In this document: positions 1 through 64,000 of the stretch, piece by piece
Position numbering within the stretch: position 1 is the first letter of the stretch
How the letters are laid out: each line of letters opens with the position of its first letter
DNA from: Flavobacterium sp. YJ01
Lineage (GTDB): Bacteria; Bacteroidota; Bacteroidia; Flavobacteriales; Flavobacteriaceae
Length of the DNA stretch: 64,000 nucleotides
NCBI RefSeq assembly: GCF_029320955.1
Contig: NZ_CP119757.1
Span: 4,464,001 to 4,528,000, forward strand
Reading direction: 5' to 3'
Program-made: the position numbers and the translations under genes
The notes under the pieces: generated by a model
What the model was told of the DNA's origin: nothing
What the model saw: only the letters and a program-made list of their open reading frames with translations
Databases searched by the model: none

Positions 1-35
1 GTGATTCTTTTATAATCTTTCTTAGCTACTGACAT
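1..35 (-). CDS. panB: 3-methyl-2-oxobutanoate hydroxymethyltransferase, N-terminal fragment (probable)
   Basis: Only the first twelve codons are inside the window, running leftwards off the edge. They read MSVAKKDYKRIT, which matches what I remember of the amino terminus of Flavobacterium PanB, the enzyme that hydroxymethylates ketoisovalerate in pantothenate synthesis. The ATG is on the minus strand with an A/T-rich leader. The call rests on twelve residues and memory alone; a different protein with a similar Lys-rich start cannot be excluded. Confidence 0.5.
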   Translation of the reverse strand, partial: MSVAKKDYKRI

Positions 36-418
36 TTTTTTTGTTTTTGATATTGTAAAAGTATTGAATAATTGTAAAATGGGAATCAGCAATAATAGAA
101 TATTTCAACAGAATACAGTTTTCTATCTTTAAATTCCAATCTAAACTGACTGTCTACCATTATTATAGAATAAATATGTGATGTTTTTAGAGAAGCTTCA
201 AGATAACTTCCATGTTTTTCAATGAAAGCTTTTTCAGACAGTAAATTAAGTCATTTTGAGTTTTTTTTAGCCACAGATTAAAAGGATTAAAAGGATTCGA
301 ACAAATTTTTATCTTATGTCGATCAAAAAAATAATCAGATTTAATTTTAAACAAAATCTGCTTAAATCTGCCAAATCTGCGTGAAAAAATCATTTTAATC
401 TGTGGCTAAAAAATATAT
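36..418. other. Intergenic region with a long inverted repeat
   Basis: This spacer lies between the start of the probable panB and the stop of sdaA, both on the minus strand. It carries the panB leader (about 36-260) and then a large inverted repeat (263-413, listed separately). I see no convincing ORF; a 68-codon minus-strand ORF here is composed largely of the repeat. Confidence 0.6.
263..413. repeat. Long inverted repeat, AGCCACAGATTAAA family, copy 1
   Basis: The arms 263-283 and 393-413 are exact reverse complements over 21 bases, with the core AGCCACAGATTAAA. The inner sides contain degenerate repeats of an AATCTG-like unit. The repeat starts six bases beyond the sdaA stop, so it probably forms the 3' end of that transcript. 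The flanks are T before and A after the stem, so it is not a textbook intrinsic terminator in either direction. The same core recurs at 25087-25149. Confidence 0.85.
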
Positions 419-1846
419 TTAACAATCCGCCATATTTACGGCAATTGCAAGTCCGCCTTCTGAGGTTTCTTTATATTTAGAATTCATATCTTTTGCCGTT
501 TCCCACATTGTATTAATTACTTTGTCTAAAGGTACTTTAGCATTTTTAGAATCAGTTTCTAAAGCCAATTCCGCGGCATTAATCGCTTTTATTGCGCCCA
601 TCGTATTTCTTTCAATACAAGGAATTTGAACCAAACCGCCAATAGGATCACAAGTTAAACCTAAATGATGTTCCATTGCAATTTCTGCCGCCATAAGAAC
701 CTGAGCTGGAGTTCCGCCCATTAATTCGCAAAGTGCAGCCGCTGCCATTGATGACGAAACGCCGATTTCTGCCTGACATCCGCCCATTGCAGCAGAAATA
801 GTGGAGCCTTTTTTGAAAATACTTCCAATTTCGCCCGCGACCATCAAGAATTGTTTGATTTCTTTTTCGCCTGCATCATGGTTTTCAATTACCATATAAT
901 ACATCAAAACGGCCGGAATTACGCCCGAACTTCCGTTTGTTGGAGCTGTAACAACGCGACCTAAAGAAGCATTTACTTCATTCACGGCAAGTGCAAAACA
1001 GCTAACCCATTTTAAAATCTGGCGAAATTTAACTTCGGTTTTTCTAATTTCTTGAAGCCAGCTTTGAGGATCGTTATAATTTGATAATCCGATTAGGTTT
1101 TGGTGCATATCAAAAGCTCTTCTACGCACGTGAAGTCCGCCAGGAAGAATTCCTTCAGAATGACAACCGATATACATGCATTCTAACATCGTATTCCAAA
1201 TACGCATTAATTCAGAATGAACTTCCGCTTCTGGACGCATTGAGATTTCATTTTCATATACAATTTCAGAAATCGATTTGTTTTCAGAAATGGTATAATT
1301 CAATAACTCCGCCGCATTTTGAACCGGATAAGGAAAGGCACATTTTATTTCTTCTTTTAATTTGGCATTTGTGCGTTCTTCTTTCACCACAAATCCGCCG
1401 CCTATAGAATAAAAAGTAGATTCGTATTCAGAATCGTCTGATTTATAAGCTGTAAATTTCAATCCATTTGCATGGAAAGGAAGAAAGTCTTTGTTGAAAA
1501 CAATGTCTTGAAGAAAGTAAAACGGAATCATTTTTTGGTTTCCCAAATTGATTTCATTAGTAGTTTCAATCTTTTTGATAATTCCTGCAATATCTTCAAC
1601 AGGAATATATTCAGGATCTTGCCCGCTTAAACCCAGCATAACGGCAAGATCGGTTGCGTGCCCTTTTCCAGTGAGAGAAAGAGATCCGTATAAATCGACT
1701 TTTACTCGCGTAATATTGTCTAAAATTGCTTCGTCTTTTAGCTCTTCCAAAAAGCGTTCGGCAGCACGCCAAGGTCCTAAAGTATGTGAACTTGAAGGAC
1801 CAACGCCAATTTTAAGCATATCAAAAACAGAGATACATTCTTCCAT
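419..1846 (-). CDS. sdaA: L-serine ammonia-lyase, iron-sulfur-dependent, single chain
   Basis: Converts L-serine to pyruvate and ammonia in the cytoplasm. The 475-residue chain has the N-terminal beta domain (PSSSHT near residues 17-22) fused to the alpha domain, as in E. coli SdaA. The three cluster-binding cysteines are present at about 357 (GGCQAE), 399 (LTCDPIGG) and 410 (IPCIERN). The last residue is also Cys (475). In this family a C-terminal Cys can fold into the active site as a further iron ligand, as known from the Legionella enzyme. Monocistronic, divergent from the antiporter gene; a CAAAnnTA box (a minus-strand TAnnTTTG) lies 20 bases upstream. Confidence 0.95.
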
Positions 1847-1865
1847 TGTTCGTTTTTTGTTAAGA

Positions 1866-1873
1866 CAAAGATA
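1866..1873 (-). promoter_or_regulatory. Predicted sdaA promoter -7 box
   Basis: On the minus strand this reads TATCTTTG, a perfect match to the Bacteroidota -7 element TAnnTTTG. It would start transcription about 10-15 bases before the sdaA ATG. I see no clear TTG at -33, so the assignment is moderate. Confidence 0.45.
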
Positions 1874-2015
1874 ATTGAATAATGCAATGAAGATTCATCT
1901 TTGAATGTTAATCTTGCGTATTCGTTAAAAAATATATTAAATTTTAATAATTCGGCAACAAAATAAATTTAAATCCTTAATATGCACTTTCCGTCAAAAG
2001 TTCATCTTTTTTCGG

Positions 2016-2023
2016 TATTTTTG
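2016..2023 (+). promoter_or_regulatory. Predicted antiporter promoter -7 box
   Basis: Reads TATTTTTG, matching TAnnTTTG, 117 bases before the antiporter ATG. This predicts a leader of about 110 nt that includes a nine-codon ORF at 2115-2144 (MPQEDKVTI). Its TGA overlaps the antiporter ATG (ATATGA), so the two could be translationally coupled. No strong -33 TTG is visible. Confidence 0.4.
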
Positions 2024-2140
2024 TAAAAGAATGAGTCTATAATTGACTTGATTCTTAATATTAATACTTCCTGGATTTTGTTTTAATTCTGAAAACGTCT
2101 TTTTACAAATTATAATGCCACAAGAAGATAAAGTTACCAT

Positions 2141-4288
2141 ATGATAGAATTTTTCAGACATCTATTACAAGAATTCGAATTACCTCTAAGCAATCCAGTA
2201 TTGATTTTTTCGTTAATACTTTTTATTATTCTGCTTTCGCCAATTTTACTTAAAAAAATTAATATTCCCGGAATTATCGGACTTATCATTTCCGGAGTTA
2301 TTATCGGTCCTCACGGATTGAATATTTTGGCAAAAAATTCCGCCGTAGACTTGTTTTCTACAATCGGACTTTTATATATCATGTTTATTGCCGGTTTAGA
2401 ATTAGACATGAATGAGTTTAAAGCCAATAGAAATAAGAGTTTATTATTTGGTTTTTTTACTTTTATTTTTCCTCTTTCCATCGGATTTCCTGTTTGTTTT
2501 TATTTACTGCAATATGATTTTAATGCGAGTTTCTTAACCGCAAGTATGTTTGCTACGCACACTTTGGTTGCATATCCGATTGTTAGTAAATTGGGAATCG
2601 CTAAAAATCAGGCTGTTGCTATTACTGTCGGCGGAACAATTTTAACAGATACAGCCGTTCTGATTATTCTTGCCGTAATTATGGGAAGCAGTCAAGGGAA
2701 TCTAAATCAAGCTTTTTGGATTAAATTGACTATTTCGTTAGCGATTTTTTCTGCCATTATGTTTTTGGTTATTCCGAGAATTGCAAAATGGTTTTTTAAG
2801 AAGTTAGAAAGTGAAAAACACGCCCACTATATTTTTGTACTTTCTGTGGTTTTCTTCGCAGCCTTTTTGGCAGAAGTAGCAGGAGTAGAGCCAATTATTG
2901 GCGCTTTCGTGGCAGGTTTGGCTTTAAATCCGTTAATTCCGCATTCTTCGGCTTTGATGAATAGAATTGAGTTTATCGGAAATGCATTGTTTATTCCGTT
3001 TTTCTTGATTTCTGTAGGAATGCTTGTCGATGTTAGCGTTATTTTAAGCGGTCCGACAGCTTTGATTGTAGCAGGAACTTTGAGTGTTGTGGCAATTTTT
3101 GGAAAATGGATTGCAGCATTCTTTACGCAAATTGTTTTTAAATACAGCAAAACCGAAAGACAGCTTATTTTCGGATTGAGCAGTGCGCACGCGGCAGCAA
3201 CTTTGGCGGTAATTTTGGTTGGATTTAAAGCTAAAATTTTAGATGAAAATATCTTAAACGGAACTATTATTCTGATTTTAATTACTTGTATTGTAGCTTC
3301 TTTTGCAACCGAAAAAGCGGCTAAAAAGATTGCAATCTGCGAAGAAGAAATTTCGCATGAAGATGCAGAAAAAGATCAGATTTTAGACGAACACATTTTG
3401 ATTCCGTTGGCGAAAACTTCTGCCGCAGCGAGTTTGCTCGATTTTGCTCTTTTAATTAAAGATAAAAAATCATCTAATCCTGTGACTTTGTTGACAATTG
3501 TTCCCAATAATAATCAGGCAGAAAAGAATATTTTAAAATATAGAAAAGCCGTTGATAAATTTGTGGTTCAGGCTTCGGCTTCTGAAGTAAAAATCAATAC
3601 AATTGCCAGAATCGATCATAATCCTGCGAGCGGAATTGCAAGAACTTCTAAAGAAATCATGTCGGATATTGTGATTGTCGGGTGGCCAAGAAAAACAGGA
3701 TTTTTAGATAAAATTTTCGGTGAAAATGTAGATTCCATTATCAATAATGTAGATAAAAATTTATTTATCTGCCGATTTCAAAAGAATTTTATAGAAGAAA
3801 AAAGATTGGTTTTTGTCTGTCCGCCATTTTCAGAAAGAGGAATTGGTTTTCATTTATTAATTCAGAAAGTCAGTAGATTATCGCAAGAATTAAGTATTCC
3901 GATTGTGATTTACGCCGAATACAAAACACACGAAACTATTCAGCAAATTGCTAATAATTTGAAATTGAATGCTAAATTAGGATTTAAAAATGTTTCGGAT
4001 TGGGAAGATTTTGAATCTATTTCTGACGAAATGAAACCAACCGATTTAGTTGTATTTAATCTTTCTAGAAAAGGCTCGGTTTCTTATCAGTCAATTTTTG
4101 ATAAACTGCCTCAGAAATTCGAAAAATCTTTTGAAGATAGTAATGTGATTTTGGTTTATCCGCAAGACGATAGAAAAGAAAGCGCCATGGATGCCTACGA
4201 AGACTTTACGGCTTCACCTTTAGCAAAAGGTATTGAAGCAATTGAGCAAATTGGTCGTGGTTTGGGAAGTATTTTGAAGAAGGGATAA
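2141..4288 (+). CDS. Cation:proton antiporter (CPA2/Kef type) with C-terminal stress-protein-like domain
   Basis: Monovalent cation/H+ exchange across the inner membrane, for K+ or Na+ and pH homeostasis. Residues about 15-395 are a dozen hydrophobic helices of the Na_H_Exchanger fold (for example the GIIGLIISGVIIGPHG and FIAGLELDM segments). Residues about 410-715 are a soluble tail resembling tandem universal-stress-protein domains rather than the TrkA-N/RCK domains of KefB and KefC. Substrate and direction cannot be read from the sequence. The stop codon overlaps the next ATG (TAATG), so the downstream lipoprotein is probably cotranslated. Confidence 0.85.
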   Translation: MIEFFRHLLQEFELPLSNPVLIFSLILFIILLSPILLKKINIPGIIGLIISGVIIGPHGLNILAKNSAVDLFSTIGLLYIMFIAGLELDMNEFKANRNKSLLFGFFTFIFPLSIGFPVCFYLLQYDFNASFLTASMFATHTLVAYPIVSKLGIAKNQAVAITVGGTILTDTAVLIILAVIMGSSQGNLNQAFWIKLTISLAIFSAIMFLVIPRIAKWFFKKLESEKHAHYIFVLSVVFFAAFLAEVAGVEPIIGAFVAGLALNPLIPHSSALMNRIEFIGNALFIPFFLISVGMLVDVSVILSGPTALIVAGTLSVVAIFGKWIAAFFTQIVFKYSKTERQLIFGLSSAHAAATLAVILVGFKAKILDENILNGTIILILITCIVASFATEKAAKKIAICEEEISHEDAEKDQILDEHILIPLAKTSAAASLLDFALLIKDKKSSNPVTLLTIVPNNNQAEKNILKYRKAVDKFVVQASASEVKINTIARIDHNPASGIARTSKEIMSDIVIVGWPRKTGFLDKIFGENVDSIINNVDKNLFICRFQKNFIEEKRLVFVCPPFSERGIGFHLLIQKVSRLSQELSIPIVIYAEYKTHETIQQIANNLKLNAKLGFKNVSDWEDFESISDEMKPTDLVVFNLSRKGSVSYQSIFDKLPQKFEKSFEDSNVILVYPQDDRKESAMDAYEDFTASPLAKGIEAIEQIGRGLGSILKKG

Positions 4289-4746
4289 TGATGAAAAGCT
4301 TTTCTAAATTCATAATTGCTTTGATTTCGATTACTTTTTTAAGTTGTAATGATGGAAAAAAAGCTGAAACAACAAATCAAGGTTTAATTGAAAGTAAAAA
4401 TAAAGCATCAAAACAAAAACTTGAAGTAGCGGAAAACTTCGAGGAATTCAATAAAAAATTTCACTCAGATTCTATTTTTCAAGTTTCAAGAGTTGATTTT
4501 CCGATTGAAGGAAAACATGTTTCTGGCTTTGAACAATACAATTGGACAAGAAAAAATTGGGAGTTTCATGCTATTCCAGTCTCTGAAAAAATAGAAATTG
4601 GAGAATATGAACATTCGTTAACAAAAACAGATTCTTTAATAACTGAAAGATTTTGGATTCCAGATAGTGGTTTTGAAGTGGAAAGGCAATTTAAGCTGAT
4701 AAATAACAAATGGTTTTTAATTTATTATAACGACATAAATTTATAG
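4288..4746 (+). CDS. Hypothetical lipoprotein
   Basis: 152 residues. The N-terminus is a lipoprotein signal with a hydrophobic stretch ending in FLSC (Cys about 20), followed by a Lys/Asn-rich linker. I recognise no domain in the mature part. The ORF can start at 4288, overlapping the antiporter stop, or at the adjacent ATG 4291. Overlap with the antiporter gene suggests a joint transcript; function unknown. Confidence 0.7.
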   Translation: MMKSFSKFIIALISITFLSCNDGKKAETTNQGLIESKNKASKQKLEVAENFEEFNKKFHSDSIFQVSRVDFPIEGKHVSGFEQYNWTRKNWEFHAIPVSEKIEIGEYEHSLTKTDSLITERFWIPDSGFEVERQFKLINNKWFLIYYNDINL

Positions 4747-4750
4747 TAAA

Positions 4751-5113
4751 ATGGGAAAGAATATAAAATCAATCAGACCATTTATTGGATCTAAAAATTT
4801 CGAGATTTCTAGAAGCTTCTACAGAGATTTAGGTTTTGAAGAAATAGTTTTAGATCCAAAAATGTCTGTTTTTAAATCTGATGAAATTGCCTTTTATTTG
4901 CAAGATGCTTATGTAAAAGATTGGATTGACAATACAATGATTTTTGTCGAAGTTGAAGATGTAGAAAGTTATTACAGCAAACTTTTAGCTTTAAATCTTC
5001 CAGAAAAATTTGAAGGAGCAAAATTAACTCCAATAAAATATTTAGATTGGGGAAGCGAATGTTTTCTGCACGATCCGTCTGGAGTTTTATGGCATTTTGG
5101 AAAGTTTAAATAA
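4751..5113 (+). CDS. VOC (glyoxalase/bleomycin resistance) family protein
   Basis: 120 residues with the paired beta-alpha-beta-beta-beta layout of the vicinal oxygen chelate fold. The chain opens with IRPFIGSKNFEISRSFYRDLGF and closes with the typical HDPSGVLWHFGKF. VOC proteins bind a metal for dioxygenase, glyoxalase or antibiotic-binding roles; which one applies here is not clear. It begins four bases after the lipoprotein stop and ends the plus-strand group antiporter-lipoprotein-VOC. Confidence 0.85.
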   Translation: MGKNIKSIRPFIGSKNFEISRSFYRDLGFEEIVLDPKMSVFKSDEIAFYLQDAYVKDWIDNTMIFVEVEDVESYYSKLLALNLPEKFEGAKLTPIKYLDWGSECFLHDPSGVLWHFGKFK

Positions 5114-5129
5114 AATTGATATTTAAGTT

Positions 5130-5193
5130 TACCACAAATTTTACAAATTATTATTCGATAAAAAAGTAAAAATAAATTAGTGAAATTTGTGGC
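5130..5193. repeat. Inverted repeat between convergent genes (CCACAAATTT arms)
   Basis: The left arm around 5130-5150 (ACCACAAATT) pairs imperfectly with the right arm 5174-5193 (ATTTGTGG). It fills the gap between the VOC stop (5113, plus) and the 2H phosphoesterase stop (5202, minus), the place for a bidirectional terminator. The arms are built of short ACAAATT-like repeats. Confidence 0.65.
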
Positions 5194-5201
5194 AAAAAAA
5201 A

Positions 5202-5888
5202 TCATCTCAAACCAAAATCTCCCAAAACACGAGTTGTGTCTTTACGCTGATACCAATCATTGTAAACCAATTCTAAATTTTTCACTTCAAATTCTCCAAA
5301 ATCATAATCACGATATTTTTCTGCAATTTCAATTAATTTTTTCGGATTATGGAGTTTTTCCTGAAAACGCATTATCGTAGAATGCGCCGTAAAGATAGAA
5401 TAACGAGTGTCCATACTTTGCTGTAATCCTGACTTTTTGAAATTCTCGCGAAGTTTATTTCGTAAATTATTTAAAGTTTCATCACTAGGAAATCCCTGAA
5501 TCATCAAAGCTGATGGAGAGGCGGTTACGCCTTTATAATGAATTTTGATTTTGTCTACATCTACCAAACTTCGGCAGATAATTTCGATGTATTCTTTTGG
5601 CGAAATCTGATTTAAAGTAAAGTTTTCCGAACACGAAATAATAGACATAACCGTAACATGAATATCCGATTCGGGATAAAAATACTGCTCAGGTTCTACT
5701 TTTTTTAATTCATTAATAAAATGCTGAATATTGGCTTTAATTTCATCGTTCGGACGAATAAGCAACGTTATTCCAAAACGAGAATCAGATTCATTTTTAA
5801 GTTCTAAATCTATCGAATATTTTCCTGCTGCAATTGTTGCCGCAGAAGTTTCATAAAGTTTGTCGTAATGTTCGGTTAGGTTGTTCAT
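5202..5888 (-). CDS. 2H phosphoesterase family protein (2'-5' RNA ligase-like)
   Basis: 228 residues carrying the two signature H-x-T/S motifs of the 2H superfamily: HVT at 77-79 and HST at 169-171. These form the catalytic pair for 2',3'-cyclic or ADP-ribose 1''-2'' cyclic phosphodiester chemistry on RNA-derived substrates. The natural substrate is unknown. Cytoplasmic, with no signal peptide. It lies 11 bases downstream of the TlpA-type gene and could share its transcript. Confidence 0.8.
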   Translation of the reverse strand: MNNLTEHYDKLYETSAATIAAGKYSIDLELKNESDSRFGITLLIRPNDEIKANIQHFINELKKVEPEQYFYPESDIHVTVMSIISCSENFTLNQISPKEYIEIICRSLVDVDKIKIHYKGVTASPSALMIQGFPSDETLNNLRNKLRENFKKSGLQQSMDTRYSIFTAHSTIMRFQEKLHNPKKLIEIAEKYRDYDFGEFEVKNLELVYNDWYQRKDTTRVLGDFGLR

Positions 5889-5899
5889 TAGAAAATATA

Positions 5900-6799
5900 T
5901 TATTCGGCTTCAAAAATAGATTTTAATTGCTTTTGCAGATCGTGTTTGTTGTTTTCTCCACTGCCTTTCCATTTTCCAATAATAATGCCATTTTTGTCTA
6001 TTAAAACTTTATGTGGAATTCCGTTAACAAAATAATCTGTAATGATGCTTTTTGTGTCTTCTGAAATAAAAATATGTCTCCAAAGTTCAATTTTTTCTTT
6101 CTCAATAGCTTTTTTCCAAAGATCTGTTTTATCGTCTTTTGCAATGCTAATTATTTCAAAACCTTGTCCGTGATATTTTTGATATAATTCTTTAATATAA
6201 GGCAATTCTTCGCGGCATGGTCCGCACCAGCTTGCCCAAAAATCTATTAAAATATATTGTTTTCCTTTAAATTCGTCGAGCGAAATAGGTTTATTATTAA
6301 TGTCTTTTAAAGCGAACTCTGGAGCTTTGCTTCCAACTTTACTTTGTTTAAAGTATTTAAGCTTTTCTGCCATTTCGAGGCCTTTCTCAGAATTCTTTAT
6401 TTCGGGTGTAAAATTTTCAAAAACATCAACGAAAGTGTCATAAAAATTCATGCCAATAAAACGACCAACATGTATTCGGATTAAGCTTAGAGAATGCAAT
6501 GAATTGGGATGATTTTTAGCAAAAGCAAAATCAAGTTTTAATTCGTTGATATCATTTTGATCTTTTGCATTTTCTAAATCATCTAATCGAAGAATTAATT
6601 GATTTTTGATGATAGAATCTTTTTCAATTTCAATTTTTGAAATAAGTCCTTTTTGCAATCCTAAAATCGAATCACGAATTTTTTTGGTTGGTTTGTGCAA
6701 CTCTAAAATTTCTTTTTCTATTGCAGATTCGTCCTGAGCAAAACTCAAATTACTTATAAGAAAAATAAAAAGGATAAACAGAAAGCTTAATTTTTTCAT
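5900..6799 (-). CDS. TlpA-family thiol:disulfide oxidoreductase
   Basis: 299 residues, with a signal peptide (residues 1-21, cut near SFAQ) and so exported to the periplasm. Residues about 25-150 form a mostly helical N-terminal region of the kind seen in Bacteroidota TlpA proteins. Residues 155-299 are an AhpC/TSA-like thioredoxin fold with the redox motif WCGPC (Cys 192 and 195) and the cis-Pro in GIPHKVLI. Such proteins reduce periplasmic disulfides, often for cytochrome assembly, but no cytochrome genes adjoin it, so the partner is open. Confidence 0.88.
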   Translation of the reverse strand: MKKLSFLFILFIFLISNLSFAQDESAIEKEILELHKPTKKIRDSILGLQKGLISKIEIEKDSIIKNQLILRLDDLENAKDQNDINELKLDFAFAKNHPNSLHSLSLIRIHVGRFIGMNFYDTFVDVFENFTPEIKNSEKGLEMAEKLKYFKQSKVGSKAPEFALKDINNKPISLDEFKGKQYILIDFWASWCGPCREELPYIKELYQKYHGQGFEIISIAKDDKTDLWKKAIEKEKIELWRHIFISEDTKSIITDYFVNGIPHKVLIDKNGIIIGKWKGSGENNKHDLQKQLKSIFEAE

Positions 6800-6834
6800 T
6801 GAATAAGAGTTTTGTGGTCAACTTCAAATTTAAG

Positions 6835-7203
6835 TTATTTCTTTTTTACTTTTTCTAGATTTTCTTTCACCCTAAATTTTACAATCTTAGTTATCAAATC
6901 ATAAGGCATTTTTTCTTTTAACGGAAATTGAACAGAACCTTTGCCTGATTTATATTTAGAAAGTTCCGCAGCAAAAGCTTCATGTCCAGTTGGCAACGCA
7001 TACAATCCGATATGATTTTTGTAGGCTGCAAAGTAAACCACAATTCCGTTTTGCTCAAAAGCTGGCATCGAATAACTGATTTTTTCTCTAGCATCTGGCG
7101 CCGCTTTCTGAATCGTCATTCTAACTTTTTCCAAAATTTCCTGAACATCATTCGGAAATCCGCCAATGTATTCATCGATATTTTCAGGTTTCTTTGTTTC
7201 CAT
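6835..7203 (-). CDS. DUF1801 protein, YdhG/Fra-like
   Basis: 122 residues. The N-terminal part (EYIGGFPNDVQEILEKVR, then ISYSMPAF) and the Gly-Leu-Tyr-Ala-Leu segment match the DUF1801 family that includes Bacillus YdhG, described as a frataxin-like iron chaperone. That function is only suggested by homology. It is the first of three DUF1801 genes in this window (also 12417-12839 and 19217-19618), which are only distantly alike. Confidence 0.8.
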   Translation of the reverse strand: METKKPENIDEYIGGFPNDVQEILEKVRMTIQKAAPDAREKISYSMPAFEQNGIVVYFAAYKNHIGLYALPTGHEAFAAELSKYKSGKGSVQFPLKEKMPYDLITKIVKFRVKENLEKVKKK

Positions 7204-7207
7204 TTTT

Positions 7208-7436
7208 TAGTTTCAAGTTTCAAGTTTCAGGTTTTCACTAGCAACGTCAGTTTTTTTAACGCAAAGTGCGCTAAGATTTTTAAATTACGAGATGAGGTAG
7301 AATCTATATATTAAGTTCGCAAAGCTTTATCTGTAAAGTGATTTATGTAAATAAAGCTTTGCGATCTTTACCATTTTAATGATTCTCGAAAAACTTCGCG
7401 TACTTTGCGTAAAAACTTTGTGTTCTTTGCGTTTAA
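7208..7436. repeat. Nested inverted repeats (AACGCAAAG family and GTTTCAAG repeat)
   Basis: Directly behind the DUF1801 start come three tandem GTTTCAAG-like units (7209-7231). Then an outer pair of arms rich in ACGCAAAG (about 7258-7275) and CTTTGCGT (about 7400-7436) encloses an inner perfect 12-base inverted repeat, GCAAAGCTTTAT at 7319-7330 with 7351-7362. The ACGCAAAG motif recurs in the repeat at 13945-14075 and the GTTTCAAG unit at 11137-11155 and 59616-59672. The repeat sits downstream of the minus-strand SRPBCC gene. Confidence 0.75.
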
Positions 7437-7443
7437 ATCACCA

Positions 7444-7911
7444 TCAAGCAAGACCTTTCGGAAAGCGATCTAAAACTAAATTCAACTGTAAATTATGTTC
7501 TAAATACGCTTTCGCACCAGCTAAAACCAAAGTAAAACCTTCAGTCGAATTACGAACCTGATCGATTATTTTATCTGTGTCGCCATGAAAACCTGAGTTT
7601 GTTATGCTAACAAAAGTTTCATGTTCGTTTAACGGATTAAAAACCCATTCTACCAAAGTAACTTCATCAGGATTTCCCCATTCAATAACAATCTTTTTAT
7701 TTTCTTGTAAAACGAGTGTTTTTACTGAAAGCGAAAAGCCATACATTTCCCAAGTCCATTCGGTTGTTTGGTTTTCTTCTAATTTTCCAGATCCCTTTGT
7801 AAACCAAAATTTACTCGTGATTTTCGGATCAATAAAAGCCTGAAAAACTTCTGAAACAGGTTTCCGAATCAGCATTTCGGCTTTTGCAAATTTGTTGTTT
7901 TCTGTTTTCAT
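7444..7911 (-). CDS. SRPBCC / AHSA1-like domain protein
   Basis: 155 residues of the START/Bet v1-like (SRPBCC) fold in its AHSA1 form. The chain opens with AEMLIRKPVSEVFQAFIDP and has the WTWEMYG and VEWVF strands typical of the family, which binds hydrophobic ligands in a deep pocket. No catalytic motif is visible. A second SRPBCC gene is at 17343-17828. Role unknown. Confidence 0.85.
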   Translation of the reverse strand: MKTENNKFAKAEMLIRKPVSEVFQAFIDPKITSKFWFTKGSGKLEENQTTEWTWEMYGFSLSVKTLVLQENKKIVIEWGNPDEVTLVEWVFNPLNEHETFVSITNSGFHGDTDKIIDQVRNSTEGFTLVLAGAKAYLEHNLQLNLVLDRFPKGLA

Positions 7912-8026
7912 TTTTTTTGAGATTAGAAGATATAAGTTAGATGTAAGAAGTTGGTTTACACCTGAAACTTCAATTTTTTCTTGCGACCTCTAATTTATGA
8001 AATAGTTGCAGTAAAAGTGTCAAAAT

Positions 8027-8707
8027 TTAATTAAATGTAAACCCAACCAATAAATTTAAAGAATTGGTTTTAATCGTTCCATCATTTATTACTTCTGTTT
8101 TAGAAATGTTTTGAAGACCTAAATTCTCTCTAATTTCTACATAAATCTGATGATTTGTATCCAGTTTAAATTCTTTTCCAATTCCTGCTGAGAGTCCAAA
8201 ATCTAATGACTTTTTGCGATTTGTATCTTCATCATCGGCATTTATTACTCCTGGAATATTAGATTTTGATTTAATGCCTGATTTTAATAAATAGCCCAAA
8301 TAAGGTCCGCCATTTATATAAAAACTTTTATCTCCAGAAAAATTATATTTAATCATGATAGGCAACACGACATAGTTTAAATAGGCTGTAGTTTTAAAAT
8401 GGTAATTTTCTTCCATTGGACCTGTTGGAAATGTCGGCTCTAATATTTCAACAGTACCTTTGGTATTTTGGATTTTTCTCTCATAATTCAAATCGGCTTT
8501 TATAGATAAGTTTTCCTGAATTTGATGCTGAAATGAAAGTCCAAAAACGTAAGCAAAACCTGCTTTGTCATTTGTAAAAGAGTCGTAACCTCTAAAACTG
8601 GAATAATTTAAGCCTCCTTGTATTCCAAATTTATTTTTTGATTCCTGCGCTGTAGTTTTAAAAGTAATTAAAGAAATGGTAAATAATAAAAAAGTAATTT
8701 TTTTCAT
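8027..8707 (-). CDS. Outer-membrane beta-barrel (PorT-like) protein
   Basis: 226 residues with a signal peptide (1-20, cut after TTAQ). Alternating amphipathic strands and the opening GIQGGLNYSSFRG are typical of the small Bacteroidota outer-membrane beta-barrel domain. The C-terminus ends in LLVGFTFN, with a terminal aromatic-containing strand as expected for BAM substrates. Monocistronic; function beyond membrane location unknown. Confidence 0.8.
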   Translation of the reverse strand: MKKITFLLFTISLITFKTTAQESKNKFGIQGGLNYSSFRGYDSFTNDKAGFAYVFGLSFQHQIQENLSIKADLNYERKIQNTKGTVEILEPTFPTGPMEENYHFKTTAYLNYVVLPIMIKYNFSGDKSFYINGGPYLGYLLKSGIKSKSNIPGVINADDEDTNRKKSLDFGLSAGIGKEFKLDTNHQIYVEIRENLGLQNISKTEVINDGTIKTNSLNLLVGFTFN

Positions 8708-8776
8708 GTTTTTTTGGTCGATTAATTTGATTGCGAATGTATCAAATTACAATTTAACATTATAGCTTTTTTATTG

Positions 8777-9358
8777 TTACACATTCTTTTTATCAATCCA
8801 TTTCCCAACTGTTGGCGCAGTATAATTTCTCATTTGATGTAATAAATCTTCAATATTATCACTTATTAAAAGCATTTCTCGATTAACTTCTTTCAATAAA
8901 CCTTTTGTCGTCATGGTCTGAAGCAATTCAATTAAAGTATCGTAAAAACCGTCTATATTTAAAATTGCGATTGGTTTTTTATGAAGTCCAAGTTGCGCCC
9001 AAGTCAGCATTTCGAAAAGTTCTTCGAGTGTTCCAAAACCGCCAGGAAGCGCAATTACGCCGTCGCATAACTCATTCATTTTAGTTTTACGTTCGTGCAT
9101 GCTTTCTACCAAAATTAATTCGGTTAAACCCTGATGCGCAATTTCTTTCGATCTTAAAAAATTAGGAAGAACGCCAATAACTTTTCCTCCAGCATTCAAA
9201 GCTCCGTCTGCAACGGCGCCCATTAAACCGACATTTGCTCCGCCGTAAACTAATTCTATATTTTGTTCTGCTAACGTTTTTCCAACTAAAATCGCTTGTT
9301 CTTCATATACTTTTTCAGTGCCAAAACTAGAAGCACAGAATACTGTTATTCTTTTCAT
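8777..9358 (-). CDS. LOG-family cytokinin riboside 5'-monophosphate phosphoribohydrolase
   Basis: 193 residues from the ATG at 9358, preferred because the conserved family start is MKRITVFCASS; an in-frame ATG at 9400 would add 14 non-conserved residues. The signature PGGFGTLEE is at residues 105-113 and the SMHERK segment near 86-91. LOG enzymes hydrolyse N6-modified AMP to free base and ribose phosphate; in bacteria they probably clean up nucleotides. The upstream GNAT gene ends close by on the same strand. Confidence 0.9.
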   Translation of the reverse strand: MKRITVFCASSFGTEKVYEEQAILVGKTLAEQNIELVYGGANVGLMGAVADGALNAGGKVIGVLPNFLRSKEIAHQGLTELILVESMHERKTKMNELCDGVIALPGGFGTLEELFEMLTWAQLGLHKKPIAILNIDGFYDTLIELLQTMTTKGLLKEVNREMLLISDNIEDLLHQMRNYTAPTVGKWIDKKNV

Positions 9359-9407
9359 TTTTTGTTTTTTTTGTAAATGTGAAATGATTTTACTAGTCAC
9401 TAATTCA

Positions 9408-9929
9408 CTATTTCTTCAATTCATACTCAAAATAAGGCATATCTACACCATTTACAGTAATAAACATATCTCTTGCTTTTTCTGCTCCAAGTTTTAGAAC
9501 AGCCTTTTGCGAACGGAAATTTTCTGCTCCTACATGGAAGAGCACCGAATTTACATACTGAAAAGCATAGTCAATTAATAGTTTTTTACAAGATTTGTTA
9601 TATGGTCCGCCCCAATATTTTCTAGTTAAAAAAGTGTAACCAATCGCAACACTCGATTCTTCTGGTTTGTAATCGTAAAAACTAGTTGTTCCCATAATCT
9701 CGTTGGTTTCTTTATTGAGAATTAAGAATGATCCTTTTGTAATTATGATATCAAAATAAGTTTTAAAACCTTCACTTGTATATCTGTTTTTGACAGGATT
9801 TTGGTCCCAGATTAATGGATCTGAAGCTGCTTTAAATAGTTCTTCAAAATGATTTTCTTCTAACGGAATTAGTTTTACGATTTCATTTTCTAAAATATCT
9901 GGTTTTAAATTGAAGTTTGATGCTGTCAT
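9408..9929 (-). CDS. GNAT-family N-acetyltransferase
   Basis: 173 residues, RimJ/RimL-like acetyltransferase_3 type. It has the substrate-side motif VKLIPLEENHFEELFKAA near the N-terminus. The acetyl-CoA region GYTFLTRKYWGGPYNKSCKK is followed by a helix and FHVGAENFRSQKAVLKLGAE. The substrate (protein N-terminus or a small amine) cannot be inferred. About 50 bases separate it from the LOG start downstream. Confidence 0.85.
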   Translation of the reverse strand: MTASNFNLKPDILENEIVKLIPLEENHFEELFKAASDPLIWDQNPVKNRYTSEGFKTYFDIIITKGSFLILNKETNEIMGTTSFYDYKPEESSVAIGYTFLTRKYWGGPYNKSCKKLLIDYAFQYVNSVLFHVGAENFRSQKAVLKLGAEKARDMFITVNGVDMPYFEYELKK

Positions 9930-9963
9930 TTTTTTAGTTTTTAGTTAGTTTTTTTGCTTGAGA

Positions 9964-9990
9964 TATTCTTCGACTTCGCTCAGAATGACA
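9964..9990. repeat. Single arm of the CTGAGCGAAGTCGAAG repeat family
   Basis: Contains TTCGACTTCGCTCAG followed by ATGACA, the reverse complement of the arm at 43467-43496 with one variable dinucleotide. It lies between the lactonase stop and the GNAT start. No second arm is visible nearby, so this copy is solitary. Confidence 0.65.
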
Positions 9991-10005
9991 AAACAGAATA
10001 AATAA

Positions 10006-11130
10006 TTAAATCTTTTTTATTTGAACACAAGAAACATCTTGCATTTTAATTTCCTTTCCGGTTTTCTTTAATAATCCTGTTTTAGGATTTCTTTTAAAGA
10101 CAATTACATTTCCCGTTTGAACATTAGAAGCGACTAAAAATTTACCGCTTTCGTCAATGGCAAAAACACGAGGATGTTTGCCAAAAGTCGATTGATAACC
10201 AATGTTTTTCAAAAGTCCATTTTCGTCAATAGAAAAAATAGCAATATTGTTTTCTTTTCCGCGATTTGTGGCGTAAAGAAATTTTCCGTCGGGCGAGATG
10301 TGTACGTCAGAACTTTCGAAACCGTCTTTAATTTTATTAGAATGTGTTGCAATACGCTGAATTTTATTTAAAACTCCATTTTCATAATTATATACACTTA
10401 TTTGTCCAGCCATTTCTTCAATGCAATAACCAAATTTTTGATTCGGATGAAAAGTTAAATGTCTTGGTCCAGCTTCTAAATCGGTTTTGGTAAATGGGTT
10501 TTTAGTTTCAACTAAAGGCTTTTTCTGATTTTCATCAAATGCATAACAACGAATTTTATCTGCGCCTAAATCAGGTAAAAATAAATAATCAAAATCAGGA
10601 GAAAATACAGCCGAATGTACGTGCGATCTAGTTTGTCTTTCTTTATTGACACTTCCATCCATATATTGAAAATTCTGCGCAATCGAATCGATTTTTCCAT
10701 TTTCTAAGATCGGAAAAACAGAAACGCTTCCTTCTGTATAATTCGCATTTACAATCCATTTTCCATTTTTAAGAACGGAAACATAAACTGGATTTTCACC
10801 ACCGCTTCTTTGGCTATTTAAAAAAGTAAGTGATTTTGTTTCAGGATTAAACTCAAAACTGCTAATGCTTCCTGCATTTGGTGTTTTTGTATCCGTGCAA
10901 GCGTAAACATATCTTCCGTTTGGAGAAACCGCCAAATAGGAGGGATTCACGACATTTTTAACCGAAGCAAATTTGGTCAATTTTCCATTCAAAGTATCCA
11001 ACTGATAAACCTGAATTGCCTCAGCCGTTTTATCACGATTGTATGAACCTAAAAAGACGTAGGTGTTTTGGGCAAACAGATTTACTGTTAAGAGAAATAC
11101 AATTGCAAAAGAGTATATTTTTTGTTTCAT
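10006..11130 (-). CDS. Lactonase-family beta-propeller protein (6-phosphogluconolactonase-like)
   Basis: 374 residues with a signal peptide (1-20, cut after LFAQ), so periplasmic. Repeated PSYLAVSPNGRYVYA-type blades, DVHISPDGKFLYATNRG and the HSAVFSPDFDYLF segment are those of the seven-bladed YbhE/lactonase_7 propeller. E. coli Pgl of this fold is cytoplasmic. Export here makes a sugar-lactone role in the periplasm, or a pure binding role, more likely than the pentose phosphate pathway. Confidence 0.85.
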   Translation of the reverse strand: MKQKIYSFAIVFLLTVNLFAQNTYVFLGSYNRDKTAEAIQVYQLDTLNGKLTKFASVKNVVNPSYLAVSPNGRYVYACTDTKTPNAGSISSFEFNPETKSLTFLNSQRSGGENPVYVSVLKNGKWIVNANYTEGSVSVFPILENGKIDSIAQNFQYMDGSVNKERQTRSHVHSAVFSPDFDYLFLPDLGADKIRCYAFDENQKKPLVETKNPFTKTDLEAGPRHLTFHPNQKFGYCIEEMAGQISVYNYENGVLNKIQRIATHSNKIKDGFESSDVHISPDGKFLYATNRGKENNIAIFSIDENGLLKNIGYQSTFGKHPRVFAIDESGKFLVASNVQTGNVIVFKRNPKTGLLKKTGKEIKMQDVSCVQIKKI

Positions 11131-11136
11131 TTTTAG

Positions 11137-11240
11137 GTTTCAAGTTTCAAGTACTAAGTTCGTTGTCAGGCTGAGCGAAGTCGAAGCCCAAGTGCCAATA
11201 GGAACGCCCTTCTCCCGAAGCCTCGGGATCGCTCAGGGTG
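11137..11240. repeat. GTTTCAAG unit plus CTGAGCGAAGTCGAAG inverted repeat
   Basis: Starts with GTTTCAAGTTTCAAG (11140-11154), the unit also seen at 7209-7231. It continues with TGTCAGGCTGAGCGAAGTCG (11164-11183) and an imperfect return arm around 11221-11245 (GATCGCTCAGGGTGACA). It lies upstream of the lactonase gene, just before the heptamer tract. Confidence 0.65.
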
Positions 11241-11252
11241 ACATTGCAATTG

Positions 11253-11315
11253 ACAATTATCAATTGACAATTAACAATTAACAATTAACAATTAACAATT
11301 AACAATTATCAATTA
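11253..11315. repeat. Tandem heptamer tract (ACAATTA)n
   Basis: Six perfect copies of ACAATTA fill 11267-11308, with one degenerate and one perfect copy before and a TCAATTA copy after them. The last unit contributes the stop codon of the metallo-hydrolase gene (TTA at 11313-11315 on the plus strand). Such tracts can change length by slippage. I see no promoter whose spacing it would obviously set. Confidence 0.85.
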
Positions 11316-12416
11316 CCTAACATTACGCCACCATTGTTTAAATTCTTGATTTTCATTTTTCAATTCCACTTTTTCGCCAATCATAGGAGTAATCAAAGAA
11401 ATCGGATTTTCAGATAAACTATTCAATTCTGTAACTCTATTCAAAGGTTCGTCCCAAGAATGAAGTGATAAAGCAAATTTAGACGAATGAACAGGAAAGA
11501 CTCTTTTTGCTTTTAGATCCTTCATCGCTTTTATGACATCTTCGGGCATATTGTGAATGTATTTCCATTTTTGATTGTATTGACCATTATCAATCAAAGC
11601 GACATCAAACGGGCCGTATTTTTCTCCAATTTCAGCAAAATGAGAATCGTAACCGCTGTCACCGCCCAAATACATTTTAAAATCTTTAGTTTCTAAAACA
11701 AAAGAAGTCCAAAGCGTGTTGCATCTTTTGAAACTTCTTCCCGAAAAATGTCTTGAAGGCGTTGTATGAAGCTTGAGATTTTCATCTAATTGAATGGTGC
11801 TATACCAATCTCTTTCGATTATATTTTCTGATGGAAAACCCCAAAATTCAAAATGTGAACCAACACCAAGTGCCGTAATTATTTTCTTGGTTTTTGGTTT
11901 TAATTTTAAAATAGTATCGTAATCCAAATGATCGTAATGATCGTGCGTAATCAACAAATAATCAATTTCAGGAAGATCATCAACCGTATAAATATCAGAA
12001 CCTTTAAAAGATTTTGTTGTGCCAGGAATAGGAGAGGCGTTACCGCTAAAAACGGGATCAATCAGAAATCGTTTTCCCTCCAATTGAATAAAATAAGAAG
12101 AATGTCCAAACCAAATTAAAATATCTTGGTCGAGAGAAAGTTTTTTTAAATCGGTTTTAATTGACGGAATTAAATCTGTTGGAATTTTTCGATCAACTTT
12201 TTTAAAGAAAAATTCAAGTAAAACTCCAGCCATACTTTCGCCTTCAGCTAAATCTGGCGTAAAACTTTGATTTTGGAATTTTCCATTTTTGTATTGAGGC
12301 GATTTCTCAATTAAAACCTGTCTTTCTCCAGAAGGCGCTTTTCCAAATTTTGGATGTTGAAGAAATCTGTAAACTGCAAGAACTATTAAAAATAATAGAA
12401 TTAAAAATGTGATCAT
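11313..12416 (-). CDS. Metallo-beta-lactamase-fold hydrolase (UlaG/NAPE-PLD-like), membrane-anchored
   Basis: 367 residues. One N-terminal membrane helix (residues 2-18) is followed by a metallo-beta-lactamase fold. The metal motif HDHYDH is at 158-163, with later ligands in GGDSGYDSHF and FPVHSSKF. The IWFGHSSYFIQLEG segment and overall length match the beta-lactamase_2 group related to NAPE-PLD and UlaG. Substrate unknown. Its ATG abuts the stop of the DUF1801 gene, so serine hydrolase, DUF1801 and this gene form one operon. Confidence 0.88.
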   Translation of the reverse strand: MITFLILLFLIVLAVYRFLQHPKFGKAPSGERQVLIEKSPQYKNGKFQNQSFTPDLAEGESMAGVLLEFFFKKVDRKIPTDLIPSIKTDLKKLSLDQDILIWFGHSSYFIQLEGKRFLIDPVFSGNASPIPGTTKSFKGSDIYTVDDLPEIDYLLITHDHYDHLDYDTILKLKPKTKKIITALGVGSHFEFWGFPSENIIERDWYSTIQLDENLKLHTTPSRHFSGRSFKRCNTLWTSFVLETKDFKMYLGGDSGYDSHFAEIGEKYGPFDVALIDNGQYNQKWKYIHNMPEDVIKAMKDLKAKRVFPVHSSKFALSLHSWDEPLNRVTELNSLSENPISLITPMIGEKVELKNENQEFKQWWRNVR

Positions 12417-12839
12417 TTATTTTGAAGGATATAAATTTTGTGTGTATTCTATTGAAAGTAAAATAATCTTTTTTAAAATTTCAATATCAATATCGGTTAA
12501 TTTTTTAATATAAATACAAGCTTTTGAAGAAGTATGTTTTCCTAATTTAGACAAAAGCTCCTCTCTATTTTCTTCAGGCAAAGAAAAGTAAACTGTTGTG
12601 GCTGCTTTTCTTGGCGAAAAACCTGCTAACGGGGCATTGCCTTCGTGTCCGCTGTCATATTTATAATGATAACTTCCAAAACCAATAATGCTTGGTCCCC
12701 ACATTTTGGGTTCAAAACCTGTTGTTTCTTGGAAAATTTTTAGAAGTTCAAAAGCATCGTTTTTCTTTTTGTCATCTTCAACAGCATTTATAAAATCAAT
12801 AACGCTGCTTTCGGTTTCTGTAGTTTTATTTTTTGCCAT
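12417..12839 (-). CDS. DUF1801 domain protein
   Basis: 140 residues of the DUF1801 type, with KMWGPSIIGFGSYHYKY, AGFSPRKAATTVYF and the C-terminal ACIYIKKLTDIDIE segment. No catalytic residues are known for the family. Zero spacing to the downstream hydrolase and six bases to the upstream serine hydrolase indicate cotranscription. Confidence 0.85.
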   Translation of the reverse strand: MAKNKTTETESSVIDFINAVEDDKKKNDAFELLKIFQETTGFEPKMWGPSIIGFGSYHYKYDSGHEGNAPLAGFSPRKAATTVYFSLPEENREELLSKLGKHTSSKACIYIKKLTDIDIEILKKIILLSIEYTQNLYPSK

Positions 12840-12845
12840 TTTGAA

Positions 12846-13886
12846 TTATTTTTTACTTAGTAAATCGCTTTTTAACAAAATGTTTTTAATCTGAAATTCA
12901 GAAGCATAAAATAATTTAGAATCTTCTGGCATTTGATTTTCTAGAATTATCAAACTTATATCACTTTCAGGAAAATACAAATTTACAGAAGAAAATCCAT
13001 CTCCCAAGCCTGTGTGGCCAAGATATTTAACCGATTCTTTTTCTATAGTTCGAATTCCGTATCCGTAACCATCTTTTTCTTTTCCAAAGAAATTATGTTG
13101 CGAAAGAATCGTGTTTTTCGTTAGCAACCTGTAAGATTCAGGTTTTAATATTTTCCCTTTATGAAGATTGTTATTCCAAATGGCTAGATCTAAAACAGTA
13201 GAAATGATGCCATCTGCTCCTAAACTTTCATCATTAATTTGTCTTGAGTTATTTGGTTCGAATTGATTATTGCTATAAAAATAACCTTTCGCCAAATTTT
13301 GTTCTTTATCTTTTGAATAACAGAAAGTCTGATTCATTTTTAATTTTTTAAAAAGTGATTCGACAACTTCTCTGTAACTTTTTTTAGAACTGAATGCTAC
13401 AATTTTGGCTACTAGATTGAAGCTTAAATTTCCGTATTTAAAATCGGTTCCAGGTTTAAAAGCCAGAGGTTTTTGTAAATCGACAATTCCGTGTGAATGA
13501 TTTAAAAGCTGATGAACTGTGACAGAATCTGCCCAAGTTTGTTTTAATTCTGGAAGATATTTTTTGATTGGAGAATTCAAATCAACTTTTCCTTTTTCTA
13601 CTTCTAACAAAAGCAAAACAGCAGCGATAAGTTTACTGTTTGACATGATTTCGAATTGTGTATCTATTTTTAAAGGTTTTTTAGTTTCTAAATTGGCAAA
13701 ACCTTTCACTTTTGAATACAAAGTTTTTCCGTTTTGGGAAATTAAAATGACACCATTAAATTCTGGATTACTGTTTTGAACTAAACTATCGATGCTTTTT
13801 TTATAATCATCTTTCTTTTGTGCTGTTGAGTTACAGCTGGTAAAGATGATAACGAATAGAAAGGAAATCTTGGAAATAAAATTCAT
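12846..13886 (-). CDS. Serine hydrolase, class C beta-lactamase/DD-peptidase fold, lipoprotein
   Basis: 346 residues with a lipoprotein signal (Cys about 18 in FTSCNS). The active-site SxxK is SNSK near residues 82-85 and the tyrosine motif is YGN in KYGNLSF; HTGLGDG takes the place of the KTG box. This family includes esterases, D-aminopeptidases and penicillin-binding-like proteins, so true beta-lactamase activity should not be assumed. First gene of a three-gene minus-strand operon. Confidence 0.88.
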   Translation of the reverse strand: MNFISKISFLFVIIFTSCNSTAQKKDDYKKSIDSLVQNSNPEFNGVILISQNGKTLYSKVKGFANLETKKPLKIDTQFEIMSNSKLIAAVLLLLEVEKGKVDLNSPIKKYLPELKQTWADSVTVHQLLNHSHGIVDLQKPLAFKPGTDFKYGNLSFNLVAKIVAFSSKKSYREVVESLFKKLKMNQTFCYSKDKEQNLAKGYFYSNNQFEPNNSRQINDESLGADGIISTVLDLAIWNNNLHKGKILKPESYRLLTKNTILSQHNFFGKEKDGYGYGIRTIEKESVKYLGHTGLGDGFSSVNLYFPESDISLIILENQMPEDSKLFYASEFQIKNILLKSDLLSKK

Positions 13887-13944
13887 TTGGTTATTTATAG
13901 GGTTATTTTTGTTTCAGGTTTAAGGTTTGACGTTCGTTGAGAAA

Positions 13945-14075
13945 TTTAAACGCAAAGTTCGCAAGTTTTTTTCTCAGTTTGTGTTTGCCAGTCGCAGAAG
14001 AACGCAAAGCTTTGTGAACTTAGCGTTTTTAAACCTTAAGCTTGATAAAAAAACCTTGCGAACTTTGCGTTTAAA
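13945..14075. repeat. Long inverted repeat, AACGCAAAG family
   Basis: The arms 13945-13965 and 14055-14075 are exact reverse complements over 21 bases and contain AAACGCAAAGTTCGCAAG. Internal ACGCAAAGCTTTGTGAACTT units near 14001-14020 repeat the theme. It lies between the NTF2-like gene stop (14085) and the serine hydrolase start, so it may end the NTF2-like transcript. The same units occur at 7258-7436. Confidence 0.85.
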
Positions 14076-14084
14076 AAACAAACA

Positions 14085-14453
14085 TTAAAACATTCCATTT
14101 TCATTGATATTATTTTTCGGAATTGGCTGGCCTAAATCCCAAAGTTCGACGATTTTTTCTGATTCGAATTTTAAGATATGAACGACAGCAAAACCAATAT
14201 CTGCTGGAGTTTGTTTGAGATGCGAATGCACAGCAACCAAATCTCCGTCTCTCAAAATATGATGAATTTTGAAAACCTTATTCGGATTTGTTCTGGCAGA
14301 TTCTTCCATAGCGAGCATTAAGGTTTCGGCATCGCCTTTAAAATGCGTATTATGATGCTTGAAATTCTTTCCAATATATAATCGAAAAGCTTCATGAGAA
14401 TGCCCTTTTGCTGCCAATGTCAGAAAGTTTTTTGCGATTTCTTTCTTAGTCAT
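14085..14453 (-). CDS. NTF2/SnoaL-like polyketide-cyclase family protein
   Basis: 122 residues with the cone-shaped SnoaL-like pattern: N-terminal helices, GKNFKHHNTHFKGDAETLM, then KVFKIHHILRDGDLVAVHSHL and HILKFESEKIVELWDLGQPIP. These proteins bind small hydrophobic molecules or act as isomerases; the role here is unknown. Cytoplasmic, probably monocistronic. Confidence 0.85.
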   Translation of the reverse strand: MTKKEIAKNFLTLAAKGHSHEAFRLYIGKNFKHHNTHFKGDAETLMLAMEESARTNPNKVFKIHHILRDGDLVAVHSHLKQTPADIGFAVVHILKFESEKIVELWDLGQPIPKNNINENGMF

Positions 14454-14532
14454 AATTCAAAATTTAAAAACAAACTAAGTTATGAAATAAAGCGCTATAA
14501 TATTTGCAGAAAGTCCAAAGAAATTTATAAAA

Positions 14533-14745
14533 TTAAAGCACTTCTGATTTGATTTTTGAAAGATCTAAACCCAATTTTTCAAACTCTTTTTCTCCCAATT
14601 CTGTGATATAGAAAAGCTTTTCAGAAGGTTCTTTTTTTGCAATCCATTTTTTCTCAATAAATGTTTCCAGAAGCAATTCGCCAAGTTTACCGCCCAAATG
14701 TTCGTAATATTTTTTTGCTGGTTTTATGTTTTGAGAATTACTCAT
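14533..14745 (-). CDS. Stand-alone ArsR-type C-terminal domain protein
   Basis: 70 residues resembling only the C-terminal part of a class of ArsR-family regulators, where a Tyr-Glu/Asp-His-Leu-x-Gly-Lys/Arg-Leu-Gly box (here YYEHLGGKLG) is followed by LTELGE-like strands ending near a Gly-Leu-Asp. The N-terminal winged helix that would bind DNA is absent. The ATG starts one base after the stop of the membrane protein gene, so it is not a broken 3' end of an upstream regulator. Function unknown. Confidence 0.6.
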   Translation of the reverse strand: MSNSQNIKPAKKYYEHLGGKLGELLLETFIEKKWIAKKEPSEKLFYITELGEKEFEKLGLDLSKIKSEVL

Positions 14746-14746
14746 T

Positions 14747-15163
14747 TTAGATTTTCTTTTTTACGGCAATTTTAGAAGCCAAATAGGCAGTAGGAATGTA
14801 GGCAAAAATCAAATCAACGAAATTAAACCAAATTGGAGAAGGCAACGTAAAAATAGTGACAATACCGCCAAATAAAAAGAATGCACCAATTCCGAAAGCT
14901 AATTTTGTTTTGTGCTTAATAGCGATTAAAGCTGTTGTAAGCGCGCCAGCAAATGTTCCGATTGCATGTGCTAAGAAAGGAAAAAGAAAATGTTTTGGCT
15001 CAAATAAATGCATGTTGGCTTTTAAACCTTCGGTTGTGCTAACGTCTACGCCATTTGGAGCTGGAATTATAGAACCGCTAATTAAAATGATACTCATATT
15101 GACAACGCTTCCGATTACAAGACCGGCAATAACGGCCAAAGTATTTCTTAAAAATGGATTCAT
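14747..15163 (-). CDS. Four-helix membrane protein
   Basis: 138 residues with four hydrophobic segments (about 8-32, 60-80, 90-106 and 112-130) and a Lys-rich cytoplasmic end. I recognise no function. It is coupled to the small ArsR-tail protein downstream (one-base spacing). Confidence 0.7.
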   Translation of the reverse strand: MNPFLRNTLAVIAGLVIGSVVNMSIILISGSIIPAPNGVDVSTTEGLKANMHLFEPKHFLFPFLAHAIGTFAGALTTALIAIKHKTKLAFGIGAFFLFGGIVTIFTLPSPIWFNFVDLIFAYIPTAYLASKIAVKKKI

Positions 15164-15206
15164 ATTTTTCGTTTTTTATGTAACGAATTTATGAAAAATA
15201 AAGCAA

Positions 15207-16121
15207 TTAGCTAAAAGATTGTCTGAATTCTAATGGCGAACTCTTTGTTTTGGTTTTGAATAATTTGCTAAACGATTGCTGATGCTCAAAACCGAGATCA
15301 AATGCAATTTCGCTAATTGATAAATTGGTTGTAGAAAGTTTCTCTTTTGCCATTTCAATTAATTTATTGTGAATATGTTGCTGGGTGCTTTGACCTGTAT
15401 GCGTTTTCAATAATCCGCTTAAATAATTTGGAGAAACATGTAAGTTTTCGGCAATAAATTGAACGGTTGGAAGTCCTTTTTGTTTTAAAGACTCGTCTGT
15501 AAAATAGTCTTCAAGTAATTTTTCTAGACGCGCTAAAATCTGATGGCTGCTGATTTTTCTAGTAATAAATTGCCTGTTATAAAATCGTTCAGCGTAAGTT
15601 AGAAATAATTCAATCTGAGCAATAATAACATCTTGGCTGAATTTATCAATATTAGATTTATATTCCTGCTGAATATTTTTGATAATATCAATAAGCATAT
15701 TTTCTTCTTTATCAGAAAGATGAAGCGCTTCATTAACTGCATAACCAAAATAATCGTATTGTTTGATTTTTTGTGCAAGCGGGGTATTCCAAAGAAAATC
15801 AGGATGAATCAATAAAGACCATCCTGTATGCTGCATTTCGGCATTTCCTTCAATAGAAAAAACTTGTCCTGGCGAAAGAAAAATCAAAACCCCTTCTTTA
15901 AAATCGTATTCCTGCTGGCCGTAACGCATTTTAGCATTCGCATTTCTTTTTAAAGCAATCGAATAAAAATCTAGCATTAAACTTTTGGGTTCTTCGCTAT
16001 TCAGATATTTAAGATCTTCAAAATTGTAAACGCTCACCAAAGGATGTTCGGGTTTTGGCAAATCTCTAAAATCATGAAATTCGCTAATAGTTTTAAATCG
16101 AAGAGGTTGCTGATTTGCCAT
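15207..16121 (-). CDS. AraC-family transcriptional regulator
   Basis: 304 residues. The N-terminal about 190 form a cupin-like ligand/dimer domain (FKEGVLIFLSPGQVFSIEG). The C-terminal about 100 hold two helix-turn-helix units: QFIAENLHVSPNYLSGLLKT, and ISEIAFDLGFEHQQSFSKLF ending in the LEFRQSF signature. The NmrA-like oxidoreductase gene lies just upstream on the same strand and is a plausible target. Effector not predictable. Confidence 0.92.
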   Translation of the reverse strand: MANQQPLRFKTISEFHDFRDLPKPEHPLVSVYNFEDLKYLNSEEPKSLMLDFYSIALKRNANAKMRYGQQEYDFKEGVLIFLSPGQVFSIEGNAEMQHTGWSLLIHPDFLWNTPLAQKIKQYDYFGYAVNEALHLSDKEENMLIDIIKNIQQEYKSNIDKFSQDVIIAQIELFLTYAERFYNRQFITRKISSHQILARLEKLLEDYFTDESLKQKGLPTVQFIAENLHVSPNYLSGLLKTHTGQSTQQHIHNKLIEMAKEKLSTTNLSISEIAFDLGFEHQQSFSKLFKTKTKSSPLEFRQSFS

Positions 16122-16175
16122 AGTACAAGTTACTTATTTTTACCCGTTTGTTGTAATTAAAAAAAATAATAATTT

Positions 16176-16321
16176 AACACATAGAAACATAGTACTAAAG
16201 CTTTGAGATTGTGTGGAAAAAGAGATCAAAAGAAACAAGTTTCTACACATAGCTAAACTATGTGAACTTAAATTAGTGAAACGCCTTTTTTTAGCTTCAA
16301 AAGACTATGTTTCTATGTGTT
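16176..16321. repeat. Long inverted repeat, ACACATAGAAACATAGT family, copy 1
   Basis: The arms 16176-16193 and 16304-16321 are exact reverse complements over 18 bases. An inner hairpin (ACATAGCTAAACTATGT near 16247-16263) uses the same ACATAG word. It separates the NmrA-like stop (16343) from the AraC start (16121). A second, degenerate copy of the family is at 49651-49751. Confidence 0.85.
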
Positions 16322-16342
16322 GAAAATAATGCAGTAAATAGA

Positions 16343-17239
16343 TTAATTTTGATTGAAAATGGCAGCAAATTCTTTTGCATAATCTGCGAGTTTGGTTTTT
16401 CCTAAAACTGCTGGACGATTTTGATAATAATCTTCAGCCAATAAACCATTGTAAAGTCCAGCATACATTTCTACCAATCCTTTCGCGATTTTAGGTTGCA
16501 TTCCAACAGAGATTAATCCATTTAAAACTTCTTCGTCGCTGATTAATTTCCATTTTAAATCTGGAATACCAATTGCTTCACCTAAAATTTTTGCCGTTTG
16601 ATGTCCAGAAAGTTCTTCGCTTGCTACATAACGTATTTTTTTTCCGTCAAGCGGAGTTGTAAGTTCTTGGGCAATTGCTTCTGCAATATCGTTTGGAGAA
16701 ACCCACGGAATCAATTCATCTCCACCATAATTTACGGCAATAAATCCTTGATTTTTGATCTGCGGAATGTAGGCAAGCAAATTGTAATAAAAAGAAGTCG
16801 GACGCATAAACGTAATCGAAACATCGGAAAGTTTATTTAAAACAGTTTCAATTTCGTTATAACGCTGAATTATCCCAGAATTACTTTCTAAATGCGCGCC
16901 AATGCTACTTAAAAACACAACACGTTTTACGCCAGATTTTGTAATAGCTTCAGCATAATTATTCCCAATTGTACGAGTAAAAGCATCTAAATCAAGATTA
17001 GGATCAAAATAATTCGCGCGCGGAATCATGCAATATACAGCATCTGCACCTGTAAAAGTTTGAGTTAAAAATGCAACGTCATTTACAGAACCAATCGCCA
17101 CAGAAGCGCCAAGATTTTCAATCTCAGATTTTCTGTCATTGCTGCTTGTAATTACGATAATTTGATGTCCTTTTTCGATTAATGCTTTCGCTAAAGGTTT
17201 GCTGATGTTCCCTAAAGAACCTGTAATGATAATTTTCAT
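16343..17239 (-). CDS. NmrA-like NAD(P)-binding oxidoreductase
   Basis: 298 residues from the ATG at 17239, chosen because it begins MKIIITGSLGNISKPLA, with the Rossmann Gly-rich loop right at the N-terminus. An in-frame ATG at 17296 would prepend 19 residues not expected in the family. The DAVYCMIPRANYFDP and VVFLSSIGAH segments resemble the YtfG/NmrA atypical short-chain dehydrogenases that reduce quinones or sense NADP. Possibly controlled by the adjacent AraC regulator. Confidence 0.85.
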   Translation of the reverse strand: MKIIITGSLGNISKPLAKALIEKGHQIIVITSSNDRKSEIENLGASVAIGSVNDVAFLTQTFTGADAVYCMIPRANYFDPNLDLDAFTRTIGNNYAEAITKSGVKRVVFLSSIGAHLESNSGIIQRYNEIETVLNKLSDVSITFMRPTSFYYNLLAYIPQIKNQGFIAVNYGGDELIPWVSPNDIAEAIAQELTTPLDGKKIRYVASEELSGHQTAKILGEAIGIPDLKWKLISDEEVLNGLISVGMQPKIAKGLVEMYAGLYNGLLAEDYYQNRPAVLGKTKLADYAKEFAAIFNQN

Positions 17240-17342
17240 AATACTATTTTTTGATGATACAAAGTTGCGCAGCATCAAGCAAATAAATTTAGCCAAATCT
17301 CTGATTGATGTAGCCTAAAAATAGTATTATAAAGAAAAACGA

Positions 17343-17828
17343 TTATTTTTCAGAAAGCTTTCTTTCGGTTTCTGTTTGCGGTTTTCCAGTTGCATTGGGT
17401 TCTCCTTGTCCAGTTTCAATAAGTTTTTTTAAACTGTTCTGAATGTAATTGGTCCAACCTGATTTGCAAACTTCATAACATTCATAATCTGGAACCAAAC
17501 CAACATGCGTAAAAGTAAGTTTTGTTTTGTTTTCTTCTTTTGAAATATCAAAAACAGCAGTTGTATTCGTCCACTCGGTGTCATCTTTGGTAAAACTGAA
17601 ATAATTTTCTTCAATGAGCCAAACGATTTTCTGATTCGGAATTACTTCGATCAGTTTTATTTTACAGCGATGAACATCTTCATAATGATATTTGAATTCG
17701 TCGCCTTCATTTGCTGTTTTTCCTTCAATTTCTTCCGACCACCAGCCGCGAACATTTTGGATAGCTTTAAAAACTTCTTCAGGAGATTTATTGACTATTA
17801 TTGTTGTTGTAAAATCTTGAGTACTCAT
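17343..17828 (-). CDS. SRPBCC / AHSA1-like domain protein
   Basis: 161 residues from the ATG at 17828, where the domain starts (MSTQDFTTTIIVNKSPEEVF). An in-frame ATG at 17900 would add 24 residues unlike the family. The WWSEEIEG, HRCKIKLIEVIPNQKIVWL and LTFTHVGLVPDYECYEVC segments fit the AHSA1-like ligand-binding fold. Role unknown. Confidence 0.85.
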   Translation of the reverse strand: MSTQDFTTTIIVNKSPEEVFKAIQNVRGWWSEEIEGKTANEGDEFKYHYEDVHRCKIKLIEVIPNQKIVWLIEENYFSFTKDDTEWTNTTAVFDISKEENKTKLTFTHVGLVPDYECYEVCKSGWTNYIQNSLKKLIETGQGEPNATGKPQTETERKLSEK

Positions 17829-17952
17829 AACGTATTGATTTAGAAAATAATAAATAAAAGTACAATCTAAAATCAAATAGCTGAGGTGTTTTAAAGACAA
17901 TTTTAAGGTGTGTTTCGGACAAATGGGAGGATTTTAAAATTCATCTTTTGTT

Positions 17953-18402
17953 TTAATAACTTATTAGGTGCGGTAACAAATACGCAATAGCATAAATTAT
18001 GGCTAAAAAAATAACGACACTTATAATGGAAATAAGAAAAACGCGCCATCCATTAAAAAATTCGCCTCCATTATTTACATGTTTTTCAATGCTTTTTTCT
18101 TGGTAAGTTTTAATTATAAAAGAGGTTATGAATGCATAAATTAACGGAAAGACAACACTTGGAATATTCTCTGGTATGTTGAAAGCAAGAATAGTAATTA
18201 TGATTGTAGAAATTGCTGTAACAATGTAAGTATTTCGAGCTTTTTCTAAATCATTAAAAGCTTTAAAGTTTTCTGCAATGCAATATCCTGCAACAAATGG
18301 ACCACCAAAAAAAGTACCAGCACTTACGGCTGTTTTAGAATAGATTTTCTCAGTTGGAATTTCTTCAAAAACGGATTTTTCTAAATTTTCATCTTCAATC
18401 AT
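17953..18402 (-). CDS. Hypothetical membrane protein
   Basis: 149 residues. An acidic N-terminus is followed by a Gly-rich hydrophobic segment (GTFFGGPFVAGYCIAENF) and about three more membrane helices ending at the C-terminus. I do not recognise the family. Probably monocistronic. Confidence 0.65.
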   Translation of the reverse strand: MIEDENLEKSVFEEIPTEKIYSKTAVSAGTFFGGPFVAGYCIAENFKAFNDLEKARNTYIVTAISTIIITILAFNIPENIPSVVFPLIYAFITSFIIKTYQEKSIEKHVNNGGEFFNGWRVFLISIISVVIFLAIIYAIAYLLPHLISY

Positions 18403-18468
18403 TTTTTACAAATTTGGAGTTGGGAATTATTTTATCGATTTAATTTTTTCTAGATGCATGTATTATTT

Positions 18469-19203
18469 TTAATGTCCAAGCTGTTTTCTTAAATCCAGAT
18501 TTAAATTATACTGCTCTTCAACAGGAATAACTTTTCTTTGCACTTTATTGATGTCACTTCCTTCATCTGTCCACAAAAACGGATAAAAATTAAAAACTTG
18601 ATCGCCTTGCAAAGAAGCAACTTCTTTTTTCCAATTTTCCCAACGGCTTCCCGAATAATATTTGTCTAAATCGTTATTAAAACAGAATTCTAAAAACTGA
18701 GAATAGGTAATATCCAGTGGCTCATATTCTAAATTATCGGGAGCAAAATAATATACGTTGCCTAAATCTGTTCCTAATCCGCCACCGTTTAGGATATAAA
18801 ATCCGCCGAGAGCATCGTCTGCGATTAAAAGAAAAGAAGGTGCTTCTCCAAATTCTTTAAAAGATTTTCCTTTATTCCAATCGGGAAGACTGCGGTTTAG
18901 TTTTGCGCTTCCAGAACCTAAAATTCGAATCCAGCCGTTATCTATTAAAATTCCGCCAGTTTTATAAACAATTGCGCCCATTGGCGAATTGGTTGTAACT
19001 TGCGTGTTATATAAAGCATCTTTTGCCTTTTTTGGATCGGCAGGTAGAATTTCTACTTTGTTTTTAGCAGAATTGCTCCATTCTTTTACTGATTTCCATC
19101 CTGAGTCGTTTAGATCTATAAGGTCTTCTACTGGTCGCATTTTTGTTTGTGATAAAGTGGTGGCGGTTATTAAAATAAAAGCAAATAATTGAAAAAATTT
19201 CAT
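18469..19203 (-). CDS. DUF2625 family protein, secreted
   Basis: 244 residues. The signal peptide (1-18) is followed by the DUF2625 core: MRPVEDLIDLNDSGW, then MGAIVYKTGGILIDNGWIRI and ADDALGGFYILNGGGLG. The family has no assigned activity. It is followed after a short gap by a DUF1801 gene in a run of small minus-strand genes. Confidence 0.85.
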   Translation of the reverse strand: MKFFQLFAFILITATTLSQTKMRPVEDLIDLNDSGWKSVKEWSNSAKNKVEILPADPKKAKDALYNTQVTTNSPMGAIVYKTGGILIDNGWIRILGSGSAKLNRSLPDWNKGKSFKEFGEAPSFLLIADDALGGFYILNGGGLGTDLGNVYYFAPDNLEYEPLDITYSQFLEFCFNNDLDKYYSGSRWENWKKEVASLQGDQVFNFYPFLWTDEGSDINKVQRKVIPVEEQYNLNLDLRKQLGH

Positions 19204-19216
19204 AGTGGTTTTTTGG

Positions 19217-19618
19217 TTAATAGGGTTTGGTCATTAAACGAATAAGTATGCCTTTTCTTTTGACAATGTTTTTATAATCCCATTGAATTTCTTTTGCTTT
19301 TGTCAGCCAGCGTTTTACATCTTCTTCGTTGATTTGGTCGATTTGAGTGTAACGCATTTCTGCGGCTTTAAAAGAACCTTCATTTTGCAATTGTTCTTCG
19401 TCAAAAGATTGTCCGCTCCAGAAAAGTAATCTAACAGAACCTTTTAGTTTGCTGTATCCAACAATTGGGTTTCCGTCTAAAAACCAAACCGGATGCGCGT
19501 GCCAGATTTTGCTTTCGGCTTTGGTTAAATTTTTATTTATAATTGAATAAAGAAGATCGCAGATTTCTTTGTCTTCTAAACTTTGAGAATCGTTGTAATT
19601 TTGAATTTCCTGACTCAT
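19217..19618 (-). CDS. DUF1801 domain protein
   Basis: 133 residues of the DUF1801 family, with SKIWHAHPVWFLDGNPIVGY and the RLLFWSG strand. Third copy in the window. Its start lies 15 bases from the GNAT stop upstream, so these genes may be cotranscribed. Confidence 0.8.
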   Translation of the reverse strand: MSQEIQNYNDSQSLEDKEICDLLYSIINKNLTKAESKIWHAHPVWFLDGNPIVGYSKLKGSVRLLFWSGQSFDEEQLQNEGSFKAAEMRYTQIDQINEEDVKRWLTKAKEIQWDYKNIVKRKGILIRLMTKPY

Positions 19619-19633
19619 AGTTTTTTACTTTAG

Positions 19634-20068
19634 TTATTTTACCTCTTTTGTTAACTCAAATAAAATATAAATTCCGTTGTTAGAATGTCCTTTTTCTTTT
19701 TCGACAAATCCATTTTTGATATAAAAATCAATGGCTTTTGTATTCTTTTCAAGACATTTTAAAGTAAGCGGAAAATTAGTTTTCAAAATCGCCGCTTTTA
19801 GTAATTCAGAACCAATATTTTTTCCCTGATAATTATGATTTACATAAAGATGATGAATAAAATTATTAGGCATCCAAATCGAAATAAACCCAACAGGAAT
19901 ATCATTCCAAAGTGCCGTTAAAATACATTCGCCCTGCGTTTGTTTGATAAAATCATCTAACTCAAATTCAGAAATATCATTCCATATAAAAGTTCTTTTT
20001 CTTTCTTCCAAGAAAATTTCTTGTAAAGAACTTAAGTGATTGTTTCTAAATTCTACTATGTGCAACAT
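19634..20068 (-). CDS. GNAT-family N-acetyltransferase
   Basis: 144 residues. The acetyl-CoA motif is in LYVNHNYQGKNIGSELLKAA and the C-terminal motif B is KNTKAIDFYIKNGFVEK, as in typical small GNATs. Substrate unknown. It is 13 bases downstream of the next secreted protein gene on the same strand. Confidence 0.88.
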   Translation of the reverse strand: MLHIVEFRNNHLSSLQEIFLEERKRTFIWNDISEFELDDFIKQTQGECILTALWNDIPVGFISIWMPNNFIHHLYVNHNYQGKNIGSELLKAAILKTNFPLTLKCLEKNTKAIDFYIKNGFVEKEKGHSNNGIYILFELTKEVK

Positions 20069-20081
20069 GTATTTTTTCTGT

Positions 20082-20525
20082 TTAATTTCTTTTCAGAAAA
20101 ATTGTACTGCCTGCATTAGAATCATTAAATTCCGTAGCTCTGACGCCGTTTAAACCGAGATTTATTCTAACTTCATCGTCGCTTTTAAAATCTAAAATAG
20201 CTAGAATTCTGCCTTTTTCAACTTCTTTGCCTTTTTCTAAAGCAATAGCGATAATATCCATTGTTACAGGAACTTTAGATTCGTCAATTTCATATTTTAA
20301 CAAAGCTTTCTGTCCATCTTTTTTTCCTCCTTTGATTATATAATTTTTTCCATCTATAAACTCGCCATTAATAGTCATTGAAATAAAATTATCTGGTGTA
20401 AAAATCATTTTGTTTTTTACACCATTAGTGTCAGTTCCTTGCCAGTCGCCAACAAGGATTTCTTTTTTAGTTTGTGCATAAGAGGCACTGGTCAAAATAA
20501 GAAAAAGTAATAGAAATTTTTTCAT
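20082..20525 (-). CDS. Hypothetical secreted protein, lipocalin-like length
   Basis: 147 residues with a signal peptide (1-17, cut after SYAQ). The mature part begins LVGDWQGTDTNGVKNKMIFT and looks like a small beta-barrel of the type often annotated lipocalin-like, but I do not recognise a family. No metal or catalytic motif seen. Confidence 0.6.
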   Translation of the reverse strand: MKKFLLLFLILTSASYAQTKKEILVGDWQGTDTNGVKNKMIFTPDNFISMTINGEFIDGKNYIIKGGKKDGQKALLKYEIDESKVPVTMDIIAIALEKGKEVEKGRILAILDFKSDDEVRINLGLNGVRATEFNDSNAGSTIFLKRN

Positions 20526-20548
20526 CGTTCAGGCGGTTTTTAGATTTT

Positions 20549-20887
20549 TTATTGTTCTTCAATTATTGAATTTCCTTTTGATAAATCTCCAGAAGTCCAT
20601 TGCCAACTTTCGTGAAGCCTTATTTTTCCATTTGATAAAATTTCAGGTTTCGAATTGCAAAAGCCCGTCATTAATTCGCCTTTTTTGTTTATTTGATGAT
20701 ATCTCATTTCGATATTTCCTGTTTTATCAACTAAACCAATTAAATGACCTTTTATGATTTGTCCTCCAGAATATTCAGAAGTTAAAATGTTTCCTTCTTG
20801 TTTGTAATGAAAGACAGTTTCATTAGAGGTTTCTCCGTTTTCCGAATTACTTACAGGTTTAAAAAATTTGTTATTGTAATTGATCAT
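20549..20887 (-). CDS. Small conserved protein often labelled N-acetylglutamate synthase-like
   Basis: 112 residues with the pattern NGETSNETVFHYKQEGN, YSGGQIIKGHLIG and MTGFCNSKPEILSNGKIRL. These small beta proteins are commonly named N-acetylglutamate synthase in Bacteroidota and Firmicutes, but they lack the GNAT fold and the name is doubtful. The ATG overlaps the SUFU gene stop by four bases (ATGA), showing translational coupling. Confidence 0.65.
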   Translation of the reverse strand: MINYNNKFFKPVSNSENGETSNETVFHYKQEGNILTSEYSGGQIIKGHLIGLVDKTGNIEMRYHQINKKGELMTGFCNSKPEILSNGKIRLHESWQWTSGDLSKGNSIIEEQ

Positions 20888-21528
20888 TTTCGATTTAAAT
20901 CGGTAATTAATAAAGGATTATTTTCTTTTAATTTATTAACTAAAGCCTCAACCGTTTCTGGATTTTCTTTAATATTTTCATATTCTTGAGACGTTATGCC
21001 TACAATTTGCAAGAAAGAAACTTCTCCGTGCGGTGTTTGTTTTTTTGGAACTTCAGGATCGTTTACAAAAACTAAAGCTGTAATGTCGGTTTCGGTATCC
21101 AAACGAATCGGACCGTTTGCAGGCATATAATGAAATTCTTCAAACCAATTTCCGCTACTAAAAACGTACTTGGCAATGTTTTGCAAAAGCGCCACAGCCC
21201 AGCTTGGGTTTCCGTTATCGGCTTCAAAAGGTTTTAATCTAAAAGTAAGTTCAAATCCCCATTTACTGAATTCGCCGTCTACTTTTTCTTCGTTATAATA
21301 CAATTCTGAAAATCCGTATGTTACAAAATGATAATGATCTTCCTGATTTTTGCTTTCGTAATAGCTTACGCCGTCAAGCGGATGTTCTCCGCCAAGCATA
21401 TAACTAATTGCTGGCGCAAAATGTTTTGGTTCCTGATTCGGATAAAGACGATCGAATTCTTTGTCGATTTCTAACCACCCAACGGCATCATCTTCTGAAA
21501 ATTGTTTTTTATATTCTTCTAAATTCAT
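20884..21528 (-). CDS. Suppressor-of-fused (SUFU) domain protein
   Basis: 214 residues of the SUFU domain: the opening W-x-x-I-D-x-x-F-D-x-x-YPNQEPKHFAP, HYHFVTYGFSELYY and WGFELTFRL. In bacteria this domain occurs in immunity proteins of polymorphic toxin systems as well as alone. I see no toxin gene next to it. It overlaps the downstream small gene by four bases. Confidence 0.85.
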   Translation of the reverse strand: MNLEEYKKQFSEDDAVGWLEIDKEFDRLYPNQEPKHFAPAISYMLGGEHPLDGVSYYESKNQEDHYHFVTYGFSELYYNEEKVDGEFSKWGFELTFRLKPFEADNGNPSWAVALLQNIAKYVFSSGNWFEEFHYMPANGPIRLDTETDITALVFVNDPEVPKKQTPHGEVSFLQIVGITSQEYENIKENPETVEALVNKLKENNPLLITDLNRK

Positions 21529-21603
21529 TTTGGTAGTTTTCTAGTTTAAAGCTCAGACAAGATATTGCTTTTATTGGAGAAAATGGAATTTGAAGCATAA
21601 AAA

Positions 21604-21631
21604 AATCCGATTTGTTGGAGCAAATCGGATT
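21604..21631 (-). terminator. Intrinsic terminator of the TPM gene
   Basis: The stem AATCCGATTTG (21604-21614) pairs with CAAATCGGATT (21621-21631) around a six-base loop. In the minus direction it is followed by seven or more U residues. It lies eight bases beyond the TPM stop. The same stem is used by the next two terminators, at 22235-22262 and 23318-23346. Confidence 0.85.
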
Positions 21632-21638
21632 GTATTTA

Positions 21639-22130
21639 TTATTCTATTTTTTTAACTAATTGAAGCGTTCCAGCCTGAAGACCTTTAAAATAGTCACCTT
21701 TTTTTAATTCTGGAATTACATAAGTCGAAATAATTTCTTTTAATTCTGGATCGGTAATTTTTGCACCAATCTTAGCAACTCCTTGAAATTGAATTTGTCG
21801 CATTTGTTTGCTTATCACTATTAATACGGCTGTATCAATTTTTAATTTAGAAAATAAATAATTGTCTAAGTGTCGAGAATATTCGTTTAAATCATTATAA
21901 GGACTAAAAGACGCAGCGCTAACAATAAGAATTTTAGATTTTGTTTTGGCTTCGCTTGCTTTTAAATAATCGCTTAAATCTTTGACTTGTTTTGGTGTAA
22001 GAATGTGTTCAAAATCATTTACATAATCATAAGACTTTGCAAAAATATTTTGAGGTTCGGCTTTTGCTTGTGCAAAAAAAAGTTGCGGTAAAAAAAGAAA
22101 AATAGTTAAGTAGAAAATTATTTTATTCAT
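21639..22130 (-). CDS. TPM-domain protein, secreted
   Basis: 163 residues with a signal peptide (1-20, cut after FFAQ) and a single TPM domain: VNDFEHILTPKQVKDLSDYL, KILIVSAAS and FQGVAKIGAKITDPELKEII. TPM proteins have been linked to photosystem or membrane-protein maintenance and to phosphatase activity. Most bacterial versions carry a C-terminal membrane helix and Gly-rich tail; this one stops after the domain and so is soluble in the periplasm. Confidence 0.85.
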   Translation of the reverse strand: MNKIIFYLTIFLFLPQLFFAQAKAEPQNIFAKSYDYVNDFEHILTPKQVKDLSDYLKASEAKTKSKILIVSAASFSPYNDLNEYSRHLDNYLFSKLKIDTAVLIVISKQMRQIQFQGVAKIGAKITDPELKEIISTYVIPELKKGDYFKGLQAGTLQLVKKIE

Positions 22131-22234
22131 GGCAGATATGTTTTGGGCGCTGCAAAACTACTGCTTTATTATTAAAACTTTGTCTGGAAATTGTTACTAA
22201 AAATCGATTTTTATTTATAAAGAAAAGAACAAAA

Positions 22235-22262
22235 AATCCGATTTACATTAGCAAATCGGATT
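22235..22262 (-). terminator. Intrinsic terminator of the DUF2314-ankyrin gene
   Basis: The stem AATCCGATTT (22235-22244) pairs with AAATCGGATT (22253-22262). A run of A on the plus strand gives a six-base U tail on the minus transcript. It sits 10 bases past the gene stop and uses the same stem sequence as the neighbouring terminators. Confidence 0.85.
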
Positions 22263-22272
22263 CTTTGAATGT

Positions 22273-23022
22273 TTATTGCAACAAAGGCAGTAAATGATCC
22301 CATTTTAATTCTTTTGCATAATCTAAGGCAGTTTTTCCGAATTGATTTTTTGCCTTTAAATCTGCGCCAGATGCTACTATAATTTCGACAGAACTGCTAT
22401 TTCCGGCAATGGCTTCGCGATGCAAAAAAGTATAGCCTAAATCATCTTCGCCAGTAATTTCTTCTGGATTATTTTTTAGAAATTCGATTAGGCTTTCTTT
22501 CATGTTTATGCTCATCGGATGTTCAATCAGATTTTCCGGATTTTCTTTTTGATCCGAAACGACTTCAATATCATTAAAATCGCCAAATTCTAGTCCCCAA
22601 GCTGCGTCATGATCTTCTCTTTCTTCATCGCTCATTTCAGAACGCATCGCATGAATTGTAAAAGCTCCATATGTTTTGCCATCAATAGCAAACAGCCAAT
22701 CGCTAATTTGATTAAGTGGAATCGCTATTTCATCTCCATTATTTACGTTTGTCAATTCATCTGGATCATTTACTAAAATGCCGTAAATATTTTCACCATC
22801 AAAATTTACATCATTAATCCACATATGTTCTACAACAGTTTCTCCGTCTATTTCTTGAGTAAAAGCGAGTTTTACACAAGCAACGTCCAATCCTGGAACT
22901 ATTCGTCTGTATTCCCAAGATAATTCTCTCCAGAAATATTTAAAAGTTTCTTGTGCTTTTTTGTAAGCTTCAATCATTTTTGGATTTTCTCCGTCGGCGT
23001 AGAATATTTTTGTTTCTTCCAT
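22273..23022 (-). CDS. DUF2314 (YegJ-like) domain protein with C-terminal ankyrin repeats
   Basis: 249 residues. Residues about 20-140 match DUF2314 (LDVACVKLAFTQEIDGE, EHMWINDVNFDG, IPLNQISDWLF). The tail from about 195 has ankyrin-type repeats (YTFLHREAIAGNSSSVEIIV, then SGADLKAKNQFGKTALDYA). The combination suggests a cytoplasmic protein-binding role. Function unknown. Confidence 0.85.
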   Translation of the reverse strand: MEETKIFYADGENPKMIEAYKKAQETFKYFWRELSWEYRRIVPGLDVACVKLAFTQEIDGETVVEHMWINDVNFDGENIYGILVNDPDELTNVNNGDEIAIPLNQISDWLFAIDGKTYGAFTIHAMRSEMSDEEREDHDAAWGLEFGDFNDIEVVSDQKENPENLIEHPMSINMKESLIEFLKNNPEEITGEDDLGYTFLHREAIAGNSSSVEIIVASGADLKAKNQFGKTALDYAKELKWDHLLPLLQ

Positions 23023-23150
23023 TAGAATACATTTTTATAATGAATTATAAAAGTAATCTTTTTATTACTTTGAGTAAAATGATATTTAATGATTTTTGAG
23101 GTTTTAGAGGTTTGTTAACTTAAAAGTGATGATTTTTTAAGACAAAGTAT

Positions 23151-23285
23151 TGTCATTTCGACCGAAGAGAGAAATCTTAGCAAGAAACTCTGCGAAGTAG
23201 GCGCATTAGCAAGTATTTTTATACTACTACTTGCCAATTTTTGTCGAGCTACTTGTGGAGATTTCTCTCTTCGGTCGAAATGACA
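23151..23285. repeat. Long inverted repeat, GTCATTTCGACCGAAGAGAG family
   Basis: The arms 23151-23177 and 23259-23285 are exact reverse complements over 27 bases. A smaller inner pair, GCAAGTA near 23209-23215 with TACTTGC near 23228-23234, makes a second stem. A hairpin this long with no coding content looks like a dispersed non-autonomous element or processing structure. Confidence 0.88.
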
Positions 23286-23317
23286 AAAATGGGTGTAATT
23301 ATATTTGCGGAATAAAA

Positions 23318-23346
23318 AAATCCGACTTGCTTTCACAAATCGGATT
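23318..23346 (-). terminator. Intrinsic terminator of lpdA
   Basis: AAATCCGACTTG (23318-23329) pairs with CAAATCGGATTT (about 23335-23346) with one mismatch. The plus-strand A run at 23314-23320 gives the U tail. It is 44 bases past the lpdA stop and shares its stem with two upstream terminators. Confidence 0.8.
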
Positions 23347-23389
23347 TTATAAATTGAAAAATTATATATAACCGTAAAACGGTATATTT

Positions 23390-24778
23390 TTACAAGTGAA
23401 TTACTTCGCCGTAAGCATCAGCTACAGCTTCCATAACAGCCTCGCTCATTGTTGGGTGAGGGTGGATAGATTTAAGAATTTCATGACCAGTAGTTTCTAG
23501 TTTACGAGCAACAACTGCTTCAGCAATCATATCTGTAACACCAGCACCAATCATGTGGCATCCTAACCATTCTCCGTATTTAGCATCGAAGATTACTTTT
23601 ACGAATCCGTCAGCATTTCCAGCAGCTTTTGCTTTTCCAGAGGCTGAGAATGGGAATTTACCAATTTTTAATTCGTAACCTTTTTCTTTTGCTTGTTTTT
23701 CTGTTAAACCAACAGAAGCGATTTCTGGAGTTGCGTAAGTACAACCAGGAACGTTTCCGTAATCGATTGGATCAACGTGTAAACCTTTAATTTTTTCAAC
23801 ACAGTTAATTCCTTCAGCAGAAGCAACGTGAGCTAAAGCTTGACCTGGAGTAACGTCTCCAATTGCGTAGTATCCTGGAATATTAGTTGCGTTGTAAGCG
23901 TTTACTAAGATTTTATCTCTGTCAACAGCGATTCCAACTTCTTCTAATCCGATGTTTTCAATGTTAGTTTTAATTCCAACTGCAGAAAGTACGATATCAG
24001 CTTCTAAAACTTCTTCTCCTTTTGCTGTTTTAACGAAAGCTTTAACTCCAGCTCCAGTTGTGTCAATACGCTCAACAGAAGAGTTTGTCATTACTTTAAT
24101 TCCTGATTTTTTCAAAGAACGCTCAAATTGTTTTGAGATGTCTTCGTCTTCTACAGGAACTACGTTTGGCATAAATTCTACGATAGTAACGTCTGTTCCC
24201 ATTGAGTTGTAGAAGTGAGCGAACTCAACTCCGATTGCTCCAGAACCAACAATAATCATAGATTTTGGTTGAGTTGGCAAAGTCATTGCCTGACGGTATC
24301 CAATTACTTTTACACCATCTTGAGGTAAGTTTGGTAACTCACGAGAGCGAGCTCCAGTTGCGATGATAATGTGATCAGCGCTATATTCAGTAACTTTATT
24401 GTCTTTATCAGTAACGTCAAGTTTTTTTCCTGGTTTTAGTTTTCCAAAACCTTCAATAACGTCAATTTTGTTTTTTTTCATTAAGAATTGAACTCCTTTG
24501 CTCATTCCTTCTGCAACTCCACGGCTACGTTGAACAACTGCTGGGAAATCTTTATCGAATTCAGAAACTTTCAATCCGTAGTCAGAAGCGTGTTTTAAAT
24601 AATCAAAAACCTGAGCAGATTTTAAAAGCGCTTTTGTTGGAATACATCCCCAGTTAAGGCAAACTCCACCAAGATTTTCTTTTTCTACTACAGCTACTTT
24701 AAAGCCTAATTGAGAAGCTCTAATCGCTGTTACATATCCTCCAGGACCACTTCCTAAAACAATAACGTCGTATTTCAT
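23390..24778 (-). CDS. lpdA: Dihydrolipoyl dehydrogenase
   Basis: 462 residues, the FAD-dependent E3 component of 2-oxoacid dehydrogenase and glycine cleavage complexes, which reoxidises dihydrolipoamide with NAD+. The N-terminal GxGxxG is present (GSGPGGY), the redox disulfide is C40/C45 in GGVCLNWGCIPTK, and the second dinucleotide site is IVGSGAIGVEF. The catalytic His-Glu is in HPHPTMSEAVMEA near the C-terminus. It stands alone without E1 or E2 genes nearby, so it probably serves several complexes. Confidence 0.97.
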   Translation of the reverse strand: MKYDVIVLGSGPGGYVTAIRASQLGFKVAVVEKENLGGVCLNWGCIPTKALLKSAQVFDYLKHASDYGLKVSEFDKDFPAVVQRSRGVAEGMSKGVQFLMKKNKIDVIEGFGKLKPGKKLDVTDKDNKVTEYSADHIIIATGARSRELPNLPQDGVKVIGYRQAMTLPTQPKSMIIVGSGAIGVEFAHFYNSMGTDVTIVEFMPNVVPVEDEDISKQFERSLKKSGIKVMTNSSVERIDTTGAGVKAFVKTAKGEEVLEADIVLSAVGIKTNIENIGLEEVGIAVDRDKILVNAYNATNIPGYYAIGDVTPGQALAHVASAEGINCVEKIKGLHVDPIDYGNVPGCTYATPEIASVGLTEKQAKEKGYELKIGKFPFSASGKAKAAGNADGFVKVIFDAKYGEWLGCHMIGAGVTDMIAEAVVARKLETTGHEILKSIHPHPTMSEAVMEAVADAYGEVIHL

Positions 24779-25086
24779 TTTTTTTGTTTTTAGTATTAAC
24801 TACCGAAAAATGAAGTCTACAATTCCGAAACTCATCTTTCGATTTATTCTTTTGTTATTTGTGATTGCGAATTTAAGGATTTATTTTAAATCAACGTCTG
24901 AAAATTTGTTTTTAAAAGCACAGATTTTAGTCTTTTCACAGAAACCGAGTTAATTGTGAATTGTAAATTGTGAATTATGAATTGTTTTTTATGATTTAGT
25001 GATTTGTTCTTAGTAATTAGTTGTTAGTGATTAGTCCTTAGTTTTTAGTGAATACTGAGATATCCTTTGAAAATTTAAAAAAATAA

Positions 25087-25149
25087 GCCACAGATTAAAC
25101 AGATTAAAATGATTTTAAAAAATCTGTGTTAATCTGTGTAATCTGTGGC
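25087..25149. repeat. Inverted repeat, AGCCACAGATTAAA family, copy 2
   Basis: The left arm begins GCCACAGATTAAACAGATTA and the right arm ends AATCTGTGTAATCTGTGGC, so it folds into a hairpin of about 30 base pairs with a tiny loop. The units are ACAGATTA repeated two or three times. The 14-base core AGCCACAGATTAAA is identical to the repeat at 263-413. Confidence 0.85.
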
Positions 25150-25160
25150 TTTCATAATTT

Positions 25161-25236
25161 ACTGTCACTCTGAGCGAAGTCGAAGAGTTTTGCGTGAGGC
25201 TTCTCCCGAAGTCTCGGAACGTTCAGCCTGACAAAT
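25161..25236. repeat. Inverted repeat, CTGAGCGAAGTCGAAG family
   Basis: The left arm TGTCACTCTGAGCGAAGTCG (25163-25182) pairs imperfectly with the right arm near 25215-25236 (ACGTTCAGCCTGACA). It is adjacent to the previous repeat, in the spacer downstream of the NUMOD gene. Related copies are at 9964-9990, 11164-11245 and 43467-43571. Confidence 0.75.
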
Positions 25237-25266
25237 CGTTAATAATTAACCATTAACAATTTATAA

Positions 25267-25851
25267 TTAGATCTTCACATGTCCCCAGTTTTCTCCACTG
25301 GCAATTCTTCTAATTTGCATTTCGCTTACGCCGAATTGTTTAGCAATCATTTTAAGACGTGTTTTTTGCTCAGGTCTTGCTAGGATTTTTTTAATTAACA
25401 TCACTTTTGTGGTGGTTAATTTTCTTCCGTCGGCTTTTAGATTGTGTTCAATAAGATTCTTTTTTGCCTGAATAACGCGTGGGCTTTTTCTGCTGTGCGC
25501 CATCATTTCTTGTTTGGTTGCCCAGCGTAAATTACTGATATCGTCATTACTTCTGTTATAATCCAGATGTAATACATAAGTCTGATCTTCGGAATCTTTT
25601 GGAATAAAATATTGAGCAACTAATTTATATAAGAAGAGGTATTTATTAACGATTTTGTCGTCTTTCTTAACCTTAAAACGGAAAGTCGGATATCCGTCGC
25701 TTAAGCCACCTTTTAGTATTCGGCCGTTTTCAATTTCATCGGTAAAACTTATTAATCTTCCTCTGTTTGAAATGGCATATTTTAATTGTAATGAGGCGTT
25801 TATTTCTATTTCTTTAAATTGTTCGTTTGGGTAAAATCGGTTTTGTGGCAT
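25267..25851 (-). CDS. NUMOD4/HNH-like DNA-binding protein
   Basis: 194 residues. The N-terminal part looks like a NUMOD4 module (YAISNRGRLISF). The middle is an HNH-like segment (YVLHLDYNRSNDDISNLRWA) in which the usual paired His is Leu-His, and the C-terminal about 50 form a helix-turn-helix (RLKMIAKQFGVSEMQIRRIA). These modules come from homing endonucleases. The altered metal site, and my memory of single-copy homologues across Flavobacteriia, favour a domesticated DNA-binding protein rather than a mobile nuclease. Target unknown. Confidence 0.7.
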   Translation of the reverse strand: MPQNRFYPNEQFKEIEINASLQLKYAISNRGRLISFTDEIENGRILKGGLSDGYPTFRFKVKKDDKIVNKYLFLYKLVAQYFIPKDSEDQTYVLHLDYNRSNDDISNLRWATKQEMMAHSRKSPRVIQAKKNLIEHNLKADGRKLTTTKVMLIKKILARPEQKTRLKMIAKQFGVSEMQIRRIASGENWGHVKI

Positions 25852-26101
25852 TTTCTTTTACATTTGATTTCTATACTCTCAAAGATAAATAATAAACCAA
25901 AAATGTAAGCTATCTACTTGATACTGAAATGTCAATTTTATGATTTCTATAACGCTATTTTAACGTTTTGAAATCATTTTGACAGTTTTTAGTCGGATTT
26001 TAAATCACAAATTGTGAAATATGCAGTTTTTTAATTTTGAACTAAACCTCAATTTTAGATTAAATTAGCATTATTTTATTGATCAACTTAAGTTTTAATG
26101 A

Positions 26102-27856
26102 CTAATTAGCCACTGAAAATTGAGAGTCATATAAATTTTTATAGTAGCCATCACTTTTTTGCAATAATTCCTGATGCGTTCCTTGTTCAACAATCAAACC
26201 TTTATCCATAACTACAATCTTATCTGCATTTACAATTGTTGCAAGTCTGTGTGCTATAATTATAGAAGTTCTACCTTTTGTAATTGTTTCTGTTGCACGC
26301 TGAATCATTTCTTCAGAATACGTATCGATAGAAGAAGTTGCTTCATCCAAAATCAAAATACTTGGATTACTCACATAAGAACGCAAAAAAGCAATCAATT
26401 GTCTTTGTCCAGACGAAAGCATAACGCCGCGTTCTTTTACGTCAAAATCATAGTTATTCGGCAGATTCATAATGAAATTATGGACACCGATTTTCTTCGC
26501 TGCATCAATTACTTTTTCTCTCGTAATTTCTGGATTATGCAAAGTGATGTTGTTGTAAATCGTATCGGCAAACAAAAAAACATCTTGCAAAACCACAGCA
26601 ATCTGTTTTCTTAAAGAAGCCAAAGTGTAGTTTTCGATATTTTCTCCATCAATAGAAATTGTGCCGCCGTTGATTTCGTAAAAACGATTCAAAAGATTTA
26701 TAATAGTCGATTTTCCTGCACCTGTCGAACCTACAATTGCGATAGTTTGTCCAGCTGAAACCGATAAGTCAATTCCTTTTATGACTTCTTCTTCTGGAAT
26801 ATAACTAAAACGTACGCCTTTAAATTCGATACTTCCGTTAAAAACTGGCGCTTCAATTTTTCCAGTATCCTGAATATGATCTTGTGTGTCAATAATATCA
26901 AAAACACGATTTGCAGCAATCATTCCAAGTTGCATCTCGTTGAATTTATCTGCAATTTGCCTCAACGGATTAAACAGCATTCCGATAAACATGGTATACG
27001 AAAACAAATCTCCAAAAGTCGTAAAATGATCTCCGTTTAAAATTCTAAAACCGCCGTATACTACGACCAAGCCTAAAGTAATAGACGAAATAATATCGGC
27101 AATCGGGAAGAAGATTGAGTTGTAGAGAATGGTTTTAATCCAAGCGACTCTATGTTTGTTATTGATATCTTTGAAATTTTCGGCTTCGATTTTTTCGCGG
27201 TTAAAGAGTTGCACGATTTTCATTCCCGTCACACGTTCCTGCACAAAAGAATTCATATTGGCAATTTGCGTTCTTACTTCTTCAAAAGCAACTTGCATTT
27301 TACGCTGAAAAATTCTTGTAATATAAACCAGAATTGGCATGGCAATTACAACAATCCAAGTCAGTTTCCAGTTCATGTAAAACATAAAAATCAAAACCAC
27401 AATCATTTTCATCAAATCACTTATAATCATAAATAGTCCTTGGCTGAAAATACGTGCAATCGATTCAATGTCCGAAACGGCTCTTGTTACCAGTTGCCCA
27501 ACTGGAACTAGATCGAAATACTTCATTCTAAAACTTAGAATATGTTTGAAAAGTTTTGTTCTAATATCTTTTACAATATCTTGCCCAAGCCAGTTTGCCC
27601 AATAAACAAAGTAAAATTGAGAGAAAACCTCCATCAATAAAACCACGCCCATCAAAATAATGTACATCAATAATCCCATTTTATCATGAGTTTTGATGTA
27701 ACCATCGACAGTTTCTTTAAGTAAATAAGGACGAAGGGCAGCGAAAATAGAGAGCGAAACGGCAAAAATAATTACACCGTAGTAACGCCATTTATAAGGC
27801 TTAGTATATTTTAAAATTCTTTTGAATAATCCCGTGTCGAATGCTTTTGCTTTCAT
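26102..27856 (-). CDS. ABC exporter, fused membrane and ATPase domains (MsbA/lipid-flippase type)
   Basis: 584 residues, a half-transporter that dimerises in the inner membrane. Six membrane helices lie in about 1-315. The ATPase domain has Walker A GSTGAGKST (about 376-384), the signature LSSGQRQL and Walker B ILILDEATSS followed by the IIAHRL switch His. The type exports lipids, lipid-A core or drugs; no neighbouring gene fixes the substrate. truA lies downstream, separated by a repeat. Confidence 0.93.
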   Translation of the reverse strand: MKAKAFDTGLFKRILKYTKPYKWRYYGVIIFAVSLSIFAALRPYLLKETVDGYIKTHDKMGLLMYIILMGVVLLMEVFSQFYFVYWANWLGQDIVKDIRTKLFKHILSFRMKYFDLVPVGQLVTRAVSDIESIARIFSQGLFMIISDLMKMIVVLIFMFYMNWKLTWIVVIAMPILVYITRIFQRKMQVAFEEVRTQIANMNSFVQERVTGMKIVQLFNREKIEAENFKDINNKHRVAWIKTILYNSIFFPIADIISSITLGLVVVYGGFRILNGDHFTTFGDLFSYTMFIGMLFNPLRQIADKFNEMQLGMIAANRVFDIIDTQDHIQDTGKIEAPVFNGSIEFKGVRFSYIPEEEVIKGIDLSVSAGQTIAIVGSTGAGKSTIINLLNRFYEINGGTISIDGENIENYTLASLRKQIAVVLQDVFLFADTIYNNITLHNPEITREKVIDAAKKIGVHNFIMNLPNNYDFDVKERGVMLSSGQRQLIAFLRSYVSNPSILILDEATSSIDTYSEEMIQRATETITKGRTSIIIAHRLATIVNADKIVVMDKGLIVEQGTHQELLQKSDGYYKNLYDSQFSVAN

Positions 27857-27864
27857 TTTTTTCC

Positions 27865-27940
27865 AAAGCTTTATGCTTTATGCTTTAGGCAATTGGCTTA
27901 ACACTTAGTGCTTAAAGCCTAATGCTTACAGCTTATTGCT
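27865..27940. repeat. Imperfect inverted repeat of TGCTTTA units
   Basis: Repeats of the TTATGCTT/TGCTTTA kind run from 27865 to 27890 and return as GCCTAATGCTTACAGC at 27917-27932. A small near-palindrome TTAACACTTAGTGCTTAA is in the middle. It lies between the truA stop and the start of the ABC exporter, so it may separate the two transcripts. Confidence 0.55.
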
Positions 27941-28673
27941 ATAAATAATCGTAATAAATATTGGTTAAATATAAACCATGTGCTGGAACCGAAAAACCAG
28001 CTTTTTCTCTGTTTTTACTTGCAATTATATTTTCAAAATCTTCCAATGTAATTTTGCGTAAACCTATATTAATCAAAGTTCCTACAATTGCGCGAACCAT
28101 ATTTCTTAAAAAACGATTTGCCGAAATAGTAAAAATTAGTTTTCCTTTTTCTTGTTTCCAAAATGCCTCAAAAATCGTGCAATCAAAAGTATTTACATCG
28201 GTATTGACTTTTGAAAAACACTGAAAATCGGTATGTTTCAATAATAATTGCGCTGCTTCATTCATCAGATCAACATCTAATTTCTGATTTACATACCAGC
28301 TTAATTCCTGCAAAAACGGATTTTTGATAGTATTGATATGATATTCGTAAGTCCTTTTTGTAGCGTCAAATCGACAATGAGCGTCGTCATGGACAAGAAT
28401 AATGTCAAAAATGGCAATGTCTTTTGGTAAATAAGAATTCAGTTTATGAACCAAAACTGGAATATCCAAAATTTTCTCTGTATCAAAATGTCCAAACATT
28501 TCACTAGCATGAACACCTGTATCAGTTCTTCCAGCACCCATAATGCTGATAGGTTCATTTAATAAAACCGAAAAAGCTTTGTTTAAAGTTTCTTGAACTG
28601 AAGAGGCATTAGGCTGTATTTGCCAGCCATGATAATGTGTTCCGTTATAAGCAAATTGAATAAAATATCTCAC
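27939..28673 (-). CDS. truA: tRNA pseudouridine(38-40) synthase
   Basis: 244 residues. Isomerises uridine to pseudouridine at positions 38-40 in the tRNA anticodon arm. The catalytic Asp is D51 in GAGRTDTGVHA. The opening RYFIQFAYNGTHYHGWQ, FDATKRTYEYHI and the C-terminal NRFLRNMVRAIVGTLI are classic TruA blocks. Length is normal. Divergent from the phosphoesterase gene across a palindromic spacer. Confidence 0.97.
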   Translation of the reverse strand: MRYFIQFAYNGTHYHGWQIQPNASSVQETLNKAFSVLLNEPISIMGAGRTDTGVHASEMFGHFDTEKILDIPVLVHKLNSYLPKDIAIFDIILVHDDAHCRFDATKRTYEYHINTIKNPFLQELSWYVNQKLDVDLMNEAAQLLLKHTDFQCFSKVNTDVNTFDCTIFEAFWKQEKGKLIFTISANRFLRNMVRAIVGTLINIGLRKITLEDFENIIASKNREKAGFSVPAHGLYLTNIYYDYL

Positions 28674-28677
28674 TGTC

Positions 28678-28915
28678 GAGGTTCAAAGGTTCAGAGAGGC
28701 AAAGGTACGAAAAAAAGTTGCTTTCTTTTAGAAACAAAGGTTCAGAGAGACAAAGAGACAAAGGTTTCTATTCTGCATATCTGTAGAGATGCACCGCAGT
28801 GCGTCTTTCGTATCTATTTTAAAATAATTATTTACAATTTTGATGTTAGACGCACTACGGTGCGTCTCTACAAAAAAATCCTTTGTACCTTTGTCTCTCT
28901 GAATCTTTGAACCTC
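28678..28915. repeat. Two nested long inverted repeats filling a divergent promoter region
   Basis: The outer arms 28678-28708 and 28885-28915 are reverse complements over 31 bases with two mismatches, built of CAAAGGTTCAGAGA units. They end four and seven bases from the start codons of truA and the phosphoesterase. The inner arms 28782-28805 and 28849-28872 (24 bases, two mismatches) carry the GCACCGCAGTGCGTC word, itself nearly palindromic. The whole intergenic space is therefore repeat. Confidence 0.88.
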
Positions 28916-28922
28916 AATAAAA

Positions 28923-29417
28923 ATGACCAAAATCCTACTCCTTTCAGATACGCATAGTCATATTGATGACACGATTTTAAAATATGTAAATCAAGCCGAT
29001 GAAGTATGGCATGCGGGAGATATTGGAGATTTAAGCGTTACAGATGCTATTAAAAAACTGAAGCCTTTACGAGCAGTCTACGGAAATATAGACGATGCAA
29101 AAGCGAGGTTAGAATTCCCTTTAAACAATCGTTTTTCATGCGAGAATGTTTCGGTTTGGATTACACATATTGGTGGTTATCCTGGAAAATATAATCCGAA
29201 TGTGAGAGAAGAATTGGCTTTAAATCCGCCAAAATTATTTATCTGCGGACATTCGCATATTTTAAAAGTGATGTTTGATAAGAAAAATAATTTACTGCAC
29301 ATGAATCCTGGAGCTGCTGGAAAAAGTGGATTTCATAAAGTGCGAACTATGTTGCGATTTGTAATTGATGATGATAAAATAAAGGACTTAGAAATTATCG
29401 AAATAGGAGCAAAGTAA
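28923..29417 (+). CDS. YfcE-like metallophosphoesterase
   Basis: 164 residues of the calcineurin-like phosphoesterase fold with the full metal set: DTHSH near 9-13, HAGDIGD near 30-36, YGNID near 54-58, THIGG and the GHSH near 112-115. It belongs to the YfcE/MJ0936 group of small phosphodiesterases. Its stop is only three bases from the stop of the convergent histidine kinase gene, leaving no room for a terminator between them. Confidence 0.92.
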   Translation: MTKILLLSDTHSHIDDTILKYVNQADEVWHAGDIGDLSVTDAIKKLKPLRAVYGNIDDAKARLEFPLNNRFSCENVSVWITHIGGYPGKYNPNVREELALNPPKLFICGHSHILKVMFDKKNNLLHMNPGAAGKSGFHKVRTMLRFVIDDDKIKDLEIIEIGAK

Positions 29418-29420
29418 TTT

Positions 29421-30314
29421 TTAATGCGGCAATGGAATCTGAATTTTTATTTGCGTTCCGATGTTTTCTTTTGAAGTGATTGAGATAGTTCCTTTATATT
29501 TTTTGATTCTAGCTCTAATTCGGTTTAAGCCAAAACCTTCTAAATCTTTTGGTTTTTGAGTTTTAAAACCAATTCCGTCGTCATCAATATGCAAAATCAA
29601 TTGGTTGTTTTTTTCTGTCATAAAAAGATTGGCCTTTTTTGCTTTGCTATGTTTTATGATGTTGTTAAAAAGTTCGCTTACTATAAAATAGACTTTCATT
29701 TCAAATTTTTCATGATATCTTTTATCTGTCGAAATAGAACTTGAAAATTCAAAAACAATTGCAGAATTAGAATTTTTTTCACAAAGATCTTCCAATGCAT
29801 AAAACAATCCAAAACGAACTAAAAGCGAAGGCACTAAATCATGCGAGATATCTCGTAAAAGTTCATGTGCTTGAGATAATATGGTTTTTGCCTTTGTAAT
29901 TTCGTCAGACGTAATGTTGTGCTGTACTGTAAAAGTATTTAGATGTAATCCTGCCGACGAAAGTAACGAGTTTATGTTGTCGTGGAGAAAAGAGGCAATT
30001 TTTTTTCTTTCTATTTCTTGAGAATCAATACTAGAATTAATAATGTTTAGAAGTATTTTTTGTTTTGTGTCTTTTCGTTTTATTTTTTGTTTCAGTTTAT
30101 TGTTTTGATAAAGAAAATAAAAAAGAAGAAAAATTATGACAATGAGTATAATTGATAAGCTAACTATTTTTTTGTTTGTTAATTGGTTTACATCGTTTAT
30201 CTGATTTGCAAAACCAGTCGTAGTTTTCGTTACGCTTAAAATTTGCTGAGAAAGAAAAATTCCCTTTTCAGCAAAAGAAAAAAATAGAGATATGAGAAAA
30301 TGAAAACCAAACAT
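29421..30314 (-). CDS. Sensor histidine kinase, HisKA_3 (NarX-like) type without sensor domain
   Basis: 297 residues. One membrane helix (about 50-69) is preceded by only a short N-terminal stretch, then a DHp of the HisKA_3 type with the phosphorylated His at 111 (FLHDNINSLLSS). The ATPase boxes are SELFNNIIKHSKA, DDGIGF and GFGLNRIRARI. There is no recognisable periplasmic sensor domain, so the signal must be membrane-borne or come from a partner protein. It is 12 bases downstream of its response regulator gene. Confidence 0.9.
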   Translation of the reverse strand: MFGFHFLISLFFSFAEKGIFLSQQILSVTKTTTGFANQINDVNQLTNKKIVSLSIILIVIIFLLFYFLYQNNKLKQKIKRKDTKQKILLNIINSSIDSQEIERKKIASFLHDNINSLLSSAGLHLNTFTVQHNITSDEITKAKTILSQAHELLRDISHDLVPSLLVRFGLFYALEDLCEKNSNSAIVFEFSSSISTDKRYHEKFEMKVYFIVSELFNNIIKHSKAKKANLFMTEKNNQLILHIDDDGIGFKTQKPKDLEGFGLNRIRARIKKYKGTISITSKENIGTQIKIQIPLPH

Positions 30315-30326
30315 AAGAGATGTTGT

Positions 30327-30986
30327 TTACGAATTTATCAAGTTGTTTTTGAGTGCATATTTTACCAAACCAATTGTACTTTTGATATTTAGCTTTTTCA
30401 TGATGTTTTTTCGATGTGTTTCTACGGTATGCGAACTGATAAAAAGTTTTTCGCTAATTTCTTTTCCGCTGTATTCTAGGGCAATTAATATGATAATTTC
30501 AATCTCGCGCGGACTTAATATTGGATTTTCTATTACAGCATTTTGGTTCAGTTTCGGATTGTCTTTGAAAGTGTTGAAAATCTTTTTTCTAACAGCATCG
30601 CTAAAATATTCTTGACCATCATGAACGGCTTCGACAGCTTCAATAATATTTTCGCCAGCACAATTTTTGGTCAGATAGCCTTTTGCGCCAAGTTTCATGA
30701 CTTCTTTAATGATTTTTAAATCATCATAACTAGACAAAATAATAACTTTACAAGTAGCTTTTTTTTCTTTAAATTCTTTTAAAGTTTCAATGCCATCTTT
30801 TTTTGGCATGCTGATGTCCAGAATTAAAACATCTGCTTGATTTGAGATGACATCATTATATACTGTAGTTCCATCAAGAGAACTTCCTGCTACTTCAAAA
30901 TTAGGAACAGTTTTTAGCAGGTTAGAAAGCCCATCAATCAATACCTGATGATCATCTGCAAGATGGATCTTTGTATTTGTTGTCAT
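30327..30986 (-). CDS. LuxR/NarL-family response regulator
   Basis: 219 residues. The receiver domain has acidic residues DD at 11-12, phosphoacceptor D57 in LILDISMP, and Lys in GAKGYLTK. The output is a LuxR-type helix-turn-helix (LSPREIEIIILIAL, then SSHTVETHRKNIMKKL). Its cognate kinase is the next gene. Target genes are not evident from context. Confidence 0.93.
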   Translation of the reverse strand: MTTNTKIHLADDHQVLIDGLSNLLKTVPNFEVAGSSLDGTTVYNDVISNQADVLILDISMPKKDGIETLKEFKEKKATCKVIILSSYDDLKIIKEVMKLGAKGYLTKNCAGENIIEAVEAVHDGQEYFSDAVRKKIFNTFKDNPKLNQNAVIENPILSPREIEIIILIALEYSGKEISEKLFISSHTVETHRKNIMKKLNIKSTIGLVKYALKNNLINS

Positions 30987-31009
30987 TTTGTTTGAAAACG
31001 AATTAAATA

Positions 31010-31017
31010 CAAAATTA
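31010..31017 (-). promoter_or_regulatory. Predicted response regulator promoter -7 box
   Basis: Minus strand reads TAATTTTG, a full match to TAnnTTTG. The start would lie about 15 bases before the ATG at 30986. No clean TTG at -33. Confidence 0.4.
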
Positions 31018-31057
31018 TAGAAAAATACTTACATAAATTTATTTTAAGGCATAAAAA

Positions 31058-31081
31058 AACCCGAATAACTAAATTCGGGTT
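31058..31081 (-). terminator. Intrinsic terminator of the DUF4293 gene
   Basis: AACCCGAAT (31058-31066) pairs with ATTCGGGTT (31073-31081). The plus-strand A7 before the stem gives the U tail for the minus transcript, with a shorter T run on the other side. It lies about 30 bases past the DUF4293 stop. Confidence 0.85.
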
Positions 31082-31112
31082 TTCTTCGCACAAATAAATT
31101 AAGTTTATAGGT

Positions 31113-31523
31113 TTACCTCAAACGATCTACAGATTTTACAAGATCTTCATCCTTCTTGATGGCTTTATTAGCTAAAACTAATAACACGATAGCAACAATC
31201 GGCATAAACATCCCAATACCTTTCTCAGAGACTTCAGCCTCTCCAGATAAATTTAGTGATCGATATACAAATAATCCTAATAAAATTAAGTTTAATATTA
31301 TGTTCAGTCTGTTTAGCACAAACTGATTTTGTCTTTTCTTAAATGAAATTATGCTGATAATAGTAAGCATAGTTGTTAAACCTAATATTACAGTATAAAG
31401 TTGGTCTTGCATAAAAAAGAAAGGCTTTCCTGCGGCTGTTGTCCATAATGGAACAAAAAGCATTAAAATGCCTGTTACAGCAAAAGCTAAAATTAAATAT
31501 ACAGTCTGAATTCTTTGTATCAT
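31113..31523 (-). CDS. DUF4293 four-helix membrane protein
   Basis: 136 residues beginning MIQRIQTVYLILA, the diagnostic start of the Bacteroidota DUF4293 family, with four membrane helices. Function unknown. Located divergent from rho, an arrangement I remember as common in Flavobacteriia. Confidence 0.88.
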   Translation of the reverse strand: MIQRIQTVYLILAFAVTGILMLFVPLWTTAAGKPFFFMQDQLYTVILGLTTMLTIISIISFKKRQNQFVLNRLNIILNLILLGLFVYRSLNLSGEAEVSEKGIGMFMPIVAIVLLVLANKAIKKDEDLVKSVDRLR

Positions 31524-31706
31524 GTTCTAAAAATGTTTTACAAAAATATATTTTCTTTTTTTAAAATACTATTGTATGATTAAATTTTATTCGTATTATT
31601 GCATCATAATACCGTAAGCACTTCATACTGCGGTCAATTCAAATTAATTATCTACCTATTCTTTTTACAGTATTTCCTTTAAAATAATTAAATTCATAGA
31701 ATATTC

Positions 31707-33554
31707 ATGTTTGATATTTCTGCATTAAAAGAAATGAAGCTTGCTGAGCTTCAAGAAATAGCTAAGTTAGCTAAAACAATAAAGATTAATGGTGTCAAAA
31801 AAGAGACTTTAATTAGTCAGATTTTAGCACACCAAGAAAGTACTCTTGCGCCTGCAGAAGCTCCTCAAACAGCTGTAGTTTCTGAATCAAAAGAAGAAAA
31901 ACCAAAACGAGCTAGAATTGCACCAGCAAAAACCAAAGCAGCAAATACCAAAAATACTCCCGTTTTAGAATTTGATAAAGTAGAGGAAACTGTTCAAAAA
32001 AACGATACACCTGCACCAGTAGAGCCAATTGCAGAAACAGCGACTGAAGAGGTACAGGCAAATAAAACACCAGCAGCAAAAAAGGAGCCTAAAATTGTAA
32101 AATTCAATAAGTCGGCATATGAGAAGAAAGTGGCTCTAAATAAAGAGAAAGTTGCGGCAAATGAAGTGGCAACAGAACCAGTTTCAGAGACTGTTTCAAC
32201 AGAACCAGTTGTTTCTGAGCCAGTAGCCGAAACAGCTGAGAAATCTCCAGTAATTGCTCCTGTCAAAAAGATTAATCCTAATCAGAATAAAAATCAGAAT
32301 CCGAATCAGAACCAAAATCAAAACCCGAATCAGAATCAAAATCAAAACGGGAATGGTAATGGAAACGGAAATCACAACAATCAAAATCCTAATCATAAAA
32401 ATAAAAAAAGCAATAATTTCAGAGATTCAGATTTTGAATTTGATGGAATTATTGAAAGTGAAGGTGTTCTTGAAATGATGCCAGACGGTTACGGATTTTT
32501 ACGTTCATCAGATTATAATTATTTAGCTTCTCCTGATGATATTTATTTATCAACTTCGCAAATCAGATTATTTGGTCTTAAAACTGGAGATACTGTAAAA
32601 GGAGTGGTTCGCCCTCCAAAAGAAGGAGAGAAGTTTTTCCCTTTGGTTCGTGTGTTAAAAATTAATGGACACGATCCGCAAGTAGTTCGTGATAGAGTTT
32701 CTTTCGAACACTTAACACCAGTCTTTCCTTCAGAAAAATTCAAACTTGCTGAAAAAGGAAGTTCAGTTTCAACTAGAATTATAGATTTGTTTTCTCCAAT
32801 TGGAAAAGGACAACGTGGAATGATCGTTGCTCAGCCAAAAACGGGTAAAACAATGCTTTTAAAAGATATCGCAAACGCAATTGCGGCAAATCATCCTGAA
32901 GTTTATTTGATAGTTTTGCTTATCGATGAGCGTCCAGAGGAGGTTACTGATATGCAAAGAAGTGTTCGTGGTGAAGTTATTGCTTCAACTTTTGATAGAG
33001 AACCACAAGAGCACGTAAAAATCGCTAATATCGTTCTTGAAAAAGCAAAACGTTTGGTAGAATGTGGTCACGATGTTGTGATTTTGTTAGATTCTATTAC
33101 ACGTTTAGCAAGAGCTTACAATACAGTTCAGCCAGCATCTGGAAAAGTATTAAGTGGTGGTGTTGATGCCAATGCATTGCAAAAACCAAAACGTTTCTTT
33201 GGAGCGGCAAGAAATGTAGAAAACGGAGGTTCTTTAAGTATCATTGCAACTGCATTAACAGAAACGGGTTCTAAAATGGACGAAGTTATCTTCGAAGAAT
33301 TTAAAGGAACTGGTAATATGGAGTTACAATTAGATCGTAAGATAGCCAATAAACGTATTTTCCCTGCAATCGATCTTACTTCGTCAAGTACACGTCGCGA
33401 TGATTTATTATTAGACGAAAAAACACTTCAAAGAATGTGGATCATGCGTAAATATCTTTCTGATATGAATCCAGTAGAATCTATGGATTTTGTAAACGAT
33501 CGTTTTAAGAAAACCAAAAACAATGAAGAGTTTTTGATTTCGATGAATGACTAG
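31707..33554 (+). CDS. rho: Transcription termination factor Rho with long low-complexity insert
   Basis: 615 residues against about 420 in E. coli Rho. A hexameric RNA helicase that ends transcription. Rho_N is at about 1-45. A charged, Pro/Ala/Glu-rich linker (50-185) leads into an Asn/Gln-rich stretch (190-237). The RNA-binding cold-shock fold is about 245-325 ([12 protein letters not shown]). The ATPase has P-loop AQPKTGKT at 375-382 and the Q/R loops near the C-terminus. The insert is the Bacteroidota-type disordered region. Followed by its own intrinsic terminator. Confidence 0.97.
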
Positions 33555-33559
33555 TTAAA

Positions 33560-33724
33560 GTTGCTAAGGTTCTAAGGTGCTAAGATTCTAAGTTTTTTAG
33601 CTTTGAGTAAAACTAAATCAAAAAAGATATAAAATAAAAAAGGATGAGTAAAACTCATCCTTTTTTTATGACCGTTTCTAAAAGAAATCTTAGAATCTTA
33701 GCAACTTAGAACCTTAGTATCTTA
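33560..33724. repeat. Long inverted repeat of GCTAAGGTTCTAAG units
   Basis: The left arm 33560-33600 (TTGCTAAGGTTCTAAGGTGC and on) pairs imperfectly with the right arm 33678-33724 (ATCTTAGAATCTTAGCAACT and on). Each arm is three or four copies of an 11-12 base unit. The rho terminator sits in the loop. It occupies the whole gap between rho (plus) and the M28 peptidase gene (minus). Confidence 0.85.
33636..33667 (+). terminator. Intrinsic terminator of rho
   Basis: GGATGAGT (33642-33649) pairs with ACTCATCC (33653-33660), flanked by A6 and T7, a bidirectional-looking terminator about 85 bases after the rho stop. On the other strand it could also end the peptidase transcript. Confidence 0.88.
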
Positions 33725-33738
33725 AAAAAAAAAAAAAA

Positions 33739-34755
33739 CTATTTCTTATCCACTACCGGTCTGTTTTCTCTATTTGCTAAATCCCAAGCAAGTGAAAAAG
33801 CCAGTTTAGTTCTTTTCGTCAAAGCATCGTATTCGATTTTCTCTGCTGTATCATCTTTTCCATGATAATCTGCGTGAACTCCGTTGAAGAAGAAAATAGA
33901 TGGAATACCATGTTTTGCAAAGTTATAATGATCAGAACGCTCATAAAAATGATTCGGATCTTTAGGATCGTTAAATTTAAAATCCAAGTCCATTTTGATG
34001 TATTTCTCATTTTGAGCCACAACAGCATTGTGTAAATCAGATGATAATCTGTCAGCGCCAATTACGTAAACATAATTATTTGTGTTCGAATGTTCAACAT
34101 CACGACGACCAATCATATCAATATTAATATCGGCAATTGTATTAGCAATTGGAAACAACGGATTTTCAGAATAAAAACGAGATCCGTGTAAACCGTGCTC
34201 TTCCCCAGTTACGTGAAGAAATAAAATAGAACGTTTTGGTCCGTGGCCTTGTTTTTTAGCTTTCGCGAAAGCTTTTGCCATTTCGATAACAGCTACAGTT
34301 CCAGAACCATCATCGTCAGCTCCATTATAAACTTCGCCATTTTTAATTCCAACGTGATCGTAATGTGCTGAAATTACCAAGATTTCATCTGGTTTTTCAG
34401 AGCCTTCAATAAAAGCCCAGATGTTTTCTGAGTCAGCTAAGTTTTCGTTGCGTCTAGCATTTAAGTATGCTGCAGGAATATGCTGGTAATAATCTGAAGC
34501 TCCTTTTGGAAAAGATACACCGCTTTTTTTGTATTGTTCGATCATATAAAGACCAGCTTTTTTCTGTCCAGGAGAACCAGTTTCACGGCCTTCCATTTCG
34601 TCAGAAGCAATAGTGTAAAGCATTTTTTTAAGATCTTTTTCAGAAATAGCATTAATGTATTTTGTTGGATCTGAATTGTCTTTGGAAGCTGTTGACTGCG
34701 TGGTTTTGCAAGAATACGCAGAGACAACTAATAATAAAAGGAGTAATTTTTTCAT
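33739..34755 (-). CDS. M28-family metallopeptidase, lipoprotein
   Basis: 338 residues with a lipoprotein signal (Cys about 16 in AYSCKTT). The two-zinc site is complete: His-x-Asp in SAHYDHVG, Asp in GADDDGSGT, Glu-Glu in TGEEHG, Asp in DIDMIGR and His in RSDHYNF. An aminopeptidase-like enzyme on the periplasmic or outer face of the envelope. Starts eight bases after the DUF3667 gene stop, probably the same transcript. Confidence 0.92.
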   Translation of the reverse strand: MKKLLLLLLVVSAYSCKTTQSTASKDNSDPTKYINAISEKDLKKMLYTIASDEMEGRETGSPGQKKAGLYMIEQYKKSGVSFPKGASDYYQHIPAAYLNARRNENLADSENIWAFIEGSEKPDEILVISAHYDHVGIKNGEVYNGADDDGSGTVAVIEMAKAFAKAKKQGHGPKRSILFLHVTGEEHGLHGSRFYSENPLFPIANTIADINIDMIGRRDVEHSNTNNYVYVIGADRLSSDLHNAVVAQNEKYIKMDLDFKFNDPKDPNHFYERSDHYNFAKHGIPSIFFFNGVHADYHGKDDTAEKIEYDALTKRTKLAFSLAWDLANRENRPVVDKK

Positions 34756-34763
34756 TCCTATAG

Positions 34764-35735
34764 TTAGTGTAAATTAATAAATGTGTAAAGAACGTAAATG
34801 GTTAGTAAAAAAAGAATAAAAAGGGAGTTTATTATGAATAAACAAACACTTTTGGCAAACGATACAATTCTTGATTCACCGTAAAAGCGATGATGTGCAG
34901 GGAAAAAATAATACAGCATCCAAATAGTTCCTGTAAAAGATGTAATTCCCGAAATATAAGACATTGGGCTATTTTCTCCAAAAAGACCAATAAGCCTGTC
35001 AATTATAAACATAATGAGGAAAATGAGCAGCAGAAACGAAAAATAATGGAGCGTAAAAATTCCATGATCAAAATAATACCATCTTTTTTTATTGTGAAAA
35101 ATCCACAAGAAAAAAGCGAAAAATGGCATTATAATAAATAAGATTTTCGGAAGATTATGAAAAAAAGATTCTACAAATTTTACATAAATCTCTTTTTTGG
35201 TATATTTCTCAGTGACGTGACTTGCTTTTTCAACAAACCAATAGCTGCTAGCATTAAGCTTCTCATTTTCTTTTCCATATTTCTGAATAGAATCAATTTT
35301 CTTCATGTTCAAAAAATGGAAGTATTTCTTGTCTTTCTTTTTAATGTCCAAATCTTTGGTAGCTTGTGCTATTTCCTTATTTAATTCCTTTTCACCTTTA
35401 TCAATATCTCCATTGATTTTGCTAGGAAACATGGCAATCAATAAAAAGGTAATAAAACTGATAAAAATGTATAATCGAACTGGTGCTAAATAAGACAAAC
35501 GTTTTCCCGAAAGATATTCTTTTGTAAGTGTTGAAGGCTTAAAAAGCAGATTTTTAATCGTTTTCCAAAAAGCATTTTCGTAATGCGTTAAATCTTCAAA
35601 GAAATGAATAAATAAATGATGAAAAGTTTTTCGGCTGTCGCTATTTTCTTGCCCGCAATTTGGACAGAATTTTTGTTCTACAACGTGCCTGCAGTTCAAA
35701 CAGGTTTTATCTTCTCTAATTTTACTATGTGACAT
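34764..35735 (-). CDS. DUF3667 zinc-ribbon membrane protein
   Basis: 323 residues. The N-terminal zinc ribbon CLNCRHVVEQKFCPNCGQ (two CxxC pairs, residues about 11-28) leads into FHHLFIHFFEDLTHYENAFW and several membrane helices in the C-terminal half, the layout of DUF3667. Function unknown. Upstream of and close to the M28 peptidase gene. Confidence 0.9.
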   Translation of the reverse strand: MSHSKIREDKTCLNCRHVVEQKFCPNCGQENSDSRKTFHHLFIHFFEDLTHYENAFWKTIKNLLFKPSTLTKEYLSGKRLSYLAPVRLYIFISFITFLLIAMFPSKINGDIDKGEKELNKEIAQATKDLDIKKKDKKYFHFLNMKKIDSIQKYGKENEKLNASSYWFVEKASHVTEKYTKKEIYVKFVESFFHNLPKILFIIMPFFAFFLWIFHNKKRWYYFDHGIFTLHYFSFLLLIFLIMFIIDRLIGLFGENSPMSYISGITSFTGTIWMLYYFFPAHHRFYGESRIVSFAKSVCLFIINSLFILFLLTIYVLYTFINLH

Positions 35736-35782
35736 TGAGCTGGTTGATTAATTTGTTTTTGGTTGGGTTGAGTTTTGTGGTA

Positions 35783-36556
35783 TTATTTTTTTAGAACTTC
35801 ATTTAAGAAAAGCTGTAAATGCTCAAAAGATCTTTTTGCTGCAACCGGATTGTAAGCCGCGCCTTTAGAATTATCGCTTCCAGCTTCTGGATTTGTAAAC
35901 GAGTGAACAGAATTTGCATAATAAATCATTTGCCAGTCTGCTTTAGAATCGCGCATTTCTTGTTGAAAAGAAGTGATTTCATCTTTAGAAACAAACGGAT
36001 CATCAGCTCCGTGACAAACTAAAACTTTAGTAGAAATTGGTTCGACTTTTCTGCTCGCATCTTTCCCTAAACCTCCATGAAATGATGCAACACCTTTTAC
36101 ATTTAAATGTCCGCGTGCAGCTTCTAAAACTCCAGTTCCTCCAAAACAATATCCGATTGCGACAATATTATCAGCGTTGGCTCCCGATTTTACCAATTCT
36201 TTTAAAGCAGCATCAATTCGTTTCTGATAAGCGTCAAAATTCGTTTTGTAAAAACCAGCTTGTTTTCCTGCTTCACCCGTATTTTTAGGATAGTTTCCTT
36301 CTCCATAAATATCAGCGATAAAAACATGATAACCAAGTTTAGATAATTCTTCAGCAATTCCTTTAGAAGCATTATCAATTCCTAACCAAGCTGGTAAAAG
36401 TAAAATTCCAGGATTGTTAGGGCTTTTCTTAGCAGATTTTACAAATAAGCCGTTTAATTGCTGGCTACCATCAGTATATTTTACAGGTTTTAATTGCGCA
36501 TTCATAAGATTAGAAAATAAGATTGCACTGAATAAAATTAGAGCTGTGTTTTTCAT
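35783..36556 (-). CDS. Dienelactone hydrolase-family alpha/beta hydrolase, secreted
   Basis: 257 residues from the ATG at 36556. That start is chosen because it begins a proper signal peptide (MKNTALILFSAILFSN) and because the lrp terminator occupies 36602-36631, upstream of it. The Cys-type triad of the family is visible: Cys in AIGYCFGGTG, Asp in HGADDPFV and His in NSVHSFTNP. Typical members hydrolyse dienelactones or related esters. Export to the periplasm is unlike the cytoplasmic catabolic enzymes, so the substrate is open. Confidence 0.9.
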   Translation of the reverse strand: MKNTALILFSAILFSNLMNAQLKPVKYTDGSQQLNGLFVKSAKKSPNNPGILLLPAWLGIDNASKGIAEELSKLGYHVFIADIYGEGNYPKNTGEAGKQAGFYKTNFDAYQKRIDAALKELVKSGANADNIVAIGYCFGGTGVLEAARGHLNVKGVASFHGGLGKDASRKVEPISTKVLVCHGADDPFVSKDEITSFQQEMRDSKADWQMIYYANSVHSFTNPEAGSDNSKGAAYNPVAAKRSFEHLQLFLNEVLKK

Positions 36557-36601
36557 AATTCGACAATTTTTAACAAATATCAGAAATAATATGTTACAAA
36601 A

Positions 36602-36631
36602 AAACCTCACAAGTAAATTCTTGTGAGGTTT
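36602..36631 (-). terminator. Intrinsic terminator of the Lrp-family gene
   Basis: AAACCTCACAAG (36602-36613) pairs perfectly with CTTGTGAGGTTT (36620-36631). The plus-strand A7 ending at 36604 gives the U tail on the minus transcript. It lies 34 bases beyond the regulator stop. Confidence 0.88.
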
Positions 36632-36664
36632 GTAACGAATATTCTTTTGTAAGAATAAATATAC

Positions 36665-37117
36665 TTATAATGATATGTTCCTTTTAAAAGCGCAACCGAG
36701 TTCTACAATAGAATCTGTCTTAGCGATTCCCGGAATTCCATCGATTTTTTCGTAAAGAATACGACGCATATGTTCATGATTTTTGGCAATTATTTTAATG
36801 TATAAGGTAAACGAACCTGTAACATAATAACATTCTGTAATTTCGGGAATTTCTTTTAGCGCTTCAATAATTCGATCAGAATCAGAATCTTTATTTAATG
36901 TAATTCCAGTAAAAGAAGCCCAGTCGTAACCAATTTTCTTTTCTTGAATTATTGGTTTTATCCCGCCAATTACACCTTGTTCGATCATTCTGTTAATGCG
37001 CTGATGCACCATAGTATTTGATATTTTCAAATTAGCAGCAATTGCAGAAAAAGCCATTCTGCCATCTTTTTCTAATTCCTTAATAATACTGATATCAAAT
37101 TCGTCTAATAAATCCAT
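36665..37117 (-). CDS. Lrp/AsnC-family transcriptional regulator
   Basis: 150 residues. The N-terminal helix-turn-helix is DGRMAFSAIAANLKISNTMVHQRINRM and the C-terminal half is a RAM ligand domain (ITECYYVTGSFTLYIKII). Divergent from rocD, so it most likely controls ornithine/arginine catabolism in response to an amino acid. An inverted repeat in the spacer (37245-37278) is a candidate operator. Confidence 0.92.
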   Translation of the reverse strand: MDLLDEFDISIIKELEKDGRMAFSAIAANLKISNTMVHQRINRMIEQGVIGGIKPIIQEKKIGYDWASFTGITLNKDSDSDRIIEALKEIPEITECYYVTGSFTLYIKIIAKNHEHMRRILYEKIDGIPGIAKTDSIVELGCAFKRNISL

Positions 37118-37244
37118 TCAATAAAAATCTTTAAAAATCTGTTGTTGCTGATTTATAAAAGTAATTCTTTTTTTTAATAATCAATCACAAAATAGGATTT
37201 CTATCTAAATAAATATTGTCTTTTTGTTGGTTTTAAAATGTATG

Positions 37245-37278
37245 TTTTGACTTTTATTTTGTTATTTTTAAGTCAAAA
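37245..37278. promoter_or_regulatory. Inverted repeat between lrp-type gene and rocD (candidate operator)
   Basis: TTTTGACTT (37245-37253) and AAGTCAAAA (37270-37278) are exact reverse complements separated by 16 bases, upstream of the predicted rocD promoter. The position suits a dimer or octamer of the divergent Lrp-type regulator. Confidence 0.5.
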
Positions 37279-37313
37279 AGTTATTTTGTAGTTAAAATTA
37301 ATTTAAAATTTAA

Positions 37314-37321
37314 TATTTTTG
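37314..37321 (+). promoter_or_regulatory. Predicted rocD promoter -7 box
   Basis: TATTTTTG fits TAnnTTTG 19 bases before the rocD ATG. The nearest TTG is about 25 bases upstream, longer than usual, which could make this promoter activator-dependent. Confidence 0.4.
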
Positions 37322-37340
37322 TAAAAATAAAAAGCAGATT

Positions 37341-38594
37341 ATGATTAGTACAGAAAAAGCACTTTCGTCAAAATCAGAAGTTTTGATTGAAAAAGAGAAT
37401 AAATATGGAGCTCATAATTACCATCCGCTTCCGGTAGTTTTAGAGCGTGGAGAAGGAGTTTACGTTTGGGATGTTGACGGTAAAAAATATTATGACTTTT
37501 TATCAGCTTATTCTGCTGTAAATCAAGGTCACTGCCATCCAAAAATTGTTGGTGCAATGGTAGAACAAGCTCAAAAACTTACTTTGACTTCTCGTGCTTT
37601 TTACAATGATAAATTAGGAAATTACGAAGAATACGTAACAAAATATTTTGGTTTTGATAAAGTTCTTCCGATGAATACAGGAGCTGAAGCAGTAGAAACA
37701 GCTTTGAAAATTTCTAGAAAATGGGCGTATGAAGTAAAAGGAATTCCAGAAAATCAAGCACAGATTATTGTTTGCGAGAATAACTTTCATGGAAGAACCA
37801 CTACAATTATTTCATTTTCGAATGATGAAACGGCTCGTAAAAACTTCGGACCTTTTACAGATGGTTTCATTAAAATTGAATATGATAATTTAGACGCGCT
37901 AGAAAACGCTTTAAATTCTTCAAAAAATATTGCTGGATTCTTGGTTGAACCAATTCAGGGTGAAGCGGGAGTTTATGTGCCTTCTGAAGGTTATTTAGCG
38001 AAAGCAAAAGCACTTTGCGAAAAACACAATGTTCTTTTTATTGCCGATGAGGTTCAGACTGGAATTGCGCGTACAGGAAAATTATTGGCAGTTCACCACG
38101 AAAATGTGCAACCTGATGTTTTAATTTTAGGGAAAGCAATTTCTGGTGGAGTTTATCCAGTTTCGGCTGTTTTGTGTAATGACGAAATAATGAATGTAAT
38201 TAAGCCAGGACAACATGGATCTACTTTTGGCGGAAATCCTGTTGCTGCGGCTGTTGCAATTGCAGCTTTAGATGTAATTAAAGACGAAAAACTAGCTGAA
38301 AATGCAGAACGTTTAGGAATTATTTTAAGAGATGGTTTAAATAAAATCGCAGAAAAAAATGACTTAATTACGCTGGTTCGCGGAAAAGGACTTCTAAACG
38401 CAATTGTAATCAATACAGACGAAGAATCTGATTTGGCTTGGGAAATCTGCTTAAAATTTAGAGACAACGGATTATTGGCAAAACCAACTCATGGAAATAA
38501 AATTAGATTAGCTCCGCCTTTGGTTATGACAGAAGATCAGATTAATGAATGTCTGGAGATTATCGAGAAATCTTTGAATGAGTTTAGAAATTAA
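37341..38594 (+). CDS. rocD: Ornithine aminotransferase
   Basis: 417 residues, PLP-dependent. Transfers the delta-amino group of ornithine to 2-oxoglutarate, giving glutamate semialdehyde for proline or glutamate. The PLP lysine is K265 in [10 protein letters not shown]. The cofactor Asp is in FIADEVQTG and the start [16 protein letters not shown] is characteristic of ornithine rather than acetylornithine transaminases. Single gene with its own terminator. Confidence 0.95.
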
Positions 38595-38623
38595 TCTAAT
38601 TTCTTCTTTAAGATAAAATACAT

Positions 38624-38652
38624 AAGCAGCAAAGTAATTGCTGCTTTTTTTT
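38624..38652 (+). terminator. Intrinsic terminator of rocD
   Basis: AAGCAGCAA (38624-38632) pairs with TTGCTGCTT (38638-38646), followed by a T run to 38652. Thirty bases past the rocD stop. Confidence 0.88.
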
Positions 38653-38671
38653 ATGTATCGTTACTTTGTTA

Positions 38672-38703
38672 AAAAGGCGACTGTAATTAAACAATCGCCT
38701 TTT
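38672..38703 (-). terminator. Intrinsic terminator at the end of the sulfatase locus
   Basis: AAAAGGCGA (38672-38680) pairs with TCGCCTTTT (38695-38703). For the minus strand the preceding A run gives the U tail. It closes the organosulfate locus opposite the rocD terminator. Confidence 0.8.
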
Positions 38704-38734
38704 GGTTATAATTACTAAAATATCAAAAAAGTAA

Positions 38735-40393
38735 TTATTTTTTTAGAGCAGCGCCACCTGGCATTGTTTCTGGTTTTAGTTTGAATTTACTGTATTCTAC
38801 AACTCCAGTTTTATCGGCCCAGTCAAAATATTTGGCAGAAAGCTGGTTTACGATTCTAGGATTTTGAGCAGCAACATTGGTGGTTTCGCCTCGATCTGTT
38901 TCTAGATTGTAAAGCTCCCATTCGTAAGAAGGATAGATAGAAACCAATTTCCACTTTCCATCACGAACGGCTCTATTTCCAGCTCTTTCCCAGAATAAAG
39001 GTTCGCCGCGATTTACTTCAGAAGCATTTTCAAACAAAACAGGAAGTAAACTTTTTCCAGCTAATGGATTAGAATTTACGCCATTTAAATTTTTAGGATA
39101 TTCAATTCCAGCCAATTCATAAAAAGTAGGAGCTAGGTCAATAATATGTCCAGTTCCTTTATCAATTCTTCCTGCTTTTATTTTTGAAGGAAACCAAGCG
39201 ATAAATGGCGAACTAAAACCGCCTTCGTGCATATTGTTTTTATATTGCTGTAAAGGTGTGTTTGATAAATAAGCCCAATTTTGTTCCTGATAATCAAAAG
39301 ATCCAGAAGTTCCAACAGGCCCTTCATTTCGAACCAAACCTCTTCCTAACGGATTGTAAGTGTTAAATCCGCCTTGAGCGCCATTATCAGAAATAAAAAT
39401 AATAAGTGTGTTTTTGTCTTTTTTAAGGGCTTTCAGTTTGTCTAAAACTTTACCCACGTTTTGATCCATATTGTCTACCATTGCGGCGTAAACTTCCATT
39501 TTGGCTTTCCAAAATTGTTTTTCATCGTAAGTCAGTTTGCTCCATTCTGGAACTTCTGGATCTCTTGGCGAAATGGTTTGGTTGGGAAGTAAAATACCAT
39601 TGGCTTTTAATTTCTCAATTCTTTTTTCTCTCAAAACATCCCAGCCTTCATCAAATTTTCCTCTGTATTTTGCAATATCAACTGGTTTTGCTTGCAACGG
39701 CCAATGCGGAGCAGTAAACGCTAAGTATAAAAAGAACGGTTTGTTTTCTTTGTTTTGTTCGTCTAAGAAAGTCACGGCATTATTTCCGATTTCATCTGTA
39801 AAATAATAAGAATCATCTTTTGGATGCAGTTCTTCGTTATTGCGAATTAATTTTACCGGATAAGGTGTTTTGCCAAAAGGCAAAGGTTTGGTATCGAAAT
39901 AATTAGAAGCACCTTTTAAGATGCCATAAAATTTATCAAAACCTCTTTGGTTCGGCCATTGCGCTTGATCTTCAGAACCAACGTGCCATTTTCCAGATAA
40001 AAGTGTGCTGTATCCGCCAGAACGGAAAACTTCGCCTAAGGTTAAAGATTCTTTGTTTAAATAACCTTGATAAGCTGGCAATCCTAAATTGACATCAAAA
40101 AAACCAACGCCGGCTTTATGCTGATATTGACCTGTTAATAAAGAAGCTCTTGTTGGAGCGCAAATAGAATTGTTGTAAAATTCGCGAAGACGAGTTCCTT
40201 CTTTTGCCAATCGATCTAAGTTTGGAGTGTTAATTTCTGAACCATAATTTCCTAAATCAGAATAACCCATATCGTCAACCATAATCAAAATGATGTTAGG
40301 TTTTGATGCATTATTCTGAGCATTAGATTTGGAAGTAAACACCGTTCCAGAAAGAAGAAAAGCAAGTGCAACGTTTTTAAGTTTGGTATTCAT
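38735..40393 (-). CDS. Arylsulfatase (S1 family), secreted
   Basis: 552 residues with a signal peptide (cut after SNAQ near 26), so periplasmic. Hydrolyses sulfate esters using formylglycine made from C78 in the C-x-P-x-R motif CAPTR. Metal Asp pair at 40-41 (VDDMGYSD), GKWHVG, the DNGAQGG metal box and the MHEGGFSSPF basic segment are all present. Last gene of the minus-strand sulfur locus, 38 bases after the exporter gene. The maturing enzyme (FGE or anSME) is not in this window. Confidence 0.93.
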   Translation of the reverse strand: MNTKLKNVALAFLLSGTVFTSKSNAQNNASKPNIILIMVDDMGYSDLGNYGSEINTPNLDRLAKEGTRLREFYNNSICAPTRASLLTGQYQHKAGVGFFDVNLGLPAYQGYLNKESLTLGEVFRSGGYSTLLSGKWHVGSEDQAQWPNQRGFDKFYGILKGASNYFDTKPLPFGKTPYPVKLIRNNEELHPKDDSYYFTDEIGNNAVTFLDEQNKENKPFFLYLAFTAPHWPLQAKPVDIAKYRGKFDEGWDVLREKRIEKLKANGILLPNQTISPRDPEVPEWSKLTYDEKQFWKAKMEVYAAMVDNMDQNVGKVLDKLKALKKDKNTLIIFISDNGAQGGFNTYNPLGRGLVRNEGPVGTSGSFDYQEQNWAYLSNTPLQQYKNNMHEGGFSSPFIAWFPSKIKAGRIDKGTGHIIDLAPTFYELAGIEYPKNLNGVNSNPLAGKSLLPVLFENASEVNRGEPLFWERAGNRAVRDGKWKLVSIYPSYEWELYNLETDRGETTNVAAQNPRIVNQLSAKYFDWADKTGVVEYSKFKLKPETMPGGAALKK

Positions 40394-40431
40394 GGTAATA
40401 TATTTTTGTTTTTAATTCTAATCACTTTTAA

Positions 40432-41694
40432 TTATTTACTAAAAAGTAAAAAAGCGATTATAAGCGTAATAATGATGTTGAATAATTGTGCGATTAAGAA
40501 AGCAATCAAAGGTTTCTTGCTGTTATTTTGAAGCAAATCTTTGAAATTGGTTTCTAAACCAATACTGGTAAACGCCAATGCAAACCAAAGTCCTTGCAGA
40601 TTTTTTAAGCTATCTTTTACCGTGTCGCGAGTTTCGGGTGTAATGAAAAATGAAAAAACAAGCGAAGCGGCAATGAAACCGATAACAAATTTTGGAAAAC
40701 GTTCCCAAATCACATTGAGCGTTGGTTTTGATTCTAAAACTTCTCCAGATTTGTTATGTGTGTAAGTCCAATAAACAGAAATGGCAAAAGCTGCAATTCC
40801 TAATAAAACATTTTGAGAAAACTTTACAATCGTACTAATTTTTAATGCCGTTTCCCCGACCAAAGTTCCAGAAGCAACCACAGCACCAGAAGTATCGATG
40901 CTTCCTCCAAGCCAAGCTCCCGTAACTTCTTCAGGAAAATTGAAATATTTAGCAATAATGGGCATAAAAATCATCATCGGAATTGCAGTTACCAAAACGA
41001 TAGAAATGACATAAGACAGTTTTTTAGAATCTCCTTTTATCGCGCCCGAAGTTGCAATCGCAGCAGAAACACCACAAATGGAAACAGCACTAGAAATCAT
41101 CATTGTTAATTCGTCGTCAACTTTTAATTTCTTGCAAAGCCAAAAAGCAAAATACCAAACGGATAAAACGACAATTAAAGCTTGAATTAATCCTAAAGAT
41201 CCTGCTTTTAAAATGTCTGAAAAGATGACGCTTGTTCCCAATAAAACCAAGCCGATTTTGACAAAAACTTCTGTTGAAAGTGCCGATCGTAACCAATCTG
41301 GAAGTTTGAAAAAGTTTCCAATCGCTAAACCAATTATCAAACTAAAAATAACCGCCTCTAAATTGATGGATTTGATGGCAGAATTTCCTGCGAGAATTAG
41401 TGCAGCTAGAGTCAAAACATAAACTATTGGAAAAGTAAATAGAAAATATTTTACGGATTTTCCAATTAAAAAAGCACCAAAAGTTCCAATAGAAATTAAA
41501 TATATAAATTGAATGAAAAGTATTTTAAGGTTTTTAAAATCAAATACTTTCGCTGTTAAATCAGTAGTGTCTGACCAGCTAAAAACGGGAACTTCTGGAA
41601 GAAAGATAAAAAGTGAAATTCCAATAATTATAAATCCGAGAATTACAACGGTCCAGTCTTCGTGAATAGTAAATGGTTTGGTTTGAGTTGACAT
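40432..41694 (-). CDS. YeiH/UPF0324-family putative sulfate exporter
   Basis: 420 residues with about ten membrane helices. The signature stretches LLGTSVIFSDILKAGSLGL, CGVSAAIATSGAIKG and GGSIDTSGAVVASG identify the YeiH (UPF0324) family, whose members are proposed sulfate or sulfonate-derived anion exporters. Located between two sulfatase genes, so export of excess sulfate, or of another sulfur anion, fits well. No direct evidence for substrate. Confidence 0.9.
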   Translation of the reverse strand: MSTQTKPFTIHEDWTVVILGFIIIGISLFIFLPEVPVFSWSDTTDLTAKVFDFKNLKILFIQFIYLISIGTFGAFLIGKSVKYFLFTFPIVYVLTLAALILAGNSAIKSINLEAVIFSLIIGLAIGNFFKLPDWLRSALSTEVFVKIGLVLLGTSVIFSDILKAGSLGLIQALIVVLSVWYFAFWLCKKLKVDDELTMMISSAVSICGVSAAIATSGAIKGDSKKLSYVISIVLVTAIPMMIFMPIIAKYFNFPEEVTGAWLGGSIDTSGAVVASGTLVGETALKISTIVKFSQNVLLGIAAFAISVYWTYTHNKSGEVLESKPTLNVIWERFPKFVIGFIAASLVFSFFITPETRDTVKDSLKNLQGLWFALAFTSIGLETNFKDLLQNNSKKPLIAFLIAQLFNIIITLIIAFLLFSK

Positions 41695-41715
41695 TTGTTG
41701 TTTAATTAATGTTCT

Positions 41716-41748
41716 TATCCTAACAGGTTTTAAAAACCTGTTAGGATA
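41716..41748. repeat. Perfect 16-bp hairpin, CCTAACAGGTTTT type
   Basis: TATCCTAACAGGTTTT (41716-41731) is followed after one base by its exact reverse complement (41733-41748). Located between the 539-residue sulfatase stop and the exporter start, within the locus. It could cause partial termination or protect an mRNA end. A similar hairpin lies at 47642-47677. Confidence 0.85.
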
Positions 41749-41788
41749 TCTAAATTAGTTAAATCGATTATAATCTGTTTTTTTATAA

Positions 41789-43408
41789 TTACAAATCGAC
41801 AAAATATTTCTGCTTTCCAAAATCAAATTCATAATACGTTAAATTAGGCCATAGAGGTTTAATTAATCCTTTTTCCCAATTTTGTAATGCGGTTTGTAAT
41901 TCTTTTACTTTTTCAGGATTTTTAGAAGCCAGATCGGTAGTTTCAGATTTGTCTTTGGCGAGATTATAAAGCCATGTTTCGTGTGTTTTTCCGCTTACAA
42001 TCAATTTCCAGTCGCCGCTTCGAATCGCTTTTGCATCGCCCGAACGCCAAAATAAATCTTTGTGTGCTTGTTTATTTTCGTTTACAGTTTTCACTAAATC
42101 TACACCGTCATAAACTCGGTCTTTTGGTAAATCAGAACCAATTGCGGCGGCGATTGTTGAAAAAATATCTAATGTGCTAACAGGCGTTTTGTAAACGGTG
42201 TTAGGTTTTATTTTTCCTTTCCACGAAAGTGCAAAAGGAACATTAATTCCGCCCTCAAAATGCGAAAATTTACCGCCTTTTAATGGCGCATTTGTTGTTG
42301 CAAACGTATAATCAGCGCCGCCATTGTCGCTTGCAAAAAAGATTAAAGTATTTTCTTCAAGACCTTCTTTTTTTACTTTTTCACGGATTCTTCCAATTGC
42401 ATCATCAAGTGCACTAATCATCGCAAAATAAACACGTTTGTTTTCGTCTTTTACATTCGGAAAACGATCATAATATTTTTTACGAACTTGAAATGGAGTA
42501 TGTGGCGCATTAAACGGAACATATAATAAAAACGGTTTCGTTTTATTTTTATCGATAAAAGCTTCTGCTTCTTCTGCAAATTTTTCCGTTAAATAAGCCT
42601 TTTCATCAATAATGGTTGAATCACGACGAATTTGTCCAATTCCGACACGGCCTTTTCCCCAAATCATTTTATCGGTAAAATCTTTATGATGGTGATTGAT
42701 AATATCTGGATTGTTGTCTTCTGGCGCAAAAAGCGAAAATGCCTGATAAAATCCGTAATGATAATCGAAACCACGATCTAAAGGAAAAAATCCTTTGTTA
42801 TGTCCCAAATGCCATTTTCCAATTATGCCAGTGCTGTATCCTTCGCGTTTTGCCAAATCTGCAAAAGTGATTTCAGATTTTGGCAAACCTTGCGTAGCGA
42901 TTGAAGCATCATTTGGATATTCGATTTTATCATTTAATCTCCAATTATTGGTATTTAGGATATATTTAAAAGCGTAATATTCTAAATTGTTTTTGGGATA
43001 ACGATCGCCCGGCTGATATTCGTGCCCGAAACGTTCCTGATATCTTCCTGTAATCAATCCGGCTCTAGAAGGCGAACAAATAGAAGAGGAAACATAACCT
43101 TCTGTAAAAGTGACTCCAGAAGCCGCCAAAGAATCAATTTGCGGAGTTGGAGTAGATTTTCCTCCGTAGAGCGAAATATCATATTTTCCTAAATCATCGG
43201 CAAGTAAAATGATGATATTAGGTTTTTTTGCTGAAGTCGCAGAAGTATCTTTTTTAGAAAGAAAAGCTGCTTTTCCTGCCGCTAATTTTTCATCGGTTTT
43301 GACTAATGTTCCGTCGGTATTAATTGGCCAGAATAAAAAGGCTGCGAGAACAATAAGCACGATTAAAATGGGAACAACAATTTTGGTTATTTTTTTATAG
43401 TTTGCCAT
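41789..43408 (-). CDS. Sulfatase (S1 family), membrane-anchored
   Basis: 539 residues. A single N-terminal hydrophobic helix (9-27, no clear cleavage site) anchors it to the periplasmic face. Formylglycine site C111 in CSPSR, metal Asp pair at 71-72, complete IGKWHLGH motif and ASDNGGADYTF box. It has the same catalytic set as the 552-residue enzyme but a different N-terminus, suggesting a different substrate or location. Confidence 0.93.
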   Translation of the reverse strand: MANYKKITKIVVPILIVLIVLAAFLFWPINTDGTLVKTDEKLAAGKAAFLSKKDTSATSAKKPNIIILLADDLGKYDISLYGGKSTPTPQIDSLAASGVTFTEGYVSSSICSPSRAGLITGRYQERFGHEYQPGDRYPKNNLEYYAFKYILNTNNWRLNDKIEYPNDASIATQGLPKSEITFADLAKREGYSTGIIGKWHLGHNKGFFPLDRGFDYHYGFYQAFSLFAPEDNNPDIINHHHKDFTDKMIWGKGRVGIGQIRRDSTIIDEKAYLTEKFAEEAEAFIDKNKTKPFLLYVPFNAPHTPFQVRKKYYDRFPNVKDENKRVYFAMISALDDAIGRIREKVKKEGLEENTLIFFASDNGGADYTFATTNAPLKGGKFSHFEGGINVPFALSWKGKIKPNTVYKTPVSTLDIFSTIAAAIGSDLPKDRVYDGVDLVKTVNENKQAHKDLFWRSGDAKAIRSGDWKLIVSGKTHETWLYNLAKDKSETTDLASKNPEKVKELQTALQNWEKGLIKPLWPNLTYYEFDFGKQKYFVDL

Positions 43409-43466
43409 ATTTTGGTAGTTATTTTTTGAATTTTGGTTTTGCGTTGTTTAATTTTGTCATGTAGGG

Positions 43467-43571
43467 TTTGTCAGGCTGAGCGAAGTCGAAGCCCACACAA
43501 GTAGCTCCGTAACGAAATTTAATCTTTGTAGAGTTTCTAACGTGGGCTTCGACTTCGCTCAGCCTGACAAA
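43467..43571. repeat. Perfect 30-bp inverted repeat, CTGAGCGAAGTCGAAG family
   Basis: The arms 43467-43496 and 43542-43571 are exact reverse complements over 30 bases, with the core TCAGGCTGAGCGAAGTCGAA. The 45-base centre shows no gene. It lies between the rhodanese-thioredoxin stop and the sulfatase start, inside the locus. Related copies are at 9964, 11164 and 25161. Confidence 0.9.
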
Positions 43572-43604
43572 ATTGTAACGAACTTTGCGCAAAAAAATGG
43601 ATTA

Positions 43605-44312
43605 TCACTTCGAAGCCAATGCCACATCAACATCCTTTTTCAAATCGTTAAAACCATCTTTTTTGAAAACAACTTTTCCATTTTGATATAAAATTAAAGT
43701 TGGAAAAACCTTTACCGTTTTTAAATCGGCAATTACTTGCGGACTCGTTTCCAAATCAATTTCTATGATTTTTAAATTTTCGCCATATTGTGTTCTGATG
43801 GTTTCTAGAACTGGTTTTACTTTTGTACAAGCGCCACAATATTTAGAGCCAATATCGACCAAAACAGTTTTGTTTTCTGTTATGATTTTATTGTATTCAG
43901 AAAGCGTTAATTTGCTTTTCGAATTGGCATAAAAAGGTTTTCCGTTTCCGATCCAGTTTGCAATTCCGCCTTCTAAACTGTACGCTTCTTTAAAACCGTT
44001 TTTTAATAATTCGTCAGCTAACCAAACGCTTCTTCCAGCTCCAATTGAATAGGTAAAAACGGGTTTTGATTTGTCTAATTTTGCTACTTGTGCCACGTAA
44101 TCTTTCGATTCTAAATTGAAATTTACGGCGCCGTTAATATGGTTTAAAGCAAATTCTTCTGGACCGCGCGCATCAATTATCTGTGGTTTTTTCTCCGCTT
44201 GAATTTTATTGTAAAAAATATCTAACGAAACGGTATTTGAACTTTTATTTTGCGAAAAACCTACTGTTGTTAAAAGCAAAAAAAGTACTGTAAAAATGCT
44301 ATTATTTTTCAT
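43605..44312 (-). CDS. Rhodanese-like domain fused to thioredoxin, secreted, rhodanese nucleophile missing
   Basis: 235 residues with a signal peptide (1-20, cut after GFSQ). Residues 28-128 form a rhodanese domain (IIDARGPEEFALNHINGAVN, LEGGIANWIG), but the active-loop Cys is Ser at 89 (YSIGAGRS), so sulfur transfer by the usual route is unlikely. Residues 133-235 are a thioredoxin with CGAC at 159-162 and the cis-Pro in VFPTLI. In the sulfatase locus it may keep periplasmic thiols reduced or carry sulfur-containing ligands. Confidence 0.88.
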   Translation of the reverse strand: MKNNSIFTVLFLLLTTVGFSQNKSSNTVSLDIFYNKIQAEKKPQIIDARGPEEFALNHINGAVNFNLESKDYVAQVAKLDKSKPVFTYSIGAGRSVWLADELLKNGFKEAYSLEGGIANWIGNGKPFYANSKSKLTLSEYNKIITENKTVLVDIGSKYCGACTKVKPVLETIRTQYGENLKIIEIDLETSPQVIADLKTVKVFPTLILYQNGKVVFKKDGFNDLKKDVDVALASK

Positions 44313-44336
44313 GATAGAAAGGTTTTGATAAAAGCT

Positions 44337-44372
44337 GGCAGTGTATTCAAGGTTGATTTTGAATACACTGCC
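44337..44372 (-). terminator. Strong hairpin after the fatty acid hydroxylase gene
   Basis: GGCAGTGTATTCAA (44337-44350) pairs perfectly with TTGAATACACTGCC (44359-44372). The minus-strand continuation has only about four U residues, so termination may be partial. It sits 30 bases beyond the hydroxylase stop. Confidence 0.65.
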
Positions 44373-44401
44373 GTGCTTTATATTTTATTTACTTATTGAA
44401 A

Positions 44402-45469
44402 TTAAGCTTGTTCTAAAACTGGCGTTTGTTCTTCAGTTTGTACTGTATTTTCTACAGGTTTGGCTTTTAATGGAAATGCCAATACACCTTCAGCAAGAGA
44501 ACTTCCTTCTTTTTTAGATTTGAATATTGGCCATAAAAACTGTGCATACCATTCTTCTTGTTTGTATGATTTTGTTCCATAAGATTCTGGAAATTTACGA
44601 GTGATTAAGCCAGTTCCAAAAATCATATCCCAGATAAAAAACATGTTTCCGAAGTTTCCTTTAAAGTGCCCAACACCGTCTCCGCTTGTGTCTGCGTGGT
44701 GCGCGTGGTGCGTTGCAGGAGTTGAAATCAGTCTTTCTAAAACCCAAGCAATTGGATGTAAAACTTTGTATTTATAAAAAGGTTTGTCCCACGCAATACT
44801 GGAGTGCGCGCCCAAAGTGATGATGCTTTTAATTACTAAAACAAACAAAGCAGGTAATCCTAAACCTAAATAAGTTAAAGTTGCAGTCAAATAGATTTGC
44901 GAAAAGAAAACCGTGTAAATAAAGTTTTGTCTAGAAGCCATCGCCATTCCCATGTAAGGTGCAGAGTGGTGTGTTCTATGAAAACGCCATAAAAATGGTA
45001 CTTGATGATGCAATCTGTGGTACCAATATTGCGTTAAATCGTCGGCAATTGCGATTAGGAAAAATCCACCCCAAAAAGGAACCCATGATAATGAATTTGC
45101 CGCGTTTGGCAATAAATAAGGTAAAGCCGTTAAACTGAAAAAAGCAATTACAGGCGGTAAAAGTAATTTTGGTGCTAAGAAACAAACGATATCAATTTTA
45201 CGTTCTTCGCCAGTCCAATCGTCATCGTATAAACCAGCTGCAAATTCTACAATTCCCAAAACGATTGTAAATACGATTAATCCCCAAGATCTGATATTGG
45301 CAAAAACGGGTTGTGCAAATTCTAGCCAAGAAGGCAATGTCAAATGTGATTCGCTAACTGCTCCTCCCGTTAATTTAAAGTAAAGGTAAATTGCCAATAC
45401 GGGCAATGAATAAATGAAGAAACTAATCGTTAAGTCTCTCACTAATTTTTCTTTTTGAACTATTGCCAT
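44402..45469 (-). CDS. Sterol desaturase / fatty acid hydroxylase superfamily membrane protein
   Basis: 355 residues with four to five membrane helices and the di-iron His boxes HRLHH, HRTHH and HHAHH in the expected order (YWYHRLHHQVPFLW, then RFHRTHHSAP, then THHAHHADTSGDG). A membrane oxygenase acting on a lipid or alkyl chain. In this locus it could hydroxylate an alkyl or steroid skeleton exposed by the sulfatases, or modify a sulfolipid; this is inference from position only. Confidence 0.88.
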   Translation of the reverse strand: MAIVQKEKLVRDLTISFFIYSLPVLAIYLYFKLTGGAVSESHLTLPSWLEFAQPVFANIRSWGLIVFTIVLGIVEFAAGLYDDDWTGEERKIDIVCFLAPKLLLPPVIAFFSLTALPYLLPNAANSLSWVPFWGGFFLIAIADDLTQYWYHRLHHQVPFLWRFHRTHHSAPYMGMAMASRQNFIYTVFFSQIYLTATLTYLGLGLPALFVLVIKSIITLGAHSSIAWDKPFYKYKVLHPIAWVLERLISTPATHHAHHADTSGDGVGHFKGNFGNMFFIWDMIFGTGLITRKFPESYGTKSYKQEEWYAQFLWPIFKSKKEGSSLAEGVLAFPLKAKPVENTVQTEEQTPVLEQA

Positions 45470-45475
45470 GATTTC

Positions 45476-45595
45476 TTATTTTAAAAATTGATTAATTATT
45501 GTTAATCCTCCAGCCAAAATTGCTAGCGGAACTAAAAACAAGATTATCCCAACGACAATCTTTTTTCCTATAATTTCATAGTCTACTCGTTTCAT
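45476..45595 (-). CDS. Small single-helix membrane peptide (39 aa)
   Basis: The ORF from the ATG at 45593-45595 to TAA at 45476 encodes 39 residues: a basic start (MKRVDYEIIGKK) and one hydrophobic helix (about 13-32). It lies six bases upstream of the hydroxylase-type gene on the same strand, and the charged-then-helix layout is typical of real small membrane proteins. No family recognised. Confidence 0.6.
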   Translation of the reverse strand: MKRVDYEIIGKKIVVGIILFLVPLAILAGGLTIINQFLK

Positions 45596-45702
45596 CTGTC
45601 TGATTTTTAATAGTTAATGTAAAACTAAATAAAATATCTTTTAATTCTATGGGTTTAGTAGAATTAAATTAATTGAACTACTAACTTTTTTGTTATATTT
45701 TT

Positions 45703-47628
45703 TTATTTATTCTTTTTGTGAATGCGTTGTCTTAAAACATCTTGCCAATCAATTAGCGGATAAAGATTGTTTTTCTTCGCTTGATTGTCAAATTCCGCCT
45801 GAAGCTCTTTCAGTTTTTCTGGATATTTTTTAGCTAAATCGACTCTTTCGTTAAAGTCAGTGTTTAAGTTATAAAGTTCCCAAACGTCATTATCAAAATT
45901 ACTTGGCTCATCTTTTTTAGATAAAGCATCATTTTGAGTAATATCAATGTAATCAGGATGATGCGGAGCCGAAGCTTTCCAGCCATCTTTATAAAGTGAT
46001 CTTGAACCAAAAATATAGTAATGCTGAATTTTATGTCTTGAAGGTGCTTTAGCGTCAGCATAAGAATAGGCTAGAGAAGTTCCTTGAATTGAATCCTGTT
46101 CAATTCCTCTGATTCTTTCTGGCGCTTTAATTCCGACAGTTTCTAAAGTGGTTGGCAGAATATCAATTACGTGTCCGTATTGTGTACGAATTCCAGGGGT
46201 TTTAATTCCTTTTGGATAATATATAATAAGTGGATTTCTTGTTCCTCCTTCAGAATGAGCGTCTTGTTTTAAATTTCTAAAAGGTGTATTTGCAGCCAAA
46301 GCCCATCCATGCGGATAATTTTCTTTTGTCGCCGCTGGAGTTCCTAATAAATTAGTTTTAGCTAAATTACTTTTCAAAGACTCTTCTTTAATTTTCGGAT
46401 CAGAAAGTTTTCTAAAAGATTCGTCAATTAAACCAATTGAACTTCCTTCTTTACTTGCTCCGTTATCTCCTAAAACAATATAGAAAATGGTATTATCCAG
46501 CTGATTAATAGATTTTAGATGATCTACAATTCGGCTTACCTCATAATCGGTATATTCTAAATATCCAGCGTATATTTCCATAAACTGAGCGTATAGTTTT
46601 TTCTCATCTGGAGATAAAGTATTCCAAGCCGGAACATAAGAATCACGAATTGTTAATTTTGAATCAGAAGGAATTAATCCTAATTTTTTCTGATTGGCAA
46701 TTACTTTATCGCGATAAGCATCCCAACCATCATCAAATTTGCCTTTGTATTTATCGCTCCATTGTTTTTCTACTTGGTGCGGAGAATGTGTTGCTCCCGG
46801 CGCATAGTATAAAAAGAACGGTTTGTTTGGTGCGGCATGTTTCTGACGATCGATATAGGTAATCGCTTTATCTGTAATCAATTCGCTTAAATGTTTTCCT
46901 TTTAAATCGGTTACGAATTCATTTTTAGATTTGTCTTTTTCTGCACCATTTAATTTTGTACTTCCATTTAACCAAGTCTGATCTTCAACCAAATCAGGAT
47001 TGTATTGATCGGTTTGAGAACCTAAGAATCCGTAAAAATGCTCGAAACCTTTTCCAGTTGGCCATCTGTCAAACGGACCCGCATCTGTTGCATCTTCGTC
47101 TGGAGTAACACCATATTTTCCGACTGCAAAAGTGTTGTAACCGTTGTCACGCAAAATCTCTGCAATAGTTCCCGCCGAAGAAGGAAGTCTTCCGTCCCAG
47201 CCAGGAAAACCTGCTGACATAGAAGTATGCGAAAATCCGCCAACATGCACAGCGTGTGAATTACGACCTGTTAACAAAGCAGAACGTGTTGGTGCACAAA
47301 TTGCTGTGGTGTGAAAGTTGGTATAACGTAATCCGTTATTGGCTAGTTTTTCAAATGTAGGTGTATTGATTAAACCTCCAAAAGCGCTTGTCGCTCCGAA
47401 GCCAACATCATCCAATAAAATCCAAACCACGTTTGGTGCGCCTTCTGTTGCTTTTACTGGTTCAATCCAATATTCTTTAGAATCTGCTAAAGTTTTACCC
47501 ACAACACCTTTGTAATTTGGATCAGGTTTTGACTGTCCAAAGCCAAATTGTGCAAAAAGTAAAACTGTAAACAAAAGCCCTTTTTGCGGAGTTTTGAGAT
47601 TTGGTATGTTATTTTTTATTTTTTTCAT
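45703..47628 (-). CDS. Arylsulfatase (S1 family), secreted, tandem copy A
   Basis: 641 residues with a signal peptide (cut near GFGQ at 32). Formylglycine site C111 in CAPTR, metal Asp pair at 73-74 (LLDDVGFG) and metal box GDNGASKEG. The large size and FDRWPTGKGFEHFYGFLG resemble Pseudomonas-type arylsulfatases. The conserved G-K-x-H reads GKYG (K171, G173), so a sulfate-binding His is missing. Strongly similar to the next gene, clearly a tandem duplication. Confidence 0.92.
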   Translation of the reverse strand: MKKIKNNIPNLKTPQKGLLFTVLLFAQFGFGQSKPDPNYKGVVGKTLADSKEYWIEPVKATEGAPNVVWILLDDVGFGATSAFGGLINTPTFEKLANNGLRYTNFHTTAICAPTRSALLTGRNSHAVHVGGFSHTSMSAGFPGWDGRLPSSAGTIAEILRDNGYNTFAVGKYGVTPDEDATDAGPFDRWPTGKGFEHFYGFLGSQTDQYNPDLVEDQTWLNGSTKLNGAEKDKSKNEFVTDLKGKHLSELITDKAITYIDRQKHAAPNKPFFLYYAPGATHSPHQVEKQWSDKYKGKFDDGWDAYRDKVIANQKKLGLIPSDSKLTIRDSYVPAWNTLSPDEKKLYAQFMEIYAGYLEYTDYEVSRIVDHLKSINQLDNTIFYIVLGDNGASKEGSSIGLIDESFRKLSDPKIKEESLKSNLAKTNLLGTPAATKENYPHGWALAANTPFRNLKQDAHSEGGTRNPLIIYYPKGIKTPGIRTQYGHVIDILPTTLETVGIKAPERIRGIEQDSIQGTSLAYSYADAKAPSRHKIQHYYIFGSRSLYKDGWKASAPHHPDYIDITQNDALSKKDEPSNFDNDVWELYNLNTDFNERVDLAKKYPEKLKELQAEFDNQAKKNNLYPLIDWQDVLRQRIHKKNK

Positions 47629-47641
47629 TGTTTCTTTTTTG

Positions 47642-47677
47642 ATTAACCTGCAAGATTTTAAAACCTTGCAGGTTAAT
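47642..47677. repeat. Perfect 13-bp hairpin, AACCTGCAAG type
   Basis: ATTAACCTGCAAG (47642-47654) and CTTGCAGGTTAAT (47665-47677) are exact reverse complements with a 10-base A/T loop. It sits between the two tandem sulfatase genes; the right arm ends just before the upstream gene's stop. Similar design to 41716-41748. Confidence 0.85.
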
Positions 47678-47682
47678 AATCA

Positions 47683-49605
47683 TTATTTTGTAGTTTCTGT
47701 ATCTGCAGGTTTAGTAACTTGTTTTACTAAGTCCTGAAGGGTTTTTCCTTTATCGGCAGCAGTATTATGAATTCTTCTGTTGTAAACATCTTGCCAATCA
47801 ATCAACGGATAAACATTGTTTTCTTTTGCCTGTTCATCAAATAATTTTTGAAGTTCAGCTAATTTTTCAGGATATTTTTTTGCCAAGTTATTACGCTCGT
47901 TAAAATCTTCGTTTAAGTTGTATAATTCCCAAACGTCTGTGTCGAAATTACTTGCAACTGGTTTTTCATTTTTACCTAAAGATTGTTTTACCGCAAATGA
48001 ATCTGGTAAATGCGCAGCAGAAGCTTTCCATCCATCTTTGTAAATGGCTCTGTTTCCGAAAATATAATAATACTGTACTTTATGTAAAGATTCTGCTTTC
48101 GGATTATCTAAGGAAGCTTGAAATGAAGATCCTTGAATGATATCTTGTTTAATTCCTTTGATATATTCTGGCGCTTTAATTCCTGTAATGGCTAAAGTTG
48201 TTGGAAGTAAATCGGTTACGTGGCTGTATTGATTTCTGATACCGCCTTTGTCTTTAATTCCGTTTGGATAAAAAACAATTAAAGGATTTCTTGTCCCACC
48301 TTCAGAATGTGCATCTTGTTTCCAGTTTTTGAAAGGAGCATTTGTTGCTTGCGCCCATCCCAAAGGATAATTGGTATTTAAACCTTTTGCTGTTCCAATT
48401 TCACCAATATTATTTAAGTTGCTTTGAAGATTTTCTTCCTCAGATTTTCCTTGAGAAAATAAACTTTGGTTAATTGTTCCTTGCAAAGTTCCTTCTTTAC
48501 TCGCTCCGTTATCTCCAATCGCAACAAAAATTAAAGTATTATCAAGTTGTCCGCTTTGTTTTAAATAATCAACAACTCTTCCAATTTCATAATCTGTATA
48601 CGTCAAAAATCCTGCGTAAACTTCCATGAATCTTGCATATACTTTTTTCTGATCTGGCGTTAATTTTTTCCATTCTGTAATTAAAGCATTACGTTCTGGT
48701 AAAACTGCATTGGCAGGAATCGTTCCTAATTTCTTCTGATTTGCTAATACTTTTTCGCGGTAAACATCCCAGCCTTCATCAAATTTTCCTTTATAAGATT
48801 CAACCCATTTTTCAGCTACTTGATGAGGTGCGTGAACAGCTCCTGGTGCATAATACAAGAAAAACGGTTTTCCTGGTGCTGCTTTTTGCTGTTTTTGAAT
48901 ATAGCTGATTGCTTTATCAGTAATTAATTCATTTAAGTGACGTCCGTCTGGTTTAATGTGAACTTGATCTTCCACCAAATCAGGATTGTATTGATCGGTT
49001 TGAGAACCTAAGAATCCGTAGAAGTGATCGAAACCTTTTCCAGTTGGCCATCTGTCAAACGGACCTGCATCTGTTGCATCTTCATCTGGCGTAACACCAT
49101 ATTTTCCAACAGCAAAAGTATTGTAACCGTTTTCACGTAAAATCTCTGCGATGGTTCCTTTATCAGAAGGAATTCGTCCGTCCCATCCAGGAAAACCTGC
49201 TGATAAAATAGTATGAGAAAATCCACTAACGTGAACTCTTCCAGAATTTCTTCCTGTTAACAAAGCCGCGCGGGTAGGAGCACAAATTGCTGTTGTATGG
49301 AAGTTGGTATAACGAAGTCCATTGTTGGCAAGATTATCAAAAGTTGGCGTGTTTATTAATCCTCCAAAAGCAGATGCCGCTCCAAATCCGACGTCATCCA
49401 ATAAAATCCAAACCACATTTGGAGCACCTTTTGGCGCTTTTACAGGATCTGGCCAATATTCTTTAGAATCGGCAAGAGTTTTTCCGATTGTTCCTTTAAA
49501 CTCTTGTTGTTCTTGAGCAAAGCCAAATTGCGCAACCAGCAATGCCGTAATCAGAAGCCCTTTTCCAGAGCTTTTGATTGGAGTGGTATTTTTAATTTTT
49601 TTCAT
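47683..49605 (-). CDS. Arylsulfatase (S1 family), secreted, tandem copy B
   Basis: 640 residues with a signal peptide (cut near GFAQ at 31). Formylglycine site C108 in CAPTR, Asp pair at 70-71, GDNGASKEG box. As in copy A the G-K-x-H motif reads GKYG (K168, G170). It lacks a stretch of about 20 residues that copy A has after residue 220 and carries a longer C-terminus. Upstream member of the tandem pair, 150 bases downstream of susD with a repeat between. Confidence 0.92.
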   Translation of the reverse strand: MKKIKNTTPIKSSGKGLLITALLVAQFGFAQEQQEFKGTIGKTLADSKEYWPDPVKAPKGAPNVVWILLDDVGFGAASAFGGLINTPTFDNLANNGLRYTNFHTTAICAPTRAALLTGRNSGRVHVSGFSHTILSAGFPGWDGRIPSDKGTIAEILRENGYNTFAVGKYGVTPDEDATDAGPFDRWPTGKGFDHFYGFLGSQTDQYNPDLVEDQVHIKPDGRHLNELITDKAISYIQKQQKAAPGKPFFLYYAPGAVHAPHQVAEKWVESYKGKFDEGWDVYREKVLANQKKLGTIPANAVLPERNALITEWKKLTPDQKKVYARFMEVYAGFLTYTDYEIGRVVDYLKQSGQLDNTLIFVAIGDNGASKEGTLQGTINQSLFSQGKSEEENLQSNLNNIGEIGTAKGLNTNYPLGWAQATNAPFKNWKQDAHSEGGTRNPLIVFYPNGIKDKGGIRNQYSHVTDLLPTTLAITGIKAPEYIKGIKQDIIQGSSFQASLDNPKAESLHKVQYYYIFGNRAIYKDGWKASAAHLPDSFAVKQSLGKNEKPVASNFDTDVWELYNLNEDFNERNNLAKKYPEKLAELQKLFDEQAKENNVYPLIDWQDVYNRRIHNTAADKGKTLQDLVKQVTKPADTETTK

Positions 49606-49650
49606 CTTTTTAATAGTTTTTAGTTATATGGCTTTTTTAATAGTTGTAAT

Positions 49651-49751
49651 TTTTTAAACACATAGAATCATAGTTTTTAGAATCGATAAGAGGCGTTTCA
49701 TTTGTCTTCCTTATTTATAATTTAAAATCTATGTTTCTATATGTTTAAAAA
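49651..49751. repeat. Inverted repeat, ACACATAGAAACATAGT family, copy 2
   Basis: The arms 49651-49673 and 49729-49751 are reverse complements over 23 bases with two mismatches. They carry the same ACATAGAA-CATAG word as the repeat at 16176-16321. It lies between susD and the first sulfatase and may separate the importer and enzyme transcripts. Confidence 0.82.
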
Positions 49752-49758
49752 TTAATAT

Positions 49759-51231
49759 TTAATATCCAGGATTCTGTGGTAAACCGTCAGGGTTGATATT
49801 TCTTTCACTTTGTGGAATCGGATAAAGATTATTTCTTTCCGAAACAGAGTTTTTAGCCGTTACTTTTTTCACTTCAGTAACCAAAGTTCCCCATCTCACT
49901 AAGTCAAACCATCTTTGTCCTTCTTGAACAAATTCTTTTTTGCGTTCTTCCTGAATTGCCGCTCTAAAAGTGGTTTGATTTAATCCAACTAAATCAACTG
50001 TTACATCTGGCGTTGTAATTGCCTTTCCAAAAGCTCTTCTTCTCACTTGATTAATCAATTCGTACGATTCTGCGGTTGGTCCGCTTTGTTCATTTATCGC
50101 TTCCGCTAAAGACAAAAGAATGTCCGCATAACGAATCACAGGAAAGTTGATTGCCACATTAGAAGGCGTTGCCAAATTGGTCAAATCCAAGTATTTTTTG
50201 AAAATTGGTTTTGGAAAAGTATAAAGTGTTCCTGTTGCAGGATTTAGCAATTGTTTGGCGTAGCTTACATCTCTTCTTTTATCTCCAGCGGCGTAAATAT
50301 CATAAAATAATGCAACGTCAGAAACTATATCGGCAGGTTCTGTTGCTGTAAATCCCGTGAAAGAAGTCGCTTGAAAAGTACTTCCGCTAGAACCATTTCC
50401 TGCTTGATTTGGTTCAAACTGAACAGAGAAAATATGTTCTTTTCCGTTCTTTTTAGTTTTAGTAAAAATATCTTGAAAGTCTTCAAACAAAGCATATCCG
50501 TAACCGCCATTAATCACTTCTCTCGCTTTTAAAATAGTATTTGGCCAATCTTTTCTTGTAATATACACTTTTGCCAAAATCGCTTTTGCAGCTCCAGAAG
50601 TAGCACGTCCAGCATCTGCTGTAGAGTAAGTTGCAGGCAAAGCTTCAGCATCTGTTAAATCTTTAATGATTTGAGCGTAAACTTCTTCGACAGTTGCTCT
50701 ATTGGTTTTTAAGCTTCCTAAATCAATAGATGTTGCTTCATGCAAAACAATCGGAACTCCGCCCCAAAGACGTACTGCTTGAAAATACAATAAACCTCTA
50801 ATGAATTTGGCTTCATTAATCAATCTAGTTTTAATAACTTCTGAGCCTGTTACTTTAGGAATATTATCAATGGCAACATTTGCTCTGTTTATTCCCGCAT
50901 AAATTTGTCTCCAAGCCACTTGAACACGGTCGGTAGTAGCATCGTGAGTTAAAGCGCTCATTGCTCTTACTTGCGGATTGGTTGCAGAAACTCCTGCTGC
51001 TGCATAATCAGAACCCATATCGGTTAAGAAATAAAGGTTTCTTCCAAATAAACTTTGTTCTCCTGGATCAAGGCTTAAAGAAGCATAAACAGCAGTTACA
51101 CTTGCTACAGCATCATCTTGAGTATTAAAATAATTGTCTTCGGTTACAAAAGAGTTTGGGGTTACCTCAAGCTCCGTGCACGATACCAATAAACCGGCAC
51201 TTAAAAGGAATGTTATAATGATCTTTTTCAT
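49759..51231 (-). CDS. RagB/SusD-family nutrient-binding outer-membrane lipoprotein
   Basis: 490 residues with a lipoprotein signal (Cys 18 in LLVSCTELE). The TPR-like helices and the C-terminal blocks NQVRRRAFG, EERKKEFVQEGQRWFDLVRWG and NLYPIPQSERNINP are diagnostic. It lids the SusC barrel and captures the substrate at the cell surface. The neighbouring sulfatases suggest an organosulfate or sulfated glycan ligand. Starts 17 bases after the susC stop. Confidence 0.96.
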   Translation of the reverse strand: MKKIIITFLLSAGLLVSCTELEVTPNSFVTEDNYFNTQDDAVASVTAVYASLSLDPGEQSLFGRNLYFLTDMGSDYAAAGVSATNPQVRAMSALTHDATTDRVQVAWRQIYAGINRANVAIDNIPKVTGSEVIKTRLINEAKFIRGLLYFQAVRLWGGVPIVLHEATSIDLGSLKTNRATVEEVYAQIIKDLTDAEALPATYSTADAGRATSGAAKAILAKVYITRKDWPNTILKAREVINGGYGYALFEDFQDIFTKTKKNGKEHIFSVQFEPNQAGNGSSGSTFQATSFTGFTATEPADIVSDVALFYDIYAAGDKRRDVSYAKQLLNPATGTLYTFPKPIFKKYLDLTNLATPSNVAINFPVIRYADILLSLAEAINEQSGPTAESYELINQVRRRAFGKAITTPDVTVDLVGLNQTTFRAAIQEERKKEFVQEGQRWFDLVRWGTLVTEVKKVTAKNSVSERNNLYPIPQSERNINPDGLPQNPGY

Positions 51232-51248
51232 TTTGATATATTTTTTAC

Positions 51249-54200
51249 TTAGAAAGTTACGTTCAAGCCCGAGATGAATGTTTTTGAGTTTGGATAAGAA
51301 CCAAAATCAATTCCCGGATATAAGTTGTTTTGTTCGTATGAACTTACTTCTGGATCATATCCAGTGTATTTTGTCCATGTAATTAAGTTTTCGGCAGATA
51401 TGTACACTTTTACACTTTTTGTTCCCAGTTTTTTAGAAACGCTTTTTGGTAATGTGTAGCCAAGAGTTATTAATTTCAATCTTAAGAAAGAAGCATCTTC
51501 AACATATCTTTCAGAAACAATTCCTAACGGTGAACTTGTCGCTCTCGGAATTTCATTGCTTGGATTTGTTGGAGTCCAACGATCATTCAATGTAGCCGCT
51601 GCGTTAGTTCCAAGAGTAGAAATTTCTAATTGCTGATTTAAAGCGTTGAATATTTTTCCGCCATAAGATCCTTGGAAAGAGAAATTCAAATCAAAATCAT
51701 TGTATGAAATGGTGTTGCTGAAACTTCCAACAAATTTTGGCTGAGAAGTTCCTAAATTTCCTTTATCCAAAGCATTGATAACACCATCGCCATTTGCATC
51801 TACATATTTTCTGTCTCCAACTTTAGTATTTGCCAAACTATTAATTTTTGGCTGAGTATTTACTTCTTCCTGAGTCTGGAAAATTCCGTTTGTTGTATAC
51901 CCCCAGAAAGTTCCTAAAGGCAGACCAACTTTTACAATAACAGGTTGTTGCTGTAATAAAGAACCGTTTGGAACTACAGGAAAAAATTCATTAACGCCAT
52001 TTCCGATTTCAGTAACTTTATTTCTGTTTAAAGAAAATACCACATTTGAATTCCATGCAAAGTTTTCTGTTTTCAGGTTTTCGGTTGTTAGTCCAACTTC
52101 AAAACCTTTATTTTCAACTCCACCAATATTTTGAAGAACAGTTGCATAACCAGAACTCAAAGGAACTGGAACGCTGATTAACAAATCTTTTGTTTTTTTG
52201 TAGTACACATCAAAAACAAAATTGATTTTTCGATCAAGTAATGATAAATCTAAACCAACATTATATTGATCTGTTTTTTCCCACTTCAAATCAGGATTTG
52301 CCAGTCGGGTAGGAGCGATACCAGTGTATAATGTTCCTCCAAAAGAATAATTTACAGAACCCATTGACGCTAGAGAAAGGTAATTTCCAATTTCTTGATT
52401 TCCTGTTGTTCCAGCTGTAATTCTAAGTTTAGCTTCGGTAACACCTTTAATATTGTTTGCAAATTCTTCATCTGTAATGTTCCAAGAAAAACCAGCAGAC
52501 GGGAAATAACCCCAAAGTGATTCAGAACCAAATCTTGAAGATCCATCGGCACGACCAGAAAGTGTAAAATTGTATTTTCCTTTATAAGAATAATTTACTC
52601 TTGCCAACCAAGATTTAAGTACGCTTTCGTAAGCTTCGCTATAAGGTTTTACAGCAACACCGTCTTGAAGTGCGTTGTAAGTATTGGCATCATTTACAAA
52701 AGTGTTTGCTCCAGCATTTACCACTTCACCTTTTGTATATTGAAGCGTGTAACCTCCTAAAGCAGAAAACTTATGATTTTCTCCAAAAGTTGTATTATAG
52801 TTTAATGTATTTTCATTCAAAACAGAACCAACTAAACGATCTCCAACAGAAGCTAAACCTTTCGTTCCAGCTCCAGTAGTTGTATTTGCAGGAGCATAAT
52901 AATTTTGTTTAGTATTTAAAACGTCGCCGCTTACTGCAACTTTTGCAGTTAGTTTTTTGGTGATTTTATATTCGCCAAATAAACTGGTCAATATTCTGTT
53001 TAAATTGGTCTGATTAGTTGTGTTTTCCAAATCATTAATCGGATTTGGCACATAACCATTTACAGAAGTCGTGTACGGATTATTGGTTACATTATAACTT
53101 CCGTCAGCGTTTTTTATAGGAACGACAGGCGCAGTCAAAACGGCAGCAACTAAAGGATTTGGAGTTCTTCCGCTTCCAGAAGTTCCTACGCCGTTTGCAA
53201 GAGAGTAAGTGTAGTTGGCATTTACTCCAAATTTGAAATTCTGAGAATAGTTTCTTTCGTAATTAGCGCGAAGAGAAATACGTTTAAAATCAGAACCTAA
53301 AACAATTCCTTCTTGATCAAAATAGCCAGCAGAAACCGAATATCTTGATCTTTCATCTCCGCCAGAAAAAGATAAATTATGACTCTGAACAGGAGCGGCA
53401 GTTCTAAAAGCCGCAGATTGCCAATCATAACTTCCAGAAGTTTTAAAAGCTTCTATTTGTGCAGCCGTAAACGAAGGAGCTTGACCGATACTTGCCTGAA
53501 CATCATTTCGTAAACTTGCCCATTCGCTGGCATTCATCAGTTTTAATTTCTTTGAAATATTTTGAAATCCGAAATAACCTTGATACGAAATATTATCTTG
53601 TCCTTTTGTTCCTTTTTTAGTCGTAATAATAACAACTCCATTGGCACCGCGAGAACCATAAATTGCTGTTGCAGAGGCATCTTTCAGAACTTCAATAGAT
53701 TCAATATCAGCAGGGTTAATAGTAGACAAAACGTTTACACTTGCACCTGCATAAGTAACTCCCGCAGAGCTGTTCGCGTTATCATTATAAATTAAGATTC
53801 CGTCAACAACATAAAGTGGTTCGTTACCTGCTGTAATTGAGTTTCCACCGCGAATACGTACGCTTGAAGAAGCACCTGGGCGGCCAGAACTTTGTGTGAC
53901 TACAACCCCAGCAACTGCACCTCTCAAAAGATTATCAGCAGAAGAAGTAACTTGAGATAAATTAGCTTTTGGAACAGAAGCCACAGAACCCGTAATATCT
54001 TTTCTTTTTTGAGTTCCGTATCCTACAACTACCAATTCATCAAGCTCTTGACGCTCTTCTTTTAGGTTAATAATTACTGGATTTTTTTCTACAATAACTT
54101 CTGCCTTTTTGTAGCCAATATAACTTACAATTAAAGTATAAGGAAATTTCTGTCCAGTTTGAAAATAGAATTTTCCTTCTGCATCTGTAATAACACCGTG

Positions 54201-54371
54201 AGTTGTTCCTTTAATAGTTACAGATGCTCCAATAATGGGTTGATTTGTAACATCATCGACTACAGTTCCATCCAATTTTGACTGAATAAGTGGGGTAGTA
54301 TTTTGGGCTTGTATGCCTGCTGTTATGAAGAGTAGAAACAGCAGTATGTGTATGTTTAACTTTTTTTTCAT
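51249..54371 (-). CDS. SusC/RagA-family TonB-linked outer-membrane transporter
   Basis: 1040 residues. A signal peptide (1-22) is followed by a carboxypeptidase-regulatory-like domain (33-115), a TonB-dependent plug starting LDELVVVGYGTQKRKDITGSV with the family's SIEVLKDASATAIYGSRGANG box, and a 22-strand barrel ending in TFISGLNVTF. Imports large or bulky ligands with SusD, powered by TonB. No ECF sigma/anti-sigma pair is nearby; regulation instead appears to involve the Cys-rich leader ORF upstream. Confidence 0.97.
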   Translation of the reverse strand: MKKKLNIHILLFLLFITAGIQAQNTTPLIQSKLDGTVVDDVTNQPIIGASVTIKGTTHGVITDAEGKFYFQTGQKFPYTLIVSYIGYKKAEVIVEKNPVIINLKEERQELDELVVVGYGTQKRKDITGSVASVPKANLSQVTSSADNLLRGAVAGVVVTQSSGRPGASSSVRIRGGNSITAGNEPLYVVDGILIYNDNANSSAGVTYAGASVNVLSTINPADIESIEVLKDASATAIYGSRGANGVVIITTKKGTKGQDNISYQGYFGFQNISKKLKLMNASEWASLRNDVQASIGQAPSFTAAQIEAFKTSGSYDWQSAAFRTAAPVQSHNLSFSGGDERSRYSVSAGYFDQEGIVLGSDFKRISLRANYERNYSQNFKFGVNANYTYSLANGVGTSGSGRTPNPLVAAVLTAPVVPIKNADGSYNVTNNPYTTSVNGYVPNPINDLENTTNQTNLNRILTSLFGEYKITKKLTAKVAVSGDVLNTKQNYYAPANTTTGAGTKGLASVGDRLVGSVLNENTLNYNTTFGENHKFSALGGYTLQYTKGEVVNAGANTFVNDANTYNALQDGVAVKPYSEAYESVLKSWLARVNYSYKGKYNFTLSGRADGSSRFGSESLWGYFPSAGFSWNITDEEFANNIKGVTEAKLRITAGTTGNQEIGNYLSLASMGSVNYSFGGTLYTGIAPTRLANPDLKWEKTDQYNVGLDLSLLDRKINFVFDVYYKKTKDLLISVPVPLSSGYATVLQNIGGVENKGFEVGLTTENLKTENFAWNSNVVFSLNRNKVTEIGNGVNEFFPVVPNGSLLQQQPVIVKVGLPLGTFWGYTTNGIFQTQEEVNTQPKINSLANTKVGDRKYVDANGDGVINALDKGNLGTSQPKFVGSFSNTISYNDFDLNFSFQGSYGGKIFNALNQQLEISTLGTNAAATLNDRWTPTNPSNEIPRATSSPLGIVSERYVEDASFLRLKLITLGYTLPKSVSKKLGTKSVKVYISAENLITWTKYTGYDPEVSSYEQNNLYPGIDFGSYPNSKTFISGLNVTF

Positions 54372-54473
54372 TTCTTTGTGTTGGTTTTAAGTAATTAACA
54401 AGACGCCCTGAGCACTGTTTATACAGCACTCTAAAAGTGTTCTTGATTTAGTGATAAATGTTCTTTAAGCCTC

Positions 54474-54520
54474 GCCATTTCTGTTGCCGCAGAAATGGCT
54501 TTTTTTATTTACAGCAACAG
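54474..54520 (-). promoter_or_regulatory. Candidate cysteine-responsive attenuator of the sulfatase locus
   Basis: Minus strand. The hairpin arms 54490-54499 (GCCATTTCTG) and 54474-54483 pair perfectly over 10 bases around a six-base loop. The Cys-codon stretch of the leader ORF (54510-54520) can instead pair with the hairpin's loop and flanks (54481-54491) over 11 base pairs including two G-U. The two structures exclude each other, the hallmark of leader-peptide control. There is no U run after the hairpin on this strand, so the end effect may involve Rho or mRNA access rather than intrinsic termination. On the opposite strand the hairpin plus T7 would act as a terminator. Confidence 0.6.
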
Positions 54521-54537
54521 GTTTGCATTGTTTTCAT
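54505..54537 (-). CDS. Leader peptide MKTMQTCCCK upstream of susC
   Basis: The ORF of ten codons plus TAA starts at 54537, 166 bases before the susC ATG. Residues 7-9 are three successive Cys (codons TGT TGC TGT). It is preceded by an A/T-rich stretch with a predicted promoter 30-60 bases upstream. Poly-Cys leader ORFs that tune sulfur genes are known from mycobacteria; this one precedes a sulfate-ester utilisation locus. That it is translated is inferred. Confidence 0.65.
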   Translation of the reverse strand: MKTMQTCCCK

Positions 54538-55348
54538 TTTAGTTTTTTTAATTGTTAGTTATTTTAATTTTGAAATATAGGTATGGTTTCAAGAATCAAT
54601 CGCATGCAGTAAAAAATGCATTTGAATGATTTTTGTATAAACTCAGTAAATATTTTTGGTGATGTATTTAAGAAATCTGCTTTTGAAATAAAGACTAAAA
54701 AGCACATAACTAAAAGTAGGTTTTTAACAACAGAAACACATATAACAAAAAGTGTTATAAGTGTATACTTTAGGAAGAATGTAATGCGATATGCTTTCTG
54801 TCGTTTTCACAATAATAATTTTTATGTTTGAAACATTATTTAAACTCTACTAATCCTATAGACAAAGTTAAATTTTATATAATAAAAACCAAAAGTTTGT
54901 AAAGTTTTTTTTGAAAAATATTCATTCCGAGCAATTTATATGAAAATATTTCTATCGTAATACCTTGTTTTTAAAGGCTTTTCGAATAATTTATAATTTG
55001 AACAAATGTTAAGGAAAATAATAATCCAGCATTTAAAATGTAGTATTTTATACTTGTTTTTTTCGTTTTTAAATTCTTCTAAAATTTAAAAACAAGCATA
55101 AAAACGTCGAGATGAGAGAAAAAGCATCTTATAATCAGAAAGTAATCAAACTTTTAGTCTGTTAATTACAGATTCGATTTAAGAAAATTCAAAACTAAAG
55201 ATAGTCACACTTAGTAATTCTAAAATTCTTACAATAGAACGTTTATAAATATTTAATTTCATTTGAAAATAAACACCCTTTTTTTATTGTAATTGTTTAA
55301 TATGTTGTATTTTAGAGCATTATTATATTAAAGACTAAATTATCTTTA
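54538..55348. other. Long intergenic region between the sulfatase and nitrate loci
   Basis: About 800 bases of very A/T-rich DNA between the divergent leader ORF and the nitrate operon. It holds the leader promoter (54572-54599). Near 55055-55096 there is an imperfect inverted repeat (CTTG-T-rich and TTTTTAAATT returning as AATTTAAAAACAAG). A 71-codon plus-strand ORF at 54616 has no domain and unconvincing composition. I see nothing else. Confidence 0.5.
54572..54599 (-). promoter_or_regulatory. Predicted promoter of the susC leader transcript
   Basis: Minus strand reads TTG (54599-54597), 17 bases, then TATATTTC (54579-54572). The second box matches TAnnTTTG in seven of eight positions. Start would be near 54565, giving a short leader before the ORF at 54537. 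Confidence 0.45.
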
Positions 55349-55366
55349 ATATGATATATGTCATAT
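55349..55366. promoter_or_regulatory. CRP/FNR-type palindrome upstream of the nitrate operon
   Basis: ATATGA-N6-TCATAT, arms 55349-55354 and 55361-55366, extended by one A/T pair. The TGA-N6-TCA geometry is that of CRP/FNR-family operators. Its centre is about 43 bases before the predicted start, the classical activator position next to the -33 element. Confidence 0.5.
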
Positions 55367-55367
55367 T

Positions 55368-55394
55368 TTGTAAGTATTTAAGATTTTAATTTTG
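55368..55394 (+). promoter_or_regulatory. Predicted promoter of the nitrate operon
   Basis: TTG at 55368-55370, 16 bases, then TAATTTTG at 55387-55394, a full TAnnTTTG match. The transcript would start near 55401, about 40 bases before the first ATG. Confidence 0.55.
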
Positions 55395-55442
55395 TTGCAT
55401 TATTGAAGTGCAACTTATTTCAATAATATTTAAAATTTTGAT

Positions 55443-56918
55443 ATGAATAACCTCTCTCTATCACACCGTATTTTATTTTTAAATACACTAGCTTTTACAG
55501 TATGTTTTGCATGCTGGACATTAAATGGTGTTTTAGTAACTTTTTTGGCAGATAAAGGAATTATTAATTTTACGGTTATTGAAATAGGCTGGCTACTAGG
55601 AATTCCAATTCTTTCGGGTTCTATTTTTAGGCTACCAATCGGAATTTTAACGGATAAATACGGTGGAAAAATTATTTTTTCAACTTTACTTTTATTATGT
55701 TCCATTCCACTTTTTTTATTGCCCTTCGCTAATTCCTTCTGGAGTTTTGCCGTTTTAAGCTTTTTCTTTGGATTGGTAGGAACGAGTTTTGCAGTTGGAA
55801 TTGGCTATACATCTGTCTGGTATCCAAAAGAATGGCAGGGTAGAGCTTTGGGAATTTTCGGAATGGGAAATGCAGGTGCGGCAATTACCACTTTTATTGC
55901 GCCAACTTTATTAAATTATCTATCAGAAAAAGATCCTATAAATGGCTGGAAAATGCTTCCGGTTATCTATGCGGTTGTTCTTGTAATTATCGGAATACTT
56001 TTTATTGTTTTTGCTAAAAACAAAACCAATCAGGGCGTTTCAAAAAATATAACAGAATTATTATCTCCGCTCAAAAAAACTAGAGTTTGGCGTTTTGGAA
56101 CCTATTACTTTTTAGTTTTTGGCTTTTTTGTTGCCTATTCGCAATGGCTTCTTCCCAATTTTATGAATGTTTACGGTACAACTTTAGTAATGGGTGGAAT
56201 GTTTGCCACAATGTTCAGTTTGCCTTCTGGAGTTATTAGAGCTTTTGGCGGATATCTTTCAGATAAATTCGGAGCTAGAAAAGTAATGTATTGGGTTTTA
56301 GGTTCTTCTATTGTGATTAGCTTTTTACTGATGTTTCCTAAAATGGAAATTTTTACTGCTGGTCCTGGTGTAATGGCAATGAATAATGGTGTTGTAACAG
56401 AAATTGCAGCAGATAAAATAGTTGTAAACGACAAAATACATCAAATAGAAGCTAAAAAAGATTCCGAAATAAACAGGCAATCTGTTTTTCCGGTAAAAAC
56501 ATCTTGGCAGGAAATCATAGTGAAACAAAATCAAGAAGTAAAAAAGAAAGAATTATTAGCGCAAGGAGTGACACAAATAAATTTTAGTGCCAATCTCTGG
56601 GTTTATTTAGTATTGGTAATCCTTATCGGAATTTCATGGGGAATTGGTAAGGCCGCTGTTTACAAACATATTCCAGAATACTTTCCGAATGAAGTAGGAG
56701 TTGTAGGTGGAATGGTTGGATTAATAGGCGGTTTAGGAGGATTTTTGGGTCCAATAATCTTCGGATATCTTCTTAATTACACTGGATTATGGACAAGTTC
56801 TTGGATATTTATTTTCGTAGTTTCTGTTCTTTGTCTTCTATGGATGCACAGAACAATAATAAATGCGACGAGAACTAAATTACCAAACTTTACAAGAGAC
56901 ATAGAAAGCAATCATTAA
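55443..56918 (+). CDS. NarK/NNP-type nitrate/nitrite transporter with extracytoplasmic insert
   Basis: 491 residues, twelve-helix major facilitator. The nitrate/nitrite porter Gly-rich signature is GIFGMGNAGAAITTFIAP (138-154), and motif A SDKFGARK (273-280) marks the cytoplasmic 8-9 loop. Residues about 301-381, between helices 9 and 10 and predicted periplasmic, are an extra domain not present in E. coli NarK. Part of it (IIVKQNQEVKKKELLAQG) resembles half of a barrel-sandwich fold. First gene of the nitrate operon. Confidence 0.88.
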   Translation: MNNLSLSHRILFLNTLAFTVCFACWTLNGVLVTFLADKGIINFTVIEIGWLLGIPILSGSIFRLPIGILTDKYGGKIIFSTLLLLCSIPLFLLPFANSFWSFAVLSFFFGLVGTSFAVGIGYTSVWYPKEWQGRALGIFGMGNAGAAITTFIAPTLLNYLSEKDPINGWKMLPVIYAVVLVIIGILFIVFAKNKTNQGVSKNITELLSPLKKTRVWRFGTYYFLVFGFFVAYSQWLLPNFMNVYGTTLVMGGMFATMFSLPSGVIRAFGGYLSDKFGARKVMYWVLGSSIVISFLLMFPKMEIFTAGPGVMAMNNGVVTEIAADKIVVNDKIHQIEAKKDSEINRQSVFPVKTSWQEIIVKQNQEVKKKELLAQGVTQINFSANLWVYLVLVILIGISWGIGKAAVYKHIPEYFPNEVGVVGGMVGLIGGLGGFLGPIIFGYLLNYTGLWTSSWIFIFVVSVLCLLWMHRTIINATRTKLPNFTRDIESNH

Positions 56919-56936
56919 AAATTAAATAAAAGAGAT

Positions 56937-58529
56937 ATGAAAACTTGGTTAGACAAATGGGATCCGGAAGATGAAGTATTTTGGAATTCTGGCGGAAGTA
57001 AAATTGCATGGAGAACATTAACAATAACAACAATAACTTTAATTTTATCCTTTGCTTCTTGGTTTATGATGAGCGTTATAGCTGTTAAATTACCGGGATT
57101 AGGATTTAATTTTTCTAAAGATCAGCTTTTTTGGCTAACCGCTATTCCTGGGCTTGCAGCTGGTTTTTTGAGAATTGTACATACTTTTTTATTACCCATT
57201 TTTGGCACACGTCATATAGTATCTTTCGCAACATTAATTAAATTAATTCCAGTAATCGGGATTGGTTTTGCCATTATGAATGTCAATACGCCATTTTGGG
57301 TTTTTGCTGTTTTAGCATTTACTACAGGTTTTGGCGGTGGAGATTTCTCTTCTTATATGCCAAGTACAAGCTTGTTTTTTCCTCAAAGATTAAAAGGAAC
57401 AGCCTTAGGACTACAAGCAGGAATTGGGAATTTTGGAGTTTCGATCGCGCAATTTGTTACGCCTTTGATAATTAGCGTCGGAATTTATGGTGCTGCTTCA
57501 GGCTTTACAAGTGTTGATCCTAAAGAAACTTTAGCGCTTTTACAAACTTCAAGTTTAGAAAAACAAAAAGAAGTTTTTGCCACTTTTGATGCTGAAGTTC
57601 AGACTAAAATACTTTCTAACGTAAAGACAAACGTCATCGATTCGGTAAGTAACGCAATAAATTCGACTGATAATGTTGTTATTTTTAATGCATTACCAAT
57701 AAAAGCTAAAGCAAAAGCTATCGCAAATGCAAATCCAAAACTAGCCGAAAAAATCTTAGACAACATAAATCCTGAAAATACAGCTGTTAAAAAATCGGAA
57801 ATTTACTTGCAGTCTGCAGCATTTTGGTATGTTCCATTTTTAATTATTATGGCAATTTTAAGTTGGTTTTATTTAAGAAGCATTCCAATGATGGCTTCTG
57901 TAAAAGAACAAATGGATATTTTCTCAAACAAACATACTTGGTATTGCACGATAACTTATGTAATGACATTTGGAACTTTTGCAGGTTTGTCTGCTGCTTT
58001 TCCCCTGATGATTAAATTTCTTTACGGAGATTTTCCAAATGCGCCAGATCCTTTAGTATATGCATTCTATGGTCCATTATTAGGTTCTGCCAGCCGTATT
58101 GCTTTCGGATTTGTTGCCGATAAAGTAGGAGGAGCAATCCTAACAACCATTACAGGTTTAGGAATTTTAGCTGGAGCAATCATATTGGTAACGCAGGGAT
58201 TAGTTGCACCAACAAGCATGGAACAATTTCCTCTTTTTGTAACTGTAATTTTAGCTATGTTCTTCTTTACCGGAATTGGAAATGCGGGTACTTTTAGACA
58301 ATATCCAATCATATTTAAAGAAAATCCACGTCAGGCAGCTGGAGTTATTGGTTGGACAGCAGCAATTGCAGCTTTTGGACCTTTTATCTTTTCTAAATTA
58401 ATTGGAAATAATATTTCTGCTAATGGTACTGTAAATCAATTCTTTATTGGTGTTGCTATTTTCACTATATTAGCTACAGGTATCAATTGGTGGTTTTACA
58501 ATCGTAAAAATTGTGAGAAACCGAGTTAA
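56937..58529 (+). CDS. NarK/NNP-type nitrate/nitrite transporter, second type, with helical insert
   Basis: 530 residues. Two NNP signatures are seen: GLQAGIGNFGVSIAQFVTP (158-176) and FTGIGNAGTFRQYP in the C-terminal half. Residues about 190-292, between helices 5 and 6 (predicted periplasmic), are a charged, probably helical insert. Paired NarK proteins often divide nitrate uptake and nitrite exchange; which does which is not decided by sequence. It follows the first transporter gene after 18 bases. Confidence 0.88.
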   Translation: MKTWLDKWDPEDEVFWNSGGSKIAWRTLTITTITLILSFASWFMMSVIAVKLPGLGFNFSKDQLFWLTAIPGLAAGFLRIVHTFLLPIFGTRHIVSFATLIKLIPVIGIGFAIMNVNTPFWVFAVLAFTTGFGGGDFSSYMPSTSLFFPQRLKGTALGLQAGIGNFGVSIAQFVTPLIISVGIYGAASGFTSVDPKETLALLQTSSLEKQKEVFATFDAEVQTKILSNVKTNVIDSVSNAINSTDNVVIFNALPIKAKAKAIANANPKLAEKILDNINPENTAVKKSEIYLQSAAFWYVPFLIIMAILSWFYLRSIPMMASVKEQMDIFSNKHTWYCTITYVMTFGTFAGLSAAFPLMIKFLYGDFPNAPDPLVYAFYGPLLGSASRIAFGFVADKVGGAILTTITGLGILAGAIILVTQGLVAPTSMEQFPLFVTVILAMFFFTGIGNAGTFRQYPIIFKENPRQAAGVIGWTAAIAAFGPFIFSKLIGNNISANGTVNQFFIGVAIFTILATGINWWFYNRKNCEKPS

Positions 58530-58556
58530 ATAAGTAATCATTTAATTTTATTAAAG

Positions 58557-59606
58557 ATGAAAAATAAAACGTTTAATACCAAAGCCTTACTTGTTGCAAC
58601 TCTGGTTTCTATACTTACCATTATACTCGTTTTTTATGGTTCCAGAAAATTGCAGAATTTTGATGCAGCCTTAGTCACTTATTTATTCGGAACCGTATTT
58701 GCTTTCTTCGGAATAGTTTACAGATATACCGTTTGGTTGCAAAGACCTCCAACTTGGATGTATTTCAAAAGAAGTTTGAAATTTCTTTTTACAGGAAAAA
58801 TATTTTCACATTTGTGGTTTTTAGGAAAAGAAACTGCTCAGAATATCGTCGTTCAAAAATTTATTTACCCAAGAAGCAAATGGCGCTGGTTTGCCCATTT
58901 TTGTATTGCATTAGGATGTTTATCCGCATTTGCGATAACAATTCCGCTTACATTTGGATGGATTCATTTTACGCTTGCACCAAATTCAATTTCCATCTAC
59001 GAAGCACATTTCTTCGGATTTAAAATGATGGATTTTAAAATAAATTCCTTTTTGGCATTTCTTATTTTTCATGCCTTAAACTGGTCTTCATGGTTAGTAA
59101 TTATAGGTTCTGTTTATTATTTAAGAAGAAGACTAACCAATCCTGGATTAATTGCAACACAGACTTTTGAAGGCGATTTGTTACCATTAATTTTATTAAT
59201 CGCCATTTCTGTAACTGGTTTATGTTTAACCTATTCCTATCAGTTCATGAAAGGTTTTGCCTATGATTTCCTTGCTGTAATTCATGCGGTAACCGTAATC
59301 ATGTTTTTAATATGGATTCCGTTTGGAAAATTCTTTCATATCATTCAGCGTCCCGCACAAATTGGAGCACATATTTACAAACAGGAAGGAATCAAACAAG
59401 GAATGGCAGTTTGTCCGCATACTGGAGAAGAATTTGCTACAAAACTTCATATAGATGATTTAAAAATCGTAACCAAAGAACTAGGTTTTGATTTTACACA
59501 CGAAGATGGAACTTCTCACCTCGATTTAAGTCCAGAAGGAAAAAGATCTCGTTTAGCGCAAGCTCATTTAAAAGCCAGACTAGAAGGCGGAAATTTATTT
59601 GGATAG
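58557..59606 (+). CDS. Membrane cytochrome-b-like subunit of the nitrate reductase operon
   Basis: 349 residues. About seven membrane helices carry several His suited to heme (HFCIALG, FHALNWSS, AVIHAVTVIMF, GKFFHIIQRP), in the style of NarI/DsrM membrane anchors. The C-terminal about 80 residues form a soluble tail with CPHTGEEF. Annotation pipelines may call such proteins transporters, but the position before the Mo subunit and the His pattern favour a quinol-oxidising anchor. Heme number not determinable by eye. Confidence 0.65.
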   Translation: MKNKTFNTKALLVATLVSILTIILVFYGSRKLQNFDAALVTYLFGTVFAFFGIVYRYTVWLQRPPTWMYFKRSLKFLFTGKIFSHLWFLGKETAQNIVVQKFIYPRSKWRWFAHFCIALGCLSAFAITIPLTFGWIHFTLAPNSISIYEAHFFGFKMMDFKINSFLAFLIFHALNWSSWLVIIGSVYYLRRRLTNPGLIATQTFEGDLLPLILLIAISVTGLCLTYSYQFMKGFAYDFLAVIHAVTVIMFLIWIPFGKFFHIIQRPAQIGAHIYKQEGIKQGMAVCPHTGEEFATKLHIDDLKIVTKELGFDFTHEDGTSHLDLSPEGKRSRLAQAHLKARLEGGNLFG

Positions 59607-59615
59607 AAAAAAATA

Positions 59616-59672
59616 GTTTCAAGTTTTAGGTTTCAAGTTCTATGCGCAAACATGAAACATGAAACCTGAAAC
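59616..59672. repeat. Inverted repeat of GTTTCAAG units inside the nitrate operon
   Basis: GTTTCAAGTTTTAGGTTTCA (59616-59635) returns as ATGAAACATGAAACCTGAAAC (59652-59672 region). It is the same word set as at 7209-7231 and 11140-11154. It fills the gap between the cytochrome-type gene and the molybdoenzyme gene and could set their relative expression. Confidence 0.75.
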
Positions 59673-59692
59673 AAAAAATAACAAAAAACAAA

Positions 59693-61909
59693 ATGGCAAA
59701 ACTACCCGTAGCAACTGAAAAAATAATTGAAGCATTTGGGCCACATCTAAACTACGCTCCCGTAGACGGATATAACGGACGTGATGAACCAGATGACGTT
59801 GTAAAAACACATTGCTGTTTTTGCGGAATGCAATGCGGAATTCAATTATTGGTAAAAGAAAATAAAGTAGTAGGTTTTGAACCGTGGATGGAATTTCCGT
59901 TTAACGAAGGGCGTTTGTGTCCAAAAGGAGTTCAAAGATATCTTCAAAATAATCACCCAGACCGACTTTTGCACCCAATACAAAGAGTAGAAGGAAAGGG
60001 GTTTGAAAAAGTTTCATGGGATGATGCGATGGATAAAACCATTTCTGAAATAAAACGTATTCAGGAGAAATATGGTAAACATGCTTTTTCCATGTTATCT
60101 GGAGTTTCATTAACCAACGAAAAAAGTTATTTGGTTGGAAAATTTGCTCGTGTTGCTTTAAAGACAAGAAATCTTGATTACAACGGAAGGCTTTGTATGG
60201 TAAGCGCTGGGGCAGGAAATAAAAAAGCATTTGGTTTAGATCGAGCTTCAAACAATTATTCGGACTTAGAATATGCCGAAGTTATAATTGTAACTGGAGC
60301 CAACATTAGTGAAACATTCCCAACCCTAACACATTGGATTTGGAAAGCCAGAGATCGCGGAGCAAAATTAATTGTAATCGATCCAAGAATGATTCCGTTG
60401 GCAAGAACTGCCGATATTCATCTCGATGTAAAACCAGGAACAGATTCTGCTTTATATGGCGCAATGCTAAAATATTTGGTAGATCACGATATGTTAGATC
60501 ATGATTTTATCGATAATTATACATCAGGATTTCAGGAAACGATTGATGCTGTTAAAGATTATACTTTGGAATGGGCAGAAGAAGTAACTGGAATTGATAA
60601 AGAGAAAATAAAAGCTGCCGCAGAATTATGGGGAAAAGCAAAAACAAGCTTTTTACTGCACGCGCGCGGCATTGAACATCACTCAAAAGGTGTTGATAAT
60701 GTTTTAGGTTGCATCAATCTGGTTTTGGCAACAGGAAGAATTGGAAGACCATATTGTGGTTACGGAACTATTACTGGACAAGGAAATGGTCAAGGCGGAA
60801 GAGAGCACGGGCATAAATGTGATCAATTACCCGGAAACAGAGATATCGAAAACCCAGAACACAGAAAATACATATCTGAAGTTTGGGGAATCGACGAAAA
60901 AGATTTACCTGGAAAAGGACTCACTGCTTATGAAATTATAGAAGCCATTCACAGAGATGAAATCAAAGGATTAATTTCGATTTGTTTCAATCCACTGGTT
61001 TCGCTTCCAAACAATAATTATGTACGTTCAGCATTAGAAAAATTAGAATTTTATGTTTGTATTGATTTCTTCTTAAATGAAACGGCAAGGCATGCCGATA
61101 TTGTTTTGGCAGGATCTTTACAGGAAGAAGAAGAAGGAACAACAACATCTGCAGAAGGACGAGTTATAAGAATCAGACAAGCAGTTACACCTCCGGGAGA
61201 AGCAAGAACGGATACTTCAATTTTATTAGAAATAGCCAAAAGATTAGGTGAGGAAGACAAATTCACGTACAATAACAGTGAAGAAATCTTCAATGAATTG
61301 CGTGTAGCATCAAAAGGTGGTACTGCTGATTATTTTGGAATTACGTATAAAAAAGTAGAAGATAAGATGGGAGTTTTTTGGCCTTGTCCAACAGAAGATC
61401 ATCCAGGAACACCAAGACTTTGGGAAGATAAAAAGTTTAAAACACCAGATGGGAAGGCGCATTTTAATCCCGCACCGTACAAACTTCCAGGCGAAATTAC
61501 AGATGAAGAATATCCAATAACATTAACAACTGGCCGAGTTGTTTCGCAATACTTAAGCGGAACGCAAACACGTCGAATTGGAAAATTGGTAGATCAATTT
61601 CCGGAACCAATGTTAGAAATTCATCCAGAATTAGCTGCAAAATACGGAATCAAACAAAGAGAATTAGTGAGAGTTGCAACAAGAAGAGGCGAAGGAACTT
61701 TTCCTGCCAATATTGTAGAAACCATTAGAAAAGATACCGTTTTTATTCCGTATCACTGGCCGGGACATAAATCAGCCAATCAACTAACGCCGGGAACTTT
61801 AGATCCAATTTCTAAAATTCCGGAATTTAAAGTTTGTGCCTGTTTATTAGATCCGCAAGGAAAAATAGCGCCGCCGGCAAAAGAATCTGAAGCGTATGCA
61901 AGTGTTTAA
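59693..61909 (+). CDS. Molybdopterin oxidoreductase, nitrate reductase catalytic subunit (Nas/Nap type)
   Basis: 738 residues. Reduces nitrate to nitrite at a bis-MGD molybdenum site. The N-terminal 4Fe-4S site is C41-x2-C44-x3-C48 with C76 in GRLCPKG. The Mo ligand is probably C168 in [11 protein letters not shown], a Cys position as in assimilatory Nas/NarB and periplasmic Nap. The molybdopterin dinucleotide-binding domain begins near [10 protein letters not shown]. There is no twin-arginine leader, so it appears cytoplasmic. Other molybdoenzyme substrates cannot be excluded, but two NarK genes in the operon favour nitrate. Confidence 0.9.
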
Positions 61910-61928
61910 TCTATAAAAAAATGAAGTT

Positions 61929-62498
61929 ATGAATTTGACCAATTTTAATACAAACGAAGAGTTTTTTGTAGATATGCAGCGCTGCATTGGCTGCAAAGCC
62001 TGCGAAATGGCCTGCGCCGAATGTGAAACCAACGGTCAGCAAACCTTAATAAGTGTAAATTATGTAGATCGTTCGTCGACGATCCAAACCACAGTTCAGG
62101 TTTGCATGCACTGCGAAGATCCGGTTTGTGCCAATGTATGTCCAGCTGATGCCATTTCACAAGACGAATTTGGGGTAGTACATACCGCAAACACAGAAAG
62201 ATGCATAGGATGTTCAAACTGCGTTATGGCTTGTCCTTTTGGAGTGCCTAAAAAAGTCGAAGAGTACGATTTGATGATGAAATGTACAATGTGCTACGAC
62301 AGAACAAGCGTTGGTAAAAAACCAATGTGTGCTACAGTTTGCCCAAGCGGAGCATTGTTTTATGGAACAAGAGAGCAAATCGAAGAAATGAGACCAAACA
62401 GCACACCAATTAATAACTTCATTTTTGGACAGGAAAAAGTCAAAACAAAAGTCAATATTATGATGCCAAAAGGAAGTACAGAATTAAGAATTTATTAA
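61929..62498 (+). CDS. Four-cluster 4Fe-4S ferredoxin-like electron transfer subunit
   Basis: 189 residues of the NrfC/DmsB/PsrB type with four Cys groups: [35 protein letters not shown] and CTMCYD with MCATVCPSG. Conducts electrons between the membrane or Rieske subunits and the molybdoenzyme. No signal peptide. It begins 20 bases after the catalytic gene. Confidence 0.93.
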
Positions 62499-62507
62499 AC
62501 CAGAATC

Positions 62508-63020
62508 ATGTCAAAAGAAGATAATTTAAATCAAAACTGGAAGAAAGATTTCCCCATAAAAAAACAGGAATCTACACAAGTCAGCCGACGCGATTTTGCT
62601 AAATTCCTGACTTTTGTTTCTGGTGGATTAATGGTTGGAAGCGGATTCGTAACTGCAAAAGCCTTTTTATTGCCAAAAGAAGAAGTACAAGGCGAACATT
62701 TTATCTGCAATAAAGAAGATGTTCCTGTTGGAGGAACAAGAGGTTTTGTTTTAGAAGGAAGTACAATTCCATATATATTAATTCACTTAGAAAGCGGAGA
62801 ATTTAGAGCTTATGAACAAAAATGCACACACCTTTCTTGTTCAGTATATTACAAACCAGGCACTGGAATTATACATTGTCCGTGTCACGAAGGTTCATTT
62901 GACGCTTCGACTGGAGATGTTATTGCCGGACCGCCGCCACGAGCTTTACCACAATTAGAAGTGGTTTTTAAAGAAAATGCTGTTTTTGTAAAAGCAATGA
63001 TTGAGAAAAAAGACATCTAG
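62508..63020 (+). CDS. Rieske 2Fe-2S protein with twin-arginine leader
   Basis: 170 residues. The leader has SRRDFAK (Arg 27-28) and a hydrophobic helix to about 50, typical of Tat-targeted, often membrane-anchored Rieske proteins. Cluster motifs are C106-T-H108 and C124-x2-H127, with C111 and C126 placed to form the bc1-type stabilising disulfide. Probably links quinol oxidation to the FeS and Mo subunits. The periplasmic address of this domain is at odds with the signal-less partners. Confidence 0.92.
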   Translation: MSKEDNLNQNWKKDFPIKKQESTQVSRRDFAKFLTFVSGGLMVGSGFVTAKAFLLPKEEVQGEHFICNKEDVPVGGTRGFVLEGSTIPYILIHLESGEFRAYEQKCTHLSCSVYYKPGTGIIHCPCHEGSFDASTGDVIAGPPPRALPQLEVVFKENAVFVKAMIEKKDI

Positions 63021-63044
63021 AATGTATAATTTAAATTTATAGAT

Positions 63045-63293
63045 ATGAGTACTTTTAGACGAAGCCAGAATCGCGCTAACCCTAATAAGCTGAACAATAT
63101 ACTTTCGACACTTATTTTTATTTTGATTTTAAATGTAAGTATTCAAATCTGGCTTTTATATGCTTCTTTGAATAATGCATTAGAGAATAACAAAGAAATT
63201 TTAATTCCTGCATTTATAGCTTCTTCAATCTTATTTTTTATTGGATTTGCTTGGTTGTATTATCTTCCAAAAGGTAATTTTAGAAATAAATAA
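63045..63293 (+). CDS. Small two-helix membrane protein of the nitrate operon (possibly DUF6755)
   Basis: 82 residues with two membrane helices (about 20-40 and 53-74) and basic ends. Such small proteins accompany Rieske and nitrate reductase genes in Bacteroidota; I think it is DUF6755 but am not certain. It could be an assembly or anchor subunit. Confidence 0.65.
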   Translation: MSTFRRSQNRANPNKLNNILSTLIFILILNVSIQIWLLYASLNNALENNKEILIPAFIASSILFFIGFAWLYYLPKGNFRNK

Positions 63294-63392
63294 GCAGAAC
63301 TACTTTCACTTTTAAAGCTATTTGAGTTTTTATAAATCTATGTAAAAGAATTAAGCTAAATTTATATTTTAAAAAAAAGTGTACTTAATTGA

Positions 63393-63420
63393 TTGAACTA
63401 AGTAAAAATACTTATATTTG
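63393..63420 (+). promoter_or_regulatory. moeA promoter
   Basis: TTG at 63393-63395, exactly 17 bases, then TATATTTG at 63413-63420: full matches to both Bacteroidota promoter elements. Start near 63427, about 29 bases before the moeA ATG. Confidence 0.7.
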
Positions 63421-63434
63421 TAATAAGTATTTTT
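63404..63434. promoter_or_regulatory. 12-bp inverted repeat overlapping the moeA -7 box
   Basis: AAAAATACTTAT (63404-63415) and ATAAGTATTTTT (63423-63434) are exact reverse complements with a seven-base spacer containing most of the -7 box. A repressor bound here would block the promoter; alternatively it is a hairpin at the extreme 5' end of the mRNA. Confidence 0.5.
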
Positions 63435-63455
63435 TTGCTTGTAAAAAATAGCCTA

Positions 63456-64000
63456 ATGATTAAAGTAGAAGAAGCCATAGCGATTATTGAAGCTAATAGC
63501 ACCAAAATGCCAACCAAATTAATTTCGGTTAGCAAAGCGTTAGGATATGTTTTGGCAGAAAAAGTAATTTCACCAATCCACATGCCGCCGTTTCGACAGT
63601 CTGCAATGGATGGATATGCTTTTATGCATAGTATTCGACATCAATATGATATTGCTGGGACTTTGCAGGCGGGAGATCATTCAAACATAAAATTAAAGTC
63701 AAACGAAGCAGTACGAATATTTACTGGTGCTATTGTTCCCGATAATGCAGATACTGTTGTTATGCAGGAACATGTAATGGCAAACAAAGATTCGATTTTG
63801 ATTGCCACAATGCCTGAAAAACTTTCAAACGTTCGCCAAAAAGGAGAACAAATTGCAAAAGACGATATAGTTTTTGAAGCCAATACTTTAATCACACCCG
63901 CAGCAATTGGATTTTTAGCTTGTTTAGGAATCATGGAAGTTGAGGTTTACAAAAAACCGAAAGTAGCCATTTTAGTAACCGGAAACGAATTAGTACAACC
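63456..64000 (+). CDS. moeA: Molybdopterin molybdenumtransferase, partial at right edge
   Basis: The first 181 residues run off the window. MoeA inserts molybdate into adenylylated molybdopterin. The opening MIKVEEAIAIIEANSTKMP, PPFRQSAMDGYAF, the beta-barrel domain with EAVRIFTGAIVPDNADTVVMQE, and VAILVTGNEL are textbook MoeA. It supplies the cofactor for the nitrate reductase upstream but has its own promoter. Confidence 0.95.
   Translation, partial: MIKVEEAIAIIEANSTKMPTKLISVSKALGYVLAEKVISPIHMPPFRQSAMDGYAFMHSIRHQYDIAGTLQAGDHSNIKLKSNEAVRIFTGAIVPDNADTVVMQEHVMANKDSILIATMPEKLSNVRQKGEQIAKDDIVFEANTLITPAAIGFLACLGIMEVEVYKKPKVAILVTGNELVQ

Follow-up and report, generated by a model that had tools for sequence, protein, structure and literature searches.

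A translated cysteine-codon leader as a probable control element of a SusCD–sulfatase operon in Flavobacterium

A short translated leader carrying consecutive Cys codons probably controls, in cis, a SusCD–sulfatase operon of Flavobacterium sp. YJ01, turning it on when cysteine or sulfur is short. We analyzed a stretch of 64,000 nucleotides (the window; contig NZ_CP119757.1, positions 4,464,001 to 4,528,000), and all coordinates below are those of the window. The elements of the leader are as follows.

54505..54537, minus strand: uORF1, MKTMQTCCCK*, with its ATG at 54537 and its TAA ending at 54505
54511..54519, minus strand: three Cys codons, TGT TGC TGT, read from the sequence
54500..54506, minus strand: A7 tract 5′ of H1 (T7 on the plus strand), two of its A being stop-codon bases
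54474..54499, minus strand: hairpin H1, GCCATTTCTG-CGGCAA-CAGAAATGGC, a perfect 10-bp stem with loop CGGCAA, identified from sequence, fold prediction and relatives
54481..54491, minus strand: loop side of an 11-bp pairing with 54510–54520, read from the sequence
54431..54478, minus strand: ORF from an AUG in the 3′ arm of H1 (MARLKEHLSLNQEHF*), with no sign of coding selection

The first-pass annotation of this DNA had described a ten-codon ORF with three successive Cys codons followed by a perfect 10-bp hairpin, and that description is exact; the second hairpin H2, the AUG within H1 and the plus-strand terminator geometry treated below were absent from it. The ten codons of uORF1 begin 166 bases upstream of the susC start and end five bases ahead of H1. 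An A-rich untranslated stretch precedes the ORF, with AAA directly 5′ of the ATG. As an A at −3 raises initiation in F. johnsoniae, according to the portion of PMC6847099 consulted, this start context is of a favorable kind.

Relatives were fetched by the SusC protein alone, from named genomes, and 80 of 123 confirmed sequences were kept (82–97% identical), nearly all labelled Flavobacterium. In each of the 80, susC is preceded by H1 and by a uORF containing two or more Cys codons side by side; the longest run is CCC in 58, CC in 20 and CCCC in two, and the stop codon lies 5–9 bases 5′ of H1. One of the records carrying the locus is L286, from F. johnsoniae CI04. A common test, asking for a uORF of 3–21 codons with CC within 300 nt of leader, was positive for 80/80 susC relatives, for 15/1400 shuffled leaders and for 0/28 SusC leaders from other genera (SusC 36–42% identical). 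Within the same genome it picked out 1 of 41 SusC leaders, namely that of the window; the genome's own paralogous leader has one Cys. The arrangement of Cys uORF and H1 is not a product of chance.

The peptide itself is under selection. By parsimony on the tree of the 80 susC genes, susC accumulates 2.45, 0.92 and 15.2 changes per site at the three codon positions. The central Cys, codon 8 of the uORF, shows 0/0/9 changes at positions 1/2/3, all of them silent, while codons 3 and 6 are free to change (2/10/19 and 6/25/14); codons 7 and 9 are less tightly kept than codon 8 (5/3/12 and 2/6/1). Silent change alone at codon 8, set beside freely changing codons 3 and 6, indicates that the uORF peptide is selected for Cys, and the short ORF with adjacent Cys codons is, on this comparative evidence, maintained by coding selection.

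H1 alone is predicted at −15.4 kcal/mol, with a pair probability of 0.96–0.97 in the free leader; the 106-nt leader piece is only mildly more stable than shuffles (z −1.68, 13/200 shuffles as good). The hairpin is identical over 26 bases in 79/80 relatives. On the same tree its 26 sites show two changes, both in the loop, and the seven sites of the A7 tract show one, so H1 is conserved at the level of single bases. The ORF opening at the AUG inside H1 was considered as a second leader peptide and discarded: its changes do not fall on third positions, and some copies are frame-shifted or startless.

A covariance model of the leader found a match in 110/398 genomes of the genus at E≤0.1. From all collected loci we extracted 151 distinct leaders, a few of them weak, falling into class A (72, like that of the window), class B (69) and ten others. 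Because a CC criterion was used to pick class A, its Cys counts carry no independent weight; the independent counts are those of the 80-relative set and the common test. Near invariance of H1 also means that covariation in class A cannot probe H1 pairing. Class B uORFs (MKKRMCCR-like, n=69) contain 0, 1, 2 and 3 Cys in 11, 21, 36 and 1 cases, and precede a two-gene SusC–SusD locus in the loci read. As a separate observation, the YJ01 genome holds such a two-gene SusC/SusD-like_2 locus (L039:10570–15183; G000:C1 330–335 kb) with the class B leader MKKRMCR, and both of its proteins are sulfur-poor.

The Cys codons plus one base per side (54520–54510) are complementary to 54491–54481 over 11 bp, two of them G-U, just as the first-pass annotation had it, and the duplex is predicted at −13.4 kcal/mol with 10 of its 11 bp scored. 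The further claim, that only one of the two structures can form, is supported in part. Pairing between uORF and loop is stronger than for synonymous uORFs in class A (−13.47 vs −11.81 kcal/mol; 0/200 as good) and class B (−7.54 vs −6.75 kcal/mol; 1/200 as good), a test inflated by the relatedness of the sequences. Against the claim, swapping loops within a class costs no pairing (200/200 as good in class A, 74/200 in class B), and 14/62 class A uORFs open the Cys run with TGC, at the cost of one A-U pair in the competing duplex. Mutually exclusive pairing is thus partly supported, and possible in the window. An alternative helix beside H1, GAGGC/GCCUU, was set aside: it is 94% paired, shows no two-sided change and does not exceed shuffles.

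Closer to susC lies H2.

54410..54431, minus strand: H2 upper stem-loop, covarying
54441..54445, minus strand: H2 lower stem, 5′ strand CAAGA
54399..54403, minus strand: H2 lower stem, 3′ strand UCUUG

Across 30 rows picked from the 80 relatives (27 distinct), 94.4% of H2 cells are paired and the covariation score is 0.279 vs 0.161 in shuffles, with 0/500 as high; two further measures, pairs with two-sided change and further pair types, are not above shuffles (103/500 and 476/500 as high). The sense promoter signal is weak. Rfam gave no match in the window at gathering score, and PHROGs, searched with SusD only, gave none. Separately, a stretch of about 40 bases covering the susC start and what lies just upstream of it (54369–54408) is nearly unchanged in the 80 relatives, a constraint exceeding the apparent need of initiation.

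The genes behind the leader serve sulfur or cysteine supply, by Pfam assignment of sulfatases and a rhodanese.

51249..54371, minus strand: SusC (0 Cys, 3 Met)
49759..51231, minus strand: SusD
47683..49605, minus strand: sulfatase (Pfam)
45703..47628, minus strand: sulfatase (Pfam)
44402..45469, minus strand: fatty-acid-hydroxylase family protein
43605..44312, minus strand: rhodanese–thioredoxin protein (Pfam)
41789..43408, minus strand: sulfatase (Pfam)
40432..41694, minus strand: PF03601/YeiH-like membrane protein, below the NCBIfam cut-off
38735..40393, minus strand: sulfatase (Pfam)

Judging from order and strand, the genes from susC to the fourth sulfatase may be taken as one operon. Its SusC, at 0.29% Cys+Met, is the lowest of 30 SusC measured of the 41 in the genome (median 1.58); the class B SusC, measured separately, has 0.57%. 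Among the 19 Sulfatase-domain genes of the genome, those of the operon take the four lowest places (0.47–1.63% vs 2.03–5.23% Cys+Met), a ranking with a chance of 1 in 3876 if relatedness is ignored. Two further products, the fatty-acid-hydroxylase (1.97%) and the YeiH-like protein (1.90%), have an unremarkable sulfur content. Leaving the leader evidence aside, gene content and protein composition point to an operon expressed when sulfur is short, and it is on them that we take cysteine or sulfur shortage to be the inducing state. The earlier proposal, that cysteine shortage switches on import and desulfation of organosulfates, would fit the selection for Cys codons, the sulfur genes and the sulfur-poor products, and to that extent it stands. 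Elsewhere in the genome, the second most sulfur-poor of the 30 SusC (0.60%; L140, G000:C1:2464688–2467597) has no Cys leader and may mark another sulfur-shortage locus.

Further copies of the leader (L043, L045) precede SusCD and sulfatase-like genes, some judged by N-termini alone; of the loci collected, L047 and L048 had their gene lists read in part. At L051 a related hairpin stands directly before a sulfatase, followed by CysE, CysK, a family 2A encapsulin and a cysteine desulfurase (HMM assignments), and L046 has the same gene order, judged by the look of its proteins. These two regions (L051:1137–7467 and L046:14084–20000) form a likely sulfur-storage locus in Flavobacterium with the related hairpin upstream; a cyanobacterial relative of the cysteine-desulfurase encapsulin rises in sulfur starvation, as stated in the part of PMC8049743 consulted. 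L040, L050 and L051 retain a related hairpin next to a uORF that lacks a Cys pair (at L051 an MCSCC ORF lies 160 bases further upstream), which counts against H1 serving Cys codons alone.

A wider spread across Bacteroidota, which the first-pass annotation had proposed to look for, was not seen. Among 349 genomes of the family, 51 gave a match at E≤1, three of them from the same genus. We inspected 27 loci from other genera (L090–L116), and in none does a Cys uORF end just before a hairpin in front of SusC. A short CC or CxC ORF occurs in three of these loci (L106, L107, L115) and was rejected as a sign of spread beyond the genus; in L106 the ORF is the terminator-like hairpin itself. Many of the 27 are ordinary opposite-strand terminators. 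L091, L092 and L095 have similar hairpins before STN-type SusC genes, as does L159 of the YJ01 genome (G000:C1:4220774–4220858); these H1-like hairpins lack a Cys uORF and could be opposite-strand terminators, and an A-rich stretch precedes those of L091 and L159. Two neighboring SusC genes (L119 and L127, G000:C1:2270254 and 2277030) have short upstream ORFs with Cys-Phe-Cys, maybe by chance. The sulfate-assimilation genes, also suggested earlier as carriers of such leaders, gave a similar result in this genome: no Cys leader was found in the upstream stretch examined before the cysteine-synthase-family genes or before TauE-cysH-cysD-cysN (490 nt before TauE). One CC ORF sits inside a gene ahead of L371.

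The strongest mechanical hint is one of spacing, which is fixed: among the 130 leaders of classes A and B that contain a Cys codon, the last such codon ends 8–16 bases, and the stop codon 2–11 bases, 5′ of H1. Given the usual ribosome footprint, H1 would stay free while a ribosome waits at the Cys codons, and a ribosome at the stop codon would sit over the base of the hairpin. With ample cysteine, the ribosome would reach the uORF1 stop, cover the H1 base and keep H1 open; the open hairpin would expose the AUG in its 3′ arm, ribosomes would enter the stretch leading into H2, and susC expression would fall. When cysteine is short, the ribosome would halt on the Cys codons, blocking their pairing with the loop and leaving H1 free to form, and the H1–H2 form of the leader would allow susC expression. 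We regard this output route through H1 opening, the internal AUG and H2 as rather doubtful in its particulars, and the effect of H1 on susC is one that we infer.

Several observations weigh against a Cys leader. Neither H1 nor H2 is followed by a T run on the minus (susC) strand, and no minus-strand terminator-like site lies there, confirming the earlier remark that no U tail follows the hairpin; the leader therefore lacks the mark of a classical transcription attenuator. The plus strand has that geometry: H1 is followed there by TTTTTTTATT, with T7 directly after the stem, and tops the list of 11 terminator-like sites in the 12 kb of 48000–60000. H1 could accordingly be the terminator of a plus-strand cis-antisense RNA running across the leader and susC start, with the Cys uORF as a separate feature, much like the DonS-type RNAs of Bacteroides PULs, which are antisense to susC homologues and 78–128 nt long according to the part of PMC7366714 consulted. 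The H1-to-susC distance of 117–129 in the 80 relatives resembles that size, the A7 tract is almost unchanged on the tree, and where one side of H1 has changed, the wobble pair usually falls on the antisense strand (in sense, 25 cells read A-C and 3 read G-U, with the outermost pair supplying 18 of the 25; the units are cells and not events). In class B the consensus fold likewise favors antisense (SCI 0.44 vs 0.27 sense), whereas class A favors sense (0.88 vs 0.53). The H2 upper stem, with 28 sense G-U vs 4 A-C cells, speaks for the sense strand, the lower stem counts 0 vs 7, and single-sequence z-scores hardly differ between the strands (about −3.0 to −3.4 with H1), so the evidence on the functional strand is divided. 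We regard the antisense RNA as a serious but less probable rival: no antisense promoter rose above shuffles in the 230 nt scanned with a simple consensus (7.33 vs 7.47 in class A and 6.91 vs 7.27 in class B), and the Cys codons and their fixed spacing would go unexplained.

Two other readings seem much less probable. A perfect 10-bp inverted repeat, near invariant in 80 relatives and with class B arms that at times change independently, might serve as a DNA operator bound by a sulfur-responsive regulator, with the uORF playing a secondary part. Such an operator would leave the A7 tract, the tight spacing to the uORF stop and the Cys selection unexplained; the additional H1-like pair of L050, added on both arms, better fits a stem, and the YJ01 genome has two strong H1 copies only, both in susC leaders. 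We consider it improbable. Conservation at the peptide level would also suit a short metal- or thiol-binding Cys peptide that senses nothing, but most copies have 7–12 residues, their length and non-Cys residues vary freely, and the position of the uORF is tied to H1, which makes this the hardest of the alternatives to credit. Control by a translated Cys-codon leader itself has to accommodate, besides the missing terminator and the H1 wobble cells, the H1-like hairpins that lack a Cys pair, the class B uORFs with no Cys or one, the H1-internal ORF free of coding selection, the two unremarkable H2 measures and the two operon products of ordinary sulfur content. It remains the reading that we think likely.

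More tentatively, and at somewhat worse than even chances, the leaders may form an RNA-based sulfur-starvation regulon in Flavobacterium, in which paralogous, terminator-free leaders, each with a Cys uORF, a near-invariant H1 and a covarying H2, would sense the Cys-tRNA supply at several operons through a ribosome that halts just before the hairpin or ends atop it, turning on sulfur-poor importers and sulfatases. If true, this would give Bacteroidota a new amino-acid-sensing architecture, perhaps coupled to an antisense RNA ending at the same hairpin. SusCD loci have been studied mostly as carbon uptake systems; the set described here seems to be tied to sulfur supply, and the composition of its proteins saves sulfur. 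The sensor would be small, three codons and one hairpin, and would mark sulfur-scavenging SusCD loci from sequence alone. It would likely be a terminator-free case of amino-acid sensing, in organisms that make no use of Shine-Dalgarno sequences.

In the open-licence literature we found no cysteine leader in Bacteroidota, a search that could have missed a subscription paper; leader-peptide attenuation has been suspected for amino-acid operons of F. psychrophilum (PMC9723704, in the part consulted). As in classical leader-peptide attenuation, regulatory codons sit in a short ORF near a hairpin, but here the hairpin has no U tail on the sense strand. The leader resembles DonS in its place at susC homologues, its size and the terminator-like hairpin on the opposite strand, and differs from what the consulted part of PMC7366714 describes in its Cys uORF, its H2 sense-strand covariation and the lack of an antisense promoter in our scan. 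Candidate Cys leader peptides of Actinobacteria cys operons share Cys runs near the stop codon and, in the consulted part of PMC1262725, the absence of a transcription terminator; that part reports no conserved hairpin for Mycobacterium, whereas H1 and H2 are conserved here, before other genes and in another phylum. Closest are the polycysteine short ORFs of mycobacteria, described as cysteine-responsive attenuators (Canestrari et al. 2020, as cited in the consulted parts of PMC13236596 and PMC9094748), which likewise place a short Cys-run ORF before sulfur genes. Those ORFs are called leaderless, whereas the Flavobacterium ORF follows an A-rich untranslated stretch, stands before SusCD–sulfatase loci and is joined, right after its stop codon, by a near-invariant hairpin.
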